DNA from: Methanobacteriota archaeon
GTDB taxonomy: Archaea > Thermoplasmatota > Poseidoniia > Poseidoniales > Poseidoniaceae
Length of the DNA: 54,599 bases
Assembly: GCA_002719395.1 (NCBI GenBank)
Contig: PBHM01000021.1
Span: 56,066 to 110,664, forward strand
Direction: 5' to 3'
The notes below the pieces were generated by a model that did not search any database, was not told the DNA's origin, and was given only the letters and a program-made list of their open reading frames with translations. A program made the position numbers and the translations under genes. Shown here one piece after another: positions 1 through 54,599 of the stretch (within the stretch, counting starts at the first letter, position 1; the number at the start of each line of letters is the position of its first letter).

Positions 1-2
1 CA

Positions 3-1640
3 GCGCCATATTTTGACCAAAATCAAGATGGAATTATACAAAAACAGGAAATGGAAAAGGCGGCATTTGCCGTTGCAAACCCACCTTCTCCTGACATCAA
101 GCCTCCAATACCTCCGAGAGTGAATGGTTCGGATTTTGAACAGCAAGAAGATGGAAAACCGTGGCAAATCAAAGTATTGTCGATTTTGATTATCATCATG
201 GCCTCGCTTGGAGGAACTATCGGTCAACAAGTTAGTAAAATCGATGAAAAGGCAACTAAACTTGAGAGTGATGCCGCTCGAAACATGTCTTCTGCTAGGG
301 CATTGGAGACGCTAGAAAATCAAGTTGTATTCAGGGATGAAGCACTACTTGTTGAAGCAAAATCTCTTTTATTAGAATCCGAAGAAATTTCCAGAGAGAT
401 CAATGATCAAAGAATAAGGTCAGAGGATTCTTGGCAGCAATTGTTGGGAACAGATTTGTTTTATGCTTTAGATTCATTGTATCTATTTGGAGAAATACCA
501 GAGGGAACCCTAATTTCTGCCTTGTGTGATTATCCAGATGAATCTGCCTGTACTAAATATTTTGTAAATGAAATTACAATGGTATCTAATGAAATTGAAC
601 CATGTACAGGCACAATGACTCCAAATGAAGATGAAATACAATGGGGATGTAGTACCAGATTAGTATTCAATAAACAAGCTTTGATGGAAAAAAACTTCTC
701 AATTAATGACGAAACTTTCTCTGCTATCGAAATTTGGGATCTTTTGGAATTTAATTTAGGAGCATCAGGGGCGGGTTATTTTATATCTGATTCGACAACA
801 TCAATTGATGAAATTCCCTTTGAATGGAGCGAAAAACCCACTCTTTGGGAATGTAATTATCAAGATTCAATATGTGTAGATGTACAATCAAAACCAGTGC
901 TCAATGGACTGGAAACAGATTATTGTCCGGATTTTCCGGAAACGATAATTGGGTGTCCTTATTCGTTTACTTTTTACAATGATTATGGCCATAGAAGCAG
1001 TTCCATGTCAGACTATATCTACGATCTTCAAACACAAATTTATGTGATTGAACTATATTTATCTAATCCAGATACATACATAACTAGTCAAGGATATGAA
1101 GTAGAGGATTATGGTATGCTGTTAGCAGTATTAAATCAGGTTTACTTGCAAGAAAAAAATAGTTTTGATACATTGAATAATGAGATAAATACTTACAAAG
1201 TGCGACATCAAGAATTTATCGATAAATGGTACTTTTCTGCACTAGAAACTCAATCACTGGTTTCTTCATACGGAGCTGATAAAAATCAAAGCGTGGCTTT
1301 GATTGAAAACACAACTGCGTGGACTTATGGTTTTGTTTCTAATTCGAGCGGAGATTTTGCTTCAGAAGAAGCAAAAAAGGAGTATCTTAGATATTCTTAC
1401 AATGAATCAATCCTTAGATATCAAATAGCTGATAATCAGACTCAAGATGCAAATGAGATGAGGGCAAAGGCTGGTGCAGTTTACTCTTCTGTACTTTACG
1501 TCTCGATTGCTACAGCACTTTGTGGAATTGTAACTGGAAGAATTGATTCAAAGAAATACACCATGACAATGCCAATGGTTGTTGCTGCATTAGCTTCATT
1601 CGTTTACGGCTGTTATGTTTTTGCTAATGGAATCATTTGA
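3..1640 (+). CDS. 5'-truncated membrane protein with EF-hand loop and coiled coil
   Basis: The frame is open to the left edge of the window, so the ATG at 51 is probably internal and the true start lies outside. Codons 15-50 encode DQNQDGIIQKQE, which fits the 12-residue EF-hand calcium loop (D at 1, N at 3, D at 5, G at 6, I at 8, E at 12). A Pro-rich linker follows, then a membrane segment at about 174-227 (LSILIIIMASLGG). Next comes a long charged region with heptad-like stretches and several Cys and Asn-X-Ser/Thr sites, which suggests an exported domain. Two hydrophobic segments lie at the C-terminus, at about 1480-1545 and 1565-1635. The layout of one N-terminal helix, a soluble domain and two C-terminal helices resembles DUF4337-like proteins only in outline. 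I do not recognise the family. The stop codon directly abuts the tRNA-Met on the other strand. Confidence 0.75.
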   Translation, partial: APYFDQNQDGIIQKQEMEKAAFAVANPPSPDIKPPIPPRVNGSDFEQQEDGKPWQIKVLSILIIIMASLGGTIGQQVSKIDEKATKLESDAARNMSSARALETLENQVVFRDEALLVEAKSLLLESEEISREINDQRIRSEDSWQQLLGTDLFYALDSLYLFGEIPEGTLISALCDYPDESACTKYFVNEITMVSNEIEPCTGTMTPNEDEIQWGCSTRLVFNKQALMEKNFSINDETFSAIEIWDLLEFNLGASGAGYFISDSTTSIDEIPFEWSEKPTLWECNYQDSICVDVQSKPVLNGLETDYCPDFPETIIGCPYSFTFYNDYGHRSSSMSDYIYDLQTQIYVIELYLSNPDTYITSQGYEVEDYGMLLAVLNQVYLQEKNSFDTLNNEINTYKVRHQEFIDKWYFSALETQSLVSSYGADKNQSVALIENTTAWTYGFVSNSSGDFASEEAKKEYLRYSYNESILRYQIADNQTQDANEMRAKAGAVYSSVLYVSIATALCGIVTGRIDSKKYTMTMPMVVAALASFVYGCYVFANGII

Positions 1641-1766
1641 TGGTGCCGGGAGCGGGGCTTGAACCCGCGACCTTCGGATGTCTCAGACACCTGAGGGGTT
1701 TTGCGCCTCATCTGTTCCGTGAACTGCCCTATGAGTCCGACGCTCTACCAACTAAGCCACCCCGGC
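1641..1766 (-). tRNA. tRNA-Met (CAT), elongator type, with intron
   Basis: On the minus strand the ends form a seven-pair acceptor stem (GCCGGGG with TCCCGGC, last pair G-T), discriminator A and an encoded CCA at 1641-1643. The D arm is GCTTAGTTGGTAGAGC, the anticodon stem is TCGGA/TCCGA and the T arm is GCGGG/CCCGC. The anticodon CAT lies at 1731-1733, followed by A37 at 1730. A 50-nt intron (1680-1729) interrupts the loop between positions 37 and 38, the canonical archaeal site. An intron at this place is well known in elongator tRNA-Met of euryarchaea. A tRNA-Ile2 with a lysidine- or agmatidine-type CAT anticodon cannot be excluded from sequence alone. Confidence 0.93.
1680..1729 (-). other. 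Archaeal tRNA intron (position 37/38)
   Basis: These 50 nt lie between A37 and A38 of the tRNA-Met anticodon loop. On the minus strand the intron begins GGGCAGTTC and ends TCTGAGAC. The exon-intron boundaries would be cut by the archaeal splicing endonuclease at a bulge-helix-bulge. In some archaea the intron of tRNA-Met carries C/D guide boxes; I see no convincing box pair here. Confidence 0.85.
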
Positions 1767-1859
1767 GTGAATCGCCCACCGTTGGACCCTCTTTGAAACA
1801 ATCGGATGAACCTGACTCGGGCGATGAGTTCTTGGTGAGGTCATGAGTGGCGTGGATTG

Positions 1860-2699
1860 ATGATGGACCTTCAGACCTTGATGGCGGAAAGGGACTCCTA
1901 TCGTCCAAAAGATGGTGAAAAAAAGAAACGCCGAAGTGGTGAAGATCTTGGTATCGAAAGTTTCGACCCGGTGAATTATGTCGCAAAAGAGAGAGCAGAA
2001 ACAGGTTCAATGTGGCTTGTTTTGGCTTTTTCAATCTTTGTAGCATGCGTTATGCGTTATACGATCATGCCAGGATTAGACCCATCAAATGCTGATTTAT
2101 TGTACGCACTCCCTCTTATGTTCGTTTTTCTTCTACCAACGCTACATCGTAATGTCATGCCCAAAAAATGGGTTGAACATTACAAAGGCTCAACTTGGTT
2201 TAAGGCAACTTTTCTCTACGTGTTTTCGTGGCTGGCTGTTTCTTTTTTATTGATTAATCCTCCAATGGGAGATATCGTAGCCCCGAATGTCTCATCAAAC
2301 TGGGGCATAATCATGGAGGATGGAGAGGAAGATCACGCCTTTAATATGGCAGAATCAGGAGTTCTCAACATCACCCAAGGTTACAATGATTCTTGGATAG
2401 TCATGGCTTTTTCAGACAATGATGACCCCTCTCATGCGACATACAATGCTACCTTGTCCAATGTGACAAAATCGTGGACGCTTTCTGATGAATCATCAAA
2501 ATTCAGCGTTATAGGAGAAAATGAAGAGCGTTTGCTGATGAGCGAAATAGATACGGATATGGGTGTGGCTTGGGCATTTCCAAGTAATCTCAACGTAGGA
2601 ACTTACACCCTTGTGGTCACTGTTCTTGAGGATGGTAATCCATGGACTAACAGCCGAACCCTTGAGTGGACCGTTTTGGTTTCAGAGCCAATTGTTTAG
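1860..2699 (+). CDS. Membrane protein with three N-terminal helices and an exported C-terminal domain
   Basis: This is a hypothetical protein of about 279 aa. Its N-terminus is short, charged and basic (KKKRRS near residue 25). Three hydrophobic helices follow, at roughly residues 52-72 (SMWLVLAFSIFVACVM), 80-98 (LLYALPLMFVFLLP) and 113-135 (ATFLYVFSWLAVSFLLI). The remaining 140 residues are acidic, rich in Asn-X-Ser/Thr sites and beta-strand-like, which suggests an Ig-like domain outside the cell. Translation could start at the adjacent ATG codons 1860 or 1863, or at TTG 1857; no ribosome binding site decides. I do not recognise the family. It resembles the many single-copy envelope proteins of marine Thermoplasmatota only in general build. 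Confidence 0.8.
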   Translation: MMDLQTLMAERDSYRPKDGEKKKRRSGEDLGIESFDPVNYVAKERAETGSMWLVLAFSIFVACVMRYTIMPGLDPSNADLLYALPLMFVFLLPTLHRNVMPKKWVEHYKGSTWFKATFLYVFSWLAVSFLLINPPMGDIVAPNVSSNWGIIMEDGEEDHAFNMAESGVLNITQGYNDSWIVMAFSDNDDPSHATYNATLSNVTKSWTLSDESSKFSVIGENEERLLMSEIDTDMGVAWAFPSNLNVGTYTLVVTVLEDGNPWTNSRTLEWTVLVSEPIV

Positions 2700-2720
2700 T
2701 TTCACTTTCACTTCTCTCTG

Positions 2721-2930
2721 GTGGAAATTCATCAGTATCCAACCATAAGACAAAAGGCTATGCAGACCATGGACTTGTTATGTTGGACGCCTCTCTCTCG
2801 TTTTGTAAGAGAATTCCGTCAGAAAAAAATTGCTCAGGCAGGTTTTAACATCGCAATCAGCGATTTGATGACCGAGATTGTTCAACAGCATCCGCAACTA
2901 AATCAAGGATTCAATACAGAAGAAATCTGA
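2721..2930 (+). CDS. Possible small protein (69 aa), uncertain
   Basis: A GTG-initiated frame fills the space between the upstream membrane protein and the convergent rfcS gene, whose 3' end it overlaps by 28 bp. The predicted product is Gln-rich and mostly helical, with a central basic patch (REFRQKKIAQ). It has no signal peptide, membrane helix or recognised domain. There is no convincing ribosome binding site before the GTG. An ATG at 2760 would give a shorter form. The amino-acid make-up looks plausible for a real protein, but chance cannot be excluded. Without it, 2700-2902 would be plain intergenic DNA. Confidence 0.35.
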   Translation: MEIHQYPTIRQKAMQTMDLLCWTPLSRFVREFRQKKIAQAGFNIAISDLMTEIVQQHPQLNQGFNTEEI

Positions 2931-3862
2931 GCTGTCATTGCATCGAGTTGAATGCCTTCTCCCCCGCCTTCAATCAGGCGATAGTCCGTTTCAGCCATGA
3001 TTTCAGTGAGTTCAAGTTTTTGTGGTTCGGATAAGAAGTCAACTTGATACAATTCACGGTGGAGCTGGTTTACGAAATCAGTACCTGCTAAACCAAATTT
3101 ATCCAGAATCTCTCTCATGCGCCTTCTTGCCACATGAAATCCATCGGATTTGCATGATAACATGTACTGTTGTAGAGATTCAGGTGGCGCTGTTGCAGTG
3201 GTTTCATAGACCAAGTCTTTGGTGATCTTTTCCTTGTTCAAAGCCGCTGCCACTTGAAGTGCAGTAAGGGCTTTACGTAAATCGCCTTGGCTGATTCGAA
3301 CCAATGCTTGTGCTCCGTCTTCCTCAAGTCCAACCTCCTCGGCTTGCGCAACCAAAATAACTTGGTCGTGCACATCCGCATCTGATAATGGCCTAAAGCG
3401 AAAAACTGCGCATCTTGATTGTATGGGTTCAATAATTTTTGAAGAGTAGTTGCAACTGAGGATAAATCTGCAGGTTTCAGCGTATTGTTCCATTATTCGT
3501 CGTAGCGCACCTTGTGCATCATGGGTAAGTGCATCGGCTTCATCAAGAAAAATTACTTTGAATTCAGCCTTGCCAAATGGCTTGGTTCGAGCAAATTGCT
3601 TTACTTTTGTTCGAATACTTTCCAACTTTCGCTCATCAGATGCATTCATTTCAAGCAAATTCTCTCTGTATTGTGTACCAAAAACATCTCTGGTTAATGC
3701 CATGGCTGCTGTGGTTTTTCCGGTACCCGGTGGACCTGCAAAAAGTAGATGGGGAAAATCGGTAGTCTGCGCATATGCTGCAAGTCTTTGCACGATGGAC
3801 GGTTGTCCCCGAATGTCTTGCACTGAATGAGGGCGATGTTTTTCCACCCACAACTCACTCAT
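2903..3862 (-). CDS. rfcS: Replication factor C small subunit (clamp loader ATPase)
   Basis: This AAA+ subunit of the archaeal clamp loader opens PCNA and places it on primed DNA. At 319 aa it has the normal length for RfcS. Visible motifs are the RFC N-terminal signature W-V-E-K-H-R-P (residues 5-11), Walker A GPPGTGKTT (43-51), Walker B FLDEAD (105-110), sensor 1 around SCNYSSKI (136-143) and the SRC arginine-finger motif (149-151). The C-terminal helical collar is present. The start ATG at 3862 gives the usual MSELWVEKHRP beginning. The gene is divergent from the giant surface-protein gene, with about 110 bp between them. No large subunit gene lies in the window. Confidence 0.97.
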   Translation of the reverse strand: MSELWVEKHRPHSVQDIRGQPSIVQRLAAYAQTTDFPHLLFAGPPGTGKTTAAMALTRDVFGTQYRENLLEMNASDERKLESIRTKVKQFARTKPFGKAEFKVIFLDEADALTHDAQGALRRIMEQYAETCRFILSCNYSSKIIEPIQSRCAVFRFRPLSDADVHDQVILVAQAEEVGLEEDGAQALVRISQGDLRKALTALQVAAALNKEKITKDLVYETTATAPPESLQQYMLSCKSDGFHVARRRMREILDKFGLAGTDFVNQLHRELYQVDFLSEPQKLELTEIMAETDYRLIEGGGEGIQLDAMTAQISSVLNP

Positions 3863-3875
3863 GTTCTAACTGAAA

Positions 3876-3921
3876 AGGCGAATGCCCTTGAACATTCGCT
3901 TGTGAAAGTCTCAATTTTGAG
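3876..3921. promoter_or_regulatory. Inverted repeats between divergent rfcS and surface-protein genes
   Basis: GCGAATG at 3878-3884 is mirrored exactly by CATTCGC at 3893-3899. The spacer is 8 nt and outer bases extend the pairing weakly. Directly after it, CTCAA (3910-3914) and TTGAG (3917-3921) form a second perfect inverted repeat. Both sit between the rfcS start (3862) and the promoter-like element of the plus-strand gene. They could be operators or RNA hairpins; function is inference. Confidence 0.4.
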
Positions 3922-3930
3922 TTCTCTGGC

Positions 3931-3947
3931 CGAAAGGAAACTATACC
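3931..3947 (+). promoter_or_regulatory. Putative BRE/TATA element of the giant surface-protein gene
   Basis: CGAAAGGAAACTATACC contains a purine-rich BRE-like stretch followed by a TATA-like core (ACTATAC). The core is centred about 30 nt before ATG 3974. That spacing fits an archaeal promoter driving a leaderless or nearly leaderless transcript. Confidence 0.4.
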
Positions 3948-3973
3948 ACCGCTTTTATGCACGTTTGAGTCCG

Positions 3974-6900
3974 ATGTCTTTGCCACGCCCATTTTCCTTG
4001 CGAGTATCAAAAGCCATTCTCTTAGTCGCCATGTTTCTTCTTTCCAGTTCGGTCAATACTGGTTGGCTTCTATCAGATGAAAGTGCTCTAGAAGAAGGCA
4101 ATAAAATACAATACATTTTTGCGCAAGATTCATCTACGAAAGATAACGGAATATCTGAAGCACTCCAAGACAGGAACAACGGAAATGCTCCTTTTGCTGA
4201 TGTAGGGATTCAGAATGGGAATGAATCTAGATTGATTATCCAATTTCCATTTAGTAGAGTAAATACCGATCGGATTGTCGATGCACAATTGGTTCTATTT
4301 TGTGCACCTGCTCCCAATAGCAATGGAAATGGGGTTTTCTACGCTGCACCTCTATATCCCTATTTTGAAGAACAGTGGTCCAATTGGGGCGAATCAGAAA
4401 ATAATACTCCTTGGGATGAAGCAGGGGCAGATGGAGCCAACGACCGAGATGATTGGGAGGCGCCAACGCTTATCAGTGGAACTTCCTACATTTTCATGAA
4501 TGTTACCTCGGTTGTTCAACAAGCGGCCCTGAATAATGATACTTCGATTGCGTTTGTTGTCTCTGCAACTAATGCTTTATACCAATGTGGTACAAGAGAA
4601 GGCGCAACTAACAATCTCCCTTTCCTGAATATGAATTATACTTCAACTCCCGCTCCAGTTCCAGCTGGCTCGCTTACTCCAACCTTCGTTGAAGACGGCG
4701 ACGCGTTGATGGACACAACATTCCTATTATCTGCCGACACCTCTCCTACAGTCACTTGGTCGAACTTAGGCGGAACGAACGTTGAAATTGATTTTTCATC
4801 ATCTCCAGATTGGAAGGCCGAAGGTGATTCTCCTTGGAACTGGAATTCCATAGAACACTGGTCTAATTTTATAATGAATGGTGCAAATGGGTCGATGAAT
4901 TATCCAGGTGGTAGCGAACTCGATATTGGTACGACTATGCATTATCGAATGAGGGCAATCTCCACAACTGGTCAAATCGGTAATTGGACGAGCGGCTATT
5001 TTGAACTTCCCGCACATGATGTGACCGACAATGGAGATGGAACAGCTTCATTTTATGTCAATGCTGAAAATCTCGGACTTTCAGATCGAACAATCGACGA
5101 TGTATTTCTGAATTCAAGTAATACAGGTAAATCCCAAAACTATGATGGCCAACATCTCTCTGTTGGAACAAATGGTCTTGACACACAAAACACTCTCATT
5201 CGCTTAAGGGTAGCCGATATAGGACTAAATGGCCAGCAATCATTACAAAGCGCTGAAATTTCATTTAACATGACAAACTTTGATGATACTTTCATTGCGA
5301 GTATTCACCCAGTGTTTTCCGGACAAGAGTGGGATGAATCCTCTGTGACTTGGACTACTTCTGATGGCGTCAATAGTTGGGCAGAAGGTGGTCGCAGCGA
5401 TGCATTATTTTCTATTGATAATGTTGAGTTGAGCAATAATGGACCGGTCTCATTTAACATTACAAGTTCGATTCAATATTGGATTGATAATAACGAAACC
5501 TTACCAGATACAATCGATTTTTATCTAAGCGCAGTCAGTCGAGACGAGACGCCACAAACAGAAAATTTTGCTAATTTTAATTCTTCTGAACAAGATTTGA
5601 ACGCAGTAAATCTCTCGGTAACGTATTTTTCCTCACCTGGTGATACGGTTGAATTGCCACAACTCACATATCCGATTAATGGTCAAGTTGCTTGGCTGGA
5701 TAATGAAGGAAACCTAAGTGCTGCTCTATCTCCTCAGCTTAATTGGACCACTCCAGATGCCATGAATCTACAAGGCACGCTGGAGTTAACCTCAGATCCC
5801 GATTTCCGTGATGTAATTTACACCACTACCATCAATCCAACAAGCGAGCAAGAAGATTTGTCTGGCGTAGTTACTCTAGATGCTGGGACAAAATACTACT
5901 GGAGAGTCCAATATTCAAGTAGTCTTGGCCAATTAGGATGGTATGCTTCTGATAGTTTCTTGGTGAGTTTGGTTGAATCTACTTATCTTGGAAACGATCG
6001 TCATGAATTGAGGTTACGCCAAGGCAATGCGACAAGTGATGGAATGAGTCCTTTATGTCAAGATACTTACATCTCTAGTACGGCACCGACCACAAACAGT
6101 AATGGTTATGCTTCAATGCAAGCCCTCTATGCTACTTCTGGAGCCTTATCATCAATATTGCTCAATTGTGATTTGGCAAGTCATGCATTGCCGGATGGAT
6201 ATGCCGTCGAATCTGCCAGTTTGCGACTAACCTTGAGCGAACCGCCATCTGCAACTCCAGCGACCCTTGGACTATGGGAGTTGGATGTTCACAATTGGAC
6301 TCAGTCTGGTGCAACCTGGAATACATATGATGGTGTGAATAATTGGTCTACACCAGGAGCCTATGGTGCCGATCGATTGGGTATGCTTTCATCCCATGTC
6401 ATGACGAGTGAAGTCACAGGTGCATCTCTTGAATTCAATGCAACACTCGCCGTTCAAAATGCAATGAGGGAAGAACGCGGCTTGGACCTCATCTTAGATG
6501 TGCTCAATCCTGGTTCCGGACAAACTCGCTACGTGTACATCGCAGAATCTGTTTCACAACTTACTGAAGATAAATGGCCTGAGTTGATATTGGTCTATAC
6601 CTCTGGAAGCGACGTGGCTCCGGACACGCCCAGCACCATTTCTCCTTTGAACGGATCATGGGCAATCGAAGAGGGTATTGAGGCCAAACCCGATGACTCT
6701 CCAACGTTAAATTGGAGTGCATCACAAGGAGTTCCGCTAACCGGATATACTCTCGAAATAGATACTTCCGAGCACTTCAATTCTACAGACTTGCGTTCCT
6801 ACACCAGTTGGATTGATGACGGTTTTGATGTGGAAAATGGAACCTTTACGGTTCAATCAGGTGATGCACTCGATCGTGGCAAAACATGGTATTGGCGAGT

Positions 6901-9900
6901 TAAGGGAATTTCATCCACATTCCAAATTGGCGCTTGGTCGCAATGGGCAAGCTTCAAACTACCAGATATGGATACTGGCCTATTAACGGCCACTTCTTCA
7001 TACGTACATGTTGAACATCTCAAAGCAATGCCTGAATTGTCAATTCCTGAATTTGAGGATACTTGGATTGCAGACAGCGGTCCATACTTTGACACTACTC
7101 ATAACAACGCTGGTGTCCTCAATGTAGGAACGCTCAGTACGTCGAACGTATACTCATTGATTCGAATACCACAAGGGGCGTTACCATCCCCTGCGAATGC
7201 TCATATCTCAGGTGCTGAATTGAATTTGTGGGTTGAGTCAGGCACCTCGCAATATGTTGCTATTGCAGAAACTCTGGTTGATTGGAATAGTTCTGCGAAT
7301 GGCTCATCTTATGATGGTGTCAATAATTGGTCTACATTTGGTGGAAATAATGACAATGACCGTGGGGATTATCTCGATATCCAATCTGCTACTGTGGGTA
7401 GTTGGCTTACATTGGATGTTACCTACGCTGTTCAGCGGGCTATCAACCAAGGTCAAATTGAAATTTCTCTATTTTTATCAGGTTTTTCATCATCAAATAT
7501 ATTGTCCTTCACTTCAACTGAAGGTAATTCAGCCGACCGGCCATGGCTCAATCTAACTTGGGAATCTGGTTCTCCTGTTGCAATACCGGCCCAACCTCAA
7601 ATTCTTGAACCTACACCAGGTGGTGTATCTTGGGATCCAACCTCCCATGCTTGGATTCCTGATGACACTCCTACCTTGTCCGCTTTTGCGAATGGCTCAA
7701 TCGATGCATGGTTAGTAGAGATTTGGAATAATGACACAAATACAGGTTGGACTACCTACGATTCGAGGGTTCAATCTGGTGATTTTACTTCGACATTCGA
7801 TGGAACAAAAACCCAGATGACATTTGATGCCCCATCAATAAATTGGATTGAGGTTCAATGGAGGTTAACTGCAATTGCTGGAGATATGCTCAGTAACAGA
7901 AGCGATGATTCTTCATTCTATATCCCGAACGCAATTGGTGGGGAAATCAATGCTACAGATGCCTGGGTTATTGCTCAAGAAGGACTTGCAGTTCCCCAAA
8001 TAAATGCATTTGAAATGTTTAGTGACACACACATGAGTGTTGGTTCTACAAGCAGCAATATTGCAGACACTTCTCTTGCTCTTGGTGGTGCCAATGATGC
8101 AATGGCCATCATTCGATTTAATTATTCTCAGTTAAATCGTGACACCTATGATGTGATCGAGTCAACACTCAATCTGTATCGTCTATCGGGTGGTTCAGCC
8201 TCTGTCGGTGATGAAAATATCCAAGTCAGTGTGAGTTTATTATCCAAATCTTGGAATGAATCTGCAAATTGGGCTACCTCTGATGGGTCTTCACCTTGGG
8301 CAGATGGCTGTCTCTCTTGTGAAACAATACCTGTTGATGTCGGCGAAATTTCATTCAATGAAAATTGGCTAAGTTTCGACATCACATCTGTTGCACAAAA
8401 TCTTAACGCTGAAGGCATAACTGAGTCTAGTTTGTTGCTGCAAGTTGAAAGCGGTTCCAACGGAGTTTGGACATTTGCCTCATCTGAAAATGACTTGTCA
8501 AATCGTCCATTTGTAAACACGACTTACAGGGACGGGACAGAACCATGGTTACCTGACATGCCAAGTGGTCTTACCCCTCTTGAACACTCAACGATGTGGG
8601 ATACATCGTTATCCCAACCTGGCGGTCTCAGTACCTTTGACATTAATTGGACAAGCACTGTGAGCAATGCCTCTTCATGGCATCTGCAGATATCCGACGA
8701 TCCCCGTTTCATCTCAGGTGAAGTCTGGACCTACGATCTATCAGATTCGAACACGTACAACGGTACGTGGGACCTCGGTTCGTTGACTTATTCCCTTCCA
8801 TCGAATATCGGGTGGGGAGATTCTTGGTATTATTTCCGCTCAAGGGCGATTCAGGATTATAGATTGGGTTCATGGAGTGACGCATCATCGTTTAGAGTAC
8901 CTGCGATTCAAGGTGTCAGTTTAGGAGATGGAAATTATTCACTCACACTATCACACGGAAGTATCTTTTCAAACGCCGGTGAATATCCTAATGTTGAAGA
9001 TGCGAGCATTGATAGTTCTAACCCCACAACCAATTACGGAGAAGATACGAACCTGGATATTGGTGTAGGCAAACAAGGAAGTGGTGTATCCGAAATTTTA
9101 CTTGAGTTTGACTTGAGTGATATTCCATTCCCTGCAGCAACGACCCCTACAAACGTGCAGATTAATCTCACCCGATCAAGCGTATCAGGAACCTCTCCGC
9201 TTACAATCAGCGCTCATGCATGCGCATCAGTTGATGAAGCATCCATAACTTGGAACAATAAACCAGCGTGTTCAATGACAGAACTTACTCGTAGTACACT
9301 CGGTTTGTCGAATCCCACTGGAACATTTACCTGGGATATCACCGGTTTAGCACAAGACAATTTTGCCAATGGAAATAAGACACTATCTGTCCTGCTGAAG
9401 GCAGTTGGTACCCCCGGTTCCACACATACATTTTGGTCTTCTGAAATAGTTAATTCCAATCTAAGGCCTACCTTGTTATTCGAATATGTCGACAATGTTG
9501 ATGGCATACAACCGCCAGGGCAGGTAAGTTTAATCTCACCAACAGATGGTAATATCCTCTATGACGCCAGCTCATGGCTGATTGAACCTGAATTGTCACC
9601 TCAACTTTCTTGGAATTCAGTATCCGACGCAACTGGCTACCACCTATTCGTTACAGAGAACAATGGTGGAATTGTGAAATATCCAAATCTTGTATCCACC
9701 ACATACACGTTACCAAGCGTTTCAGCGGGTAATAATTACGAATGGTGGGTTCAAGCACTGAACGGCTCTATTCCGGGCCCTTCATCCGCTCGGTGGACAT
9801 TCTCCATCGGTAATCCTCAAGCACATACCGATAATGGTGATCAAACTTGGACGTATCAATTCCAAACTGGAAATGAGGTAGCGAGTATCGGCCATACAAA

Positions 9901-12900
9901 TATCGAGGATTCTTACATCGAAAACTCAAGCGATTCTAACCACGGGGGAGAGGGTTTGATGTTGCTAGGAGAAGATTGTGGATATGGTTCTGGTTATGCA
10001 TGCCGTGCAATAATATCTCTTGACAATGGCCAAATTCCTCTTCCCACTACAGGTGCAAAAATACATTCCGTAAGTGTTCGATTTGCTATCGACAATGAAT
10101 ATTTCAACGGAGCTAATTCATTATCCATTTATGCATATCCGCTGTTAACCAGTTCATGGACTCAATTCGGTTCTTCTTGGTCGAACTCAAGCTCCGGAGT
10201 TCCTTGGTCGCAACCAGGTCTGCAACAGGGCGTTGAATATGCAAGTGCACCATCTGGACAAACAACCATCTATCCTGGTCAAGAAGACTTCTGGATAGAT
10301 CTTGGTTTTGATGGAATGACAATGGATGGTAAACATACATGGATTCTCATTGCTGTACCTAACATTGGATCTGCATGGCTTGAATTAGCATCTTCAGAAG
10401 ATGCCTTACTTTCATCAAGGCCAATGATATTGGTGAATTACACGGATGTTGACCAAGTCGAAGTTAGTCCTTCTAGTGGTACTTCAACAACGGCTGACAA
10501 TTCTGTGACTTTCACAAGAAATCTTCTCGATGCCTCAGGTGCCACAATCCCCGGCAGCGGTTCACTTCCTGTGGTTTGGAGTGTATCAGGAGGTACAGGT
10601 AAGGGTCAAATTGATGCTTCGACAGGTATCTATACTCCTGAATTGGTTGGTACTTACCAAATTACGGGCTGTTATGGAGTCATATGCTCAACCGTAGATA
10701 TCACTGTGACACATGGAGTTGCTGTAGAATTGCTTGCATCAGGTGATGCTACTGCAATAACTGCTGACCAAACCATGAACATAACCGCTCAGGTTGTCGA
10801 TCAATTTGGTAATGAGGTTCCTGGTGAACCAATTACCTATACGGTCTCCAATGATAATAATGGGAATCCTGCTGGTACGGTTTCAAATAAGGTGTTTTTC
10901 CCAAGTGTAGCCGGTTCTTGGACAATTACTGTTGGATGGAATGCTGAGCAGATTGTTCTTCCAATCGATGTTGTGGGAGGCGTGCCAGTTTCTCTTGACC
11001 TACAGGGTTGTAGCGAAGTACTTCCAGCGGGAACGTCATGTGGTATTAGTTGGCGTCTGGTCGACCAATTCAACAATCCACTTGACATTTCTTCTGCAGG
11101 TAATCTCACTTGGTCGGTTGATAACGGGACCTTCGATGCAACATCAGCCACTGGCCCTGATAATCAAGGATATTACACTGCTAGTTACCTTGGTTATGGC
11201 GTTGGCACATGGGAACTTGGAGTTACTTCTTTGAACGGATTCTCTGCTAATTTGAATATTGATGTGACACATGGCGCCATTGCAGACATTGAAATTTCAG
11301 CATCATCACTTAGCGTAACAGCAGATGATTTGGTTTACTTCAATACCACGAGGATTGACGTAATGGGTAATCGATTGCCGATAACCATCCCCGCAGAGAA
11401 TTGGACCTACGATGACGGTTCCTTGACAGCAGGTAATCCTGCAGTTTGGGATCCAGTAAGCCTATCAAGTCAACAAATACTTACGGCCAGTTATGAGGGC
11501 ATATCTTCTGATGTTACCGTTTTCGTCGACAAGGGTGCAATTGTAGGGATGGAATTACTTGTCAACAATGTTGATATGAAGAACACCATCATTGAAATTA
11601 CCTCAGATGATGAGACAGTCATCAAATTACGTGCTTTTGACAGTGATGGAAACACATGGTTTGAGCCAGTAGACTGGGAATTATCTCATCCCATCTATGA
11701 TAATCAAGCACTATTACTGGGAGCAATGGATAGTGATACTGTAACCTTCACTCCAGAAAAATCAAGTGATGTAGATTACACAATCACTGCGGTTTATGCC
11801 GTAGGTTCCACCATTGTTGAGGAATCTCTCTACATTTCAGTAAGTCCTGGAGATTTGAAGAATATTGATTTGCTTCTTCCTACATCCGATGTATTGAACA
11901 TAACCGCAGATGAAAATATTGCAATTTCACTTCGCCTCACTGATGATGAGGGAAATACGCTTTCACAAAGTGGAGTTTCGTACCTTCTCACGACCATTGG
12001 AAATGGTGATGATGAGCAGGACCCTATCCCGCCAAAAGATATCACTCAAGAAATCGTTGACAACGGTGGTGTTTGGGAAGCCAGCGAAACAGGAGAATTC
12101 AGAATTACAGCCTGGCAAATCAGTGAAAAAGGATTCAACCGAAGTCGAAATATCGAAGTGTCAGTGACGCATGGAGACGCAATAAACCTCTCACATGATG
12201 TTGCCACCGATTCACTCATGGCGGGTGATTCTGTCGAAATCTCTGTTACAGCATCAGACTTTGATGGAAATACTTGGGCATATGATGCGGTTTGGAAGAA
12301 AGATGGTCGCGTGACAGGTGAAATATCTCCTACCTTGGAAGCCGGTGCCTTCTCATTCCAAGCAACCGAAGCAGGAGAGCATGAATTTGAATACTTCACA
12401 GATGATGGTATCACGACAGGTAAATGGGTTGTTAATGTCATCCCAAGTAATATTCCGAAATTAATCGAAATAAATGTGAGCTCTGAAGTCGTTGACCAAC
12501 AAGGTATAGTCATGATTGAAGTCACCGTTTACGATGAATATAACAACCAAATTACGGTACCAGATTACACGGAAATAGAGGTTACTGGACGTATGGGAGT
12601 GGAGCAGTCCGGCGTTTCTTCGTGGGAAATTACGGCAGTTGAAAGTGGAGAACACTTGATTATTGTTAAGATTGGAAACCTTGAGGAATCAGTCTCTATC
12701 ATGGTCGGAGGAACGATTACTGGATTCTTTGCTGCTGGTGGGCCATTATACTATGCCGGTGCTGGGTTAGGTGCTTTAATACTCGTTGTATTGTTGGTAA
12801 TCATTGTGATTGTTTTGCGATCAGGAAGTGATGATGAATGGGATGATGAGTATGAAGACGAGGATGATTTCGGTGGTGGAGAGTTGAAGAAGCCCGATAT

Positions 12901-13120
12901 GGATAAATTACTTGGAAAAACCACCTCTATGTCAGAATACGGTGCTGGTCCATCTGAACCACCTGCTCAGGAACAACCTCCTGTTCAGCAACAGGAAGAA
13001 GATACGTCATGGATGGCCGACTATCGAGTAGATGAAGACGGAACTGAGTGGGGTCAAGATGAAGAGGGCTACTGGTTCTACAGAGAACCAGGTGGCGACT
13101 GGGAAGCATGGAATGAGTGA
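3974..13120 (+). CDS. Giant surface protein: DNRLRE/Fn3-like tandem modules, Ig-like repeats, C-terminal anchor
   Basis: This is a secreted, membrane-anchored protein of about 3048 aa. The frame is open from 3827, but ATG 3974 gives a classic signal peptide (basic start, then AILLVAMFLLSSS), so I chose it. Residues about 50-2160 hold seven copies of a module of about 322 aa. Each copy pairs a DNRLRE-type beta-sandwich (signatures such as YDGVNNWSTPG and LLEFDLSDIP) with an Fn3-like domain ending in WYWRVK or similar. Residues about 2160-2910 are invasin/Big-type Ig-like repeats with recurring VTHG and D-x-x-G-N motifs. One membrane helix follows (about 2926-2949), then an acidic cytoplasmic tail of about 100 aa. 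The tail has a Pro/Gln stretch and an aromatic end (EWGQDEEGYWFYREPGG). DNRLRE domains are common in secreted glycan-associated or adhesive proteins. An adhesion or envelope role is inferred. Confidence 0.92.
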   Translation: MSLPRPFSLRVSKAILLVAMFLLSSSVNTGWLLSDESALEEGNKIQYIFAQDSSTKDNGISEALQDRNNGNAPFADVGIQNGNESRLIIQFPFSRVNTDRIVDAQLVLFCAPAPNSNGNGVFYAAPLYPYFEEQWSNWGESENNTPWDEAGADGANDRDDWEAPTLISGTSYIFMNVTSVVQQAALNNDTSIAFVVSATNALYQCGTREGATNNLPFLNMNYTSTPAPVPAGSLTPTFVEDGDALMDTTFLLSADTSPTVTWSNLGGTNVEIDFSSSPDWKAEGDSPWNWNSIEHWSNFIMNGANGSMNYPGGSELDIGTTMHYRMRAISTTGQIGNWTSGYFELPAHDVTDNGDGTASFYVNAENLGLSDRTIDDVFLNSSNTGKSQNYDGQHLSVGTNGLDTQNTLIRLRVADIGLNGQQSLQSAEISFNMTNFDDTFIASIHPVFSGQEWDESSVTWTTSDGVNSWAEGGRSDALFSIDNVELSNNGPVSFNITSSIQYWIDNNETLPDTIDFYLSAVSRDETPQTENFANFNSSEQDLNAVNLSVTYFSSPGDTVELPQLTYPINGQVAWLDNEGNLSAALSPQLNWTTPDAMNLQGTLELTSDPDFRDVIYTTTINPTSEQEDLSGVVTLDAGTKYYWRVQYSSSLGQLGWYASDSFLVSLVESTYLGNDRHELRLRQGNATSDGMSPLCQDTYISSTAPTTNSNGYASMQALYATSGALSSILLNCDLASHALPDGYAVESASLRLTLSEPPSATPATLGLWELDVHNWTQSGATWNTYDGVNNWSTPGAYGADRLGMLSSHVMTSEVTGASLEFNATLAVQNAMREERGLDLILDVLNPGSGQTRYVYIAESVSQLTEDKWPELILVYTSGSDVAPDTPSTISPLNGSWAIEEGIEAKPDDSPTLNWSASQGVPLTGYTLEIDTSEHFNSTDLRSYTSWIDDGFDVENGTFTVQSGDALDRGKTWYWRVKGISSTFQIGAWSQWASFKLPDMDTGLLTATSSYVHVEHLKAMPELSIPEFEDTWIADSGPYFDTTHNNAGVLNVGTLSTSNVYSLIRIPQGALPSPANAHISGAELNLWVESGTSQYVAIAETLVDWNSSANGSSYDGVNNWSTFGGNNDNDRGDYLDIQSATVGSWLTLDVTYAVQRAINQGQIEISLFLSGFSSSNILSFTSTEGNSADRPWLNLTWESGSPVAIPAQPQILEPTPGGVSWDPTSHAWIPDDTPTLSAFANGSIDAWLVEIWNNDTNTGWTTYDSRVQSGDFTSTFDGTKTQMTFDAPSINWIEVQWRLTAIAGDMLSNRSDDSSFYIPNAIGGEINATDAWVIAQEGLAVPQINAFEMFSDTHMSVGSTSSNIADTSLALGGANDAMAIIRFNYSQLNRDTYDVIESTLNLYRLSGGSASVGDENIQVSVSLLSKSWNESANWATSDGSSPWADGCLSCETIPVDVGEISFNENWLSFDITSVAQNLNAEGITESSLLLQVESGSNGVWTFASSENDLSNRPFVNTTYRDGTEPWLPDMPSGLTPLEHSTMWDTSLSQPGGLSTFDINWTSTVSNASSWHLQISDDPRFISGEVWTYDLSDSNTYNGTWDLGSLTYSLPSNIGWGDSWYYFRSRAIQDYRLGSWSDASSFRVPAIQGVSLGDGNYSLTLSHGSIFSNAGEYPNVEDASIDSSNPTTNYGEDTNLDIGVGKQGSGVSEILLEFDLSDIPFPAATTPTNVQINLTRSSVSGTSPLTISAHACASVDEASITWNNKPACSMTELTRSTLGLSNPTGTFTWDITGLAQDNFANGNKTLSVLLKAVGTPGSTHTFWSSEIVNSNLRPTLLFEYVDNVDGIQPPGQVSLISPTDGNILYDASSWLIEPELSPQLSWNSVSDATGYHLFVTENNGGIVKYPNLVSTTYTLPSVSAGNNYEWWVQALNGSIPGPSSARWTFSIGNPQAHTDNGDQTWTYQFQTGNEVASIGHTNIEDSYIENSSDSNHGGEGLMLLGEDCGYGSGYACRAIISLDNGQIPLPTTGAKIHSVSVRFAIDNEYFNGANSLSIYAYPLLTSSWTQFGSSWSNSSSGVPWSQPGLQQGVEYASAPSGQTTIYPGQEDFWIDLGFDGMTMDGKHTWILIAVPNIGSAWLELASSEDALLSSRPMILVNYTDVDQVEVSPSSGTSTTADNSVTFTRNLLDASGATIPGSGSLPVVWSVSGGTGKGQIDASTGIYTPELVGTYQITGCYGVICSTVDITVTHGVAVELLASGDATAITADQTMNITAQVVDQFGNEVPGEPITYTVSNDNNGNPAGTVSNKVFFPSVAGSWTITVGWNAEQIVLPIDVVGGVPVSLDLQGCSEVLPAGTSCGISWRLVDQFNNPLDISSAGNLTWSVDNGTFDATSATGPDNQGYYTASYLGYGVGTWELGVTSLNGFSANLNIDVTHGAIADIEISASSLSVTADDLVYFNTTRIDVMGNRLPITIPAENWTYDDGSLTAGNPAVWDPVSLSSQQILTASYEGISSDVTVFVDKGAIVGMELLVNNVDMKNTIIEITSDDETVIKLRAFDSDGNTWFEPVDWELSHPIYDNQALLLGAMDSDTVTFTPEKSSDVDYTITAVYAVGSTIVEESLYISVSPGDLKNIDLLLPTSDVLNITADENIAISLRLTDDEGNTLSQSGVSYLLTTIGNGDDEQDPIPPKDITQEIVDNGGVWEASETGEFRITAWQISEKGFNRSRNIEVSVTHGDAINLSHDVATDSLMAGDSVEISVTASDFDGNTWAYDAVWKKDGRVTGEISPTLEAGAFSFQATEAGEHEFEYFTDDGITTGKWVVNVIPSNIPKLIEINVSSEVVDQQGIVMIEVTVYDEYNNQITVPDYTEIEVTGRMGVEQSGVSSWEITAVESGEHLIIVKIGNLEESVSIMVGGTITGFFAAGGPLYYAGAGLGALILVVLLVIIVIVLRSGSDDEWDDEYEDEDDFGGGELKKPDMDKLLGKTTSMSEYGAGPSEPPAQEQPPVQQQEEDTSWMADYRVDEDGTEWGQDEEGYWFYREPGGDWEAWNE
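4130..10445 (+). repeat. Seven tandem coding modules of about 966 bp
   Basis: The landmark Trp codon of the DNRLRE signature falls near 4412, 5378, 6344, 7328, 8297 and 10205. The sixth copy lies near 9250 and is more divergent. The interval is thus close to 966 bp, or 322 codons. Copies are strongly diverged in DNA and amino acids, so this is an old protein-level repeat and not a recent amplification. Confidence 0.7.
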
Positions 13121-13125
13121 GAATC

Positions 13126-15762
13126 ATGCGATTGGCCAATGCCATCGTTTTGATGATGGTTCTGGTTTATATTCCAGTAGCGCCGTTTGCTCAAGGACAA
13201 ACACCAGCCTCAATTGAAATTCTTGCCGATGCTGAATCGGTTACAACAGACGGATTGATAAATTTCGAGGCTATTGTACGAGACTCGAGTGGACAAGTCA
13301 TCGATTATGATGTGACTTGGTCTTCAAGTAACGGAACCATCAATCAAGAAGGTCAATTTATCGGTTGGACTGCCGGAATGGTAAACATAACCGCAAAAAT
13401 CGGAGGAATTAATGCAACCCAGTCAGTTACAGTTACTCCAGGTTGGGCCAGAAATATCGTGAGTGACATATCAACAAACACGGTCGCTATCGATGAGACA
13501 CTTACTCTGTCCGCCTATCTGGTTGACAGAGGTGAAAACCAAGTTCCTGGGGATGTTTCTTGGCGTTCCATCACTGGCTTTATCAATGCCGAGTTAGATA
13601 CTTGGACACCTTCAGAATTGGGTTCTACAGAATTAATGATTACATGGTATGAATTAGAGACAGTTGTCAACATTACGGTTACTCCAGGTGCGCCAAGTGA
13701 GATTCAATTTAGTGAAAGTAACATCGTGCAAAGTGGATCTACAATCCAACTCTCTCCTAAATTAGTTGATGCCTATGGTAATGAAATGCCTTTGGCAGCA
13801 GCGGGTTCTCTTTATTGGTATGCTGAAAATGGTGAAATTAATTCCCAAGGAGATTATCTTGGAGACATCCCTGGGTTGTGGAATGTGAGTCTTAATTCAT
13901 CTTCAGGGGCAAATGGGACCGCTCAGATTCGAGTGATTCCTGCCCAAGCCGTTGATTTACATATTGAGCTTGGTTCGACAGAGATCAGAGCAGGAATCCC
14001 TATTGAACTAAAAGCGATGAGAACTGACATTTACGGATATACTGCACAAGTACCAGTTTCGATCGAAAATTGGACCATTGGTTCAGGTTCTCTTCAAGTC
14101 GATGGGGATGTGGTTTTTTGGACGCCATTTACCTTAGGTAGTGCTACCATAGCGGTGATAGATCAAGGATTCAGTGCAACATACGAGGTTGTTGTTTTCA
14201 GTGGTCCTGCGCTTCACTTAGAGATAATCTATTCAGAATCTTCGATTAATTCTGGAGAACAAATAGTTGTGCAAGCAGCTGCTGTTGACAGTGTGGGGAC
14301 ACACAGAATAGTTGATGCTTCCTTCATTTTTTCCTCTGAACTTAATCCAAGTACTCTTGGAAATGAAACCATTATCCAACCTGGGCCCATCGGGAATTAT
14401 TCCGTTGAGGCAACTTGGTATGATAATGAATCAGATAATACATTGAGCGCTATCTCGGGTATTGAGGTATTACCTGGTGGGCTTGCAAGAATTCAAGTCC
14501 TCTCTCAGGGTATTCAAGTTCCAAGTGATGAAGCGGTTGATCTATCTCCCAAATTTTACGATGCTTACGGCAATAACTTACCACCAATTATGGCTAATTG
14601 GACGATAGAAGGCGAAGATAAAACTCTCGAATTAAAGATATCAAACTATTATTGGTCACCACCATCTTTGGGTACTCATCAAATGAAAATAATGGCAGAT
14701 GGCGTTTATGCGGTTGTAGATGTCGAGGTTGTTCCTGGAAAAGCACACCAATTAAGGACATCAATCGTTGATCGTTTGACGGTCGTTTCAGGAAAAAGTG
14801 AATCATTTTCAATATACTCGATTGACATAAATGGATATGAAAAACCAACAGATGATGTACGATTTGAACTCAATGAAGATGCAGGAGAAATTGTTCAGGC
14901 CGTAGAAGGTTCAGGTGCATGGGAAATAATTGGTAAATCCGCTGGGATTTGGGATATAAGGGCGTTTAGTGGAAATGCAAGCCATCAATTTTCAATTGAA
15001 GTACTCCCAGGTGATCCAACACGCATCGTCTTAGAATTTCTTGTAGAAAATCCTCAACAAAATGCAGACGTATTGATGCTCATCAAAGTACTTGATAACG
15101 CCGATAATGAAGTTTCAATCGATGATAGCGATTTCTCAGTGGGTTGCACAACTGGCGATGTCTCATTTGTCCATAACGGAACTTGGGAGGTGGAAACACA
15201 GGAGGCAGGTGACGATCATGCATGTACGGTAAAATTGAATGAGTTGGTGGCACAGAAGTTTTTTGACGTTCAACCAGTTCTTCTGGGTGGAAACCTCGGG
15301 GATACAAATGCAGCCTTGTCATTTATGCTGGTCATCATGATGCTAATTGGAGGTATCCTCTTGATTGTTATTCGTCGTCTGACCGATGACGATGATACTG
15401 AGAAAACCTGGGATGGTTTTGAAAGTGAATATCAGGACCCGGCAAACTTGAATGACATGGCAATGCTTGATGATGAATCACAAGCAAATGATGCAGCCGA
15501 AAATAAAAAGGAACAAACGACGCTCCAGTCAGCAATGGTTTCGTCTGCCGAAAATCCATATCAGCCAATGACTCCAACTCAAGGCTATGAATCACCAGAG
15601 GATATACGTCAAAGGCTTACATTAATTGCACAACAAACCGGCATCATGCAGGCAGCTCCTGGGACTGTACAAGGAAAAACCGGATGGTATGTTGATGCCA
15701 AAGGAGTCCTATCTGCATGGAAGGTAGATGCAAACGGAAACTGGGAAAAGATTGATGCTTGA
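13126..15762 (+). CDS. Ig-repeat surface protein with C-terminal membrane anchor
   Basis: This secreted protein of about 878 aa has a signal peptide (MRLANAIVLMMVLVYIPVAPFAQGQ), so ATG 13126 is preferred over the GTG at 13117, which overlaps the previous stop. About seven Ig-like Big/invasin repeats follow, each joined by a VTPG, VIPA or VLPG linker. They are clearly related to the second half of the upstream giant protein. A membrane helix lies at about residues 729-749 (LSFMLVIMMLIGGILLIVI), followed by RR and an acidic cytoplasmic tail. The tail ends in an aromatic segment (TGWYVDAKGVLSAWKVDANG) that echoes the neighbour's tail. Only 5 bp separate the two genes, so co-transcription and a shared envelope structure are likely. 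The molecular role is not known. Confidence 0.9.
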   Translation: MRLANAIVLMMVLVYIPVAPFAQGQTPASIEILADAESVTTDGLINFEAIVRDSSGQVIDYDVTWSSSNGTINQEGQFIGWTAGMVNITAKIGGINATQSVTVTPGWARNIVSDISTNTVAIDETLTLSAYLVDRGENQVPGDVSWRSITGFINAELDTWTPSELGSTELMITWYELETVVNITVTPGAPSEIQFSESNIVQSGSTIQLSPKLVDAYGNEMPLAAAGSLYWYAENGEINSQGDYLGDIPGLWNVSLNSSSGANGTAQIRVIPAQAVDLHIELGSTEIRAGIPIELKAMRTDIYGYTAQVPVSIENWTIGSGSLQVDGDVVFWTPFTLGSATIAVIDQGFSATYEVVVFSGPALHLEIIYSESSINSGEQIVVQAAAVDSVGTHRIVDASFIFSSELNPSTLGNETIIQPGPIGNYSVEATWYDNESDNTLSAISGIEVLPGGLARIQVLSQGIQVPSDEAVDLSPKFYDAYGNNLPPIMANWTIEGEDKTLELKISNYYWSPPSLGTHQMKIMADGVYAVVDVEVVPGKAHQLRTSIVDRLTVVSGKSESFSIYSIDINGYEKPTDDVRFELNEDAGEIVQAVEGSGAWEIIGKSAGIWDIRAFSGNASHQFSIEVLPGDPTRIVLEFLVENPQQNADVLMLIKVLDNADNEVSIDDSDFSVGCTTGDVSFVHNGTWEVETQEAGDDHACTVKLNELVAQKFFDVQPVLLGGNLGDTNAALSFMLVIMMLIGGILLIVIRRLTDDDDTEKTWDGFESEYQDPANLNDMAMLDDESQANDAAENKKEQTTLQSAMVSSAENPYQPMTPTQGYESPEDIRQRLTLIAQQTGIMQAAPGTVQGKTGWYVDAKGVLSAWKVDANGNWEKIDA

Positions 15763-15767
15763 TTAAA

Positions 15768-17432
15768 TCACTCTTCTTCAGCGATCTTTTCGATTTCCTC
15801 TAAAAATTCGTTTTCATCGATAAATCCACTTTTATCGAGGTCAATCGTATGAAAAATCTCTTCTAAATCCTTGGAGGTGAGCATGAAGTCAAGTGCTCGT
15901 ACGGCTATTTTGAATTCTTGCAAGTTGAGTTTATTCTTTTCACCTACATCTGCAGCATGGAATGCGGCCCTTCTTCTCTTTTCCTCAATTTTGACAGGGC
16001 CAAACATTTTTTCGGAGAAACTTTGGAAAGGTGTCTTTCTTTTGTCATCATGCGATTTGCCATATCCGTAGTACAGGATTAAACCGAGAATGATAGCAGA
16101 ACCCCCACCAATTACAGCTTTGTCACCCATGATGACTAGTAGGTAAATGCCACCAATAATTCCCCACCATTGAATCCAAGGATAGAAGTGAGACCTATAC
16201 TCAGGTAAATACCAATCATGCTCTTGGCTTGAAGAACGTAATACCATTACACAAGCATTAATGAAAACGAAAATCATAATCTTAAATCCTGAAGCAAGCT
16301 TGGCTACATCTTTTACTGGTAGAAATAAAATGCATATTCCCATTGCGACAGATGTGATGACAATTGGCCAGAATGGTGTTTCATATTTTGGATGTACTTC
16401 GGCTAAGTTTTGAGGAAGTAAGTGGTCTTTGCCCATGGCAAAGATGAAACGAGATGCTGCGAGAATGCCGGCTAAAGCCATGGAAATAATGGTTAAAATA
16501 GCCATAATTGCGATGATCAAACCAACAGTTGGACCAGCGACAGCTTCGACAAATATGTAAATTGAATCTTCTCTTATTTTTCCATCACTGCCATACCACC
16601 ATTCACCAGGGATGGTAGCGCCTATCATGAAGGTAACAAATACGTAAAGTGCAGTAGAGATCAGTAAAGAAAGCATGATGCCAACAGGTAAGTTCCTTCC
16701 TGGGTTTTTTACTTCCCCTCCTATGGCTGCTACTTTGGTAACCCCGGCGTAAGCAACAAACACGAAAGCAGTGGCCTCACCAATTTTGAGAGGTTCATTC
16801 TTCAGAGTCGATAATGTATCACTGAATGGTCTTGATAAATCTGTGCTCGGGTCGAAAAGTTGAATGATGCATACAAGCATCAAAAGAGCTAAGGTAACGC
16901 CAAGTATTGGGTATTGAAAGGATTTGATTTTTTTCATTCCAAGGATATTTAGAATTGTAATCAAGACAAGCGCACTTAGTGAAATCACAGTGAGTTGAAT
17001 ATTGATGCTAAAGTACGTGGTAATCACATACATGTAGGCTGAAAAACCAATCAGTGCAACGGCAGATTTCAGCATCGCAGAAGCCCATAATCCCAATCCG
17101 CTAATCGTACCAAATAACCGACCAAATGTACGCTCAAGGTATACGTAAGAACCCCCACTTGAAGGCATGGCTGACGCCAACTCTGACTTTGACAATGCTG
17201 CTGGTAAAACCACTGATGCTGCCAATAAATACGCTAACCAGATTCCATTCCCCGCAATCTCACCTACAAAGGCAGGAAGGACAAATAATCCGGTTCCGAG
17301 CATAGATGATAAACAGATGACGATGACGCCAAATAGACCTAAACTTCTCTCTAGGGTCATGGAAATTTTTGTTCGAACTTCTCCAGTGGCTAATGCCATT
17401 TTCCTACGAGGGTCAATGTTTGCAGAACTCAT
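15768..17432 (-). CDS. APC-family amino-acid permease fused to C-terminal EF-hand domain
   Basis: Residues about 28-470 form a polytopic APC-superfamily transporter. The first helix carries the GTGLFVLPA signature, the PSSGGSYVYLERTFG motif lies after helix 2, and GEVKNPGRNLP sits in the loop after the sixth helix. Such proteins move amino acids or amines by proton or sodium symport or by exchange. The last 70 residues are soluble and hold two EF-hands. The second has a perfect calcium loop, DLDKSGFIDENE (bases 15807-15842); the first (DVGEKNKLNLQE) is degenerate. This suggests transport gated or tuned by calcium. The start codon overlaps the stop of the upstream ring-cleavage gene by 4 bp, so it closes that operon and may import the substrate. 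Substrate identity is not visible. Confidence 0.9.
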   Translation of the reverse strand: MSSANIDPRRKMALATGEVRTKISMTLERSLGLFGVIVICLSSMLGTGLFVLPAFVGEIAGNGIWLAYLLAASVVLPAALSKSELASAMPSSGGSYVYLERTFGRLFGTISGLGLWASAMLKSAVALIGFSAYMYVITTYFSINIQLTVISLSALVLITILNILGMKKIKSFQYPILGVTLALLMLVCIIQLFDPSTDLSRPFSDTLSTLKNEPLKIGEATAFVFVAYAGVTKVAAIGGEVKNPGRNLPVGIMLSLLISTALYVFVTFMIGATIPGEWWYGSDGKIREDSIYIFVEAVAGPTVGLIIAIMAILTIISMALAGILAASRFIFAMGKDHLLPQNLAEVHPKYETPFWPIVITSVAMGICILFLPVKDVAKLASGFKIMIFVFINACVMVLRSSSQEHDWYLPEYRSHFYPWIQWWGIIGGIYLLVIMGDKAVIGGGSAIILGLILYYGYGKSHDDKRKTPFQSFSEKMFGPVKIEEKRRRAAFHAADVGEKNKLNLQEFKIAVRALDFMLTSKDLEEIFHTIDLDKSGFIDENEFLEEIEKIAEEE

Positions 17433-18844
17433 TCATCATCACCAAAGCGAGCCACAACTTTCATCTCCACTGCAATTGGCGTAGGTAGGGCTTTGATGGC
17501 TATGGTCGTTCTCGTGGGACCATAGGCTCCAAGCGTTTCAGCCCAAACTTCATTGTATCCTTTAAAATCACGATCCATGTCGATGAGAAAAGTCGTAACA
17601 TCGACTACGTTTTCAAGTGATGCTCCTGCTTCATTGAGTATTTTTTCAATATTTGAAACGACGGCTCTTGTTTGTGCTTTGATATCATAATCAACTGCTT
17701 TGCCGTTTTCGTCTTTAATCGCTCCACCCGGTATTTGACTGGTCCCTGGTTGTCTTGGCCCAACACCGGAGAGATACAGGACATTTCCTTCACGTCGTGC
17801 ATGAGGATATGCTCCAACTGGTTTGGGTGCTTCTTGACTATTCACCGATGTGTTGGTATCCGTCGGCTCCCATAATTCAGGATGTTGGGAGTGAATTGGC
17901 TGTTCTTTTATCTCAACCAGGTTCGAATCTTTTCCTTCATCAAGTACGTCCCTATCTCCTGCAAATGTTTCTACAGAATCTTCATCATATTCTTTGTCAC
18001 CTTGGCCACTTGATGTTGGATCGAGGACAACAACTGCCGCTCCAGCGCCGTGAATAGGTTCGTAGCCTAGGACCTCGCCTGTTAGATCATTTCTGTGTTG
18101 GTTCATTGAAGAAAGCCACCACATGGGTTTGAATGCAACGACTTTTTGTACCCTGATTTGATGATGAATTGTTCTGGATAATTGGGCCACATCTTCGAGT
18201 CTTCCTGCTCCTAGAAATTCCAATATTTTGAGGTTCCATTCATCATCCTTTGCTGAATGAATTCGGTCTTCATGAGGTTGTATAGGTGCTGTAAACATTC
18301 GATTCGATAAACTCATGATTGAAACAGCAACGGCTTTTCTACCTAATTGGTTGATTGCATCCAAACAGGATTTGGCAAGAACCGTCGTTTCGGCACGATT
18401 GGCATAAACATTTGATGAACAAATCACCACTGGCAATCTGTTGTCTGGATTGAGTAATTTACAGGCAACAACTGAACCTACGTCAATTGGAAATCCATCA
18501 TAGGCGACTTTCCGACTTTCCAGTCCACGATTTTGATTTGCTTTATGCCATGCTTCAGCTAATTCGGTGTCTACCCTGAATTGGTATGGAATTGAACCTA
18601 AGTCATGGAAGTCCGCATCAACCAGTACCCATTCAGGATTTGGATGTGCTTGAATTTGGTGACCAATAATGCTCGGCCATAACGTCGAATAGATGACAAG
18701 AACATCGGCATCTGTTTGTTCAATGATTTCTCTAGCATTGTCGTAGGCTTCACGAATTTTACCCCAGCCCTCGTTTTTTTCTGGTGCGAGTAGAGGATGC
18801 GGGTGGGCAGGAACCACGAGAGATTTCACTGGTTGGGCGGTCAT
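17429..18844 (-). CDS. Aminophenol dioxygenase alpha-like subunit fused to RidA-type 2-aminomuconate deaminase
   Basis: This is a two-domain protein of 471 aa. ATG 18844 is chosen because it overlaps the upstream TGA as ATGA, although the frame extends to 18874. Residues about 1-265 are LigB-fold (class III extradiol dioxygenase). The iron-site positions seen in the neighbouring subunit are lost here: SPHW becomes STLW and SLSHRHF becomes SLSNRMF. This fits the non-catalytic alpha subunit (AmnA type). An acidic linker follows. Residues about 341-471 are a complete RidA/YjgF domain with the conserved Arg in GPTRTT and Glu in AVEMKVVAR, as in AmnD, which hydrolyses 2-aminomuconate to 4-oxalocrotonate and ammonia. 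In bacteria these are separate genes. Assignment of the exact substrate is inference; the RidA half could instead be a general enamine/imine deaminase. Confidence 0.85.
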   Translation of the reverse strand: MTAQPVKSLVVPAHPHPLLAPEKNEGWGKIREAYDNAREIIEQTDADVLVIYSTLWPSIIGHQIQAHPNPEWVLVDADFHDLGSIPYQFRVDTELAEAWHKANQNRGLESRKVAYDGFPIDVGSVVACKLLNPDNRLPVVICSSNVYANRAETTVLAKSCLDAINQLGRKAVAVSIMSLSNRMFTAPIQPHEDRIHSAKDDEWNLKILEFLGAGRLEDVAQLSRTIHHQIRVQKVVAFKPMWWLSSMNQHRNDLTGEVLGYEPIHGAGAAVVVLDPTSSGQGDKEYDEDSVETFAGDRDVLDEGKDSNLVEIKEQPIHSQHPELWEPTDTNTSVNSQEAPKPVGAYPHARREGNVLYLSGVGPRQPGTSQIPGGAIKDENGKAVDYDIKAQTRAVVSNIEKILNEAGASLENVVDVTTFLIDMDRDFKGYNEVWAETLGAYGPTRTTIAIKALPTPIAVEMKVVARFGDDE

Positions 18845-19740
18845 GAGTTCTCCCTCCAATTTCTTGATGGCCATTCCATGATTGCATTCCCAGTTCCGAT
18901 GATTGTGCCATATCCGTGTAAAATAGCGGGTTCATCTGGCATGTCTAATGCAGATAACATCCATGTTAATGCACCTCCATCGCTTTCTGCGATGGCTTGT
19001 TCGACAAATTCAGGCATCTCATTGACAATTTGCTGGCTTTTCCCAGACCGCATGAGTTCAATCATTCTCATATCCCATAGATGCATGGCATGACTTGAGA
19101 TGTGCTCAACACTCATATCCTCTGGAACCTCGCTTTCAGTTGTAAAGTGGCGATGCGAGAGAGAATTACTCGCTACAATTACACACTTTTTGCCGCTTTC
19201 TAGAATTGCCTTTCTGGTGGCTTTTCCAAGTTGAATCATCATTTCTTGCATTACTTCAACCGAGTAATAAGCGTGTCCTCGGTTACTTGAGATACTCACG
19301 ATTGGCTTATCCCATTCAGGTCTGATCATGTGGCAAGATGTGATGGTTCCATAATCAATTCTGAAATCTTGATTTTCCATCATTTTTACAGCCAAGCCGT
19401 CATCTTTGGCCTGGTCATGAATGGCTTTGGACAATTCAACATCAACAGTTACATCATATTTGAATCGAAATAAATTTGGAAAAATTGGATCCACAGAAAG
19501 AGATTCAAATCTTTCTAGTCCAAGAAAATGAGTGCCGACATAGGTTTGCCAATGTGGCGATAAAATGACGATACAATCGTAATCAACATCTTCCAAGGAT
19601 TTTCTAAGCCGTTCATATCCCCATCGTAATTGCTCCCATCCACCTTCTGAATTAGGCTCATTTTGAGGCGGATTTTCCGCATAAACCAAATGTGGTGGAT
19701 GAGGTGCTAGCAATCCAGCCACGATTTGACCTTCCGCCAT
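18841..19740 (-). CDS. amnB: 2-aminophenol 1,6-dioxygenase beta (catalytic) subunit
   Basis: This 299-aa class III extradiol dioxygenase opens aminophenol-type rings to 2-aminomuconic 6-semialdehyde. The N-terminus (LLAPHPPHLVYAENPPQNEP) closely matches bacterial AmnB as I remember it. The iron ligands known for Comamonas aminophenol dioxygenase (His13, His62, Glu251) and catalytic His195 appear here at a constant offset of one: His14, His63, Glu252 and His196. The family length is about 305 aa. The gene overlaps the alpha/RidA gene by 4 bp and is followed by the EF-hand permease, forming a three-gene operon. It is divergent from a small membrane-protein gene 54 bp away. The true substrate may be 2-aminophenol or a ring-substituted relative. 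Confidence 0.9.
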   Translation of the reverse strand: MAEGQIVAGLLAPHPPHLVYAENPPQNEPNSEGGWEQLRWGYERLRKSLEDVDYDCIVILSPHWQTYVGTHFLGLERFESLSVDPIFPNLFRFKYDVTVDVELSKAIHDQAKDDGLAVKMMENQDFRIDYGTITSCHMIRPEWDKPIVSISSNRGHAYYSVEVMQEMMIQLGKATRKAILESGKKCVIVASNSLSHRHFTTESEVPEDMSVEHISSHAMHLWDMRMIELMRSGKSQQIVNEMPEFVEQAIAESDGGALTWMLSALDMPDEPAILHGYGTIIGTGNAIMEWPSRNWRENS

Positions 19741-19794
19741 AGAACGACCACAAATAACCGGACTTTCTATGCATCGGAAGGAAGTGGACGAAAT

Positions 19795-20193
19795 ATGGGG
19801 GATACGTCAGTACAACACAATGCCGTGCCGGGCATCATTGGCTTCATTTTTGGAATGTTTTTTCAATACCTGGATCTTCGATTCACTACATATTATCCCA
19901 ACCCCATGCAATATGCGTTATTGCTGGCGATTGTCGCCTCACCACTTATTGCAAAACTCACCGGCATACCTGCATCCAAAGATCACATGTTTGGAGTAGG
20001 AGTAGTCGCCCTACCTCTAGCGATACTTTGGTTTCTTGGATTTTCTTATTTTGTATTCGCGATACCAGGAATATTGTGGATTTGGATGTCGGTTTCATGG
20101 CCTCAATACCACTTGCCTCCGTTTAGAATTGGCGTTTGGCATGGCATGGGTATTGCTTTTACAGCCTTCGTCGGTGTTTTGATGATCGCTTAA
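19795..20193 (+). CDS. Small polytopic membrane protein (132 aa)
   Basis: ATG 19795 is chosen, since the frame upstream of it would overlap the divergent amnB start. The protein is mostly hydrophobic, with four or five helices (GIIGFIFGMFFQYLDL, YALLLAIVASPLIAKL, GVVALPLAILWFLGFSYFVF, GIAFTAFVGVLMIA). It has no recognised motif or charge pattern of a known transporter. It is the only plus-strand gene inside the long minus-strand metabolic block and ends 1 bp before the panB stop. Its function is unknown. It could be a lineage-specific accessory membrane protein and need not belong to the catabolic genes. Confidence 0.75.
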   Translation: MGDTSVQHNAVPGIIGFIFGMFFQYLDLRFTTYYPNPMQYALLLAIVASPLIAKLTGIPASKDHMFGVGVVALPLAILWFLGFSYFVFAIPGILWIWMSVSWPQYHLPPFRIGVWHGMGIAFTAFVGVLMIA

Positions 20194-20194
20194 G

Positions 20195-21010
20195 TTAATA
20201 CGATTCACTTTCGTTTGGAAAATCACCATCTCGAACATCTTTACAAAATGACTTGACTGCATCGGTTATCGATTCTTCAAGGTTAAGATATCTGCGTAAA
20301 AACCTCGGTGAGAAATCAGTGGTAATTCCAAGGAGGTCATGAAGAACCAATACCTGTCCATCGCAATGGGGTCCAGCACCAATGCCAATGATTGGGATGG
20401 ACACAGATTCTGTAACTGCCCGTGCGAGTTCACTCGGTATTTTCTCTAATACAATCCCAAAACAGCCTGCCTGTTCAAGCAACTTCGCGTCTTCAATGAG
20501 TTTTTTTGCTTCTTCTTCTTCTTTGGCTCGAACGCTGTAAGTTCCAAATTTGTAAATCGACTGAGGAGTCAGTCCTAAATGCCCCATCACCGGGATGCCT
20601 GCGGTCAAAATTCTCTCGATACTTTCAACGATCTCGGAACCTCCCTCAAGTTTCACAGCATGGCCATTGGTTTCTTTCATAATCTTGATTGCACTTTCTA
20701 AGGCGAGTCGGGAATTTCCTTGATAGGTTCCAAATGGCATATCTACAACAATCAGTGCTTTTTCGACGGCTCTTTCAACACACTGTGCATGATAGATCAT
20801 ATGCTCTAGCGTCATTGGAACAGTCGTATCTTTTCCAGCCATCACATTTGATGCAGAATCACCCACGAGGATGATGTCGACACCTCCTTGGTCTACCAGT
20901 TTAGCCAGAGAATAATCGTAGGCGGTCAGCATAGTAATTTTCTCCCCTGCAGCCTTCATTTCTTGAAGCGTATGGGTTGTAATTTTCTTCGCATTAGCAT
21001 GGATTGACAT
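20195..21010 (-). CDS. panB: 3-methyl-2-oxobutanoate hydroxymethyltransferase
   Basis: PanB transfers a one-carbon unit from a methylene-tetrahydropterin to 2-oxoisovalerate, giving ketopantoate for coenzyme A synthesis. At 271 aa it has the normal length. The TIM-barrel signatures are present: [27 protein letters not shown] with a metal-binding Asp, VVDMPFG with the second Asp, AVKLEGG with the Glu, and [18 protein letters not shown]. It lies 49 bp downstream of the aldehyde dehydrogenase on the same strand and may be carried by the same transcript. No other pantothenate gene is in the window, so its place here may be incidental. Confidence 0.96.
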
Positions 21011-21059
21011 CTTGGCCCCTTACAACGGAACAACAGTCATGATTTGAATGAGTCGTTTT

Positions 21060-22436
21060 TTAATCCATAACACAAATGTTGATTGGTTGAGAAAAAAATT
21101 CAAGTGACCATCGACCACCTTCTCTGCCTAAACCCGAGTCCTTCACTCCTCCGAACGGGACTCTTAAATCACGATGTAACCAAGTATTCACCCAAATCAT
21201 ACCGGATTCTATTTTTTCTGCAACAGCCATTCCTCGCTGTTTTGACCAAACTGAACCTGCCAATCCATAATCGGTATTATTGGCAATAGCGATGGCTTCT
21301 TCATCAGACTGGAAGGTGTGAATTGTTACTACAGGTCCAAATATTTCTTCGGTAGAACAACGTGAATCAGGCTCTAAACCAGTGATGACTGTTGGTGGAA
21401 TGAAAAATCCATTCTCTCCAGATTGTTCACCACCTGTGAGAATTTCTCCGCCCTCTTCTTTTGCTAATTCGATGTATGATAGCACCTTTTGCATATGGTT
21501 TTCTGAAATAACAGGGCCTATTGAAAAGTTGTTGACTTGAGGAATAAATTCCTTCATGAATTCGTCATAAATTGACGCATGAACGAGAATACGACTGCCA
21601 CAAAGACATATCTGCCCTGAATTGAGAAAACCTGCACGTACAACTCCCGGGATTGCAATGGAAAGATCGGCATCATCAAGAATAATCGACGAATTTTTCC
21701 CTCCTAATTCCAGACTTAATTTTTTGAACATTGGCGCAGCAATACTGGCTACAATTCTTCCAGTTTGGGTTCCTCCTGTGAAAGAAATTGCATCGATATC
21801 TGGATGTTCAATAATCGATTGACCAACTTCATGTCCAAATCCATGAACCATGTTCACGACTCCTTTTGGGAATTGGATATCTTCCAAAATTTGACATAGG
21901 GCATGTGCAGAAAGAGGTGTTAACTCGCTTGGTTTTGCAACGACGGTATTTCCCATGAGTAAGGCAGGTGCCAGTTTCCAAGTCAGTAGATATAGCGGTA
22001 AATTCCATGGAGTGATGAGGGCCACTACGCCCATTGGTTTTCGCAGGATAAAATTTGTAGCGTCATCCATGCGATATTCATTCTCGGAGATATGAGTATG
22101 ATATTCACTGAAAAATCTAAAATTTTTGATACATCTGTCGATATCAACATTCAAAGCGACTTCAATCGGTTTTCCCGTGTCAAGTGATTCTACTTTTGCG
22201 AGTTCACTCTTTCTTTGTTCAATCGCATCAGCAATTTTTCCTAACCATTGAGCCCTTTCCTCTATGGTTCGATTTGCCCAATCCTTTTTGGCCTCCTTGG
22301 CAGCAGAAATTGAAGCATTTGCGTCTAAGGTACGAGGGATTTTTGCAATTTTTTCCCCCGTTGCTGGTCCAATATCATCGATAGTTTCGATTTCTGTTTC
22401 AAAAGAACCAGCAATGTAATTTTGGACGATAATCAT
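21060..22436 (-). CDS. Aldehyde dehydrogenase, 2-aminomuconic/2-hydroxymuconic semialdehyde type
   Basis: This 458-aa NAD-dependent aldehyde dehydrogenase has the complete active site: Asn145 in TPWNLP, Lys168 in AKPSELTP, Glu243 in LELGGKN and Cys277 in SGQICLCGSR. Sequence features such as NFRFFSEYH and PFGGVKDSGLGREGG resemble the ALDH8A1/AmnC/XylG group, which oxidises ring-cleavage semialdehydes to muconates. Given the aminophenol dioxygenase genes 1.3 kb away, a role as 2-aminomuconic semialdehyde dehydrogenase (AmnC step) is the best guess. Other aldehydes remain possible. The start overlaps the preceding hydrolase stop as ATGA, so translation is coupled. Confidence 0.88.
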   Translation of the reverse strand: MIIVQNYIAGSFETEIETIDDIGPATGEKIAKIPRTLDANASISAAKEAKKDWANRTIEERAQWLGKIADAIEQRKSELAKVESLDTGKPIEVALNVDIDRCIKNFRFFSEYHTHISENEYRMDDATNFILRKPMGVVALITPWNLPLYLLTWKLAPALLMGNTVVAKPSELTPLSAHALCQILEDIQFPKGVVNMVHGFGHEVGQSIIEHPDIDAISFTGGTQTGRIVASIAAPMFKKLSLELGGKNSSIILDDADLSIAIPGVVRAGFLNSGQICLCGSRILVHASIYDEFMKEFIPQVNNFSIGPVISENHMQKVLSYIELAKEEGGEILTGGEQSGENGFFIPPTVITGLEPDSRCSTEEIFGPVVTIHTFQSDEEAIAIANNTDYGLAGSVWSKQRGMAVAEKIESGMIWVNTWLHRDLRVPFGGVKDSGLGREGGRWSLEFFSQPINICVMD

Positions 22437-23548
22437 ACGTCGACCTCATATTGCCATCGGTCTCTATCTGGGTCCCATTCATCCCATGTTGGGATGTTTT
22501 TGAGTATCTCAATTCGATTTTCAGGGACGATGCCTGGGACAATGAATGCCTTTTGTCGGTGCAAGGGGTAGGGGTTTCTCAATTCAAATCCAAGAGTTCC
22601 TAATATCGAGCGAGCAACGTACCATGTGGCTTGGGCGTTCCAACCATGAGCAATTTTAATGACAATACCTAAGCCGTCAGGATAGTCTTCATGAAGGATT
22701 GCAAGCCCAAGCAATCCATCAGCTCCTTCCTTTGCAATTACTTTACCTTCCCCAACCTTGAGAATTGTCGAATCCAATCGATTGAATCCTCCAACCAAGT
22801 CTGGATGGCGACACATCGCCTCCCAGATCCAATCTTCGTCTTTATCACGAACCAAGCCCGCGTAAATTTTTGCCAATTCAGAAACCGTATTACTTACCGT
22901 CGGCAAACCACACCCATCTTTCGCAATACGAAGTGGTTTCCAAGATTTACCTAAAAATCGGCGAAGCTGCTCCATGTATGCTTGAAACACCTCATGTTCA
23001 GGCAAAGTGTAACCCGCTCTATTCCATCCTTTGGCTCTACATCCTTTCAAAATTGCCGCATGTTCCCCGCTGCATGTATGAAACCATCTTCTTGGCCTGC
23101 GAACCTGGCGACCGAATTGAACGAGCGGAACATCCAACGGCGTCATCATCAATGGCCATTCTGATTTTGCGAGAAGTGATTGAGCAGTAGCCACGTGTTC
23201 TGTATCTCCGTTATGGCTTGCCACAGAGATGGCTTTCTGTTCCCAACTGCAATCCTCTAATTCTTTGACGAATGATTTGAGCATGAACGGTTTCATCATT
23301 GACCTTCCATAGCAAAGGACATTCCCTCCAAAGGAATGGATTACTTCATTCCCATGGCACCATGCAACAGCGCCATGAACGGTGTTTTCACTTACTCCAT
23401 TTCTTCTGTAGTCTACTAAAGGTTCCCATTCCACATCACGTCCGGTTGGTATACCTTGTATGTCTTCTCCAAAGGGGGAGTCAGGATATACCTGAGAGCC
23501 CGGTTGACCTGGAGAAACCGCTGAATGAGGATCATGTTGAATGGTCAT
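22433..23548 (-). CDS. Asparaginase-II-family amidohydrolase (PF06089-like)
   Basis: The 371-aa form starting at ATG 23548 is preferred because it overlaps the LLM oxidoreductase stop as ATGA; the frame extends to 23599. The fold is that of Rhizobium etli type asparaginase. The Ser-x-x-Lys nucleophile pair is visible as S83-M-M-K86, and the two metal-site cysteines are at C159 (CSGEH) and C213 (DGCG), with the 54-residue spacing of the family. The usual Lys of CSGKH is Glu162 here, so the metal site is altered. It could hydrolyse asparagine or another amide made by the neighbouring enzymes. The position inside the operon favours a pathway-specific amide, which is inference. Confidence 0.82.
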   Translation of the reverse strand: MTIQHDPHSAVSPGQPGSQVYPDSPFGEDIQGIPTGRDVEWEPLVDYRRNGVSENTVHGAVAWCHGNEVIHSFGGNVLCYGRSMMKPFMLKSFVKELEDCSWEQKAISVASHNGDTEHVATAQSLLAKSEWPLMMTPLDVPLVQFGRQVRRPRRWFHTCSGEHAAILKGCRAKGWNRAGYTLPEHEVFQAYMEQLRRFLGKSWKPLRIAKDGCGLPTVSNTVSELAKIYAGLVRDKDEDWIWEAMCRHPDLVGGFNRLDSTILKVGEGKVIAKEGADGLLGLAILHEDYPDGLGIVIKIAHGWNAQATWYVARSILGTLGFELRNPYPLHRQKAFIVPGIVPENRIEILKNIPTWDEWDPDRDRWQYEVDV

Positions 23549-24777
23549 AAAATTCTCTCCAAACCTTTCTCGATTAACGGGACCACTTGGGTCATCCACG
23601 CTTCCATATTTCGCATCACTCTCGCTGAGTCATGGTTGAAAAAGTCAAACCATGTCATGATTCTATCCTCTGGATGAAACCGTTCCAGTGCTTGTTTTGC
23701 AACCTCTTTTGGATTGCCAATGAGTGCATTATTGGCCGCTTTTTTGACCTTATCTGGGTCAAGTGTTCCATCCAGTGCTCGCCAATATGCCCCAAGGGCA
23801 AGTTCGGCTTCTTTTTGAGCAGCAAGGTTTTGTTGCTCTTCATCTAAGTCACCCTCGGCATTAAGGAACACAAACGTTGTTCTTGGCATATCTCTCCTTT
23901 CCCATTTACCGCCATCTTGGTGAAAACAATCTCGCATCCTTTGGTGCGTCGCTTCGATGACATCAGGAGAAGTGATGGATAAGTTGAAAACTTTCACGGG
24001 CAAGATTTGGTTGAAGAATACTTGAGCATAAGGATCGTGCGTGCCAGCAACTAATTCCAGTTGTTCCTTTGGAAATTGTGTAGGAACGATTGATATCTCT
24101 TCAAATTCATATCTCCTCTCAAAAGAGATGGCCTCTACTTCACCACCAGCAGTTTCAAGCAAATTTGTCCAATCTTCTTTATTTCTGAAATGTTCTTTTG
24201 TAAGAACCGTGTCTTTTACGTCATCAGAGTGTAAGGTGTCACCTCTCAATAAACGAAGGAATACTTCACCGGCTTCCATAAAAATTTGTCCACGTAGTGC
24301 AGGCCATGCCGCTTTTTCAATTTCATTTCGAGGTGTGATGCCATATGGTCGAGCCATAAATTCGAATCGTCCGGCAGAAAAACCAACGTGAAGTTTACGC
24401 TTGTCACCGCGAAGTTTCAGAAATTGCAGGGTATTTGCGATTCTCTCTGCAACAGGGATTGGACCTCCACCTGCAAGTATACTTATCACGGCTGAACCAA
24501 CATCAATCTTACTTGTGCGCTGAAAAGTTTCCAAGGCTAGTTGTGGAAAATCAGTGCACAGTCCAACTTCTCCCTTCCAGTGAGGTACAACTGGTTGGTC
24601 ATTCTGTTGTTGTGTTTGAGTTGAAAGATGGGCTTGAGCAATCCATGCGACACCAAAACCGAGGCGATCGGCGCATTCAACTTGCTCAAAATAATTTCTA
24701 AACATCTCTTCTTCATTAGGTGTGTATCCTTCATGGTCAGGAGTCTGACTGATTGAAAAGAAAATGTCGTATTCCAT
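23545..24777 (-). CDS. LLM-class flavin-dependent monooxygenase
   Basis: This 410-aa protein has the luciferase-like TIM-barrel family pattern. A short first strand (YDIFFSISQTPDH) is followed by FEQVECADRLGFGVAWIAQAH, then the region IDVGSAVISILAGGGPIPVAERIANTLQFL and the later KLHVGFSAGRFEFMARPYGI. Such enzymes use reduced FMN and oxygen to hydroxylate or cleave small substrates. At 410 aa it is longer than the usual 330-360, the extra length being in the C-terminal half. It sits between a TPR-like gene (3 bp gap) and the asparaginase-like gene (ATGA overlap). A hydroxylation feeding the aminophenol route is possible but not shown. No flavin reductase is visible nearby. Confidence 0.85.
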   Translation of the reverse strand: MEYDIFFSISQTPDHEGYTPNEEEMFRNYFEQVECADRLGFGVAWIAQAHLSTQTQQQNDQPVVPHWKGEVGLCTDFPQLALETFQRTSKIDVGSAVISILAGGGPIPVAERIANTLQFLKLRGDKRKLHVGFSAGRFEFMARPYGITPRNEIEKAAWPALRGQIFMEAGEVFLRLLRGDTLHSDDVKDTVLTKEHFRNKEDWTNLLETAGGEVEAISFERRYEFEEISIVPTQFPKEQLELVAGTHDPYAQVFFNQILPVKVFNLSITSPDVIEATHQRMRDCFHQDGGKWERRDMPRTTFVFLNAEGDLDEEQQNLAAQKEAELALGAYWRALDGTLDPDKVKKAANNALIGNPKEVAKQALERFHPEDRIMTWFDFFNHDSARVMRNMEAWMTQVVPLIEKGLERIL

Positions 24778-24780
24778 TAC

Positions 24781-25584
24781 TCAGCCCACCACTTCTGTCA
24801 ATTTGGAAATTCGTTCTTTGAGAGGCGCTGGCACCGGAATATTTGATTCCATCATTTGTGTCATTACCGCGGAGAGTTGGACCATCGCTTCGTCCGGCTG
24901 ATTACTGATTTCCGCTAAATCAGCAAGGCCCCAACGAGATACTAAAACTCCGTCGAGATCACCAATTTCCTCAGCGATTTCTAATGACTCTTGCATCATT
25001 TCCATCGCTATTTCCAATTCTCCAATTGTAGCTTTGATGTGTGCAATATCTTGAATCGCTTCCATTCTTTCTGATTCTGATTGGGCCAGATTCAATCTTC
25101 TCTGGGAGAAAAGTTCTGCTGTATCCCAGTCTTCTTGTTGTTTTGCGATGTGACTTAACAAACTTAATCCAAATAAAATTCCATTTTCATCTTTTGATTG
25201 CTCTCTTAATCGCATGGAACGATTGGCCATTGTATTTGCATCGTCAAGTTCTTCCCGTCCTAGATATAGTAACGCAGCATGGTGAAACACCGCCGCTGCT
25301 AATTTTGAGTAATTTGCCTCTTGTTCAATGGCAAATGTCACGAAAGAGTCTATTTCAGACTCATCTCTCTTCATTTTCTCAAACAGAACCCAGCCCTTTT
25401 CTTCATCATCAGCAGCAACATCACTAGCGTGTGAAATAATTTTTTCGACCAAATCTTCTCTTCCAAGTTGCACTGCGACATCAATCATTCTCAAAGCCAG
25501 TGCCGTATCGATGACATCAGAACCTTGTTGATGTTTAATTATTTGGAGAATTTCTTCCGCAAATTCTTTCGAAATTCCACTCAA
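24781..25584 (-). CDS. TPR-like helical repeat protein
   Basis: This 267-aa soluble protein consists of paired amphipathic helices. TPR-like units are visible at LAAAVFHHAALLYLGREELDDANTMANRSM, GLSLLSHIAKQQEDWDTAELFSQRRL (shortened here to the recognisable core AALLYLGREELDDA), MEAIQDIAHIKATIGELEIA and VSRWGLADLAEISNQPDEA. There is no signal peptide or catalytic motif. It lies in the middle of the minus-strand block, 9 bp after the SDR gene and 3 bp before the LLM gene, so it is almost certainly co-transcribed. A scaffold or regulatory partner of the operon enzymes is the natural guess. I cannot assign a specific role. Confidence 0.82.
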   Translation of the reverse strand: MSGISKEFAEEILQIIKHQQGSDVIDTALALRMIDVAVQLGREDLVEKIISHASDVAADDEEKGWVLFEKMKRDESEIDSFVTFAIEQEANYSKLAAAVFHHAALLYLGREELDDANTMANRSMRLREQSKDENGILFGLSLLSHIAKQQEDWDTAELFSQRRLNLAQSESERMEAIQDIAHIKATIGELEIAMEMMQESLEIAEEIGDLDGVLVSRWGLADLAEISNQPDEAMVQLSAVMTQMMESNIPVPAPLKERISKLTEVVG

Positions 25585-25593
25585 AAAATCACC

Positions 25594-26406
25594 TCAAATA
25601 GAACGTAATCGTCCTCCATCAACGGCTAAACTCACGCCGCGGATGCCTCCGCTGCTCGGTAAACACAAGAATGCGATTGCTATGCCAGTTTCATCCGGGT
25701 GAATCAATCTTTGAATTGGAACTTGACTCATCCATTGGTGATTGATTTCATCATGAGATTTGCCAGTTTTTTGATGGATGGAATCCGCCAATGAGTCTAA
25801 ACGTTCAGTATCAGTAAACCCTGGAAGAATATTGTTGATGGTAATACAGGGTGGTAATTCTCTACTCAACGTTTTGGACCATGAAGCCATCGCACCTCTC
25901 AAAGTGTTTGATAATCCGATATTTGGGATTGGTTCTTTGACTGAGGTTGAGATGATATTAACGATGCGTCCGAAACCGGAAACAGTCATGCCAGGGAGGC
26001 ATCGTTGTACCAGCAAATGTGATGCATGCAAGTGTCTTTTGAACGGTGCTTCAAAATCTTGAATTTTGTTATCTATCAACGGCCCACCAGGTGGACCAGC
26101 GCTATTATTGATCAGGATGTGAAATGGCTCTTGTTTCAATTTCTCAGAGATTACTTCATCAAGCAGTTCAAGATTTTCTAAATCCATGACCATCATGTCA
26201 TGTCCTTCACCGGGTAATTCCTCAACCAGAGATTTCAATTCCTCTTCATTTCGGCTGCAAACCACAACTTTGGCTCCACAACGAGCGAGAGCCATTGCAG
26301 TGCTTCGCCCAATACCCTTTGAAGCGCCACATACAAGGGCCTTGTATCCTACCAAGATTGTTTCAGAATAAGGAAATTTGTCCACTTTATCACTCTCCGT
26401 CCGCAT
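25594..26406 (-). CDS. Short-chain dehydrogenase/reductase, atypical active site
   Basis: The Rossmann nucleotide site is clear: KALVCGASKGIGRSTAMAL with the Gly motif, VVVCSRNEEEL as strand 2 and LINNSAGPPGG as the NNxAG motif. The usual Tyr-x-x-x-Lys is not present. The corresponding stretch reads GLSNTLRGAMASWSKTL, a Ser/Arg variant seen in some FabG-like SDRs. The catalytic Ser region (NIISTSVKEP) is kept. ATG 26406 overlaps the formyltransferase gene by 17 bp. A GTG at 26385, just after that stop and preceded by GGAG, is an alternative start. The frame itself reaches 26430. The substrate is unknown; its operon position suggests a step in the same pathway. Confidence 0.83.
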   Translation of the reverse strand: MRTESDKVDKFPYSETILVGYKALVCGASKGIGRSTAMALARCGAKVVVCSRNEEELKSLVEELPGEGHDMMVMDLENLELLDEVISEKLKQEPFHILINNSAGPPGGPLIDNKIQDFEAPFKRHLHASHLLVQRCLPGMTVSGFGRIVNIISTSVKEPIPNIGLSNTLRGAMASWSKTLSRELPPCITINNILPGFTDTERLDSLADSIHQKTGKSHDEINHQWMSQVPIQRLIHPDETGIAIAFLCLPSSGGIRGVSLAVDGGRLRSI

Positions 26407-27118
26407 AATGGGCATATGTTTGATCTGCAAGTTTTTGATACACTACCTGTAGAATTTCCTCAGGAGCATTACGAAACGTAGGGTGCTGGCTTTCACCTTG
26501 GGCTCTACGAATTTCACTCCATCTTCCCTCATCATAAGCAATGAGGGCTTCTTTCATCAAAACTCCGGCCAGTACCAAGGTTTCATAACACAAATTTTCG
26601 TATGTCATGCCTCTTTTAACTGCGATTTCTCTACGCATGAGTAGGTCCCCGGTATCGATTCCATTGTCACAAAAATGTGTAGATGAACCAATGGGGATGT
26701 CGTGATAAACCGACCATGCTGGGGAGGCTGAACCACGGCAATCAGGCAGCAGGCCTGGATGGGAGTTGATGACCCCATCTTTAGGGTAATCCAATATTTC
26801 TCCTCGGATGATTCGAGTTCCACCAAAAACAATCAGGTCAAGTTCAAAACCTTTGATCAGAGGCATTACAAATTCAGAATTGTGAATTGAAACCTCTTCA
26901 TGTATGATGTCCAAATGTTCAATCTGTTCTTTCACCGTAGGTGCGATATCATGACCCTCAATTCGTTTCAGAAATTTTTCTCTTTCCTCATCAGCAATAT
27001 CCGATACCTCGCTAATGATGATGTCAGGAACGAACCCTTCGGAGAGAATTTGGCGCAACATCTCCCTTCCATAGGGGTGTTCTTTGAGCAAAAGATAGGC
27101 AAATGTTGGCTTCGCCAT
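26390..27118 (-). CDS. Formyltransferase-fold protein (PurN/Fmt hydrolase-transferase family)
   Basis: This 242-aa protein consists of a single formyl_transferase domain with the catalytic trio Asn118, His120 and Asp155, in INSHPGLLPDCRG and DNGIDTGD. The family moves or hydrolyses formyl groups on 10-formyl-tetrahydrofolate: PurN, methionyl-tRNA formyltransferase, formyl-THF deformylase and sugar N-formyltransferases. The C-terminal OB domain of Fmt is absent. Archaea do not formylate initiator Met-tRNA, so a small-molecule role is more likely. It is the first gene after aspS (38 bp gap) in the long minus-strand block. Start ATG 27118 is clear. The substrate cannot be read from the sequence. 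Confidence 0.85.
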   Translation of the reverse strand: MAKPTFAYLLLKEHPYGREMLRQILSEGFVPDIIISEVSDIADEEREKFLKRIEGHDIAPTVKEQIEHLDIIHEEVSIHNSEFVMPLIKGFELDLIVFGGTRIIRGEILDYPKDGVINSHPGLLPDCRGSASPAWSVYHDIPIGSSTHFCDNGIDTGDLLMRREIAVKRGMTYENLCYETLVLAGVLMKEALIAYDEGRWSEIRRAQGESQHPTFRNAPEEILQVVYQKLADQTYAHYADGE

Positions 27119-27156
27119 GGTCGACCCGAGGGGTTAGAGATACCCGTTATTTTCGG

Positions 27157-28563
27157 TCAGGGAGTGCATCTTCTTCGGTCTCTTGGGAACAAAACCGTTT
27201 CTCTTACATTCCTACTTCCGGTGAGTACCATTGTGAGTCGCGCAACGCCTAAACCCCATCCTGCGTGAGGAGGAGCGCCAAATCTGAAGCCATCAATGTA
27301 AAACTGGAATTCTCTGGGTTCAAGCCCCATGTTCTCTAAATTAGACCGCAAAATTTCTGTTCGATGCTCTCTTTGTCCACCGCTTGTCATTTCATCACGG
27401 CCATAATTCAAATCAAATCCTCTCGATAATTGGCCTCCAGATACTGATTTTTCATTTTCATCATGGTAAATGTAGAACGGTTTCATTTCCATCGGCCATC
27501 GTGGAATGAAATGAAATCCATTGTGTTTTTCTGCGATGATATCTGCATGATGGGCTTCTATGTCATCTCCCCATTCGATTTCTTGTCCACTTTGTTGAAT
27601 CAAATCGATTGCATCACAATAAGAGACTCTTGGAAATGGTATGGTCGGTGGAATTACTTCGATTGGTTCCATATCTTGTGTTAATCGATAAGCATTGATG
27701 TCGTCAACAAAGTGTTGTTCATTTGCAGCCACTTGGGACCAGATGTGATGAATCATGCGTTCCTGAACGCCCATAACATCTTCATCGCTGGCCCAAGCCA
27801 TCTCGATATCAAATGAAACAAATTCGTTAAGATGACGATATGTGTCGTGCTTTTCGGCTCGAAACGCAGGTCCAATTTCAAACACTCTTTCAAGACCCCC
27901 TAGGACCGCCAATTGTTTGTAAAGTTGGGGGCTCTGGGAAAGATAAGCGTCTCGGTCGAAATATTTCATCGGGAATAAGTTTGTTCCTCCTTCAGCCGCT
28001 GCTGCAATAATTTTTGGGCTATTCATTTCCTTGAAACCCTCTTTGATGAGGTGCTCTCTCCCATACTGCAATATCTTTGAACGTAGGTTGAAGATAGCAT
28101 TCACGTGTTTTCTCCTCAAATCCAAGAATCGATTATCAAGACGAGTGTCCAATTCTACGTGCACGCTATCGGTTACGCCTAGAGGTAAGGGTGTCTCTGC
28201 TTGGGCTAAAACTGAGGCATGATTTGCAACGACTTCGTATTCTGGAGGCGGAATTGGTTCGCCTTCCTTGACTTTAGGCGGTCGTTTCTGAGCTACAACT
28301 CCTCGGACTTGAATGGTGGATTCTCGACTTAAATTTTGTATTTCAGTAAGAATTGTTTCGTCAACATTCCCTTCTTTGAGAAAAATTTGACATTTTCCAG
28401 TTCCATCTCTTAGGTCAACGAAACAAATTTTACCCTTTCCTCTGTTTGCTTCCATGAAACCGCACACTGTAACCTCGACATCAATGAGAAATGCACCGTT
28501 TGCTTGGATTTCGTTCAACGCATGCGTCCGATAAGCAGTTGACAAGGGCACAGGTTCGGCCAT
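27157..28563 (-). CDS. aspS: Aspartyl-tRNA synthetase, archaeal type
   Basis: This class IIb synthetase of 468 aa charges tRNA-Asp (and tRNA-Asn if non-discriminating). The N-terminal OB-fold anticodon domain occupies residues about 20-130 (GKICFVDLRDGTGKCQIFL). Motif 1 lies around FKEMNSPKIIAAAAEGGTNLF. Motif 2 is FRAEKHDTYRHLNEF and motif 3 is GWGLGVARLTMVLTG. The length and the lack of the bacterial GAD insert make it archaeal/eukaryotic type. The gene is divergent from metK with 76 bp between the starts, and the following minus-strand genes are close enough to share its transcript. Discrimination between Asp and Asn tRNA cannot be judged safely here. Confidence 0.97.
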   Translation of the reverse strand: MAEPVPLSTAYRTHALNEIQANGAFLIDVEVTVCGFMEANRGKGKICFVDLRDGTGKCQIFLKEGNVDETILTEIQNLSRESTIQVRGVVAQKRPPKVKEGEPIPPPEYEVVANHASVLAQAETPLPLGVTDSVHVELDTRLDNRFLDLRRKHVNAIFNLRSKILQYGREHLIKEGFKEMNSPKIIAAAAEGGTNLFPMKYFDRDAYLSQSPQLYKQLAVLGGLERVFEIGPAFRAEKHDTYRHLNEFVSFDIEMAWASDEDVMGVQERMIHHIWSQVAANEQHFVDDINAYRLTQDMEPIEVIPPTIPFPRVSYCDAIDLIQQSGQEIEWGDDIEAHHADIIAEKHNGFHFIPRWPMEMKPFYIYHDENEKSVSGGQLSRGFDLNYGRDEMTSGGQREHRTEILRSNLENMGLEPREFQFYIDGFRFGAPPHAGWGLGVARLTMVLTGSRNVRETVLFPRDRRRCTP

Positions 28564-28610
28564 AGTTGTGGGGGATGGAAGACAAACATGAACTCATCGC
28601 AAGGAATGGA

Positions 28611-28618
28611 TTGATATT
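28611..28618 (+). promoter_or_regulatory. Putative TATA element of metK
   Basis: TTGATATT is centred about 26 nt before ATG 28640. There is no ribosome binding site between them, which fits a leaderless archaeal transcript. Assignment rests on spacing and AT-richness only. Confidence 0.35.
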
Positions 28619-28639
28619 CTTTGAACCATCCGACGTGTC

Positions 28640-29878
28640 ATGGTCGGAAACCTATTTTCAAGCGAATCTGTCAGTAGTGGACACCCAGACAAACTATGTG
28701 ATGCCATTTCTGATGCTATTGTTGATGCCTGTCTTTCAGTCGACCCACATGCGAGAGTAGCGGTTGAAACATGTGTGAAGGGTAAATCAGATCGAAGTTT
28801 AATCGTATTAGCTGGTGAAGTCACTGTGAAAGGAGATGCTCCAGATTACGAGCAAATTGCAAGGAAAGCAGCGGCATCAATTGGATATGACTCACACATA
28901 ATAGGAATGGATGCAACCAGTCAAGAGTTGTGTGATGTTCAAGTCCACATCACTACTCAATCGCAATACATTGCCCAAGGTGTTGACCAAAACGATCTTT
29001 CCCAAGGCGCAGGGGACCAAGGTCTTATGTTTGGTTATGCTTGTATGGAAACAGAAGGTCTAGATGGGCTCACTGGAACATTTTTTCCACTCGCAGCAGC
29101 ACTTTCTCAAAAATTAACCCGCCGACTTACTGAAGTAAGAGAAAAGGGCATTCTTCCTTGGGCCAGACCAGATGCGAAAAGTCAAGTAACCATCGAATAT
29201 GGTAATGAGGGAGAGGTATCCCACGTCCATACGGTCGTCATCGCCATCCAGCATGATGACAAACTGAAAGACCAGTTTGATGGTGACGAAGATAAAGAAC
29301 AGGCATACATACGGGACGAAATTGAGAAACACGTCGTGAAACACGTCATTCCAGAATCCATTTTACCAGAAGATTACCGTTTGGTCGTTAATGGCACAGG
29401 TCGCTTTGCAGATCCTGGTGGTCCTTACGCAGATGCAGGATTAACTGGCAGGAAAATCATTGTCGATACCTACGGCGGCATGGGTAGACATGGTGGTGGA
29501 GCCTTTTCAGGAAAAGACCCCTCTAAGGTCGACCGCTCTGCGGCTTATGCAAGCCGCTGGGCTGCCAAACACGTGGTTGCGGCAGGTCTAGCATCTCGGT
29601 GTGAAATTCAACTGGCTTATGTCATTGGAATCGCAGAACCTGTGAGTGTAAGGGTTGAGACCTTTGGAACCGGCCAAGTTAGTGACAGTGAATTAACCAA
29701 TCGTGTGAACAAAGCCTTTGATTTCAGACCGAGGGCCATTATCCGCGATATGGATTTATTACGTCCGATATACAGTTCGACAGCCGCAGGTGGGCACTTT
29801 GGCCGTCATCCAGGAGATACAGGTACATTCCCCTGGGAGAAGATTGACGGTTCTAGGATTGAAGTATTAAAACAATGA
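28640..29878 (+). CDS. metK: S-adenosylmethionine synthetase, bacterial type
   Basis: MetK makes S-adenosylmethionine from methionine and ATP. The 412-aa protein is the bacterial/eukaryotic type and not the usual archaeal one. It has SSESVSSGHPDKLCD at the N-terminus, QGAGDQGLMFGYA for ATP binding and GGGAFSGKDPSKVDRSAAY for the phosphate/metal loop, and it ends near STAAGGHFGR. All catalytic signatures look intact. The stop overlaps a possible ATG of the next frame. The gene is divergent from aspS. Its presence in an archaeal context suggests old lateral acquisition from bacteria replacing the native enzyme; that is inference. Confidence 0.97.
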   Translation: MVGNLFSSESVSSGHPDKLCDAISDAIVDACLSVDPHARVAVETCVKGKSDRSLIVLAGEVTVKGDAPDYEQIARKAAASIGYDSHIIGMDATSQELCDVQVHITTQSQYIAQGVDQNDLSQGAGDQGLMFGYACMETEGLDGLTGTFFPLAAALSQKLTRRLTEVREKGILPWARPDAKSQVTIEYGNEGEVSHVHTVVIAIQHDDKLKDQFDGDEDKEQAYIRDEIEKHVVKHVIPESILPEDYRLVVNGTGRFADPGGPYADAGLTGRKIIVDTYGGMGRHGGGAFSGKDPSKVDRSAAYASRWAAKHVVAAGLASRCEIQLAYVIGIAEPVSVRVETFGTGQVSDSELTNRVNKAFDFRPRAIIRDMDLLRPIYSSTAAGGHFGRHPGDTGTFPWEKIDGSRIEVLKQ

Positions 29879-29931
29879 TGAAACGTCCATTTTGCCGATT
29901 GGCTGAAATGTATTGTGGGTTTGGAGAGTTC

Positions 29932-32900
29932 ATGTCGAGGACAAGTGTAACTTATTTCCTGACATTATTGTTACTGACATCGTTGATAACTCCTGGTGTC
30001 AGGGCACACGAGGATATCGTGTTATCTGCAGATACCCTCCACATTGCATTACAACCCGGTTCTGTTGAAAATCTCACTTTAGTGATTGAAAATGAAGGAG
30101 ATTCCATTGTATCATATGATATTGAAGCTGAAACCAATTCGATGTATTGGGATGCAATACCAACAGAATCAACGGTCGAGGACGTGTATCCTCAACTTGG
30201 CGAACGAAATACAACCATTGTGATTTCTCTCTCTATTGAAGCACAACCCTCTGATAGCACCATCCTCAATATTACGGTAACAGAACCAGGCGAGGGTATC
30301 TCTTCGTACCTTTTAGTCGTTCTAACGGTGCTGCCAATGTATCTGCCAAGCATTGATGCCTCTGCTCTGGGACAAGATGGTTTAGTAACGCTTGATCCAG
30401 GTCAATCTGTTGATTTATCTGTTCAAATCAGCAATCACGGTAATGTGCAGGACACTTTCCTACTTTCGGTAGACAGTGAGCCTGATTTAGCGGAATTTTG
30501 GGCCAACTGGACCCCTGAGGACTCAAATAACTCACAAGATAACTCAACGGGAAATAATTCAAATGGAAACGGAAGCGAAGGTAACAATTCAGGGGAAACA
30601 AATCAAACGACATCGTCGATTTCTTCGATTCTCATGTTTGGAAATTCTTACACACAGGCAAACGCCCTCGATACATTGATTGAGGATATGATCGACGCAG
30701 CTGGAGGAAACACCAGCGTTGATGCACAGACCGGTGGTGGTATGACCCTCCCGCAACATTATACAAACGTAAACACAAGCGGCAATCAATGGAACACCAC
30801 GCTCTCAAATACTGCCTGGGATTATGTTGTTTTACAAGACCAAAGTCAAATACCATCATTTCCACGAAATAACTCAGACTGGAATGATTCAAAAGATGCG
30901 GCGATTTCTCTCGCTGAGAGAATACACACCGAAGGTTCAGAAGTCGTTCTATTCATGACGTGGGGCAGGAGAGCAGGAGATGTCACAAACCCCCTTAGGA
31001 ATCCAAATTATACCGTAATGCAGGACAACCTTGAATCAGGATATCTCGATTTTCAAACCAATATGACTGCAAATACAAATGCAACCGTATGGATTGCACC
31101 AGTTGGTCTGGCATGGAAAGCCATTCACGATGATATTGTTGCTGCAAACGGTGTTCCAACTGCTCCTGGAAATATATTTTATGATCTCTACACGAATGAT
31201 GGTTCACACCCTTCACTGTCTGGGAGTTATCTATCAGCATGCGTGATGTATGCGACGCTTACGGGTTATTCTCCAGTAGGACTAAATGATTCTACAAATC
31301 TAAATACAACTCTCAAACTACAATTACAACAATATGCCTCTGATACGGTATTCAACAATACCTCTTCCCTTGACTATCCATGGCAATCGAGTAATCAATC
31401 TGGAAATGGGTCAGGGAATGGTGGCATGTCCTCTTCTGCACCAAAGAATGCAGCCATTCCCTCAACGTGGGAAGTTCGCTGGCTTGATGATGTCATCGAA
31501 AATATTTCTTCTTCAGAGACCCAAACGACGACTCTTCGAATAACTGTCCCCTCAAATGAAGGGCCAGGATTCACTGGAGTTCGATTGTATGCAGCCTCGG
31601 TTTTTGGTAACCTTTCGGTTTATTCAACAATGGTAGTCAATATCACGGTTAATCACGGTTTGAGCATCGATGTTGGAGAGCCGATGTTTGCATGGTTGCC
31701 TGGTATTGAGCAAAATATTGACCTCTCACTTACCAACATAGGTAATGGTGATGCCGCTTATGATTGGACTTTAGATACGATATCTGGTCCGTGCCAATCT
31801 TCGCTTTCTGAAATTCAAAGCACAATCGTTATGGGGCAAGAAATAGATTTGAGTATCGCTCTTTTCCCTCTCCCTTCATCCTCAGTTGGAGATGTTTGTA
31901 CCTTCAGCATCAATGGTGTGGAGCAATCTGACCCTCGATTTATTTTTGATTTTGAATTCTCAATTGTCATTGAACAGTCATTCAATTTATCTTTGAGCCA
32001 TGCTCAAGATATCATGCTTTTTCCAGATGTGAGTGCTACTATCCCTTTCCTGATAACTAACCAAGGGTCAGAATCGGCAGACGTTTTGCTCAATTTTGAG
32101 GGTAATGTTTCCGCATTTGTGGTGAATTTACCTCCTGTTGCCTCCCTCTCTCGGGGTCAAGGGACGTATGTGGATGTAGTGATCACAGCACAATCAGGAA
32201 TCGTTGGCAATTTCTCTCTTCCATTCTCTCTCACCAGCAATCATTCCCAAGCAGATTCAGTTATCTCTTATCTCAATGTCACGGTTGAAGGGGCGCCAGA
32301 ATTTTCAATGAGTGGTCCCCAAAATAATCGTGTAATTGTCCCTGCTGGTGGAACAAGAACCTCAAATGTAACCATTCACAACGTCGGTACAAAATCACTT
32401 GATTTGGAACTAAGTATCCAATCACTTCCTATGGGAATTACCGCTCAATTCGAAAATCAAACCATTACCGGTCTTATGCCGATGGCATCAATTGAGGTAG
32501 CACTGACCTTCTCAGCAGACCCTTCGATTATTCCTTCCTCTTATGTGGTCGAGTGTTTGGTTTCAAACATTGAGGATAGCACACAAATTGAAATTCTTGA
32601 ACTTGATTTACAAATATCAAAAAGAATTGCAGCAGAACTGTCCTCGAGTACGAACAGGATTACTACATCTCCACTTCAAGCCACATCCGCTCTACTGACT
32701 GTTATCAATATGGGTACTGCGAACGAAACCTTTTCCCTAAATTTTGATTATTCCAACACCACAAATTATTTCCAAATTGAGACCAATGTAAATGTCATGC
32801 AATTAGGCCCTGGTGAATCCAAGGACATTGAATTAAGTTTCAGAGAAATCGCCTCGGGCGGTTCACAAGCAGGTGAATCACTACCCGTCCAAGTTATAGC

Positions 32901-34011
32901 AGGTTCAACAGGTGAAGTCATTGATAGTCTTGATTTGATCCTAGTGCCACAAAAAGTAGGTGTCCAGATGCAAATACTCCCAATCGTGGATGAAGTGAAA
33001 CCTGGAGAAGAAATACGTGGCACAATTGTCATTTCAAATTCAGGTAATGCTATTGACAACATCAGTGTAATTTCAGTAGACTCCTTTTGCGATGTTGTAT
33101 TTGCCGAGAGCCTCGCTCCGAGCAGTTCCTCCTCTCCATACACATGGACATGCAGAACACAGTCTTCTCAAGGAGCAGGATTGTATCAAGTTCAATTCAG
33201 AGCTACGAGTTCAGCTGATGCTTTCTATAACATTCAAGAGGGTATGGCCTATGAAGTTCTCGAAAATTGGTCAAGTGATGGTGCCCTTGCCGTACAATTC
33301 AATCCTGCCTCTTCAGAAATATCTCATCAAGGTGATGTTACCTCTCAAGTTGTGGTTTGCAATCAAGCAAATACAAATACCAACGGAATGGTTGAATTAG
33401 AGGGTGTGAATTCTGCTAAATTAAGCCAGGTATGGAGAGAAAGTGGAAGCGACTCAATTAGTCAGAATTTCACGCTTGAACCCTCTCAGTGTACAGAGTT
33501 TTCTCTGATTCTTATCGCAACAGGGAACCAAGGATTTACGGCGATTCTGAACGTTAAAGCGACCGCATCATTTGGTACTCTCACCGCAAGCGAGAAATCC
33601 TCAACACGAGAAATTAATGTTGAAGGCATTACTCCTACTCCGGATGGTTTAACCTTGCCGCTCGGTTTTGAAATCGATAACCAGCAAGGTATTACTTTTA
33701 TTTCAAGCGGATGGATTCTCTCCTTCCTTCTCATTATGTTCATGAGAATGCGAAGGAAAAAACCAATCGAAGAAGATGCATTTTTGCCACCCTCTCTTGA
33801 AAGCCTGCCTTCTCTTACGACACCGGTTGTTGAAGAAGATATCATGCCTCCTGCACCGGCAACTTTGGCCGAAAATGAAGTCAGGATGATTGATGGAAGG
33901 AAAGTCAACTGTCCATCTTGTCAAGAGACCTTGGGTGTTCCAAGGGGTGCTAAACCTCCGTTCAGATTTACATGTCCAAGTTGTGAAATCAAGATTAGAG
34001 TTGTTGAGTAA
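29932..34011 (+). CDS. Surface protein with internal SGNH-hydrolase domain and cytoplasmic zinc ribbon
   Basis: This is a membrane-anchored protein of about 1359 aa. ATG 29932, preceded by GGAG at good spacing, begins a clean signal peptide (MSRTSVTYFLTLLLLTSLI); an ATG at 29875 overlapping metK is less likely. NEW3/CARDB-like beta-sandwich repeats flank an SGNH/GDSL hydrolase domain at about residues 229-453. That domain has the block I Ser in LMFGNSYTQ, a Gly/Asn region around QTGGGMTLP and WDYVVLQDQSQ, and the Asp-x-x-His block as NDGSHPS. It could act as an esterase on exported glycans or lipids. Asn/Gly-rich linkers surround it. One membrane helix lies at about 1256-1273. The tail ends in a zinc ribbon with CPSC at about 1326 and again at about 1347. 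The 3' end overlaps the convergent trmI by 17 bp. Confidence 0.9.
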   Translation: MSRTSVTYFLTLLLLTSLITPGVRAHEDIVLSADTLHIALQPGSVENLTLVIENEGDSIVSYDIEAETNSMYWDAIPTESTVEDVYPQLGERNTTIVISLSIEAQPSDSTILNITVTEPGEGISSYLLVVLTVLPMYLPSIDASALGQDGLVTLDPGQSVDLSVQISNHGNVQDTFLLSVDSEPDLAEFWANWTPEDSNNSQDNSTGNNSNGNGSEGNNSGETNQTTSSISSILMFGNSYTQANALDTLIEDMIDAAGGNTSVDAQTGGGMTLPQHYTNVNTSGNQWNTTLSNTAWDYVVLQDQSQIPSFPRNNSDWNDSKDAAISLAERIHTEGSEVVLFMTWGRRAGDVTNPLRNPNYTVMQDNLESGYLDFQTNMTANTNATVWIAPVGLAWKAIHDDIVAANGVPTAPGNIFYDLYTNDGSHPSLSGSYLSACVMYATLTGYSPVGLNDSTNLNTTLKLQLQQYASDTVFNNTSSLDYPWQSSNQSGNGSGNGGMSSSAPKNAAIPSTWEVRWLDDVIENISSSETQTTTLRITVPSNEGPGFTGVRLYAASVFGNLSVYSTMVVNITVNHGLSIDVGEPMFAWLPGIEQNIDLSLTNIGNGDAAYDWTLDTISGPCQSSLSEIQSTIVMGQEIDLSIALFPLPSSSVGDVCTFSINGVEQSDPRFIFDFEFSIVIEQSFNLSLSHAQDIMLFPDVSATIPFLITNQGSESADVLLNFEGNVSAFVVNLPPVASLSRGQGTYVDVVITAQSGIVGNFSLPFSLTSNHSQADSVISYLNVTVEGAPEFSMSGPQNNRVIVPAGGTRTSNVTIHNVGTKSLDLELSIQSLPMGITAQFENQTITGLMPMASIEVALTFSADPSIIPSSYVVECLVSNIEDSTQIEILELDLQISKRIAAELSSSTNRITTSPLQATSALLTVINMGTANETFSLNFDYSNTTNYFQIETNVNVMQLGPGESKDIELSFREIASGGSQAGESLPVQVIAGSTGEVIDSLDLILVPQKVGVQMQILPIVDEVKPGEEIRGTIVISNSGNAIDNISVISVDSFCDVVFAESLAPSSSSSPYTWTCRTQSSQGAGLYQVQFRATSSADAFYNIQEGMAYEVLENWSSDGALAVQFNPASSEISHQGDVTSQVVVCNQANTNTNGMVELEGVNSAKLSQVWRESGSDSISQNFTLEPSQCTEFSLILIATGNQGFTAILNVKATASFGTLTASEKSSTREINVEGITPTPDGLTLPLGFEIDNQQGITFISSGWILSFLLIMFMRMRRKKPIEEDAFLPPSLESLPSLTTPVVEEDIMPPAPATLAENEVRMIDGRKVNCPSCQETLGVPRGAKPPFRFTCPSCEIKIRVVE

Positions 34012-34786
34012 CCTTCTTTGCTACGAGCAAAAATGCGGTATGACCAAACAAGCCTTTTGAGGGTCTCATCCCTCCCTTTGAAGTCCTGCTCCAAGGGCGT
34101 TCGATGATTTCAACACAATGCTCAACTTCTAAGCCAGCGTTTTCGCAATCAAGCCAACATCGCTCAACTTGAACAGAATTTGGTGCATAACATGCAAGTC
34201 TTGCACCGATACGTAATTTTTCGGAACAGGCATGAATGGCTTCGCAATGGTCGGGCATGTCCAAAATACAAGCATCCAATGGGGGAATATTCTCATTTTT
34301 TACAACTTCTTGAACAAGTCCAGAGTAGTGTTCGTGATTTGGGAATTCTGAAAAACATTCCTTTGCAGCGGTTAGGTTTTCCAAACCAACACTGGCATGA
34401 TCATCTCTTACTTCTACAGTGATAAGCGTTCCATTTGGGTTCAATACTTGGGCCAGATGAAGAGCAAGACCTGCAGAACCTAGTCCTGCATCAAGGACAA
34501 CATCACTGGAGCCGATTCCCATGTTTGAGATAAGCCAACCAGCATCTTTGGCACTGATGGTCTGCGCCCTTCTTTTCATGCAAGAAATAAACTCAGGTAA
34601 TCTCATAGGTACTCGTTGTAGGTTTTTTTGCCCAATTTCCACGTTATCTCCAATTTCTAAATTACTGAGTAACTTACTTGGGTTAAACACGCCCAATCCT
34701 TTGATTTTCATCATCTCGTCAACAAGATGAACAAGGTGTATTTTTCCTCCTTCTTCTCGAATTAGAACAGGTGATTTTTCGCCCAT
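33995..34786 (-). CDS. trmI: tRNA (adenine-58/57-N1) methyltransferase TrmI
   Basis: This class I SAM-dependent methyltransferase of 263 aa methylates A58 (and in some archaea A57) in the T loop. The family hallmark RRAQTISAKDAGWLIS precedes the SAM motif VVLDAGLGSAGLALHLA, with motif II around LITVEVRDDHA. The catalytic-side motif is reduced to ILDMPDHCEA where many homologues have LDLP-P. The C-terminal ERPW and SKGLFGHTAFLLVAKK stretch is typical. The N-terminal small barrel is present. The gene faces the surface-protein gene tail to tail with a 17-bp overlap. Confidence 0.9.
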   Translation of the reverse strand: MGEKSPVLIREEGGKIHLVHLVDEMMKIKGLGVFNPSKLLSNLEIGDNVEIGQKNLQRVPMRLPEFISCMKRRAQTISAKDAGWLISNMGIGSSDVVLDAGLGSAGLALHLAQVLNPNGTLITVEVRDDHASVGLENLTAAKECFSEFPNHEHYSGLVQEVVKNENIPPLDACILDMPDHCEAIHACSEKLRIGARLACYAPNSVQVERCWLDCENAGLEVEHCVEIIERPWSRTSKGGMRPSKGLFGHTAFLLVAKKVTQQL

Positions 34787-34880
34787 AACTTGGCCAAGAG
34801 TTGCAAAGTGAAAATGTTATGGAAAGCACAAGATTCACTATACAGGTCGCGAGTAGGATTTTAACACGGGGGCGACTAGT

Positions 34881-34888
34881 TGATATAC
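34881..34888 (+). promoter_or_regulatory. Putative TATA element of the thioredoxin-like surface-protein gene
   Basis: TGATATAC lies about 26 nt before ATG 34910 in the space between divergent genes. Spacing and sequence fit an archaeal TATA box for a leaderless transcript. The evidence is positional only. Confidence 0.35.
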
Positions 34889-34909
34889 CTTACAAATACT
34901 CAGAAACAC

Positions 34910-37900
34910 ATGAAAGCCTCAGTGAGAACGTTATCGATAGTCCTCGTATCGATTTTTGTGGTTAGTATCCTTTCGGGTTACTTCTCTAGTACACTCAATC
35001 CTAACGTTGAGGAATTGAGTGATGAACCTACTAAAGCACAATCGCATGGCACTCATGCTACAAGCCCCGGACACGTTGTATTTGGACAATACATTTCTTC
35101 CGATAATTGTGGCCATTGCTCTAAAACTGGTGGTGGTTCGGCAGCTCATCACTCTATCAAGGAAACATTCCCAGATGAATATGTCTACGTCACATACATG
35201 TCTGCCAGTTATGGTGATACTGACACCGCAAGGGCTGGCAAGGTAGGTCCCTACAATTGGGTTTGGAGTACCTCCGGCGCACCAGATGCCTACTTCGGTG
35301 ATCGTTCTGACAAAAATCAAGGAGGTGCAAATAATCAATACACGACCTACGACAACTTATTTTCAAGCGGAGGTGGTATGCACTCCACCGTCAATGATTA
35401 CGGAATGGAAGCTGCAATTTATCAAAATGGTAATTCATACGACGTATCAATTTCTTACGTCTATACAGGTACAGGTACGCCCGCAGGTAACATGAAACTC
35501 TATGCGGCACTCGTTGACAAGGATTGTACTGGGTATTCCTACAGTTCCGGTATACCCCACGGTTACAATTGCTGGATGGCTTGGCTCACCGCAGGAAATA
35601 CCTACAAATCCAAGAGTGCAGGTACAGGAAATGCTTTCCATAGCGTCACTGTTTCGAGCACCGAAGAAAGCCAATCATGGTCGGGAATACCTACTTCAGT
35701 AGTTCCAGGTGGATTGGATAAAGCCATAGTAGTCGCTGTACTCATGAGTGGTAATACCGTATCGGTCGGGGGCTCAAGTCCCCACGTATACCACGCAACT
35801 GATTCAACTATGCTACCACTCGTCGATGTTGGAATCGAATCAGTTGAAGTCAATAATCCAAGTTCGACCAATTCAGGATATGTTCCTGGAGATTCAGTCG
35901 AAGTGGAAGCAACAATCCGAAATAACGGGGTTGAGGCTTATTCAGACGGTGGGAAAATAGAATTCTTTTACGTTGATGGGAGTACAGAGGTTAAATTTGG
36001 AGATACTGTGTTGCTAAACAATCTTCCAGCCACGGGATCAACGCAAGTAGTCTCTGCAACTTTGGATACCAGTAATTTACCAATTACTTCTTGGACAAAT
36101 ACACTTAGGGTCAAAGTCTCAGATCTAGTTGCGGACAAGATTAGATCAAATGATATTGAATCAAAATACATCTTTGTGGACCTCCCTCCACAATCAAGAA
36201 CACCTCAGGTTATGAGCAATCCAGATATTGAAAGAGGCGATTACTTCTATGTCTCGGCTACTTCTCAATATACGGATGGTTTGGATGTTAATCTATCAAC
36301 TATCAACTTCAATGTCGAAATTTCCGCTGCAGGAGTAGATTCGTGGGATTCTTCTATTGTCTCAGGTGGAGAGAGTGTAAAATACCCCGATGCGCCTAAT
36401 GAGTACAGAGAATTTGTGGTTGAACCAACAATGGATATGGCGAGTGGATCCTATGACATCAGATCGCAAGCCGTTGACTCAAGAGGCCAAACAAGCGATT
36501 GGGTTGTAAATGAAAATGCCTTTTCTTTGATGAATTCACTTCCTCAAATCTCTCAGGATCCAATTACTGTGAAGGTGGATACAACCGAGAGGGTGTCCAT
36601 GAAAAATCACATCACAGATGCAGAATCTCCCGGAGATATATCTGGATTAGAAATCACGAGTATGCACGCAGCTTTCGTGGCATGGTATCCTGAAACTGAA
36701 GAAATTGAAGTTCATTTTGATGAAATCCAATACATCGACACTGAACCAACAACCACTCCTGTGGAAATCGAAGTATTCGATGGTACCGATACCTCTTACA
36801 ATTCTCTGATTTTCAATGTCATTGAGAATGGTCAACCTCGGTGGGAAACCATCAACAGGCAATATGTCGAAGAAGGAAGTAATGGTTTCATCGAACTCGA
36901 AAATCACGTTACAGATACCTTCGACGATGGATCTCCTGCACCGACATCATTACTCATGTTTGAGTTGATGGAAATCACGCCAAACGGTATATTCACCGCA
37001 AGTATCGATGAAACAACGCTTCTGTTTGAAACCGTGGACGACGATGTTAACGGCATGGTCACCCTTACAGTACGCTGTTCTGATGGAGTTCAATATTCAG
37101 ACCAAGAGATATCCGTTGAAGTATCGCCGATCAATGATGCTCCTCGAATCGATTTGTCTGGTCTTGAAAACCTTGAATTGCAAGCAGGCGTGGAAGAAGT
37201 AATACACTTTGAAAGCAGAATTTCCGATGTCGATGGTGACGTTTCCGAGTCGTTCGTTAGAGTAACCGCAGAGGATGATCGGTACGTTATTTACAGTATG
37301 CTGGACAACACCCTCACGCTCAAATGGGACGACGATGGTCAGAAGAAGGTCACAATGACAATTGAAGACCGCTACGATGTCAATACCTATGAATTCGTAG
37401 TTAATGTGGTTGATCATAAGGATCTCACAGTATCAGAATCCAGCGATACTATGGTTCAAGTCACAGTTGGTGATGTGATGGTTGGTGATGAATTTGAGGC
37501 CTCGGTGAACATCATTGATGATTCCTCAACCATGTTATCTATGACTACTCAATGGCAGCTCTGTAATTCAGAATCTGGTATCTGTCGATTATTTGTGAAC
37601 TATGAGCACGATATTACCATGAAGCAAGATGGTTGGACAATTCAACCCTTCGTGAGTAATGAAACCATGGATATGGGACTAGATTCAACGTCAACTCTTT
37701 TGGAAATGGCTGATGAAGTCAAACTTTCGATGATTGTTACAAATGACGCAAATGGTTGGGAGTGGAAATGGGATGATGGCATGTCTTGGCTCATTACTAA
37801 AGAGCGAACAGATTATTCCTCTATGAATGATGCAGATTTCAAGAATGCTATTTCACAATTGGAAACACAGATTGCAGATTTGCAATCACAAATAGAGGCT

Positions 37901-38455
37901 TTAGAATCCTCAGGTGAAGATACATCCATTTTCACCACAGAAATGGCATCTGTTCAGTCTGAACTTGATAGAGCTTGTGCTACACGTTCTTGTGACAACA
38001 TCAATGACGCAGTTTCCGGTGCTGAATCTGAAGCATCTTCTAACTTGGGGATGATTCTTGCCATCATCTCAATCATTGTTATTCTGGGACTATTGATTGG
38101 TCTTTTCGTAACCAGAGGTGGTTCAAACCAGATGGTGAGCGGAGAGGTAGACTGGTCTCAGGCAGTCCCAAGTATGGATGTTCAAGCCAACTCCATGTAC
38201 GGCGGAACTGATGCACTATTCCAACAGTCCTATGCACCAATTACTCCGACACATCAGCAACAACCCATTGTACCGCAACAACAAGCCTATTCACAACAAG
38301 TCTACGCTCAACCGACTCAAGTAAGCGCACCAGCGCCAGTTGTGAATACCATGGCACCTCCAATTCCAGCCTCAGGTTTACCTCCTGGATGGACTATGGA
38401 GCAATGGACTCATTACGGCCATGCATACCTTCAACAAATGAACGGCAATCGTTGA
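34910..38455 (+). CDS. Surface protein with N-terminal thioredoxin-like CGHC domain and C-terminal anchor
   Basis: This exported protein is about 1181 aa long. ATG 34910 gives a signal-peptide-like start (VRTLSIVLVSIFVVSILSGYF); the frame also opens at TTG 34880. The first domain carries SSDNCGHCSKTGGGS with a redox-type C67-G-H-C70, followed by a thioredoxin-like beta strand (YVYVTYMSASYG) and a cis-Pro-like SGAPDAYFGD. This resembles Omp28-type extracytoplasmic thioredoxins. Next come CARDB and cadherin-like beta repeats (NDAPRIDLSGLENL and similar). A coiled coil follows at about 973-1027, where a Cys pair (CATRSC) sits, and then a membrane helix at about 1045-1069. The Gln/Pro-rich tail ends GLPPGWTMEQWTHYGHAYLQ. 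A thiol-disulfide or metal-handling role outside the cell is plausible. Confidence 0.9.
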   Translation: MKASVRTLSIVLVSIFVVSILSGYFSSTLNPNVEELSDEPTKAQSHGTHATSPGHVVFGQYISSDNCGHCSKTGGGSAAHHSIKETFPDEYVYVTYMSASYGDTDTARAGKVGPYNWVWSTSGAPDAYFGDRSDKNQGGANNQYTTYDNLFSSGGGMHSTVNDYGMEAAIYQNGNSYDVSISYVYTGTGTPAGNMKLYAALVDKDCTGYSYSSGIPHGYNCWMAWLTAGNTYKSKSAGTGNAFHSVTVSSTEESQSWSGIPTSVVPGGLDKAIVVAVLMSGNTVSVGGSSPHVYHATDSTMLPLVDVGIESVEVNNPSSTNSGYVPGDSVEVEATIRNNGVEAYSDGGKIEFFYVDGSTEVKFGDTVLLNNLPATGSTQVVSATLDTSNLPITSWTNTLRVKVSDLVADKIRSNDIESKYIFVDLPPQSRTPQVMSNPDIERGDYFYVSATSQYTDGLDVNLSTINFNVEISAAGVDSWDSSIVSGGESVKYPDAPNEYREFVVEPTMDMASGSYDIRSQAVDSRGQTSDWVVNENAFSLMNSLPQISQDPITVKVDTTERVSMKNHITDAESPGDISGLEITSMHAAFVAWYPETEEIEVHFDEIQYIDTEPTTTPVEIEVFDGTDTSYNSLIFNVIENGQPRWETINRQYVEEGSNGFIELENHVTDTFDDGSPAPTSLLMFELMEITPNGIFTASIDETTLLFETVDDDVNGMVTLTVRCSDGVQYSDQEISVEVSPINDAPRIDLSGLENLELQAGVEEVIHFESRISDVDGDVSESFVRVTAEDDRYVIYSMLDNTLTLKWDDDGQKKVTMTIEDRYDVNTYEFVVNVVDHKDLTVSESSDTMVQVTVGDVMVGDEFEASVNIIDDSSTMLSMTTQWQLCNSESGICRLFVNYEHDITMKQDGWTIQPFVSNETMDMGLDSTSTLLEMADEVKLSMIVTNDANGWEWKWDDGMSWLITKERTDYSSMNDADFKNAISQLETQIADLQSQIEALESSGEDTSIFTTEMASVQSELDRACATRSCDNINDAVSGAESEASSNLGMILAIISIIVILGLLIGLFVTRGGSNQMVSGEVDWSQAVPSMDVQANSMYGGTDALFQQSYAPITPTHQQQPIVPQQQAYSQQVYAQPTQVSAPAPVVNTMAPPIPASGLPPGWTMEQWTHYGHAYLQQMNGNR

Positions 38456-38484
38456 TGGTGAATTGCAAACGGTAATAGAGGACC

Positions 38485-38491
38485 CCGGAGG
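38485..38491 (+). promoter_or_regulatory. Ribosome binding site deciding the lonB start
   Basis: GGAGG lies about 12 nt before GTG 38503. It directly touches the upstream GTG at 38491, which is therefore unlikely to be the initiator. This supports the shorter lonB frame. Confidence 0.45.
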
Positions 38492-38502
38492 TGGAAGGTA
38501 AC

Positions 38503-40560
38503 GTGTCAAACGAAGATACTGTGACTGAACTGTCTTCTGAAGCGGAAGAAAACCCGCCAGAAGACACGGAAGAGGAAATGGTAACCGTTTGGCATACGGA
38601 TGCTTCAGCAACCGACGAAATAATTGATTCACCCGTCGATGAGTGGATTGAATCTGTTGGTTTTGAGACCACCGAAGAAGTTCCAATACCAGAGAGGCTT
38701 GTTGACCAAGTCATTGGTCAAAATGCAGCCTCAGCAGTGATCAGGAAAGCGGCTGAACAGCGCCGTCACATGATGATGATCGGAGACCCCGGTACTGGCA
38801 AATCAATGCTGGCGCGTTCTATGACTGAATTACTCCCGAGGGACACACTTGTTGATGTATTGTGTTACCCTAACGAAGAAGACGAGAACGAACCGCGAAT
38901 CAGGACGGTACCCGCAGGTCGAGGCGATCGCATTGTTAAAGCTCAAAAAGAAGCTATCAGGGTACAGAAAGAGAAAAGTCAGAAGATGTTACTTGTTGGT
39001 TTTGTTGCAATTGCCTTCCTGTTGGCCATTGCTGCACTCAGTTCAGGCGATATTCTCACGCTGCTTTTTGGGATGTTATTGCTGATGTTTGGTTACATGT
39101 TCCTTCGTTCAAGAATGGGTGGCGCTGATGAAGCAAGAATTCCAAAAGTTTTGGTTAAGCATGATACGGAGGAATTACCTCCGTTTGTTGATGCAACAGC
39201 AACTTTGTCTGGTGCTCTGCTTGGCGATGTTCGTCACGACCCATTTCAGAGTGGTGGGATGGAAACTCCTGCCCACGATAGGGTAGAACCTGGTGCCATT
39301 CATCGAGCACATGGTGGTGTCTTATTCATTGATGAAATTAATCTTCTACGATTAGAAGAGCAGCAGGCCCTTCTTACGGCCATGCAAGAGAGGCATTTTC
39401 CAATTTCAGGTCGCTCAGAAAGGAGTAGTGGAGCGCTCACGAAATCTGAACCCGTTCCATGTGATTTCATTTTGATTGCTGCAGGCAATCTCGATGCCAT
39501 CCAAGGCATGCACCCAGCATTAAGAAGCCGTATTCGTGGTTACGGATACGAGGTTTACGTGAATTCTTACATGCCTGATACCGCTTCAAATAGACGCCGT
39601 CTCATACGATTCATTGCCCAGGAGGTCAAAAGAGATCAAGGTACTAATCGACAAATTCCTCACTTTGACCGCTCAGCGGTCGCTTTGATTTTGAGAGAAG
39701 CCCAACGAAGGTCTGGACGTCGGGGCAAATTAAGCCTGCGACTAAGAGAGTTAGGTGGTTTAGTTAGAATCGCAGGAGATATGGCATGCGAAGACAACGC
39801 TGAATTGACTACCTCAAAGCATGTACTCCAAGCACGCTCAATCGCTAAGCCGCTTGAACAACAAGTTGCAGATCGAATGATTGAAAATCGTCAAGAGTAT
39901 TCTCTTGTCGTGAATTCCGGTCAGCGTTGTGGTCGCGTAAACGGTCTTGCTGTTCTCGGTGCTGATTCGGGTCTTTCAGACTTCAGTGGTATCATGTTAC
40001 CAGTAGAAGCCTTAGTGACTCCCTCTCTTGCGAGTGGTGGAAAAGTTTACGCAACTGGTGGTTTGTCAGACTTAGCCAAAGAGAGTGTTACCAATGTAAG
40101 TGCTGTGATTAAGAAATTAACCGGTAAAGATGTGAGTGATTATGATATTCACATACAATTTGTTAATACGCATGGTGTAGATGGAGATTCAGCTTCAATC
40201 ACGATTGCCACCGCAGTGATTTCCGCTATCGAAGATATTCCTATCCGCCAAGATTTGGCGATGACAGGTAGCTTATCTGTGCGAGGAGAAGTGCTTCCTA
40301 TTGGTGGAGTAACGGCCAAAATAGAAGCAGCAGCCAGCCTTGGTATCAAGAAAGTGGTAATACCTCGAGCCAATGGACCAGATGTTCTCCTCGACAAACA
40401 ATGGGAAGATAAGATCGAGGTAATCTGTGTGGATACACTTGACGAAGTTATGGAACATGCGATGGTTCGAAGCGAAGAAAAGAAGAGTCTCGTACAACGC
40501 TTGAGTGAAGTGATTGACCGTCTTGCTCCCGACGTTACACCATCGAGTCGAACAACTTGA
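38503..40560 (+). CDS. lonB: Archaeal membrane-bound Lon protease
   Basis: This 685-aa ATP-dependent protease is anchored in the cytoplasmic membrane and degrades damaged and regulatory proteins. Walker A is GDPGTGKS (94-101). Two membrane helices interrupt the AAA+ domain at about 162-202 ([17 protein letters not shown] and [17 protein letters not shown]), the signature of archaeal LonB. Walker B is LFIDEIN (about residue 274). The proteolytic dyad is Ser563 in DGDSAS and Lys606 in GGVTAKI, 43 residues apart as in E. coli Lon. The acidic N-terminal extension of about 60 aa is poorly conserved. The gene is followed closely by an MFS transporter gene. Confidence 0.97.
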
Positions 40561-40581
40561 TGCTACGTCGAGAGGATGGAA

Positions 40582-41898
40582 ATGACGAATCAGGAAGATG
40601 GAAACCCCCTAGTGGTACTTTTTCTTGTTGTCATGGTTGATATGATTGGTTTTGGCATCATTATCCCCTTTCTCACATTTTTCATCGATGATTTGGCATC
40701 AGCGAAAGGCATCATCGAAATTGGTTTTTGGGTAGCCATCATGATGGCGGGTTATTCCTTAGCACAATTTTTGTTTTCCCCCTTTTGGGGTATGCTGTCT
40801 GACCGGGTAGGACGTCGTCCAGTCATCATGATGGGTTTGGTTGGAAATACGGTATTTTTCACGGTTTTTGGTCTTTCATCCTCACTTTTTATGGCTTTTA
40901 TTGCACGATTTTTAGCTGGCGCAGCAAATGCAAACATCGCTGTTGCAAAAGCGTACATTGGGGATATTTCAGATCATTCAAATCTTGCTAAGCGTATGGG
41001 TTTGATTGGAGCAGCGTTTGGTCTAGGATTTACCATCGGTCCATTTATCGGGGGAGAGTTGTCCTCTCCCGCTGAGAAATGGTCGCTTTTTAAAGGAACC
41101 ATTTTTGATACGTTTCCGTATCTTTTGCCCTGCGTTGCTGCATCATTATTGTCATTAGTCTCTCTATTTCTTGCATTTAGTCGTCTTCCCGAATCATTGG
41201 AAAAGCAATCCAGAGTTTCAATAGAACATTCAGGAGTTTCGATGCTCAAAGAAATGTTTCAAGATTGTGTCAAAGTTTTACGATTACCTACTATTGGAAC
41301 CATGATTTTAGTTGGCTTATTGTTCACCTATGGCTTCACAATCATGCACGCGGTATTCATTCTATTTACTGAGATGGCTCCCTTAGAGGGGGGACTCGGT
41401 TTTTCTGAGGCTGAAAATGGACGCATTTTTGCTGTTATCGGATTAGGAGGAATCGTGGTTCAAGGTGGACTGATTGGCCCAATGACCAGAAAGTTTGGTT
41501 CACCTCGTCTGCTTGGTGCAGGAGTCTTAATCACAGGTCTTGGTTTAACGCTTATTCCTTATGTTCCATCTCAATCACCTTGGCTTCCAATGATTCTCGT
41601 CGTTATACTAATCGCATTCGGCAACGGTCTTTTCCAACCTTCTTATTCTTCGATATTAGCCGGATTAGCAAGATCTCAAAATCATGATTTAGGATTGGTC
41701 ATGGGGGCGCAGGAATCTCTTGGAGCCTTTGCGAGGATTCTTGGCCCCCTTACCGGGGGTCTGGTTTGGGACGCTACCTTTCGAAGTGAAGGATTGTTAT
41801 CAAAATCAACCGTATTTCATTTATGTGGCCTGATGATGATTATTGCATTCTCTCTATATCTACTGGTCAACACCAAGAGTGATTTAGAATCTGAATAG
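40582..41898 (+). CDS. Major facilitator superfamily transporter (TetA/drug-efflux-like)
   Basis: This 438-aa protein has twelve predicted helices. Family motif A is clear after helix 2 (GMLSDRVGRRPVIM), and DMIGFGIIIPFL in helix 1 with FLAGAANANIAVAKAYIGD in helix 4-5 places it near the TetA/MdtG efflux group. The family couples proton entry to substrate export. ATG 40582 has AGAGG at a good distance, whereas ATG 40576 touches it. It lies 21 bp after lonB and 35 bp before the AI-2E-family gene. The substrate is unknown; drug, sugar-phosphate or metabolite export are all possible. Confidence 0.92.
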   Translation: MTNQEDGNPLVVLFLVVMVDMIGFGIIIPFLTFFIDDLASAKGIIEIGFWVAIMMAGYSLAQFLFSPFWGMLSDRVGRRPVIMMGLVGNTVFFTVFGLSSSLFMAFIARFLAGAANANIAVAKAYIGDISDHSNLAKRMGLIGAAFGLGFTIGPFIGGELSSPAEKWSLFKGTIFDTFPYLLPCVAASLLSLVSLFLAFSRLPESLEKQSRVSIEHSGVSMLKEMFQDCVKVLRLPTIGTMILVGLLFTYGFTIMHAVFILFTEMAPLEGGLGFSEAENGRIFAVIGLGGIVVQGGLIGPMTRKFGSPRLLGAGVLITGLGLTLIPYVPSQSPWLPMILVVILIAFGNGLFQPSYSSILAGLARSQNHDLGLVMGAQESLGAFARILGPLTGGLVWDATFRSEGLLSKSTVFHLCGLMMIIAFSLYLLVNTKSDLESE

Positions 41899-41933
41899 GC
41901 GGTATCATTTTTAACAATCCGGCCTTAAGGTTA

Positions 41934-43397
41934 ATGATGGCCGAAGAAGATGACGATTTGGTTTCACTCATGACATATGGAGCATGGAACGCTCATACCT
42001 TCTCGAGAAGGCTTTCAATTTTAGCCAATGGTTTTCTTCTCGTGGCTTTACTGATTGTGGCAATGATTCAGTTGGAATCGGTGTTAAAACCGTTTTTTAT
42101 TGCACTAGGTATCTATTTTATACTGAAACCCGGTGCAGATATTCTTTCTTCCGGAAAATTTCCTGTTTTTCTCTCCTACATCACGATGTTATTATTATTC
42201 ACACTGGTTATCACCTCTACCTTTTTCTTCGCTTGGTTGCAAACGAATGCCCTCATTGACGACGACGTAAAAATGGAAAATTATAATCAGCAACTCAATG
42301 AAAGGTGGATGGACTTAAAGGAGTGGCCATTGATTGAATCTCTTTTTGATTCAGGCATGAATAATACTACTACTTCTGATAATTCGAATTCTTCATTGAG
42401 CGAGGATTTGTCTTCATTGGGCTTATTGCAAGAAGGAGAAGCCGTCACGGATCTTGCGGTTGGATTGCTAAGCGGTGTAGGTGCTATGTTTGCAACTTCA
42501 CTTACGGTATTTTTCTTTCTCGTATTTATCATTCTGGAAGCAAGTTTTCTTCGTGGTAGAATAGAGAGAGCATGGCCTGGCCAAGCTTTTGATACCATCA
42601 ATGTCGTTGGTGCTCAAATTGAAGAGAGCGTGAATACTTACATTATCGTGAAGACAGGGTGCGGTCTCGGTACAGCGTTCATTGCTGGTTCGATTATGTG
42701 GGCCTTTGGAATTGATTTGTGGTTCGTTTGGGCCATCCTTACATTTTTGTTGAATTATGTTCCTTATATCGGTTCACTCATCGCAACCATTCCACCAATC
42801 CTCTTTGGATTTGTCACATTAGGTACAGTGCCGTTGATTGTAATGACGGTATTGTTATTGGTAAATCAACAAGTTTGGGGGAATGTTATCGAAACGAAGT
42901 GGGCCGGTAGGGCACTGGATTTGTCTCCGGTTTTGTTGTTAATTGTGACCGCATTTAGTTTCTGGCTATGGGGGATTGTTGGGATGATTCTATCAGTACC
43001 TTTTATCGTAATCATCAAAATCGTATTAGAAAACATAGAAGCAACTCGCCCAATTGCAATATTACTCTCAGAAAGAGCTCCTACACTCGAAGAAGCTTGG
43101 GAGGAGGCTCTCAAAGATGGGAGACTTACTTTGGGAGAAAATCACAAGTTGAGAGAGTTACAAAAGCTTCTGGACGTCTCTGATGATGAAGTCGTATTCA
43201 TTGCAGGTCGAACCGCTGTGAACCTTATGATCAAGCGACGTAGGGCTTCAGCCCTTGAGATTGGTCTCGCCGTTGATATTTGTTTGGATGTCGAATTAAG
43301 AGCGGAGTTGGCTAGAGTTCTAACCCCGGGCAGACTAAACGATGAATCAAGGAAATTATTGAAACAGTTGGTTGCTCAACTTGATGAAGAAGAGTGA
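41934..43397 (+). CDS. AI-2E family transporter (PerM/TqsA-like) with C-terminal helical extension
   Basis: This 487-aa membrane protein of the PerM/TqsA superfamily shows the typical blocks: two pairs of N-terminal helices, a soluble loop (residues about 110-165), then SGVGAMFATSLTVFFFLVFIIL, the WAILTFLLNYVPYIGSLIA signature and GIVGMILSVPFIVIIKIVLE. Members are linked to autoinducer-2 export, Na+/H+ antiport or small-molecule flux, so no substrate can be named. About 110 residues after the last helix are soluble and helical, longer than in typical members. A two-ATG start at 41934/41937 is possible. Its stop abuts the convergent UPF0147 gene without a gap. Confidence 0.9.
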   Translation: MMAEEDDDLVSLMTYGAWNAHTFSRRLSILANGFLLVALLIVAMIQLESVLKPFFIALGIYFILKPGADILSSGKFPVFLSYITMLLLFTLVITSTFFFAWLQTNALIDDDVKMENYNQQLNERWMDLKEWPLIESLFDSGMNNTTTSDNSNSSLSEDLSSLGLLQEGEAVTDLAVGLLSGVGAMFATSLTVFFFLVFIILEASFLRGRIERAWPGQAFDTINVVGAQIEESVNTYIIVKTGCGLGTAFIAGSIMWAFGIDLWFVWAILTFLLNYVPYIGSLIATIPPILFGFVTLGTVPLIVMTVLLLVNQQVWGNVIETKWAGRALDLSPVLLLIVTAFSFWLWGIVGMILSVPFIVIIKIVLENIEATRPIAILLSERAPTLEEAWEEALKDGRLTLGENHKLRELQKLLDVSDDEVVFIAGRTAVNLMIKRRRASALEIGLAVDICLDVELRAELARVLTPGRLNDESRKLLKQLVAQLDEEE

Positions 43398-43664
43398 TTA
43401 AATCTCTGTGAGCATTTTCTCTAACTCAGTGTTTATCATCAGAATTAAGGTTCCAAATTCTGGAGGTATGTTTGGATCTTCGTAAAGTTCTTCCAACTTA
43501 TTTTGTGTCATAGCAATTCGAACATCAAGGTCCCTTGATTTGTTGAGGAGCCATTGCTCAGTGGCTTCTTTTGATGCCCTACGAATATTCTTTGGGACTT
43601 TCGGGTCATCAATTTGTCCGATGACGGATGCAATCTGCGTTAGTCTTGTTTCGAAATCGCTCAT
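43398..43664 (-). CDS. UPF0147 family protein
   Basis: This 88-aa archaea-specific helical protein of unknown function starts at ATG 43664, giving MSDFETRLTQIASVIGQI. The longer frame to 43691 has no support. The family signature PKNIRRASKEA and the acidic/hydrophobic C-terminal helix (LEELYEDPNIPPEFGTLIL) are present. The gene is widespread in Euryarchaeota, often beside informational genes. It is divergent from the prepilin peptidase gene. Confidence 0.9.
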   Translation of the reverse strand: MSDFETRLTQIASVIGQIDDPKVPKNIRRASKEATEQWLLNKSRDLDVRIAMTQNKLEELYEDPNIPPEFGTLILMINTELEKMLTEI

Positions 43665-43710
43665 GGTTACCACTCCTAAACATGTGCCCAAACCTCTCCA
43701 GTAAGGCCGG

Positions 43711-43719
43711 ATTTAATAT
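43711..43719 (+). promoter_or_regulatory. Putative TATA element of the prepilin peptidase gene
   Basis: ATTTAATAT, preceded by a purine-containing AAGGCCGG stretch, is centred about 27 nt before ATG 43742. This spacing supports 43742 as the start of a leaderless transcript, against the longer frame from 43628 that overlaps UPF0147. Confidence 0.4.
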
Positions 43720-43741
43720 GATTGTTGCCATCCACCCAATC

Positions 43742-44725
43742 ATGGATGGGATGGACTACATTTCCACCTCTCGTGTTTTGAGCCTGCTTGTTGGACTTTT
43801 TTGGGCTGCATATCTTGACTTGAAGTCAAGACGTGTCCCGAACGCTTTTTGGATTACATGGGCGAGTCCTGCTATATTTTTATGGACGCTTGAATTGTTG
43901 ATTTTAGAAACCCCCTGGTATATTTTTGCCACTGCAGCAGGAGTTGTCGCATATGCTTCAATGTCAGTATTAGGAACACCATCATTCCAAGATATAATGA
44001 AAAAATCATATGTTGATATCGTTGTTACGATTTGGTATATCTTTGCATTGTTTGGTATTCTCGTTGGTCTCTATCACCATGGTAATGTGAATTTCTTAGA
44101 TTTAGTGAACGGGAGTGCCGATGAAATGTCATCCATTTGGTGGTCAACAATACTCGCAGCGATTCCTATTTTGATTTTTGATTTAGCATGGCGACTTCGA
44201 TTGATCCACGGAGGTGCCGACGCTAAAGCCCTCATGTGGATTGCCATTCTTATCCCAAGTTGGAATGTGGTGAATGTTGTATACCCCGAAAATATGGATA
44301 ATGCTATCATCGTTCTTCCACCTTCAATTTCTTTACTCATTTGGGGTGGTTTCATATTTTTACTCCTACCGTTTGTGATGGTAATCAAAAACTTAGCGAC
44401 ATATGGAATGGGTCCGCTCCGGTTGATATGGCATGCTGAAAGAATGCCTCTTTCTGAAGTCAAACAAAAGCACGTCTGGTTACTTTCAGAAATGATGGCG
44501 ATGCCATCTGGTGATTATGGAGTGCATCATCGAACAAGGGCACCTAGACGAACACCTACTGCAGAAGAATTAGATGCTCAAATCGATGCTCTCAAAGAAG
44601 CGAATATCGAGATGGTATGGGTAACTCGAAAATACCCATTATTGGTATTTTTAATACCTGCATTGTTACCTTGGTATCTACTTGGAGGTCCAATGGCGTG
44701 GTTCATGCCACTTATTGGTCTCTGA
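43742..44725 (+). CDS. Archaeal type IV prepilin peptidase (FlaK/PibD/EppA-like, A24 family)
   Basis: This 327-aa membrane aspartic protease cleaves class III signal peptides of archaellins and pilins. The two catalytic aspartates are visible at Asp26 (AAYLDLKSRRVPN) and Asp160 (IHGGADAKAL, the GxGD-type motif in a GGAD form). Several helices surround them (AIFLWTLELLIL, YIFATAAGVVAYA, SLLIWGGFIFLLLPFVMVI). A cytoplasmic segment of about 75 aa precedes the last helix pair. Start 43742 is chosen for the promoter spacing; ATG 43751 and 43718 remain possible. No pilin or archaellum gene is in the window, so its substrates lie elsewhere. Confidence 0.88.
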   Translation: MDGMDYISTSRVLSLLVGLFWAAYLDLKSRRVPNAFWITWASPAIFLWTLELLILETPWYIFATAAGVVAYASMSVLGTPSFQDIMKKSYVDIVVTIWYIFALFGILVGLYHHGNVNFLDLVNGSADEMSSIWWSTILAAIPILIFDLAWRLRLIHGGADAKALMWIAILIPSWNVVNVVYPENMDNAIIVLPPSISLLIWGGFIFLLLPFVMVIKNLATYGMGPLRLIWHAERMPLSEVKQKHVWLLSEMMAMPSGDYGVHHRTRAPRRTPTAEELDAQIDALKEANIEMVWVTRKYPLLVFLIPALLPWYLLGGPMAWFMPLIGL

Positions 44726-44909
44726 GATCAGTTACCCTTTCGCTCAACGTTCTTTGGACGAAGTCCCTTGTAACTGCATTTCCTGCAAGATGCGGCTCTC
44801 CAAGCATTTCTCGCATTGCAACGCATGCATATCTTGCGTCGTAGCATGCGATTCTCTGCTTCAGGGAATCTCGCCATACCGCCGGCTGACACTGCCCATA
44901 TTTAATCAC
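44712..44909 (-). CDS. Possible small protein (65 aa)
   Basis: A minus-strand frame starting at GTG 44909 is preceded by GGAG at a proper distance and overlaps the 3' end of the prepilin peptidase gene by 14 bp. The product is basic and helical ([20 protein letters not shown]), with three Cys and no recognised domain. It occupies most of the gap of about 230 bp between the two plus-strand genes. The ribosome binding site and sensible composition favour a real gene, but conservation cannot be tested here. Confidence 0.42.
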
Positions 44910-44958
44910 AACTACTCCAAATAGTCTGTTTGAAATCCTATGTCGTTTTGGGAGATAT

Positions 44959-45732
44959 GTGCGCCTCGTACGATTGCCCGGAATTCACCACGATGCAAAT
45001 GCGCATCTGGTGATTGGAAAAGAGGAATCATGGCTCATTGATGCAGGAACATCTTGGTACCAGTTGTTACAAGTTGAACGAATGAAATCAAAAGTAGAAC
45101 AAAAGAATACTATCAACAAAATTTTTCTTTCTAGTCGTCGTTTTCCCTACAGTGGCGGTGCTAAATTCATTTCAGAACAATTTGATGATTGTTCCATTTT
45201 TGTAGGAGATGCTGCTATTCCCGCTCTTTCCCGAGGTGATTTTTTTTCAACTTGGGCAAATCGCTTTGATTCAGACATGCCTCCAATTGATTGTGAACCT
45301 ATTGTTAATGGTGATCACCACTACATTGATGATGAATTGATGGTGTGTATTAACACTCCTGGATTTGCTATGGAAGGTTTTTCATTTTACTTTGAAAACA
45401 AGGGAGTTTGTGTGGCCCCATCGGTTATTCATCGAGCTGATTTACCAATACGATGGAATCTACCCGGAGGTCAAATTAGCGAACTTCATGATAGCATAGA
45501 AGAATTGTTGTCTCTTGAGTTAGAAACATTGGTTCCATCAAAGGGCCCCTCCATAAAGGGGAGAGGGCACATTCTCGAAGTATTAAATCGGCATTTGGAT
45601 TTTCTATCAGAGGTCATTGATAATGAAGGAGAGTTATTGCGTGGTTGGAAACGTCCAGTTCCAACAGCGATGTATTTCTCTCCCCCAAGTCCTTGGCCAT
45701 TGGATGAAATTGAGGAAAGTCAGCATCAATAG
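44959..45732 (+). CDS. Metallo-beta-lactamase-fold protein lacking the metal-binding residues
   Basis: This 257-aa protein follows the MBL fold in order: HLVIGKEESWLIDAGTSW matches the first strands, and IFLSSRRFPYSGGAKFISEQF matches the active-site loop and its helix. Where active enzymes have H-x-H-x-D-H, this one has S-x-R-x-P-Y. The later ligands are also changed: TPGFAMEG where TPGHTPG is usual, SVIHRADL in place of the bridging Asp motif, and SKGPSIKGRG instead of a PGHGP-like turn. It is therefore a catalytically dead or repurposed member. Start GTG 44959 has GGAG at close spacing. The role is unknown; a structural or regulatory function is possible. Confidence 0.8.
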   Translation: MRLVRLPGIHHDANAHLVIGKEESWLIDAGTSWYQLLQVERMKSKVEQKNTINKIFLSSRRFPYSGGAKFISEQFDDCSIFVGDAAIPALSRGDFFSTWANRFDSDMPPIDCEPIVNGDHHYIDDELMVCINTPGFAMEGFSFYFENKGVCVAPSVIHRADLPIRWNLPGGQISELHDSIEELLSLELETLVPSKGPSIKGRGHILEVLNRHLDFLSEVIDNEGELLRGWKRPVPTAMYFSPPSPWPLDEIEESQHQ

Positions 45733-46013
45733 TGATTATCATCTTTCTTTTCTTTCTTCATGATTCGATAACAGGATTTGCAAATTCTGACTCGCCCTTT
45801 ACGAACTTCAAAACCACTTTCTCCCCAAACATCAATCGCATCGTCCTGGCTGATTGAACGACCTCCCATGTGCTTGTCTGAAAAACCATCACAAGATTTG
45901 ATTCCACACTTGATTTCACCAGATTTCTTATCCTTTGCAGCACTCTTTCGCTTTTTCAGATTAGTAGGAATACGGGTTTTCCTCTGGCTTCGCTTTGTCC
46001 TGTCGTGGACCAT
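45726..46013 (-). CDS. Small basic zinc-binding protein
   Basis: This 95-aa, strongly basic protein has a Lys/Arg-rich N-terminus (KRSQRKTRIPTNLKKRKSA) and a likely zinc site. The site consists of Cys-x4-Cys (CGIKSC) and a later Cys-x2-Cys (CKSC) near the end. Such small proteins often bind RNA, DNA or the ribosome. It overlaps the 3' end of the MBL-like gene by 7 bp and lies 36 bp downstream of tfb on the same strand, so it could be co-transcribed with the transcription factor. I do not recognise a named family. Confidence 0.8.
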   Translation of the reverse strand: MVHDRTKRSQRKTRIPTNLKKRKSAAKDKKSGEIKCGIKSCDGFSDKHMGGRSISQDDAIDVWGESGFEVRKGRVRICKSCYRIMKKEKKDDNHY

Positions 46014-46049
46014 GTGCCCTCCTCAAGAAGGTACTTCATCAAGATTGGC

Positions 46050-47039
46050 TTAATTTTTGCTCGCTTCGCCAATTTTGCGCAAAAGTCCATCAATCATCTT
46101 AAGCAATCCTCGAAGAGTGACCTCAGAGATGTTTGAAATCGCACATACATCCGCTTGTGTACGGTTGTGTCCGGATTCTTTAGCAGCTTTGTAAATCAAT
46201 GCAGCCGCAACCCCCATCGGCTTTTTGCCTTGCCACACGTCTGGATGAGGGCGAATAGCACTCCACAAGTGATCGATTTGCATTCTTGTATTCGGTGGGA
46301 GACCTAATTCGTTGATGAATCTATCAAAATATTGACTGGGTTCTGAAATTGTGTGTAGATTGAATCTTCGAGATATGTGGCGAATCATTCGAGATAACTC
46401 CTTCTCATCGACCATGAAAGCCTCGGAGAATTCGGGAATCTGGCGAGGGATATTCTCCTGTCTCGCAACGAGGTAACAACAGGCTGCTGATACCCCTGCA
46501 ATGGAACGTCCTGTAACAAAGCCTTCGTCAGAAAGCCTGCGATATAACCTGGCACATTCTTCTTGCATGGAAACTGGTAAACCGGATTTGTCTCTTATCA
46601 TTTGATTTGCTTTGATGAGATTTCTCGCACGGCTTTGACGGGTTTTAGCGCGCTCATCGATGACTCTTCGTCGGCGCCATTCCCTTCTTGCTCGACTCGA
46701 CATCCCAAATCTTGAAGCTCCCATGGATGTCAAATCCGAAGGTGCAATTGAGGTGTTAAGTCCTTTGTCTGCAAGCCTGAACGTCATGGGTGCTCCAACC
46801 CTACTTCTGTCTTCACCAGAGTCATGATTTGTCCACTCTGCCCCAGGGTCGATCATCGCTTGTTCAGTGACCAAGCCGCAATGGTTGCATACAACTTCTC
46901 CTCTGGTTGTATCTTCAGTCCAATCGGTAGCACCACACTCTTCGCAGGGGCGTGTGTTACCAATGGTTTTCCTGTGAATTCTACCACCGTTTTCTTTCCG
47001 ACCGGCATCTCTGTCTCCTTTGAATTCCGATTTGCTCAT
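46050..47039 (-). CDS. tfb: Transcription initiation factor B
   Basis: TFB bridges TBP-bound promoter DNA and RNA polymerase. The 329-aa protein has an N-terminal zinc ribbon (PCEECGATDW and VCNHCGLVTE), a B-finger/linker region around DPGAEWTNHDSGEDRSRVG, and two cyclin repeats. These include GRSIAGVSAACCYLVAR in the first and KKPMGVAAALIYKAAK in the second. The ribosome binding site GGAGGTT lies 6 nt before ATG 47039 and a TATA box lies further upstream. This gene has a real leader, unlike several neighbours. Confidence 0.96.
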   Translation of the reverse strand: MSKSEFKGDRDAGRKENGGRIHRKTIGNTRPCEECGATDWTEDTTRGEVVCNHCGLVTEQAMIDPGAEWTNHDSGEDRSRVGAPMTFRLADKGLNTSIAPSDLTSMGASRFGMSSRARREWRRRRVIDERAKTRQSRARNLIKANQMIRDKSGLPVSMQEECARLYRRLSDEGFVTGRSIAGVSAACCYLVARQENIPRQIPEFSEAFMVDEKELSRMIRHISRRFNLHTISEPSQYFDRFINELGLPPNTRMQIDHLWSAIRPHPDVWQGKKPMGVAAALIYKAAKESGHNRTQADVCAISNISEVTLRGLLKMIDGLLRKIGEASKN

Positions 47040-47045
47040 CTTCTC

Positions 47046-47084
47046 AACCTCCAGTTGTATAGTTAGTCTCCGACTTATATAAAC
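47046..47084 (-). promoter_or_regulatory. TATA box and ribosome binding site of tfb
   Basis: On the minus strand GTTTATATAAG (47075-47084) is a near-ideal archaeal TATA box. GGAGGTT (47046-47052) lies 6 nt before the tfb ATG. A start of transcription about 25 nt after the TATA box would leave a leader of roughly 10-15 nt containing the ribosome binding site. Confidence 0.65.
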
Positions 47085-47244
47085 CTCACGCTTTTCTGCC
47101 TCAAAAATCGAAAGCGAGAGAGAATATTAGGTGGACTCCTCCTTATTACAGAAGATTGTAAAGAACTATATCAATAGCCGTTTTTTATCAGTATTTCAAG
47201 TCATTACATTCATTTGCTGCTTTCATTAGCGTTAACTGATTATC

Positions 47245-48531
47245 ATGCCGGCTACAGTGGTCTTGGGAGCACAATGGGGTGACGAAGGAAAAGGAAAACT
47301 CGTCGATCGAATGGCTGAATCAGCAGTTTGGGTAGCTCGTTTCCAAGGAGGAAATAATGCTGGTCATACCGTGGTGATAGGTGATCGTGTGCTGAAGTTT
47401 CACCTATTACCATCAGGCATCACTCGAGAGGATTGCGGCCTCATACTTGGCGATGGAATGGTGATTGACCCTTGGGTTTTGGATAAGGAATTGAATGATT
47501 GGGTCGAAAGTGGAGGAGATGACCCAAGAGGCAAGCGGTTATTTATCTCGAACCGAGCCCACATTATCCTTCCTTTTCACCGATATCTCGACGGCTTGGA
47601 TAAGAAAATAGGTACAACCGGTCGGGGTATTGGTCCTACATATGCGGACAAGATCAACAGAGTTGGTTTACGTTTTGCCGATTTGGATGAAGTTGATGTC
47701 TCTGATATGGTGAAAAGGCAAAACCACGCTCTGGAGGCGGCAGGATGTGAACAGCGTATAGATGCGAGCGAACTGAAAGCAGAACTTGAATGGATTCGAA
47801 CAACCTATGGTCATTGCATCAAAGAAACAGGTCTATTGCTGGATTCAGCGATGAAAATGAACGAGCGCATCGTTCTTGAAGGCGCACAAGGTTGCTTACT
47901 TGATATCGACCAAGGTACCTACCCTTTCGTGACAAGCAGCGTCACAAGCCGAGGTAATGCCAGTCATGGAGCAGGGATTCACCCCGGTCATATCGATCGA
48001 GTGGTTGGCATCACCAAAGCATATATTACAAGAGTTGGAAATGGAGCGATGCCAACTGAATTAGATGATGAATCGGGCGCACACATGGCTTCTGTTGGGC
48101 ATGAGTTTGGAACCACAACAGGTCGCCCACGTCGATGTGGTTGGTTTGATGCAGTGGTGATGAGACATGCACAGCGAATCAATGGATTTACAGAAATAGC
48201 ATTGACCAAACTCGACGTACTTGGTGGCCTTGATGTCCTCAAAATTTGTGTGGCTTACGAACTTGACGGAAAAGAAATCCATGAAATGCCTCCACAAGCC
48301 TCAGCACTTGCTCGGTGTAAACCGATATACGTAGAAATGCCAGGTTTCCCAGCCCATGCTTTGCATGAATGGCTCGAAATCGCGAAGAAATGCAATGCAG
48401 AGAATCTTGGATTCTCAGGTTTACCCGCTGCTGCGCAGCATTACATTCAACGCTTGGAAGATCTCATCGGTGCGCCAATAACAAGCGTTGGTGTCGGTCC
48501 TGACAGAGATGCGACCATTGACAAGGTCTGA
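47245..48531 (+). CDS. purA: Adenylosuccinate synthetase
   Basis: PurA joins IMP and aspartate with GTP to form adenylosuccinate, the first committed step to AMP. The 428-aa protein is full length. Signatures are QWGDEGKGKLVD (GTP loop with catalytic Asp), GGNNAGHTVV (catalytic His), GTTGRGIGPTYADK, LEGAQGCLLDIDQGTYPFVTSS and TTTGRPRRCGWFD. The space before it (47100-47244) is AT-rich. ACTATATC at about 47165 might be its TATA box, but no clear ribosome binding site is seen. A small hairpin and tRNA-Ala follow. Confidence 0.97.
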   Translation: MPATVVLGAQWGDEGKGKLVDRMAESAVWVARFQGGNNAGHTVVIGDRVLKFHLLPSGITREDCGLILGDGMVIDPWVLDKELNDWVESGGDDPRGKRLFISNRAHIILPFHRYLDGLDKKIGTTGRGIGPTYADKINRVGLRFADLDEVDVSDMVKRQNHALEAAGCEQRIDASELKAELEWIRTTYGHCIKETGLLLDSAMKMNERIVLEGAQGCLLDIDQGTYPFVTSSVTSRGNASHGAGIHPGHIDRVVGITKAYITRVGNGAMPTELDDESGAHMASVGHEFGTTTGRPRRCGWFDAVVMRHAQRINGFTEIALTKLDVLGGLDVLKICVAYELDGKEIHEMPPQASALARCKPIYVEMPGFPAHALHEWLEIAKKCNAENLGFSGLPAAAQHYIQRLEDLIGAPITSVGVGPDRDATIDKV

Positions 48532-48550
48532 TTTGAGGTGAAGACTCAAA
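48532..48550 (+). other. Hairpin after purA
   Basis: TTTGAG and CTCAAA form a perfect 6-bp inverted repeat with a 7-nt loop immediately after the purA stop and 26 nt before tRNA-Ala. No T-run follows directly. It could help end purA transcription or be chance. Confidence 0.25.
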
Positions 48551-48576
48551 AACAATTGACTCCCGCAAGAGGTTAG

Positions 48577-48649
48577 GGGCGCTTAGCTCAGCTGGAAGAG
48601 CGTCTGGTTTGCAACCAGAAGGCCGGGGGTTCAAATCCCCCAGCGTCCA
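48577..48649 (+). tRNA. tRNA-Ala (TGC)
   Basis: A 73-nt cloverleaf has acceptor GGGCGCT pairing with AGCGTCC. It includes the G3-U70 wobble that identifies alanine tRNA. The D arm is GCTC/GAGC, the anticodon stem is TCTGG/CCAGA with loop TTTGCAA (anticodon TGC), and the T arm is GGGGG/CCCCC. The discriminator is A and CCA is not encoded. No intron is present. Its 3' half is repeated 2.4 kb downstream, so it serves as the anchor of the accessory region. Confidence 0.96.
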
Positions 48650-48650
48650 C
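48618..48650 (+). repeat. Direct repeat, left copy (tRNA-Ala 3' end)
   Basis: These 33 bp cover tRNA positions 42-73 plus one base and are repeated without mismatch at 51052-51084. A tRNA 3' end as repeat core is the usual att site of archaeal and bacterial integrative elements. Confidence 0.8.
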
Positions 48651-48723
48651 TCCGTTTACATTAATGAGAGACGTAGACGCTTTGCCACTGGCATCCCTTG
48701 TTGCGCTCGGTCCGACCCATTGG

Positions 48724-48735
48724 CCCCAGCGTCCA
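48724..48735 (+). repeat. Short tRNA-Ala 3'-end fragment
   Basis: CCCCAGCGTCCA matches the last 12 bases of the upstream tRNA-Ala exactly. It lies 75 bp beyond the tRNA, in non-coding DNA. It may be the scar of an earlier insertion. A 12-bp match could arise by chance, but its place beside the tRNA makes that less likely. Confidence 0.45.
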
Positions 48736-48895
48736 AATTGAAACTTGCTATGCCTCAATACACGTAATTCGGCGTAATGATTTTCCTGAAACGCAGCGAA
48801 GTGGCTTGTCTGTACTGACCATCTTGCATGGCCGTCCCGGTTCCATAAGAGGATGTGACCGGAACGGCTATGAGTTGAAGGGTTTAGTCCCCAGC

Positions 48896-50233
48896 ATGGT
48901 GGAAATCGAGTCCATGGTTCCCATCGCTGCGGTAGTGGACCTCGTTTTGGGCATCGCCACGCTGTCTATCATCTCTAGAAGTCAGGGGACCTCAGCCAAC
49001 AACAGGATCGTTGGATGCATCCTCGGCTGGATTCTGGTGTTCCTCGGACTGAGTTACATTATGACCTCCATACTTGAATTCCGGTACGGGGCACTGGCGG
49101 ATTTCTCTGCCGTGGACCGAGACAAAGTCGGGGGCACCTTCGCGTTCACGGCCAAGAACCTCCTCTTGTCCTCGGCCTACATGCTGATGGTGCTACTTCC
49201 GTTTTTCTTCCCCTTTCGGCTCATCAACAGGGAGTGGGACCTCTGGTTTCTGCTGGCAGGTGTGTGTGTGGCCTGCGCAGTATTTACGGCCATGCACTTG
49301 ATGACCAATTTCGAGCATTTTCAGGTGGAGAATTTCCTCTTTATTCCGGGGTATGTCGTGCTGATTTCGATGTACATTCGCTTTATTATCACGGAAGCTC
49401 GCGACAACGATGAACGCCTAAGGAAAGTTTCTGTCGTGGTGGGCTTGGTGCTTATTGGTATCCACGGCGAGACCATGACTTACTGGCTGTCGCAAGTGCT
49501 CTCAATCAACGACCTGTTCTTCCAGCGTCAATCCATTCAGAGCGGCTTGAGTATCTCAGCCGCTGCTTGGGGCGGCATCAACACTCGACTGACTCTTGGT
49601 GCCACGGCCATGCTGGTGTTGTGCGCAGGTGAGGCATGGCGTTCATTCAAAGTTGGCCTTTCTCCCTTCGGTGTTCTGACCTTTATCATATTCATCATCG
49701 GCTTCGTTGCGGGTTTGGCTGACTTGGCGGTCCTCGACGTGGTGCGCAGCTGCTACGAGACGCAATGTGAAGCCTTCCCAGTCGCATACACAATCTGGTA
49801 CGATTTCACCTCGGAGGCTCTCGTGTACCTCTACACGCCAATTTTGTTCATGTTCATTCTTTTGCACTACGACATAGTTGACACCAAGCGTGAAGAGAAC
49901 CGATGGCTGATCCGCATCATTGTCATCTTGATGCTGCTCATCGTGTCCTCGACCATCCTCGAACTCATCCAGTCCTTCCTTCCCATTCCCGACATGATTT
50001 CCTCCGCAGCGCTAGCCATCGTGGTGGGCATCTTCATCGGGTGGGAGGAGCGCATCGTGAAAAGCCTCATCGACGATTCAGCCTCCATCCAAGAAACGGT
50101 CCCCGACTTCGCGTTGCCCGAAATCGAGCATGACTTTGCCTCTCCTCGCTTGTTCAACCTCGTCTTCGGGGGCGTGACGGCCTTCATCCTTATCGTCTCG
50201 CTGCTCTTCACCGGTTTGGGGGTGTTGGGATGA
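48896..50233 (+). CDS. Polytopic membrane protein of the GC-rich cassette
   Basis: The frame is open from 48698, but the first 66 codons look non-coding. ATG 48896 begins directly before the first helix and gives about 445 aa (ATG 48914 is an alternative). Roughly ten to twelve helices fill the protein (VVDLVLGIATLSII, ILGWILVFLGLSYIMT, MLMVLLPFFFPF and so on). Loops contain paired acidic residues, and two Cys lie in one loop (SCYETQCEAF). No transporter or kinase signature is visible and I do not recognise the family. Codons ending in G or C are much commoner than in the genes around it, which points to acquisition from a GC-richer relative. The start of the next gene overlaps its stop by 4 bp. 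Confidence 0.8.
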   Translation: MVEIESMVPIAAVVDLVLGIATLSIISRSQGTSANNRIVGCILGWILVFLGLSYIMTSILEFRYGALADFSAVDRDKVGGTFAFTAKNLLLSSAYMLMVLLPFFFPFRLINREWDLWFLLAGVCVACAVFTAMHLMTNFEHFQVENFLFIPGYVVLISMYIRFIITEARDNDERLRKVSVVVGLVLIGIHGETMTYWLSQVLSINDLFFQRQSIQSGLSISAAAWGGINTRLTLGATAMLVLCAGEAWRSFKVGLSPFGVLTFIIFIIGFVAGLADLAVLDVVRSCYETQCEAFPVAYTIWYDFTSEALVYLYTPILFMFILLHYDIVDTKREENRWLIRIIVILMLLIVSSTILELIQSFLPIPDMISSAALAIVVGIFIGWEERIVKSLIDDSASIQETVPDFALPEIEHDFASPRLFNLVFGGVTAFILIVSLLFTGLGVLG

Positions 50234-50922
50234 GTTCGGACGACACCATCACATCGCGCAGTTTACTGGTAACGCGTGAATCTCGCGTCCCGACCGCCGT
50301 GGCGTTGCTCGTCACGGTGGTGATGATGACAGTGACCATGGTGGACTTCGTTGGCGACCTGCGGGCCACCGACACGTTCACTTCGAATACCCCCGATTGG
50401 AACCTCACGTTCGACGTTCAAAACTACACTATGCAGGCCGTCGAAACCCTGCAGGACGATGAGACCAGAAACCTGGAGTTTGACATGGCCGAGGTCATCA
50501 TCCCGGAAGGGTACTCCTTAGGTTTGATCGACGTCACCATCACGTCCGAAGAGGAAGAAGGCATCTCCGTACAGTGCGATTCTGTGGCAGGTGACCTCAT
50601 CGAAAACGGCTTGACGGCGCAATGGAACAGCCCGATGAGCAACCTCTCGGGACAGGACAGCAGTTGCCAACCGATCGAACTCTCGTTGCAGGTGTATCCT
50701 GATTTTGACGGTCGTTCCATCACGGTTTCTGCGGTCAACGAATATCAGGCGATGCAACATTGGCTCCAGGACGGATGGGGTCAAGGTGTGCTCTCGGTTG
50801 ACCTCGAACTTGACGTGAATTCCCCGCTAGGATTCGATCCGATCGGACAAGACACGGACGAGGAGATCACCGTGGACGTGACGGTAATCATGTTCAAGGC
50901 CAACATTTCGCTCGTCGAGTGA
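50230..50922 (+). CDS. Membrane-anchored exported protein of the GC-rich cassette
   Basis: This 230-aa protein has one N-terminal membrane helix at residues about 21-41 (TAVALLVTVVMMTVTMVDFVG). An exported acidic beta-rich domain of about 185 aa follows, containing two Cys (VQCDSVAG and DSSCQP) that could form a disulfide. Several Asn-X-Ser/Thr sites are present. The ATG overlaps the stop of the polytopic membrane-protein gene (ATGA), so the two are translated together and probably form a complex. Base composition matches that gene and differs from both flanks. No family is recognised. Confidence 0.8.
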   Translation: MSSDDTITSRSLLVTRESRVPTAVALLVTVVMMTVTMVDFVGDLRATDTFTSNTPDWNLTFDVQNYTMQAVETLQDDETRNLEFDMAEVIIPEGYSLGLIDVTITSEEEEGISVQCDSVAGDLIENGLTAQWNSPMSNLSGQDSSCQPIELSLQVYPDFDGRSITVSAVNEYQAMQHWLQDGWGQGVLSVDLELDVNSPLGFDPIGQDTDEEITVDVTVIMFKANISLVE

Positions 50923-50990
50923 ACCACGCCGGTGTCGAGCATTCGGACGTTTCTTGTCTGGTAATTTGCTTCCACAGGGATGATTTGCAT

Positions 50991-51006
50991 CCTGCCTAGC
51001 GGCAGG
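50991..51006 (+). other. Hairpin before the tRNA-like copy
   Basis: CCTGCC and GGCAGG form a perfect 6-bp stem around TAGC, about 70 bp after the cassette's last stop and 5 bp before the decayed tRNA copy. It may end cassette transcription; function is not shown. Confidence 0.3.
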
Positions 51007-51010
51007 GCAG

Positions 51011-51083
51011 GGGTACCTTGCTCAGGTGGAAGAGAGTCTGGTTTGCAATTGGAAGGCCGGGGGTTCAAATCCCCCAGCGTCCA
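51011..51083 (+). pseudogene. Decayed tRNA-Ala copy
   Basis: This segment is exactly as long as the intact tRNA-Ala (73 nt) and differs at nine positions, all in the 5' 41 bases. The last 32 bases are identical. The acceptor stem is broken (GGGTACC against AGCGTCC leaves two mismatches) and the anticodon stem depends on G-T pairs. The anticodon loop TTTGCAA is intact, and CCA follows at 51084-51086. It is unlikely to be a working tRNA. It is probably a relic attachment site or a captured tRNA copy. Confidence 0.8.
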
Positions 51084-51084
51084 C
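51052..51084 (+). repeat. Direct repeat, right copy (tRNA-Ala 3' end)
   Basis: This is the perfect second copy of the 33-bp repeat at 48618-48650. Together they bracket about 2.4 kb of GC-rich cassette DNA. To the right the composition changes abruptly to AT-rich. Confidence 0.8.
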
Positions 51085-51086
51085 CA

Positions 51087-51319
51087 CGAATTCCAGTGTT
51101 CGAACCTTCATTTTCCTTATCATGCCCAAACTCTTTGATAATTAATATAATTGAAGAAGTTGTATGATATGTATGACTATCTCAATCACGTCGAGACCTT
51201 CATAATGGAAATGTTACTAGATTAATCCATGACGGCGGGTGACGAGATTGGGCTTGACTGCTCAGGTATGTACTCACAAAAGTTTCATCAACCTCGATAA
51301 TGAAGGAGGCGTATTGTAG
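51087..51319. other. AT-rich non-coding leader of the restriction-modification locus
   Basis: No credible gene is visible in these 233 bp. An AT-rich stretch around 51141-51152 (AATTAATATAAT) could be a TATA region. GGAGG at 51305-51309 lies 10 nt before the mod start. A ten-codon frame starts at 51266 and stops just before the ribosome binding site; it could be a leader peptide, or chance. Confidence 0.5.
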
Positions 51320-53292
51320 ATGCCATTAAGCGAAACATTGGAAAAACAACTGAGAAAAGAGAATAACTTCGTTACTGATAATGGAGAGTTAAAAAAATGG
51401 GTAGTGATAAAGAAAGCACATGATTTTGATCCCGTACTTATTGAATTATTACTCGATAATAAGGACTTGAAAGAAAAATTTTTTGTTGATGTAAAAAACA
51501 CACTAGTTTTCAAAAAGGATCAGTTTGTACTATTTTAGAACAGAAAAACTACCTAAACAACAGTTACACTAAATTCAAAAACAAGGTAGGGTTGGTAACC
51601 GGCGGCAGATTTCTGAAGCAACGCAATGATGTAGTACTTAGTTGGCCATTTAAAGATTGTATTTTGGAAGGTGGGCAAAGCAAAGATGAAGACAAACGAC
51701 AAGAGGTTTTTTTTAACGAAATATTAGCACAAGACGAAATTACACAACTTCTTGAACCCAAGATTTTGACCAACGCTAAAACATATAGTAAAAAACATGG
51801 ACACGATTTTGAAGGTTTTCGTAGAGATGCAGAAACTAATTGGAAGAGAGGACTACCAAAGGATACTATAAATGACAACCTAATTATCAAAGGTAACAAT
51901 CTATTGACGAGCCATAGTATCGTGAAGGAATTTGGTGGGAAGACGAGATTAGTATACCTCGATCCACCTTACAACACGAAAGGTGCCGCAAACACCTTCA
52001 GTTATAATAATTCATTCAATCACTCCTCATGGATGACATTTATGAAAAATAGGATTGAGGTCAGTAAAAAACTTCTAAAAAAAGATGGAGTAATTGCTGT
52101 TGCAATTGATAATGAAGAGGTATTCTATTTGGGTTTGATACTCGATGAAGTCTTCGGACGGGAGAACCGATTAGGCACTGTGGTTGTTGTTCACAATCCT
52201 GGAGGGAGACAGGATGATCATTTCTTCCCCTCCGCGCACGAATATTTATTGATATACGCTAAGGATAAATCACAAGCTAAAGTGAATACTCTTGGTATTT
52301 CGGGAAAAAAATTACAAGAATACAAAGAAGAGGATAAATTTGGGAAGTATAAACTCAGAAACTTCAGAAGAAGTGGAAATAATTCGAAGAGAGAGGACCG
52401 TGAAAATTTATTCTACCCAATTTACGTTGATCCCAAAACCCGAGATTTGAGCCTGATTGAGAAAAAAGGTTTTGTTAAATTGTTACCCATTGATCCCAAG
52501 GGTGTTGAGAGATGTTGGAGATGGGGCCAAGACACACTACTTGAGAAAATGGAAAAATACATCGCTGTCAAAGAGACAAAAAATGGATTTGACCTTTATA
52601 CGAAAGAGAGAGAAAGCGATTACAAAGGTGAAAAACCAAAATCCTTCTGGAACAAGCCGGAATACTCGGGCCAAGCTGCTACAAATCAGTTAAAGAAATC
52701 TTTCGGTGAAAAGGTATTCAGCTACCCAAAGTCTCCATATTTGATGAGGGATATAATAAATTGTTTAACTGACGAAAATGACATAGTAATTGACATTTTT
52801 GCGGGTAGTGGGACTACAGGCGTAGTTGCTCACAAACTAAACAGGCAATATATCTTAATCGAACAAATGGACTATGTTGAAGCGATTCCAGTTTTGCGAC
52901 TATTGAAAGCCATTGAAGGAGACCAAGCAGATATATCTGAAGAAGTAGATTGGAAAGGTGGTGGATCTTTTACTTATTTTGAACTAAAGAAATACAACCA
53001 AACATTTTCTGAACAAATAGAAGATGCTGAAGACAGCGAAACCTTACTACAAATATGGGAGAGGATGAAGGAAAAATCTTTCCTGAATTACAATGTTGAT
53101 ATTCAGAAACAAGAAGAACATATTGATGAGTTTAAAACGTTCGAATTAACGCAACAGAAGAGACATTTACAGGGGTTGTTAGATCAAAATCAATTGTACG
53201 TGAATCTATCTTCAATAAACGACAAAGACTTCACAATAAGCGAGGGAGAAAAACAATTGAGCAATGATTTTTACCGAATCGGAAGGGATTAA
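51320..53292 (+). CDS. mod: Type III restriction-modification methyltransferase Mod, interrupted by a frameshift
   Basis: Mod recognises DNA and methylates adenine-N6, and is needed by Res for cleavage. The first part (51320-51538, MPLSETLEKQLRKENNF) ends in TAG within the run CTATTTTAG. Shifting by one base at 51533-51538 restores the frame at LEQKNYLNNSYTKFKNK, followed by the conserved FLKQRNDVVLSWPFKDC. The rest runs to 53292. The repaired protein would be about 658 aa. Catalytic motifs follow the beta-class order: DPPYNTKG first, then DIFAGSGTTGVVAH. One T seems to be missing (TTTT where TTTTT is expected). That could be a mutation, a sequencing error or a phase-variable site. GGAGG lies 10 nt before the ATG. 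Base composition is clearly AT-rich compared with the host genes. Confidence 0.88.
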
Positions 53293-53294
53293 TC

Positions 53295-54599
53295 ATGGCG
53301 TATTTAGATGATGAGTTCAAGGGCACAATCGCTAGAATGTTCCTGAATCAAGTTGACGTGCCTACCTTCATATCGGACAATCTGAGATACAACATCCGCC
53401 CATACCAAGAGGAGTCATTCAAAAGATACATTTTCTTGGATTCAGAGGATTCTGTCTTTAACCTGAACAAGCCTTATCACTTGCTTTACAACATGGCAAC
53501 CGGCAGTGGAAAGACTTTGGTGATGGCGGGCTTAATGCTTTATTTGTTTGAGAAAGGATACCGCAACTTTTTATTTTTTGTGAACTCGAACAACATCATA
53601 AACAAAACCAAAGAGAATTTTTTAAACAGCCAAGCATCAAAATACCTGTTTAGTGAGAAGATTTCTATTGGTGGGATAGATGTCCAAATCAAGGAGGTTG
53701 ATACTTTCGAGGAGGCGGATAATCTGAACATCAATATCAAGTTCACTACCATCCAGAAACTCCATAGTGAGTTGAATAATCCAAAAGAAAATAGTGTTAC
53801 TTATGAGGATCTAAAAGATAAAAAAATTGTCTTAATTTCTGACGAAGCCCATCACATTAATGCTGGAACAAAACAAGGAAGCCTATCTGGAAGTTGGGAA
53901 GAAACCGTAATGCGTATACTAAAATTAAACCCAATTGATAACATTATGCTAGAATTTACGGCAACATTGGACTACGATAGCGCAGAAATTTCCGAGAAAT
54001 ACAAAGATAAACTAATCCAGAGATACGATCTCGCAGAATTTAGGAAAGATAAATATTCTAAGGAAATTAATCTACTCGTGTCGCTATATGATGAGAATGA
54101 AAGAATAATTCAAGCATTGATTTTAAGTTTGTATCGACAGGAGTTAGCAGCATCAAAAGGTATCAACTTAAAGCCAGTAATTCTATTCAAAGCAAAAAGA
54201 ACCATAAAAGAATCAGAAAGAAACAAAATCAAATTTCACAAATTGATAGATGAATTTTCAGTGGAAATGGTTGAAAATATCCAAAAAACATCCACTGTTG
54301 AAATCGTACAAAAAGCATTTGCGTTTTTCCAGAGAAATGAGATTTTACCAATACAAATCGTAGAGAGAATAAAACATTATTTTAGAGACGAAAACTGTAT
54401 TAGTGCAAACAATGATGCTGAAGCAGAATTGAACCAAATTCGGCTAAATACCTTGGAAGATGAGAACAACCCGATTAGAGCAGTTTTCTGTGTTCAAAAA
54501 TTGAATGAGGGATGGGATGTGCTAAACCTCTTCGATATTGTTCGTTTGTATGAAGGTCAAAATACAGGAGGTTCAAACAAAACCGCTGGAAAAACAACA
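53295..54599 (+). CDS. res: Type III restriction enzyme Res subunit (partial, runs off the window)
   Basis: ATG 53295 follows the mod stop by 2 bp and 435 codons are open to the window end. This is a superfamily 2 helicase/translocase that cuts DNA with Mod. Motifs seen are the Q-like IRPYQEESF, Walker A NMATGSGKTLVMAG, motif II ISDEAHHINAG, motif III LEFTATLDY, and the later VQKLNEGWDVLNLFDIVRLYEG region. The C-terminal nuclease domain (PD-ExK) would lie beyond the window. Composition matches mod. The pair with a tRNA-linked position is typical of an acquired defence module. Confidence 0.92.
   Translation, partial: MAYLDDEFKGTIARMFLNQVDVPTFISDNLRYNIRPYQEESFKRYIFLDSEDSVFNLNKPYHLLYNMATGSGKTLVMAGLMLYLFEKGYRNFLFFVNSNNIINKTKENFLNSQASKYLFSEKISIGGIDVQIKEVDTFEEADNLNINIKFTTIQKLHSELNNPKENSVTYEDLKDKKIVLISDEAHHINAGTKQGSLSGSWEETVMRILKLNPIDNIMLEFTATLDYDSAEISEKYKDKLIQRYDLAEFRKDKYSKEINLLVSLYDENERIIQALILSLYRQELAASKGINLKPVILFKAKRTIKESERNKIKFHKLIDEFSVEMVENIQKTSTVEIVQKAFAFFQRNEILPIQIVERIKHYFRDENCISANNDAEAELNQIRLNTLEDENNPIRAVFCVQKLNEGWDVLNLFDIVRLYEGQNTGGSNKTAGKTT

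Follow-up and report, generated by a model that had tools for sequence, protein, structure and literature searches.

What would a planktonic archaeon do with a set of genes for cleaving aminophenol rings? The question is raised by a window of 54,599 nucleotides (the whole stretch of DNA analysed here) from a genome of Candidatus Poseidoniales, or Marine Group II (MGII), in which the initial annotation recognized an Amn-type pathway at positions 17429–22436, the aminophenol being of unknown origin. MGII have been described as degraders of protein and as more abundant in surface waters than any other planktonic archaea (PMC6461757, the main text of which makes no mention of tryptophan, dioxygenase or aromatic). 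Database matches, active-site residues and a phylogenetic tree upheld the lower half of the pathway, but the unknown origin gave way to an indicated tryptophan context. The unit also proved larger, reaching at least position 27118 at one end and 15768 at the other. The genes for a luciferase-like monooxygenase (LLM), an asparaginase-like hydrolase (AsnII), a formyltransferase-like protein and an SDR-fold protein lay outside the earlier finding. The run comprises the following genes:

15768..17432 (-), APC amino acid permease with a C-terminal EF-hand (PF00324, 151 bits; EF-hand, 37 bits)
17429..18874 (-), dead LigB alpha subunit (AmnA-like) fused to a RidA-type 2-aminomuconate deaminase domain (AmnD-like), 481 aa
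18841..19740 (-), LigB beta, 2-aminophenol 1,6-dioxygenase-type catalytic subunit (AmnB-like) by PDB matches, active-site residues and tree, 299 aa
20195..21010 (-), PanB, ketopantoate hydroxymethyltransferase (NF001452, 387 bits, cut-off 272)
21060..22436 (-), aldehyde dehydrogenase of the 2-aminomuconate-6-semialdehyde dehydrogenase type (AmnC-like; 4npi/4i1w, 423 bits)
22433..23599 (-), AsnII, class 3 asparaginase-like hydrolase (PF06089, 166.5 bits)
23545..24777 (-), LLM, luciferase-like flavin monooxygenase (AlphaFold pLDDT 85; luciferase superfamily by Foldseek)
24781..25584 (-), TPR protein (PF13424, 42 bits), part of the same transcription unit
25594..26430 (-), SDR-fold protein (PF13561, 118 bits)
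26390..27118 (-), formyltransferase-like protein (PF00551, 46 bits)

The assignment of the beta subunit to the 2-aminophenol 1,6-dioxygenase (APD) type, and with it the predicted ring cleavage, is well supported by sequence comparison. The top PDB matches are beta subunits of 2-aminophenol or 2-amino-5-chlorophenol 1,6-dioxygenases (8ihg_A, 385 bits; 3vsg_B, 367 bits; 7txy, 305 bits), whereas the top HpaD-type chain scores 36 bits. Identity to bacterial APD beta subunits is 53–58%. The residues named in the initial annotation (His14, His63, His196 and Glu252) are unchanged in all 27 archaeal and all 6 bacterial beta sequences aligned; we take H14, H63 and E252 to be the metal ligands His13, His62 and Glu251 of the reference APD beta numbering, and H196 to be its His195. 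In a tree that contains only six bacterial sequences and whose outgroup branches are long, archaeal sequences form one clade, which groups with the bacterial APD beta subunits (SH-aLRT 99) and leaves HpaD outside.

The adjoining gene encodes a protein with a LigB alpha region (residues ~16–285) followed by a RidA domain (~347–476). The LigB half has APD alpha 3vsg_A as its best match (154.8 bits), lacks equivalents of H14, H63, H196 and E252, and belongs to an archaeal alpha clade that groups with bacterial alpha subunits (support 97), in keeping with the dead alpha-like subunit described earlier. The deaminase described alongside it is likewise recognizable, but as part of the same gene and not as a separate one: the best RidA match of the C-terminal half is 2-aminomuconate deaminase 6izh (94.6 bits), and two bacterial amn clusters encode RidA proteins 44% identical to it, compared with only 27–31% for the other RidA paralogue of those clusters. 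Alpha and RidA are separate genes in MGIII and most of MGIIb. As for the semialdehyde dehydrogenase, the seven best-scoring distinct sequences in PDB without exception belong to 2-aminomuconate-6-semialdehyde dehydrogenases (399–423 bits). It shares 42–43% identity with the amn-cluster dehydrogenases and retains in alignment the CLC motif with the catalytic Cys and the RDLRxPFGG motif; its TIGR03216 score of 493 is under the cut-off of 693. Because best matches, active-site residues and the position of beta outside HpaD agree, a lower half consisting of AmnB/A-type ring cleavage, an AmnC-type dehydrogenase and an AmnD-type deaminase is a well supported prediction.

The same four enzyme types are found in the bacterial amnBACD and cnb clusters, the latter on plasmid pCNB of Comamonas CNB-1. 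Unlike these, the archaeal cluster has alpha and RidA fused in Poseidoniaceae, PanB between beta and the dehydrogenase in the window, and neither a second RidA nor linked FAH, AcALDH or DmpG genes. It is linked instead to LLM, AsnII, the formyltransferase-like gene and the SDR gene, and in relatives to the gene for tryptophan 2,3-dioxygenase (TDO); neither LLM nor AsnII was present in the bacterial amn clusters examined. PanB probably has nothing to do with the pathway (it serves coenzyme A synthesis), and no gene for it turned up in the clusters of MGIII, f22 and f31. The TPR gene occurs in Poseidoniaceae, and none was seen in the MGIII cluster. The permease, probably an amino acid importer, overlaps the alpha-RidA gene by 4 bases and lies 3′ of it at most loci of Poseidoniaceae and at several of MGIIb.

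How widespread is the gene set, and what accompanies it in other genomes? Beta is near-universal in Poseidoniales, within the larger gene set: it was found in 120 of 128 genomes of the order, in 57 of 59 close relatives and in 24/24 near-complete ones, and the cluster is kept in MGIIb and MGIII. TDO is missing from the window's own cluster, and the MGII genomes examined carry it at an unlinked site. In MGIII-like relatives, however, TDO stands at the head of the same operon, the MGIII run on one strand being TDO-SDR-LLM-AsnII-ALDH-hydrolase-beta-alpha-RidA-formyltransferase (also at L150 and L151). In the distant Thermoplasmatota genome G112, a PF03301 gene is located upstream of LLM-AsnII-ALDH-beta-alphaRidA, and both G112 and a second distant genome, G082, carry the kynurenine formamidase gene KynB inside the cluster (TIGR03035, 196 bits). 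The KynB profile PF04199 found nothing in 18/18 MGII/MGIII genomes tested. TDO itself is nearly always present in Poseidoniales. That of the window genome lies elsewhere (G000:C15:213502-214500), scores 197 bits against PF03301 (cut-off 34.9) while staying under the TIGR03036 equivalog cut-off, is full-length relative to solved TDOs (aligned to 4hka over 338 residues) and has the heme-ligand His and the distal His region. Among 390 Thermoplasmatota genomes, LLM and TDO occur together in 129, one only in 14 and neither in 247; the figures for beta and LLM are 124, 11 and 255. These counts are confounded by shared ancestry; the independent part of the evidence is the linkage in f3 and f31.

The classical enzymes that would follow TDO, among them kynureninase, 3-hydroxyanthranilate dioxygenase (3HAO) and ACMS decarboxylase (ACMSD), are absent from nearly all genomes tested. 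In profile searches, kynureninase exceeded its cut-off in 1 of 25 genomes (none in the window genome G000 or the closed genome G011), ACMSD-type PF04909 was found in 1 of 18 MGII/MGIII genomes and 3HAO exceeded its cut-off in 1 of 20. The positive genome was G041 each time, so the searches are capable of finding these enzymes. The KMO profile PF01494 matched every genome and control. Since TDO and kynurenine formamidase occur in the cluster of relatives and the 3-hydroxyanthranilate enzymes are absent, the link of the cluster to tryptophan is strong. As in the kynurenine pathway of bacteria and animals, there is a TDO start and, in two distant relatives, KynB; the routes would meet again in the 2-aminomuconate branch, at 2-aminomuconate semialdehyde, 2-aminomuconate and 4-oxalocrotonate. 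What differs is the missing middle, where LLM and AsnII are found in place of kynureninase, 3HAO and ACMSD.

We propose LLM as a candidate for Baeyer–Villiger oxygenation of kynurenine. With the predicted LLM structure, Foldseek detected the bacterial luciferase superfamily (E down to 1e-13), the type II Baeyer–Villiger monooxygenase (BVMO) 4uwm being rank 16. Identity to the matches listed is 12–19%, and no specific subfamily stands out; phmmer against PDB gave no match at E 0.001, and profile search yielded weak alkanal monooxygenase matches alone. The luciferase fold also covers desulfonating, hydroxylating and F420-dependent enzymes and, being functionally mixed, does not single out Baeyer–Villiger chemistry. 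Likeness of the predicted fold extends to type II BVMOs, to which luciferases and diketocamphane monooxygenases belong (PMC8706424). No flavin reductase partner for LLM was identified. A Streptomyces clavuligerus plasmid encodes a homologue (45%), but no pathway genes lie near it, so it gives no help on the role of LLM; a search of phages returned no homologue. Every lineage seen has the SDR gene in linkage with LLM, and the SDR product lacks the YxxxK catalytic motif, reading SNTxR in 23 aligned orthologues.

AsnII is a candidate for the hydrolase that would free 2-aminophenol from its beta-aspartyl ester or anilide; asparaginases recognise the beta-aspartyl acyl group. Like Rhizobium etli ReAIV and ReAV, AsnII belongs to PF06089, and it matches the ReAV structure 7os3 with 62 bits over 276 residues. 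Arg47 and both Ser-Lys tandems of class 3 L-asparaginase (Ser48-Lys51 and Ser80-Lys263) are present: ReAV R47, S48, K51, S80 and K263 correspond to AsnII R99, S100, K103, S128 and K290, invariant in 40 orthologues. At the ReAV zinc site (Cys135/Lys138/Cys189), Cys176 and Cys230 of AsnII are retained in at least 90% of sequences, whereas Lys138 is replaced by Glu179. AsnII further differs from ReAIV/ReAV in standing beside LLM in an aromatic cluster at the loci seen. Its AlphaFold model, built from a shallow alignment, had a mean pLDDT of 34 and was not used. A role as formamidase was considered and rejected, because AsnII coexists with KynB in G112 and G082. For that step we propose the formyltransferase-like protein as a candidate N-formylkynurenine deformylase replacing KynB. 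It retains two residues of the formyltransferase NxHP motif, N118 and H120, and its gene is present in MGIIb and MGIII clusters, with no match in the two KynB-carrying ones; we know of no such activity in proteins of this kind.

Taken at the level of sequence, family identity and active-site residues are established for TDO, beta, dead alpha, the dehydrogenase, RidA and AsnII. What LLM, AsnII and the formyltransferase-like protein catalyse, in which order the steps run and what becomes of 4-oxalocrotonate are inferred. On balance we favor, with some reserve, a Poseidoniales pathway that would degrade tryptophan via 2-aminophenol and bypass kynureninase. TDO would open tryptophan to N-formylkynurenine, and the formyltransferase-like protein, in KynB's place, would remove the formyl group to give kynurenine. 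LLM, using reduced flavin and O2, would place an oxygen atom between kynurenine's aryl ring and its ketone, producing the 2-aminophenyl beta-ester of L-aspartate, an ester of a type that can rearrange spontaneously into N4-(2-hydroxyphenyl)asparagine, the beta-anilide. Asparaginase-type Ser-Lys hydrolysis by AsnII would then release L-aspartate and 2-aminophenol. LigB beta/alpha would convert the latter to 2-aminomuconate semialdehyde, the dehydrogenase would oxidize this to 2-aminomuconate, and the RidA domain would deaminate it to 4-oxalocrotonate. Beyond that point, the FAA-hydrolase family has one member in most genomes, which was nowhere seen linked to the cluster; a DmpG-type aldolase was not found in a search whose controls were silent too. 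That luciferase-type Baeyer–Villiger oxidation of kynurenine and its asparaginase-type split to aspartate and 2-aminophenol form a core trait of planktonic archaea is, in our estimate, evenly balanced. The open-access papers searched yielded no earlier account of such a pathway or of these LLM and AsnII activities, and none of the open-licence papers searched connected kynurenine with a BVMO or luciferase-like enzyme that forms 2-aminophenol.

Linkage to TDO and KynB would also fit a variant 3-hydroxyanthranilate route, in which LLM hydroxylates the ring, AsnII or another enzyme removes alanine, beta/alpha acts as a 3-hydroxyanthranilate dioxygenase and an unrecognised decarboxylase follows. 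3-Hydroxyanthranilate is itself an ortho-aminophenol whose ring is opened at the equivalent bond, and bacteria are known to degrade tryptophan by way of 2-amino-3-carboxymuconate semialdehyde (named in PMC12113859). We nevertheless regard this route as unlikely, given the near absence of kynureninase, ACMSD-type and 3HAO genes in the genomes tested and the best matches of the dehydrogenase and RidA, which are enzymes of decarboxylated intermediates. Moreover, AsnII belongs to a family of acyl hydrolases for which we know of no C–C cleavage. The same gene set could also be explained by another order of steps, with LLM acting on N-formylkynurenine, AsnII on the N-formyl product and a deformylase on N-formyl-2-aminophenol, and the MGIII formyltransferase-like gene indeed sits at the 3′ end, beside RidA. 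However, the KynB-type gene of G112 and G082 belongs to a family known for N-formylkynurenine, which favors early deformylation and makes the alternative order more doubtful still.

Two further readings would leave tryptophan out. The related bacterial amn/cnb clusters are carried on plasmids, and one of them comes from a site contaminated with aniline, which would accord with archaeal genes that scavenge external 2-aminophenols in the manner of xenobiotic plasmids. Yet the cluster is near-universal in Poseidoniales, with a single archaeal beta clade, includes TDO or KynB genes in its relatives' versions and adjoins an amino acid permease, so that scavenging seems quite improbable. Even less credible is the idea that the LigB pair represents a different extradiol family, for example that of homoprotocatechuate dioxygenase, and acts in catechol degradation. 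TIGR02298 (HpaD) does match beta, but its 86 bits are far under the cut-off of 316, PDB matches favor APD about tenfold in bits, the tree argues the same way and a RidA deaminase would be useless in a catechol route.

Returning to the favored route through kynurenine and 2-aminophenol, the gene set offers a testable oxygen-dependent path from tryptophan to central carbon, with aspartate released. If true, it would represent a further way to dismantle kynurenine and would account for TDO without kynureninase. It would also provide natural functions for an uncharacterised luciferase-like family and for a family of asparaginase-like proteins, which would probably be labelled plain asparaginase by automated annotation. 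Should the activity be confirmed, a textbook pathway would gain a new branch, found in an abundant group of archaea that is uncultured.

The genes of interest in the window (G000:C21:56066-110664, from a 1.74 Mb genome with an estimated completeness of 77%) all lie on the minus strand in the order AspRS, formyltransferase-like, SDR, TPR, LLM, AsnII, ALDH, PanB, beta, alpha-RidA, APC permease. Their spacing is −55 to 49 bases, except for 454 bases between PanB and beta. The features are as follows.

3827-13120, plus: protein of 3097 residues carrying CBM96 carbohydrate-binding modules plus a weak disaggregatase-related repeat; it is likely a giant protein of the cell surface
15768-17432, minus: amino acid (APC) permease carrying a pair of EF-hands at its C-terminus; the combination is unusual and suggests calcium-sensitive uptake
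17429-18874, minus: alpha-RidA, a dead LigB alpha fused to RidA
18841-19740, minus: beta, AmnB-like LigB subunit
19726-20193, plus: small divergent membrane-protein ORF, in the 454-base interval
21060-22436, minus: ALDH, AmnC-like dehydrogenase
22433-23599, minus: AsnII, class 3 asparaginase-like hydrolase
23545-24777, minus: LLM, luciferase-like monooxygenase
25594-26430, minus: SDR-fold protein whose YxxxK catalytic pair is replaced and reads SNTxR in 23/23 aligned orthologues; judged by this motif, probably not a dehydrogenase
27157-28563, minus: aspartyl-tRNA synthetase (AspRS) of the non-discriminating type, the first gene of the run in this species

The position of the small ORF is kept in most Poseidoniaceae while its sequence evolves fast (mostly 29-44% identity). 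Several MGIIb genomes likewise have AspRS adjoining the formyltransferase-like gene; its placement is perhaps due to chance, although aspartate is a product of the pathway proposed below. By beta, the closest named relative is a Euryarchaeota MAG (98% identical). Other named loci are labeled Poseidoniales, Poseidoniaceae, Poseidonia or Euryarchaeota, with the sole exception of L094, filed as a Rhodobiaceae bacterium, whose run of Poseidoniaceae-type beta, alpha-RidA and permease is probably a mis-binned archaeal contig.

The initial annotation had recognized a catalytic LigB subunit, a dead alpha-like partner, a RidA-type deaminase domain and a semialdehyde dehydrogenase, and all four assignments held. 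The beta subunit is no closer to a LigB family with another substrate: its best PDB matches were beta chains of 2-aminophenol 1,6-dioxygenase (APD; 385, 367 and 305 bits), whereas an HpaD-type enzyme matched weakly (36 bits). Among plasmid-borne bacterial proteins, identity was 53-58% to amn/cnb beta subunits versus about 21-27% to HpaD-type ones. In the alignment, His14, His63, His196 and Glu252 are invariant across 27 archaeal and 6 bacterial beta subunits and lost from alpha. In a maximum-likelihood tree, archaeal beta sequences form a single clade (98), joined to bacterial APD beta (99), archaeal alpha groups with bacterial alpha (97), and HpaD-type sequences fall outside the APD groups, albeit on long branches. 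The RidA half of the 481-residue alpha fusion has 2-aminomuconate deaminase as its best match and is 44% identical to RidA genes of two bacterial amn clusters, above those clusters' other RidA paralog, and ALDH best matches 2-aminomuconate-semialdehyde dehydrogenases. The lower half of the pathway is thus very likely AmnBACD-like.

We then compared about 100 loci for conserved gene order. LLM, AsnII and ALDH are grouped in all lineages, and the SDR gene accompanies the LLM operon in every one. In the sister family f2, a formyltransferase-SDR-LLM-AsnII-ALDH operon lies either at a separate site or directly upstream of beta-alpha-RidA (L153-L156). A lineage of the same class, f3, which is likely MGIII, has a one-strand run of TDO-SDR-LLM-AsnII-ALDH-alpha/beta hydrolase-beta-alpha-RidA-formyltransferase, while the distant Thermoplasmatota genome G112 has TDO-LLM-AsnII-ALDH-beta-alphaRidA-KynB-SDR. 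TDO, tryptophan 2,3-dioxygenase, was identified by PF03301, and the copy in the window's genome aligns full-length to solved TDOs. Co-occurrence statistics are inflated by shared ancestry; the conserved linkage in f3 and the further lineage f31 is the better evidence. We consider it likely that the gene set is part of tryptophan catabolism.

Profile searches detected kynureninase above cut-off in only 1/25 genomes, ACMSD-type PF04909 (ACMS decarboxylase) in 1/18 MGII/MGIII genomes and 3-hydroxyanthranilate dioxygenase (3HAO) above cut-off in 1/20 genomes. That the searches work follows from G041, the one Poseidoniales genome positive for all three. Since these enzymes are absent from nearly all genomes tested, the usual middle of the kynurenine pathway is missing, with the TDO start and the 2-aminomuconate end present. 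In G041, which belongs to MGIIb, the gene for 3HAO lies next to that for ACMSD (L182 6518-8166, G041:C44), with archaeal-looking neighbors; a true kynureninase lies on another contig (L132, G041:C29), and the genome also has TDO, LLM, AsnII and beta. The classical route there is possibly a later gain, contamination being the alternative.

LLM and AsnII are the two uncharacterized enzymes always found in the pathway gap. The ortho-amino group of kynurenine, an aryl ketone, favors aryl migration. The predicted fold of LLM (pLDDT 85) is that of bacterial luciferase; within this superfamily, luciferases and diketocamphane monooxygenases act as type II Baeyer-Villiger monooxygenases (PMC8706424). 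LLM would insert oxygen into kynurenine, giving a beta-aspartyl ester of 2-aminophenol that can rearrange to the beta-anilide; we infer that AsnII would then split the beta-aspartyl product into aspartate and 2-aminophenol. The latter would be the exact substrate for AmnB/A/C/D-type enzymes, making a decarboxylase unnecessary. AsnII belongs to the class 3 asparaginase family, and the counterparts of ReAV R47, S48, K51, S80 and K263, each required for activity (PMC8602277, PMC12292245), are invariant in an alignment of 40 orthologs. We lean slightly towards this chemistry as stated; a flavin reductase for LLM was not identified. A plasmid of Streptomyces clavuligerus encodes an LLM (L142 12001-13245) that shares 45% identity with the archaeal protein, but none of the partner genes, pointing to a wider LLM family.

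Kynurenine formamidase of the KynB type (PF04199) occurs in 0/18 MGII/MGIII genomes but is present in G112 (TIGR03035, 196 bits) and G082, another distant Thermoplasmatota genome, within the cluster each time; neighborhood comparison found no formyltransferase-like gene in these two clusters. The simplest reading of this gene-content pattern is that the formyltransferase-like protein has displaced the formamidase. As AsnII stands beside KynB in the same clusters, it presumably has another role. Beyond 4-oxalocrotonate, FAA-hydrolase family genes exist in the genomes with no linkage to the cluster seen, and a DmpG search gave no matches, with its controls silent too.

The second half of the archaeal system works like the bacterial 2-aminophenol pathway and its first step like the kynurenine pathway, but the system lacks what defines the classical kynurenine pathway. 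Among the open-access papers searched, none was found to describe such a combination. Across 390 Thermoplasmatota genomes, beta had strong matches in 71/73 Poseidoniaceae-type (f1), 49/55 f2 and 4/7 f3 genomes, plus G082 and G112, the remaining matches outside these groups being weak (E 3e-6 to 6e-4). Assembly gaps may account for the Poseidoniales genomes without a beta match, as their estimated completeness is 80-87%. The beta subunit is therefore a core trait of the order, rather than an isolated transfer.

What the first reader, a model, noticed from the sequence alone, without database searches (positions are those of the whole stretch)
48577..51086. GC-rich cassette bracketed by tRNA-Ala and a decayed full-length copy
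A 33-bp perfect repeat of the tRNA-Ala 3' end encloses about 2.4 kb with two co-translated membrane-protein genes of clearly different base composition. The right copy is not just the 3' end. It is a whole 73-nt tRNA with nine changes confined to the 5' part and an encoded CCA that the intact gene lacks. Either an element carried its own tRNA-Ala, or a tandem tRNA decayed while its 3' end was kept as an att site. No integrase is in the cassette.
Basis: partly seen in the sequence, partly recalled or inferred. Interest (0 to 1): 0.7.

Follow-up and report, generated by a model that had tools for sequence, protein, structure and literature searches.

The report
tRNA-bounded gene cassette from sister genus
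In an uncultured marine archaeon, two membrane-protein genes sit between two copies of one tRNA gene because they came from a GC-rich sister genus together with that genus's own tRNA gene, joined at a tRNA site that an integrase family and its tiny derivatives use repeatedly in this group.

Summary
tRNA-Ala(UGC) at 48577-48649 is intact. The right copy at 51011-51083 has nine changes, all at positions 4-41, and an encoded CCA. The window is from a Poseidoniaceae (marine group II archaea) draft genome.

The right copy is the donor's tRNA gene. In GC-rich sister genus "g3" the same two genes lie directly upstream of that genus's intact, CCA-less tRNA-Ala, at the same purA locus; 48860-51084 matches at 89% DNA. 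The same-genus sister lacks the cassette and has tRNA-CCA. So the right tRNA is a mosaic: donor promoter and 5' part, recipient 3' end and CCA. This is the expected product of one crossover in the tRNA 3' end.

The left border, 48650-48735, is an 86-bp unit bounded by the tRNA end sequence CAGCGTCCA. It recurs at tRNA-Ala in at least four genera of the family. The cassette has no integrase. Relatives carry tyrosine integrases beside the same tRNA, separated from it by this unit in one genome, and in two of them the integrase C-terminus reads into the tRNA.

Best reading: a non-autonomous member of a tRNA-Ala integrative element family that captured donor chromosome. New variant of a known kind. 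The mechanism is inferred, and an assembly chimera is not fully excluded.

The parts
47245..48531 (+). purA (adenylosuccinate synthetase), conserved left flank of the tRNA-Ala locus
   Evidence: Pfam PF00709 E=1e-149. Also precedes tRNA-Ala in other genera of the family.
48577..48649 (+). intact tRNA-Ala(UGC), the recipient's own gene; 3' neighbour is CTCC, no CCA
   Evidence: 87% colinear match to same-genus G001 over 44000-48650, ending exactly at the tRNA 3' end.
48650..48735 (+). 86-bp 'unit': preceded by the tRNA end CAGCGTCCA and ending GGCCCCAGCGTCCA; left border of the cassette
   Evidence: Same unit directly behind tRNA-Ala in G009, G020, G044, G164, G172, G180, G192. nhmmer E=3.9e-19 for the window copy, which is itself in the model.
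48736..48859 (.). 124 bp of unknown origin between unit and donor-derived segment; its end forms one arm of a hairpin (48831-48841 with 48858-48868)
   Evidence: No match in 171 family genomes; hairpin read from the sequence.
48860..51083 (+). segment derived from a GC-rich g3-like genus: gene1, gene2, g3-type promoter region and tRNA-Ala
   Evidence: 89% DNA identity and colinear with G020 and G050; GC3 0.72 against 0.75-0.81 in g3 copies.
48896..50233 (+). gene1: 445-aa polytopic membrane protein of unknown function
   Evidence: 96% aa identity to G050 and G020; dN/dS about 0.05; about 13 helices in the AF2 model, pLDDT 56.
50230..50922 (+). gene2: 230-aa protein, one N-terminal TM helix plus beta-rich domain with two conserved cysteines; overlaps gene1 by 4 bp
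   Evidence: 85-87% aa identity to g3; model pLDDT 72; C116 and C146 invariant in five homologues.
51011..51083 (+). decayed, mosaic tRNA-Ala copy: donor 5' part, 3' 32 nt identical to both donor and recipient
51084..51086 (+). encoded CCA, the recipient's, displaced to the distal end of the insertion
   Evidence: Empty sites read tRNA-CCA; tRNAs carrying the unit read tRNA-CTTTGC.

Best explanation
The cassette is a horizontally acquired, integrase-less insertion at the 3' end of tRNA-Ala(UGC). A piece of chromosome from a GC-rich Poseidoniaceae genus (g3-like), consisting of gene1, gene2, the native tRNA-Ala promoter and that tRNA-Ala gene, was joined to an 86-bp att-bounded unit, most simply as a circle. 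It recombined once with the recipient's tRNA-Ala within the shared 3' end, so the intact left tRNA keeps the recipient 5' part and is followed by element DNA, while the right copy has the donor 5' part and the recipient 3' end with CCA. The redundant right copy has decayed. Shown: donor lineage, mosaic structure, displaced CCA, recurrence of the unit, and integrases beside the same tRNA in relatives. Inferred: circular intermediate, integrase supplied in trans, and timing of the decay.
For: Donor: in G050, G020 and G164 (g3) the order is purA, WD40-type gene, gene1, gene2, tRNA-Ala. G013, same genus, has purA, WD40-type gene, tRNA-Ala without the pair. dS between the cassette and g3 (0.33-0.41 for gene1) equals dS within g3 (0.35), and GC3 agrees. 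The 88-bp region upstream of the right tRNA is 75-77% identical to g3 and unlike the recipient promoter. Recipient: homology to sister G001 ends exactly at 48650; the G001 tRNA is followed by CCA and no cassette. CCA rule: tRNAs without the unit (G001, G004, G008, G010, G016, G021, G040) are followed by CCA; tRNAs followed by the unit (G009, G020, G044, G164, G172, G180, G192) lack it, and CCA reappears at a distal border in G009, G044, G180, G192 and the window. Machinery: G180 has tRNA-Ala, unit, then a convergent PF00589 integrase. G022 and G173 have an integrase of the same family whose C-terminus (GGRWGI) reads into tRNA-Ala, and G017 and G144 have one whose 3' end overlaps tRNA-Arg. Hot spot: six of the 22 family genomes besides the window's own have a contig end within 60 bp downstream of this tRNA.
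Against: The integrase family was not found in G000 or in the g3 genomes tested, though G000 is only 77% complete. The donor homology begins abruptly at 48860 without an att core, so the left joint of the donor DNA is not explained by site-specific recombination. 48736-48859 has no known source. No exact empty site with the window's right flank was found, because the restriction-modification segment is unique to this genome. All evidence comes from draft metagenome assemblies. G050 (g3) has a tRNA followed by neither CCA nor the unit, so its own downstream history is unclear.
Confidence: 0.68

Rival explanations
1. Homologous recombination without an integrase: a linear g3 chromosome fragment entered the cell, recombined through the 73-bp near-identical tRNA-Ala genes, and its other end was joined illegitimately.
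For: tRNA-Ala is nearly identical across the family and lies at the same locus in donor and recipient. The left joint at 48860 shows no att core. No integrase of the tRNA-linked family was found in G000.
Against: The att-bounded 86-bp unit lies exactly at the left tRNA border, as in other genera, and integrases sit at this tRNA in relatives. The CCA displacement fits a crossover at the very 3' end.
Confidence: 0.18
2. Assembly chimera: short-read assembly joined recipient and g3-like contigs through the shared tRNA sequence.
For: The tRNA is nearly identical across the family, and contigs often end at it. The cassette closely resembles another genus. Metagenome assemblies are prone to such joins.
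Against: The right tRNA is decayed, whereas it is intact in all three g3 genomes that carry the pair, so the segment must come from a genome with another tRNA-Ala copy, as in the window. The right copy carries the recipient-type CCA. Two independent false joins at exact borders would be needed.
Confidence: 0.1
3. Tandem duplication of the recipient tRNA-Ala followed by decay of the second copy and later entry of genes between them.
For: Two copies with the 3' end preserved.
Against: The region upstream of the right copy is g3-type promoter and gene2, colinear with g3 through the tRNA; sister G001 shows one copy in its locus.
Confidence: 0.04

Closest known systems
tRNA-targeted genomic islands (Islander type, PMC4383910)
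   Same: Insertion at a tRNA 3' end, tRNA restored on one side, tRNA-derived repeat on the other, foreign composition.
   Different: No integrase inside. The displaced copy is a whole donor tRNA gene with its promoter and upstream genes, not just a 3' fragment.
Additive flexible genomic islands marked by repeats of the last 20 nt of a tRNA (Methylophilaceae tRNA-Lys, PMC10872708)
   Same: Cassettes accumulate at one tRNA, separated by repeats of its 3' end, with mostly unknown cargo.
   Different: Here the repeat includes a conserved 86-bp unit, the donor lineage is identified, and a candidate cognate integrase family is seen in relatives.
Tycheposons (as described in PMC10872708)
   Same: tRNA-bordered cargo elements of streamlined marine plankton.
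   Different: Tycheposons carry a XerD-type tyrosine recombinase; this cassette has none and is only 2.4 kb.
Charybdis elements of Poseidoniales (PMC12324425)
   Same: Small elements of the same host order; several are integrated beside tRNA genes.
   Different: Integrated Charybdis elements contain an integrase and a structural module; neither is in this cassette.
Integrons (archaeal, PMC9668308)
   Same: Cassette-like units separated by short repeated recombination sites with a possible hairpin.
   Different: No IntI or attI was identified; the anchor is a tRNA gene and the insertion behaves as tRNA 3'-end integration.

Membership tests
tRNA-targeted genomic island | Insertion begins at a tRNA 3' end and the tRNA stays intact | tested here: met
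   Homology to the sister ends at 48650; left tRNA intact.
tRNA-targeted genomic island | Displaced tRNA fragment marks the other end | tested here: met
   33-bp repeat at 51052-51084, within a full decayed copy.
tRNA-targeted genomic island | Integrase gene within the island | tested here: not met
   Only two membrane-protein genes; no recombinase by Pfam, PHROGs or NCBIfam. Relatives have one at this tRNA.
tRNA-targeted genomic island | Foreign origin of content | tested here: met
   89% DNA match to g3, GC3 contrast.
Additive flexible genomic island at a tRNA | Multiple cassettes separated by repeats of the tRNA end | tested here: met
   Met in relatives G009, G044, G175, G180, G190. In the window the unit and the cassette are two successive att-bounded pieces.
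Tycheposon | Own tyrosine recombinase next to the tRNA | tested here: not met
Charybdis element | Integrase plus structural module of a ~4.6-kb element | tested here: not met
   The cassette holds only gene1 and gene2. The hallmark protein model was not available for a direct search.
Integron | IntI integrase and attI next to the array | tested here: not met
   No integrase in the window cassette; relatives' integrases match PF00589 and read into the tRNA. IntI-specific models were not run.
Integron | Folded attC hairpins as recombination sites | tested here: inconclusive
   The unit has a conserved stem with changes on both sides at two pairs, but covariation energy is about zero and fold z-scores are -0.8 to -1.9.

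The most novel reading that the evidence does not exclude
Poseidoniaceae carry a family-wide cassette system anchored on tRNA-Ala. Tyrosine integrases whose genes read into the tRNA mobilise, in trans, att-bounded pieces that range from an 86-bp mini-element to multi-gene cassettes. Capture of a whole neighbouring tRNA gene lets chromosomal genes move between genera and lets either tRNA copy become the working one.
Probability: 0.3. Interest if true: 0.75.

Novelty: new variant of a known kind. Interest (0 to 1): 0.55.

Why it matters
It gives a base-resolved example of gene transfer between genera of abundant uncultured marine archaea in which donor, recipient, target and crossover can all be read. 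It points to a specific integrase, att core and 86-bp unit that could be tested directly, in a group with no cultured genetic system. It also shows how a tRNA gene can be replaced or duplicated by a mobile element, with the encoded CCA as a tracer of the crossover.

Tried and rejected
Gene1-gene2 as a general tRNA-bounded cassette: pairs near tRNA-Gln (G056) and tRNA-Leu (G047) showed no tRNA-end repeats bounding the pair; the own-genome paralogue on C15 has no tRNA within the 14 kb taken. Function of the pair by homology: no Pfam match above cut-off, no PHROGs, NCBIfam, PADLOC or PDB sequence match. Structures: gene1 model too weak (pLDDT 56; best Foldseek E 0.02); gene2 gave only beta-sandwich resemblances with TM below 0.5, which I do not use. 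Viral source: in IMG/VR the unit start and end patterns hit only unrelated sequence. Unit as a known RNA: the Rfam search over the region gave no match to the unit. A first comparison of the tRNA copies was out of register by one base; corrected. The partial 45-codon reading frame at right-end borders was first suspected as a separate gene; it shares the frame of the integrase C-terminus (GGRWG...), so I read it as the integrase 3' end displaced by integration (inference).

Full report
OBSERVATION. The window is contig C21 of a draft genome of the marine archaeal family Poseidoniaceae and ends at the contig end (naming by matching public records of relatives). tRNA-Ala(UGC) at 48577-48649 is intact. 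A second full-length copy lies at 51011-51083. They differ at nine positions, all between 4 and 41, and are identical over the last 32 nt plus one base. Only the right copy has an encoded CCA. The right copy has lost stem pairs and falls out of the Rfam tRNA family. Between them lie two genes that overlap by 4 bp, with GC and GC3 far from the surroundings.

DONOR. In genus g3 (genomes G050, G020, G164) the order at the same chromosomal place is purA, a WD40-type gene, gene1, gene2, promoter, intact tRNA-Ala. Window 48860-51084 aligns to this without rearrangement at 89% DNA identity, while neighbouring native genes such as purA and TFB are only 63-70% identical. Gene1 differs from the g3 copies by dS 0.33-0.41, as much as two g3 species differ from each other (0.35), with dN/dS near 0.05, so it is under purifying selection. 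G013 of the same genus has purA, WD40-type gene, tRNA-Ala with no gene pair, so the pair is variable there too. The sequence upstream of the right tRNA is g3-like (75-77% identity) and unrelated to the recipient's own tRNA promoter.

RECIPIENT AND CROSSOVER. The same-genus sister G001 is colinear at 87% from 44000 to 48650, exactly the tRNA 3' end, then diverges; its tRNA is followed by CCA and has no cassette. Across relatives the rule holds that a tRNA-Ala without the unit is followed by CCA (G050 is an exception, followed by CTCC), whereas one followed by the unit is followed by CTTTGC. In several of those arrays (G009, G044, G180, G192) CCA turns up again at a distal border. In the window the left tRNA is followed by CTCC and the CCA is behind the right copy. 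One crossover inside the last 32 nt explains this: left copy = recipient 5' part; right copy = donor 5' part + recipient 3' part + recipient CCA. At the divergence of the adjacent noncoding DNA (24%), zero changes in 32 nt has probability about 0.00015, while nine in 41 is what is expected. So the confinement of changes to the 5' part needs no special protection of an att site, although such protection is not excluded.

THE 86-BP UNIT. Between the left tRNA and the donor segment lies 48650-48735. It is preceded by CAGCGTCCA and ends in GGCCCCAGCGTCCA. The same unit, 80-88 bp, lies directly behind tRNA-Ala in g3, g4 and g9 genomes and also between other gene blocks. In a scan of 84,980 genomes for its start sequence, hits with the full unit were almost all in Poseidoniaceae or Euryarchaeota-labelled records; one was in a record titled Rhodobiaceae that is the G044 contig. 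It has a conserved stem with two positions changed on both sides, but the covariation support is weak. In G180 two copies are near-identical at two genomic places.

ARRAYS AND INTEGRASE. Other borders end in GACTCCCCAGCGTCCA, preceded by about 120 bp that is conserved between g4 and g9. In G190 two copies of such a border, 95% identical over 150 bp, flank a block with one large gene. The window genome has a single PF00589 recombinase, on another contig. A second, different integrase was found in relatives: in G180 behind tRNA-Ala and the unit; in G022 and G173 directly behind tRNA-Ala with its C-terminus GGRWGI reading into the tRNA; in G017 and G144 against tRNA-Arg. The conserved reading frame at the distal borders continues the same GGRWG frame, as expected if attP lies in the 3' end of the integrase gene and integration displaces that end. 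This last step is inference.

MECHANISM. I read the window cassette as a non-autonomous member of this tRNA-Ala integrative family that captured gene1, gene2, promoter and tRNA-Ala from a g3-like chromosome, comparable to imprecise excision in specialised transduction, and was inserted by an integrase acting in trans. The abrupt start of donor homology at 48860 and the unexplained 124 bp before it would be the joint of the captured piece. Homologous recombination without an integrase remains a fair rival. A chimera is less likely because a decayed tRNA-Ala implies a genome with another working copy, which the window has.

CARGO. Gene1 is a polytopic membrane protein and gene2 a membrane-anchored beta-rich protein with two conserved cysteines. 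The pair recurs next to tRNA-Ala: G010 and G044 behind the tRNA, G050 and G020 in front, G164 on both sides with a second divergent pair. It also recurs elsewhere in the genomes. A role at the cell surface is the most I can infer; no function could be assigned.

NOVELTY. tRNA-end islands, additive islands with tRNA-end repeats (PMC10872708), archaeal tyrosine recombinases (PMC8371274) and integrase-bearing Charybdis elements in this order (PMC12324425) are known. What differs here is transfer of a complete donor tRNA gene with its upstream genes, the family-wide 86-bp unit, and the CCA tracer. Seven literature searches found no description of this system, but the library is partial.

Noticed in passing
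51592-54599: Type III restriction-modification genes (mod and start of res) directly right of the cassette, GC 0.36; the mod-containing part (51087-53300) matched none of 166 other family genomes. The mod reading frame is broken near 51.54 kb.
   Followed up: partly
L110:9458-11773 (G164): A second, divergent gene2-gene1 pair lies behind tRNA-Ala and the unit in inverted orientation, while a g3-type pair lies in front of the tRNA.
   Followed up: partly
L027 oriented 563-2523 (G010): A divergent gene1-gene2 pair follows tRNA-Ala-CCA directly without the unit.
   Followed up: no
48831-48868: A near-perfect hairpin (10 of 11 pairs) spans the point where donor homology begins, suggesting that the true donor already had this sequence upstream of gene1.
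   Followed up: no
L215:6938-12325 (G190): Tandem array in which 150-bp repeats carrying the tRNA end core separate blocks with one large gene each; looks integron-like.
   Followed up: partly
L223, L222: Integrases homologous to the tRNA-Ala one sit against tRNA-Arg(TCT) in G017 and G144, so the family has switched tRNA targets.
   Followed up: partly
L023:12689-13624 and 16377-17741 (G009): A truncated subtilase copy at the distal border of the G009 island duplicates part of a nearby full gene.
   Followed up: no
3827-13120: A 3097-aa open reading frame in the window, not examined.
   Followed up: no
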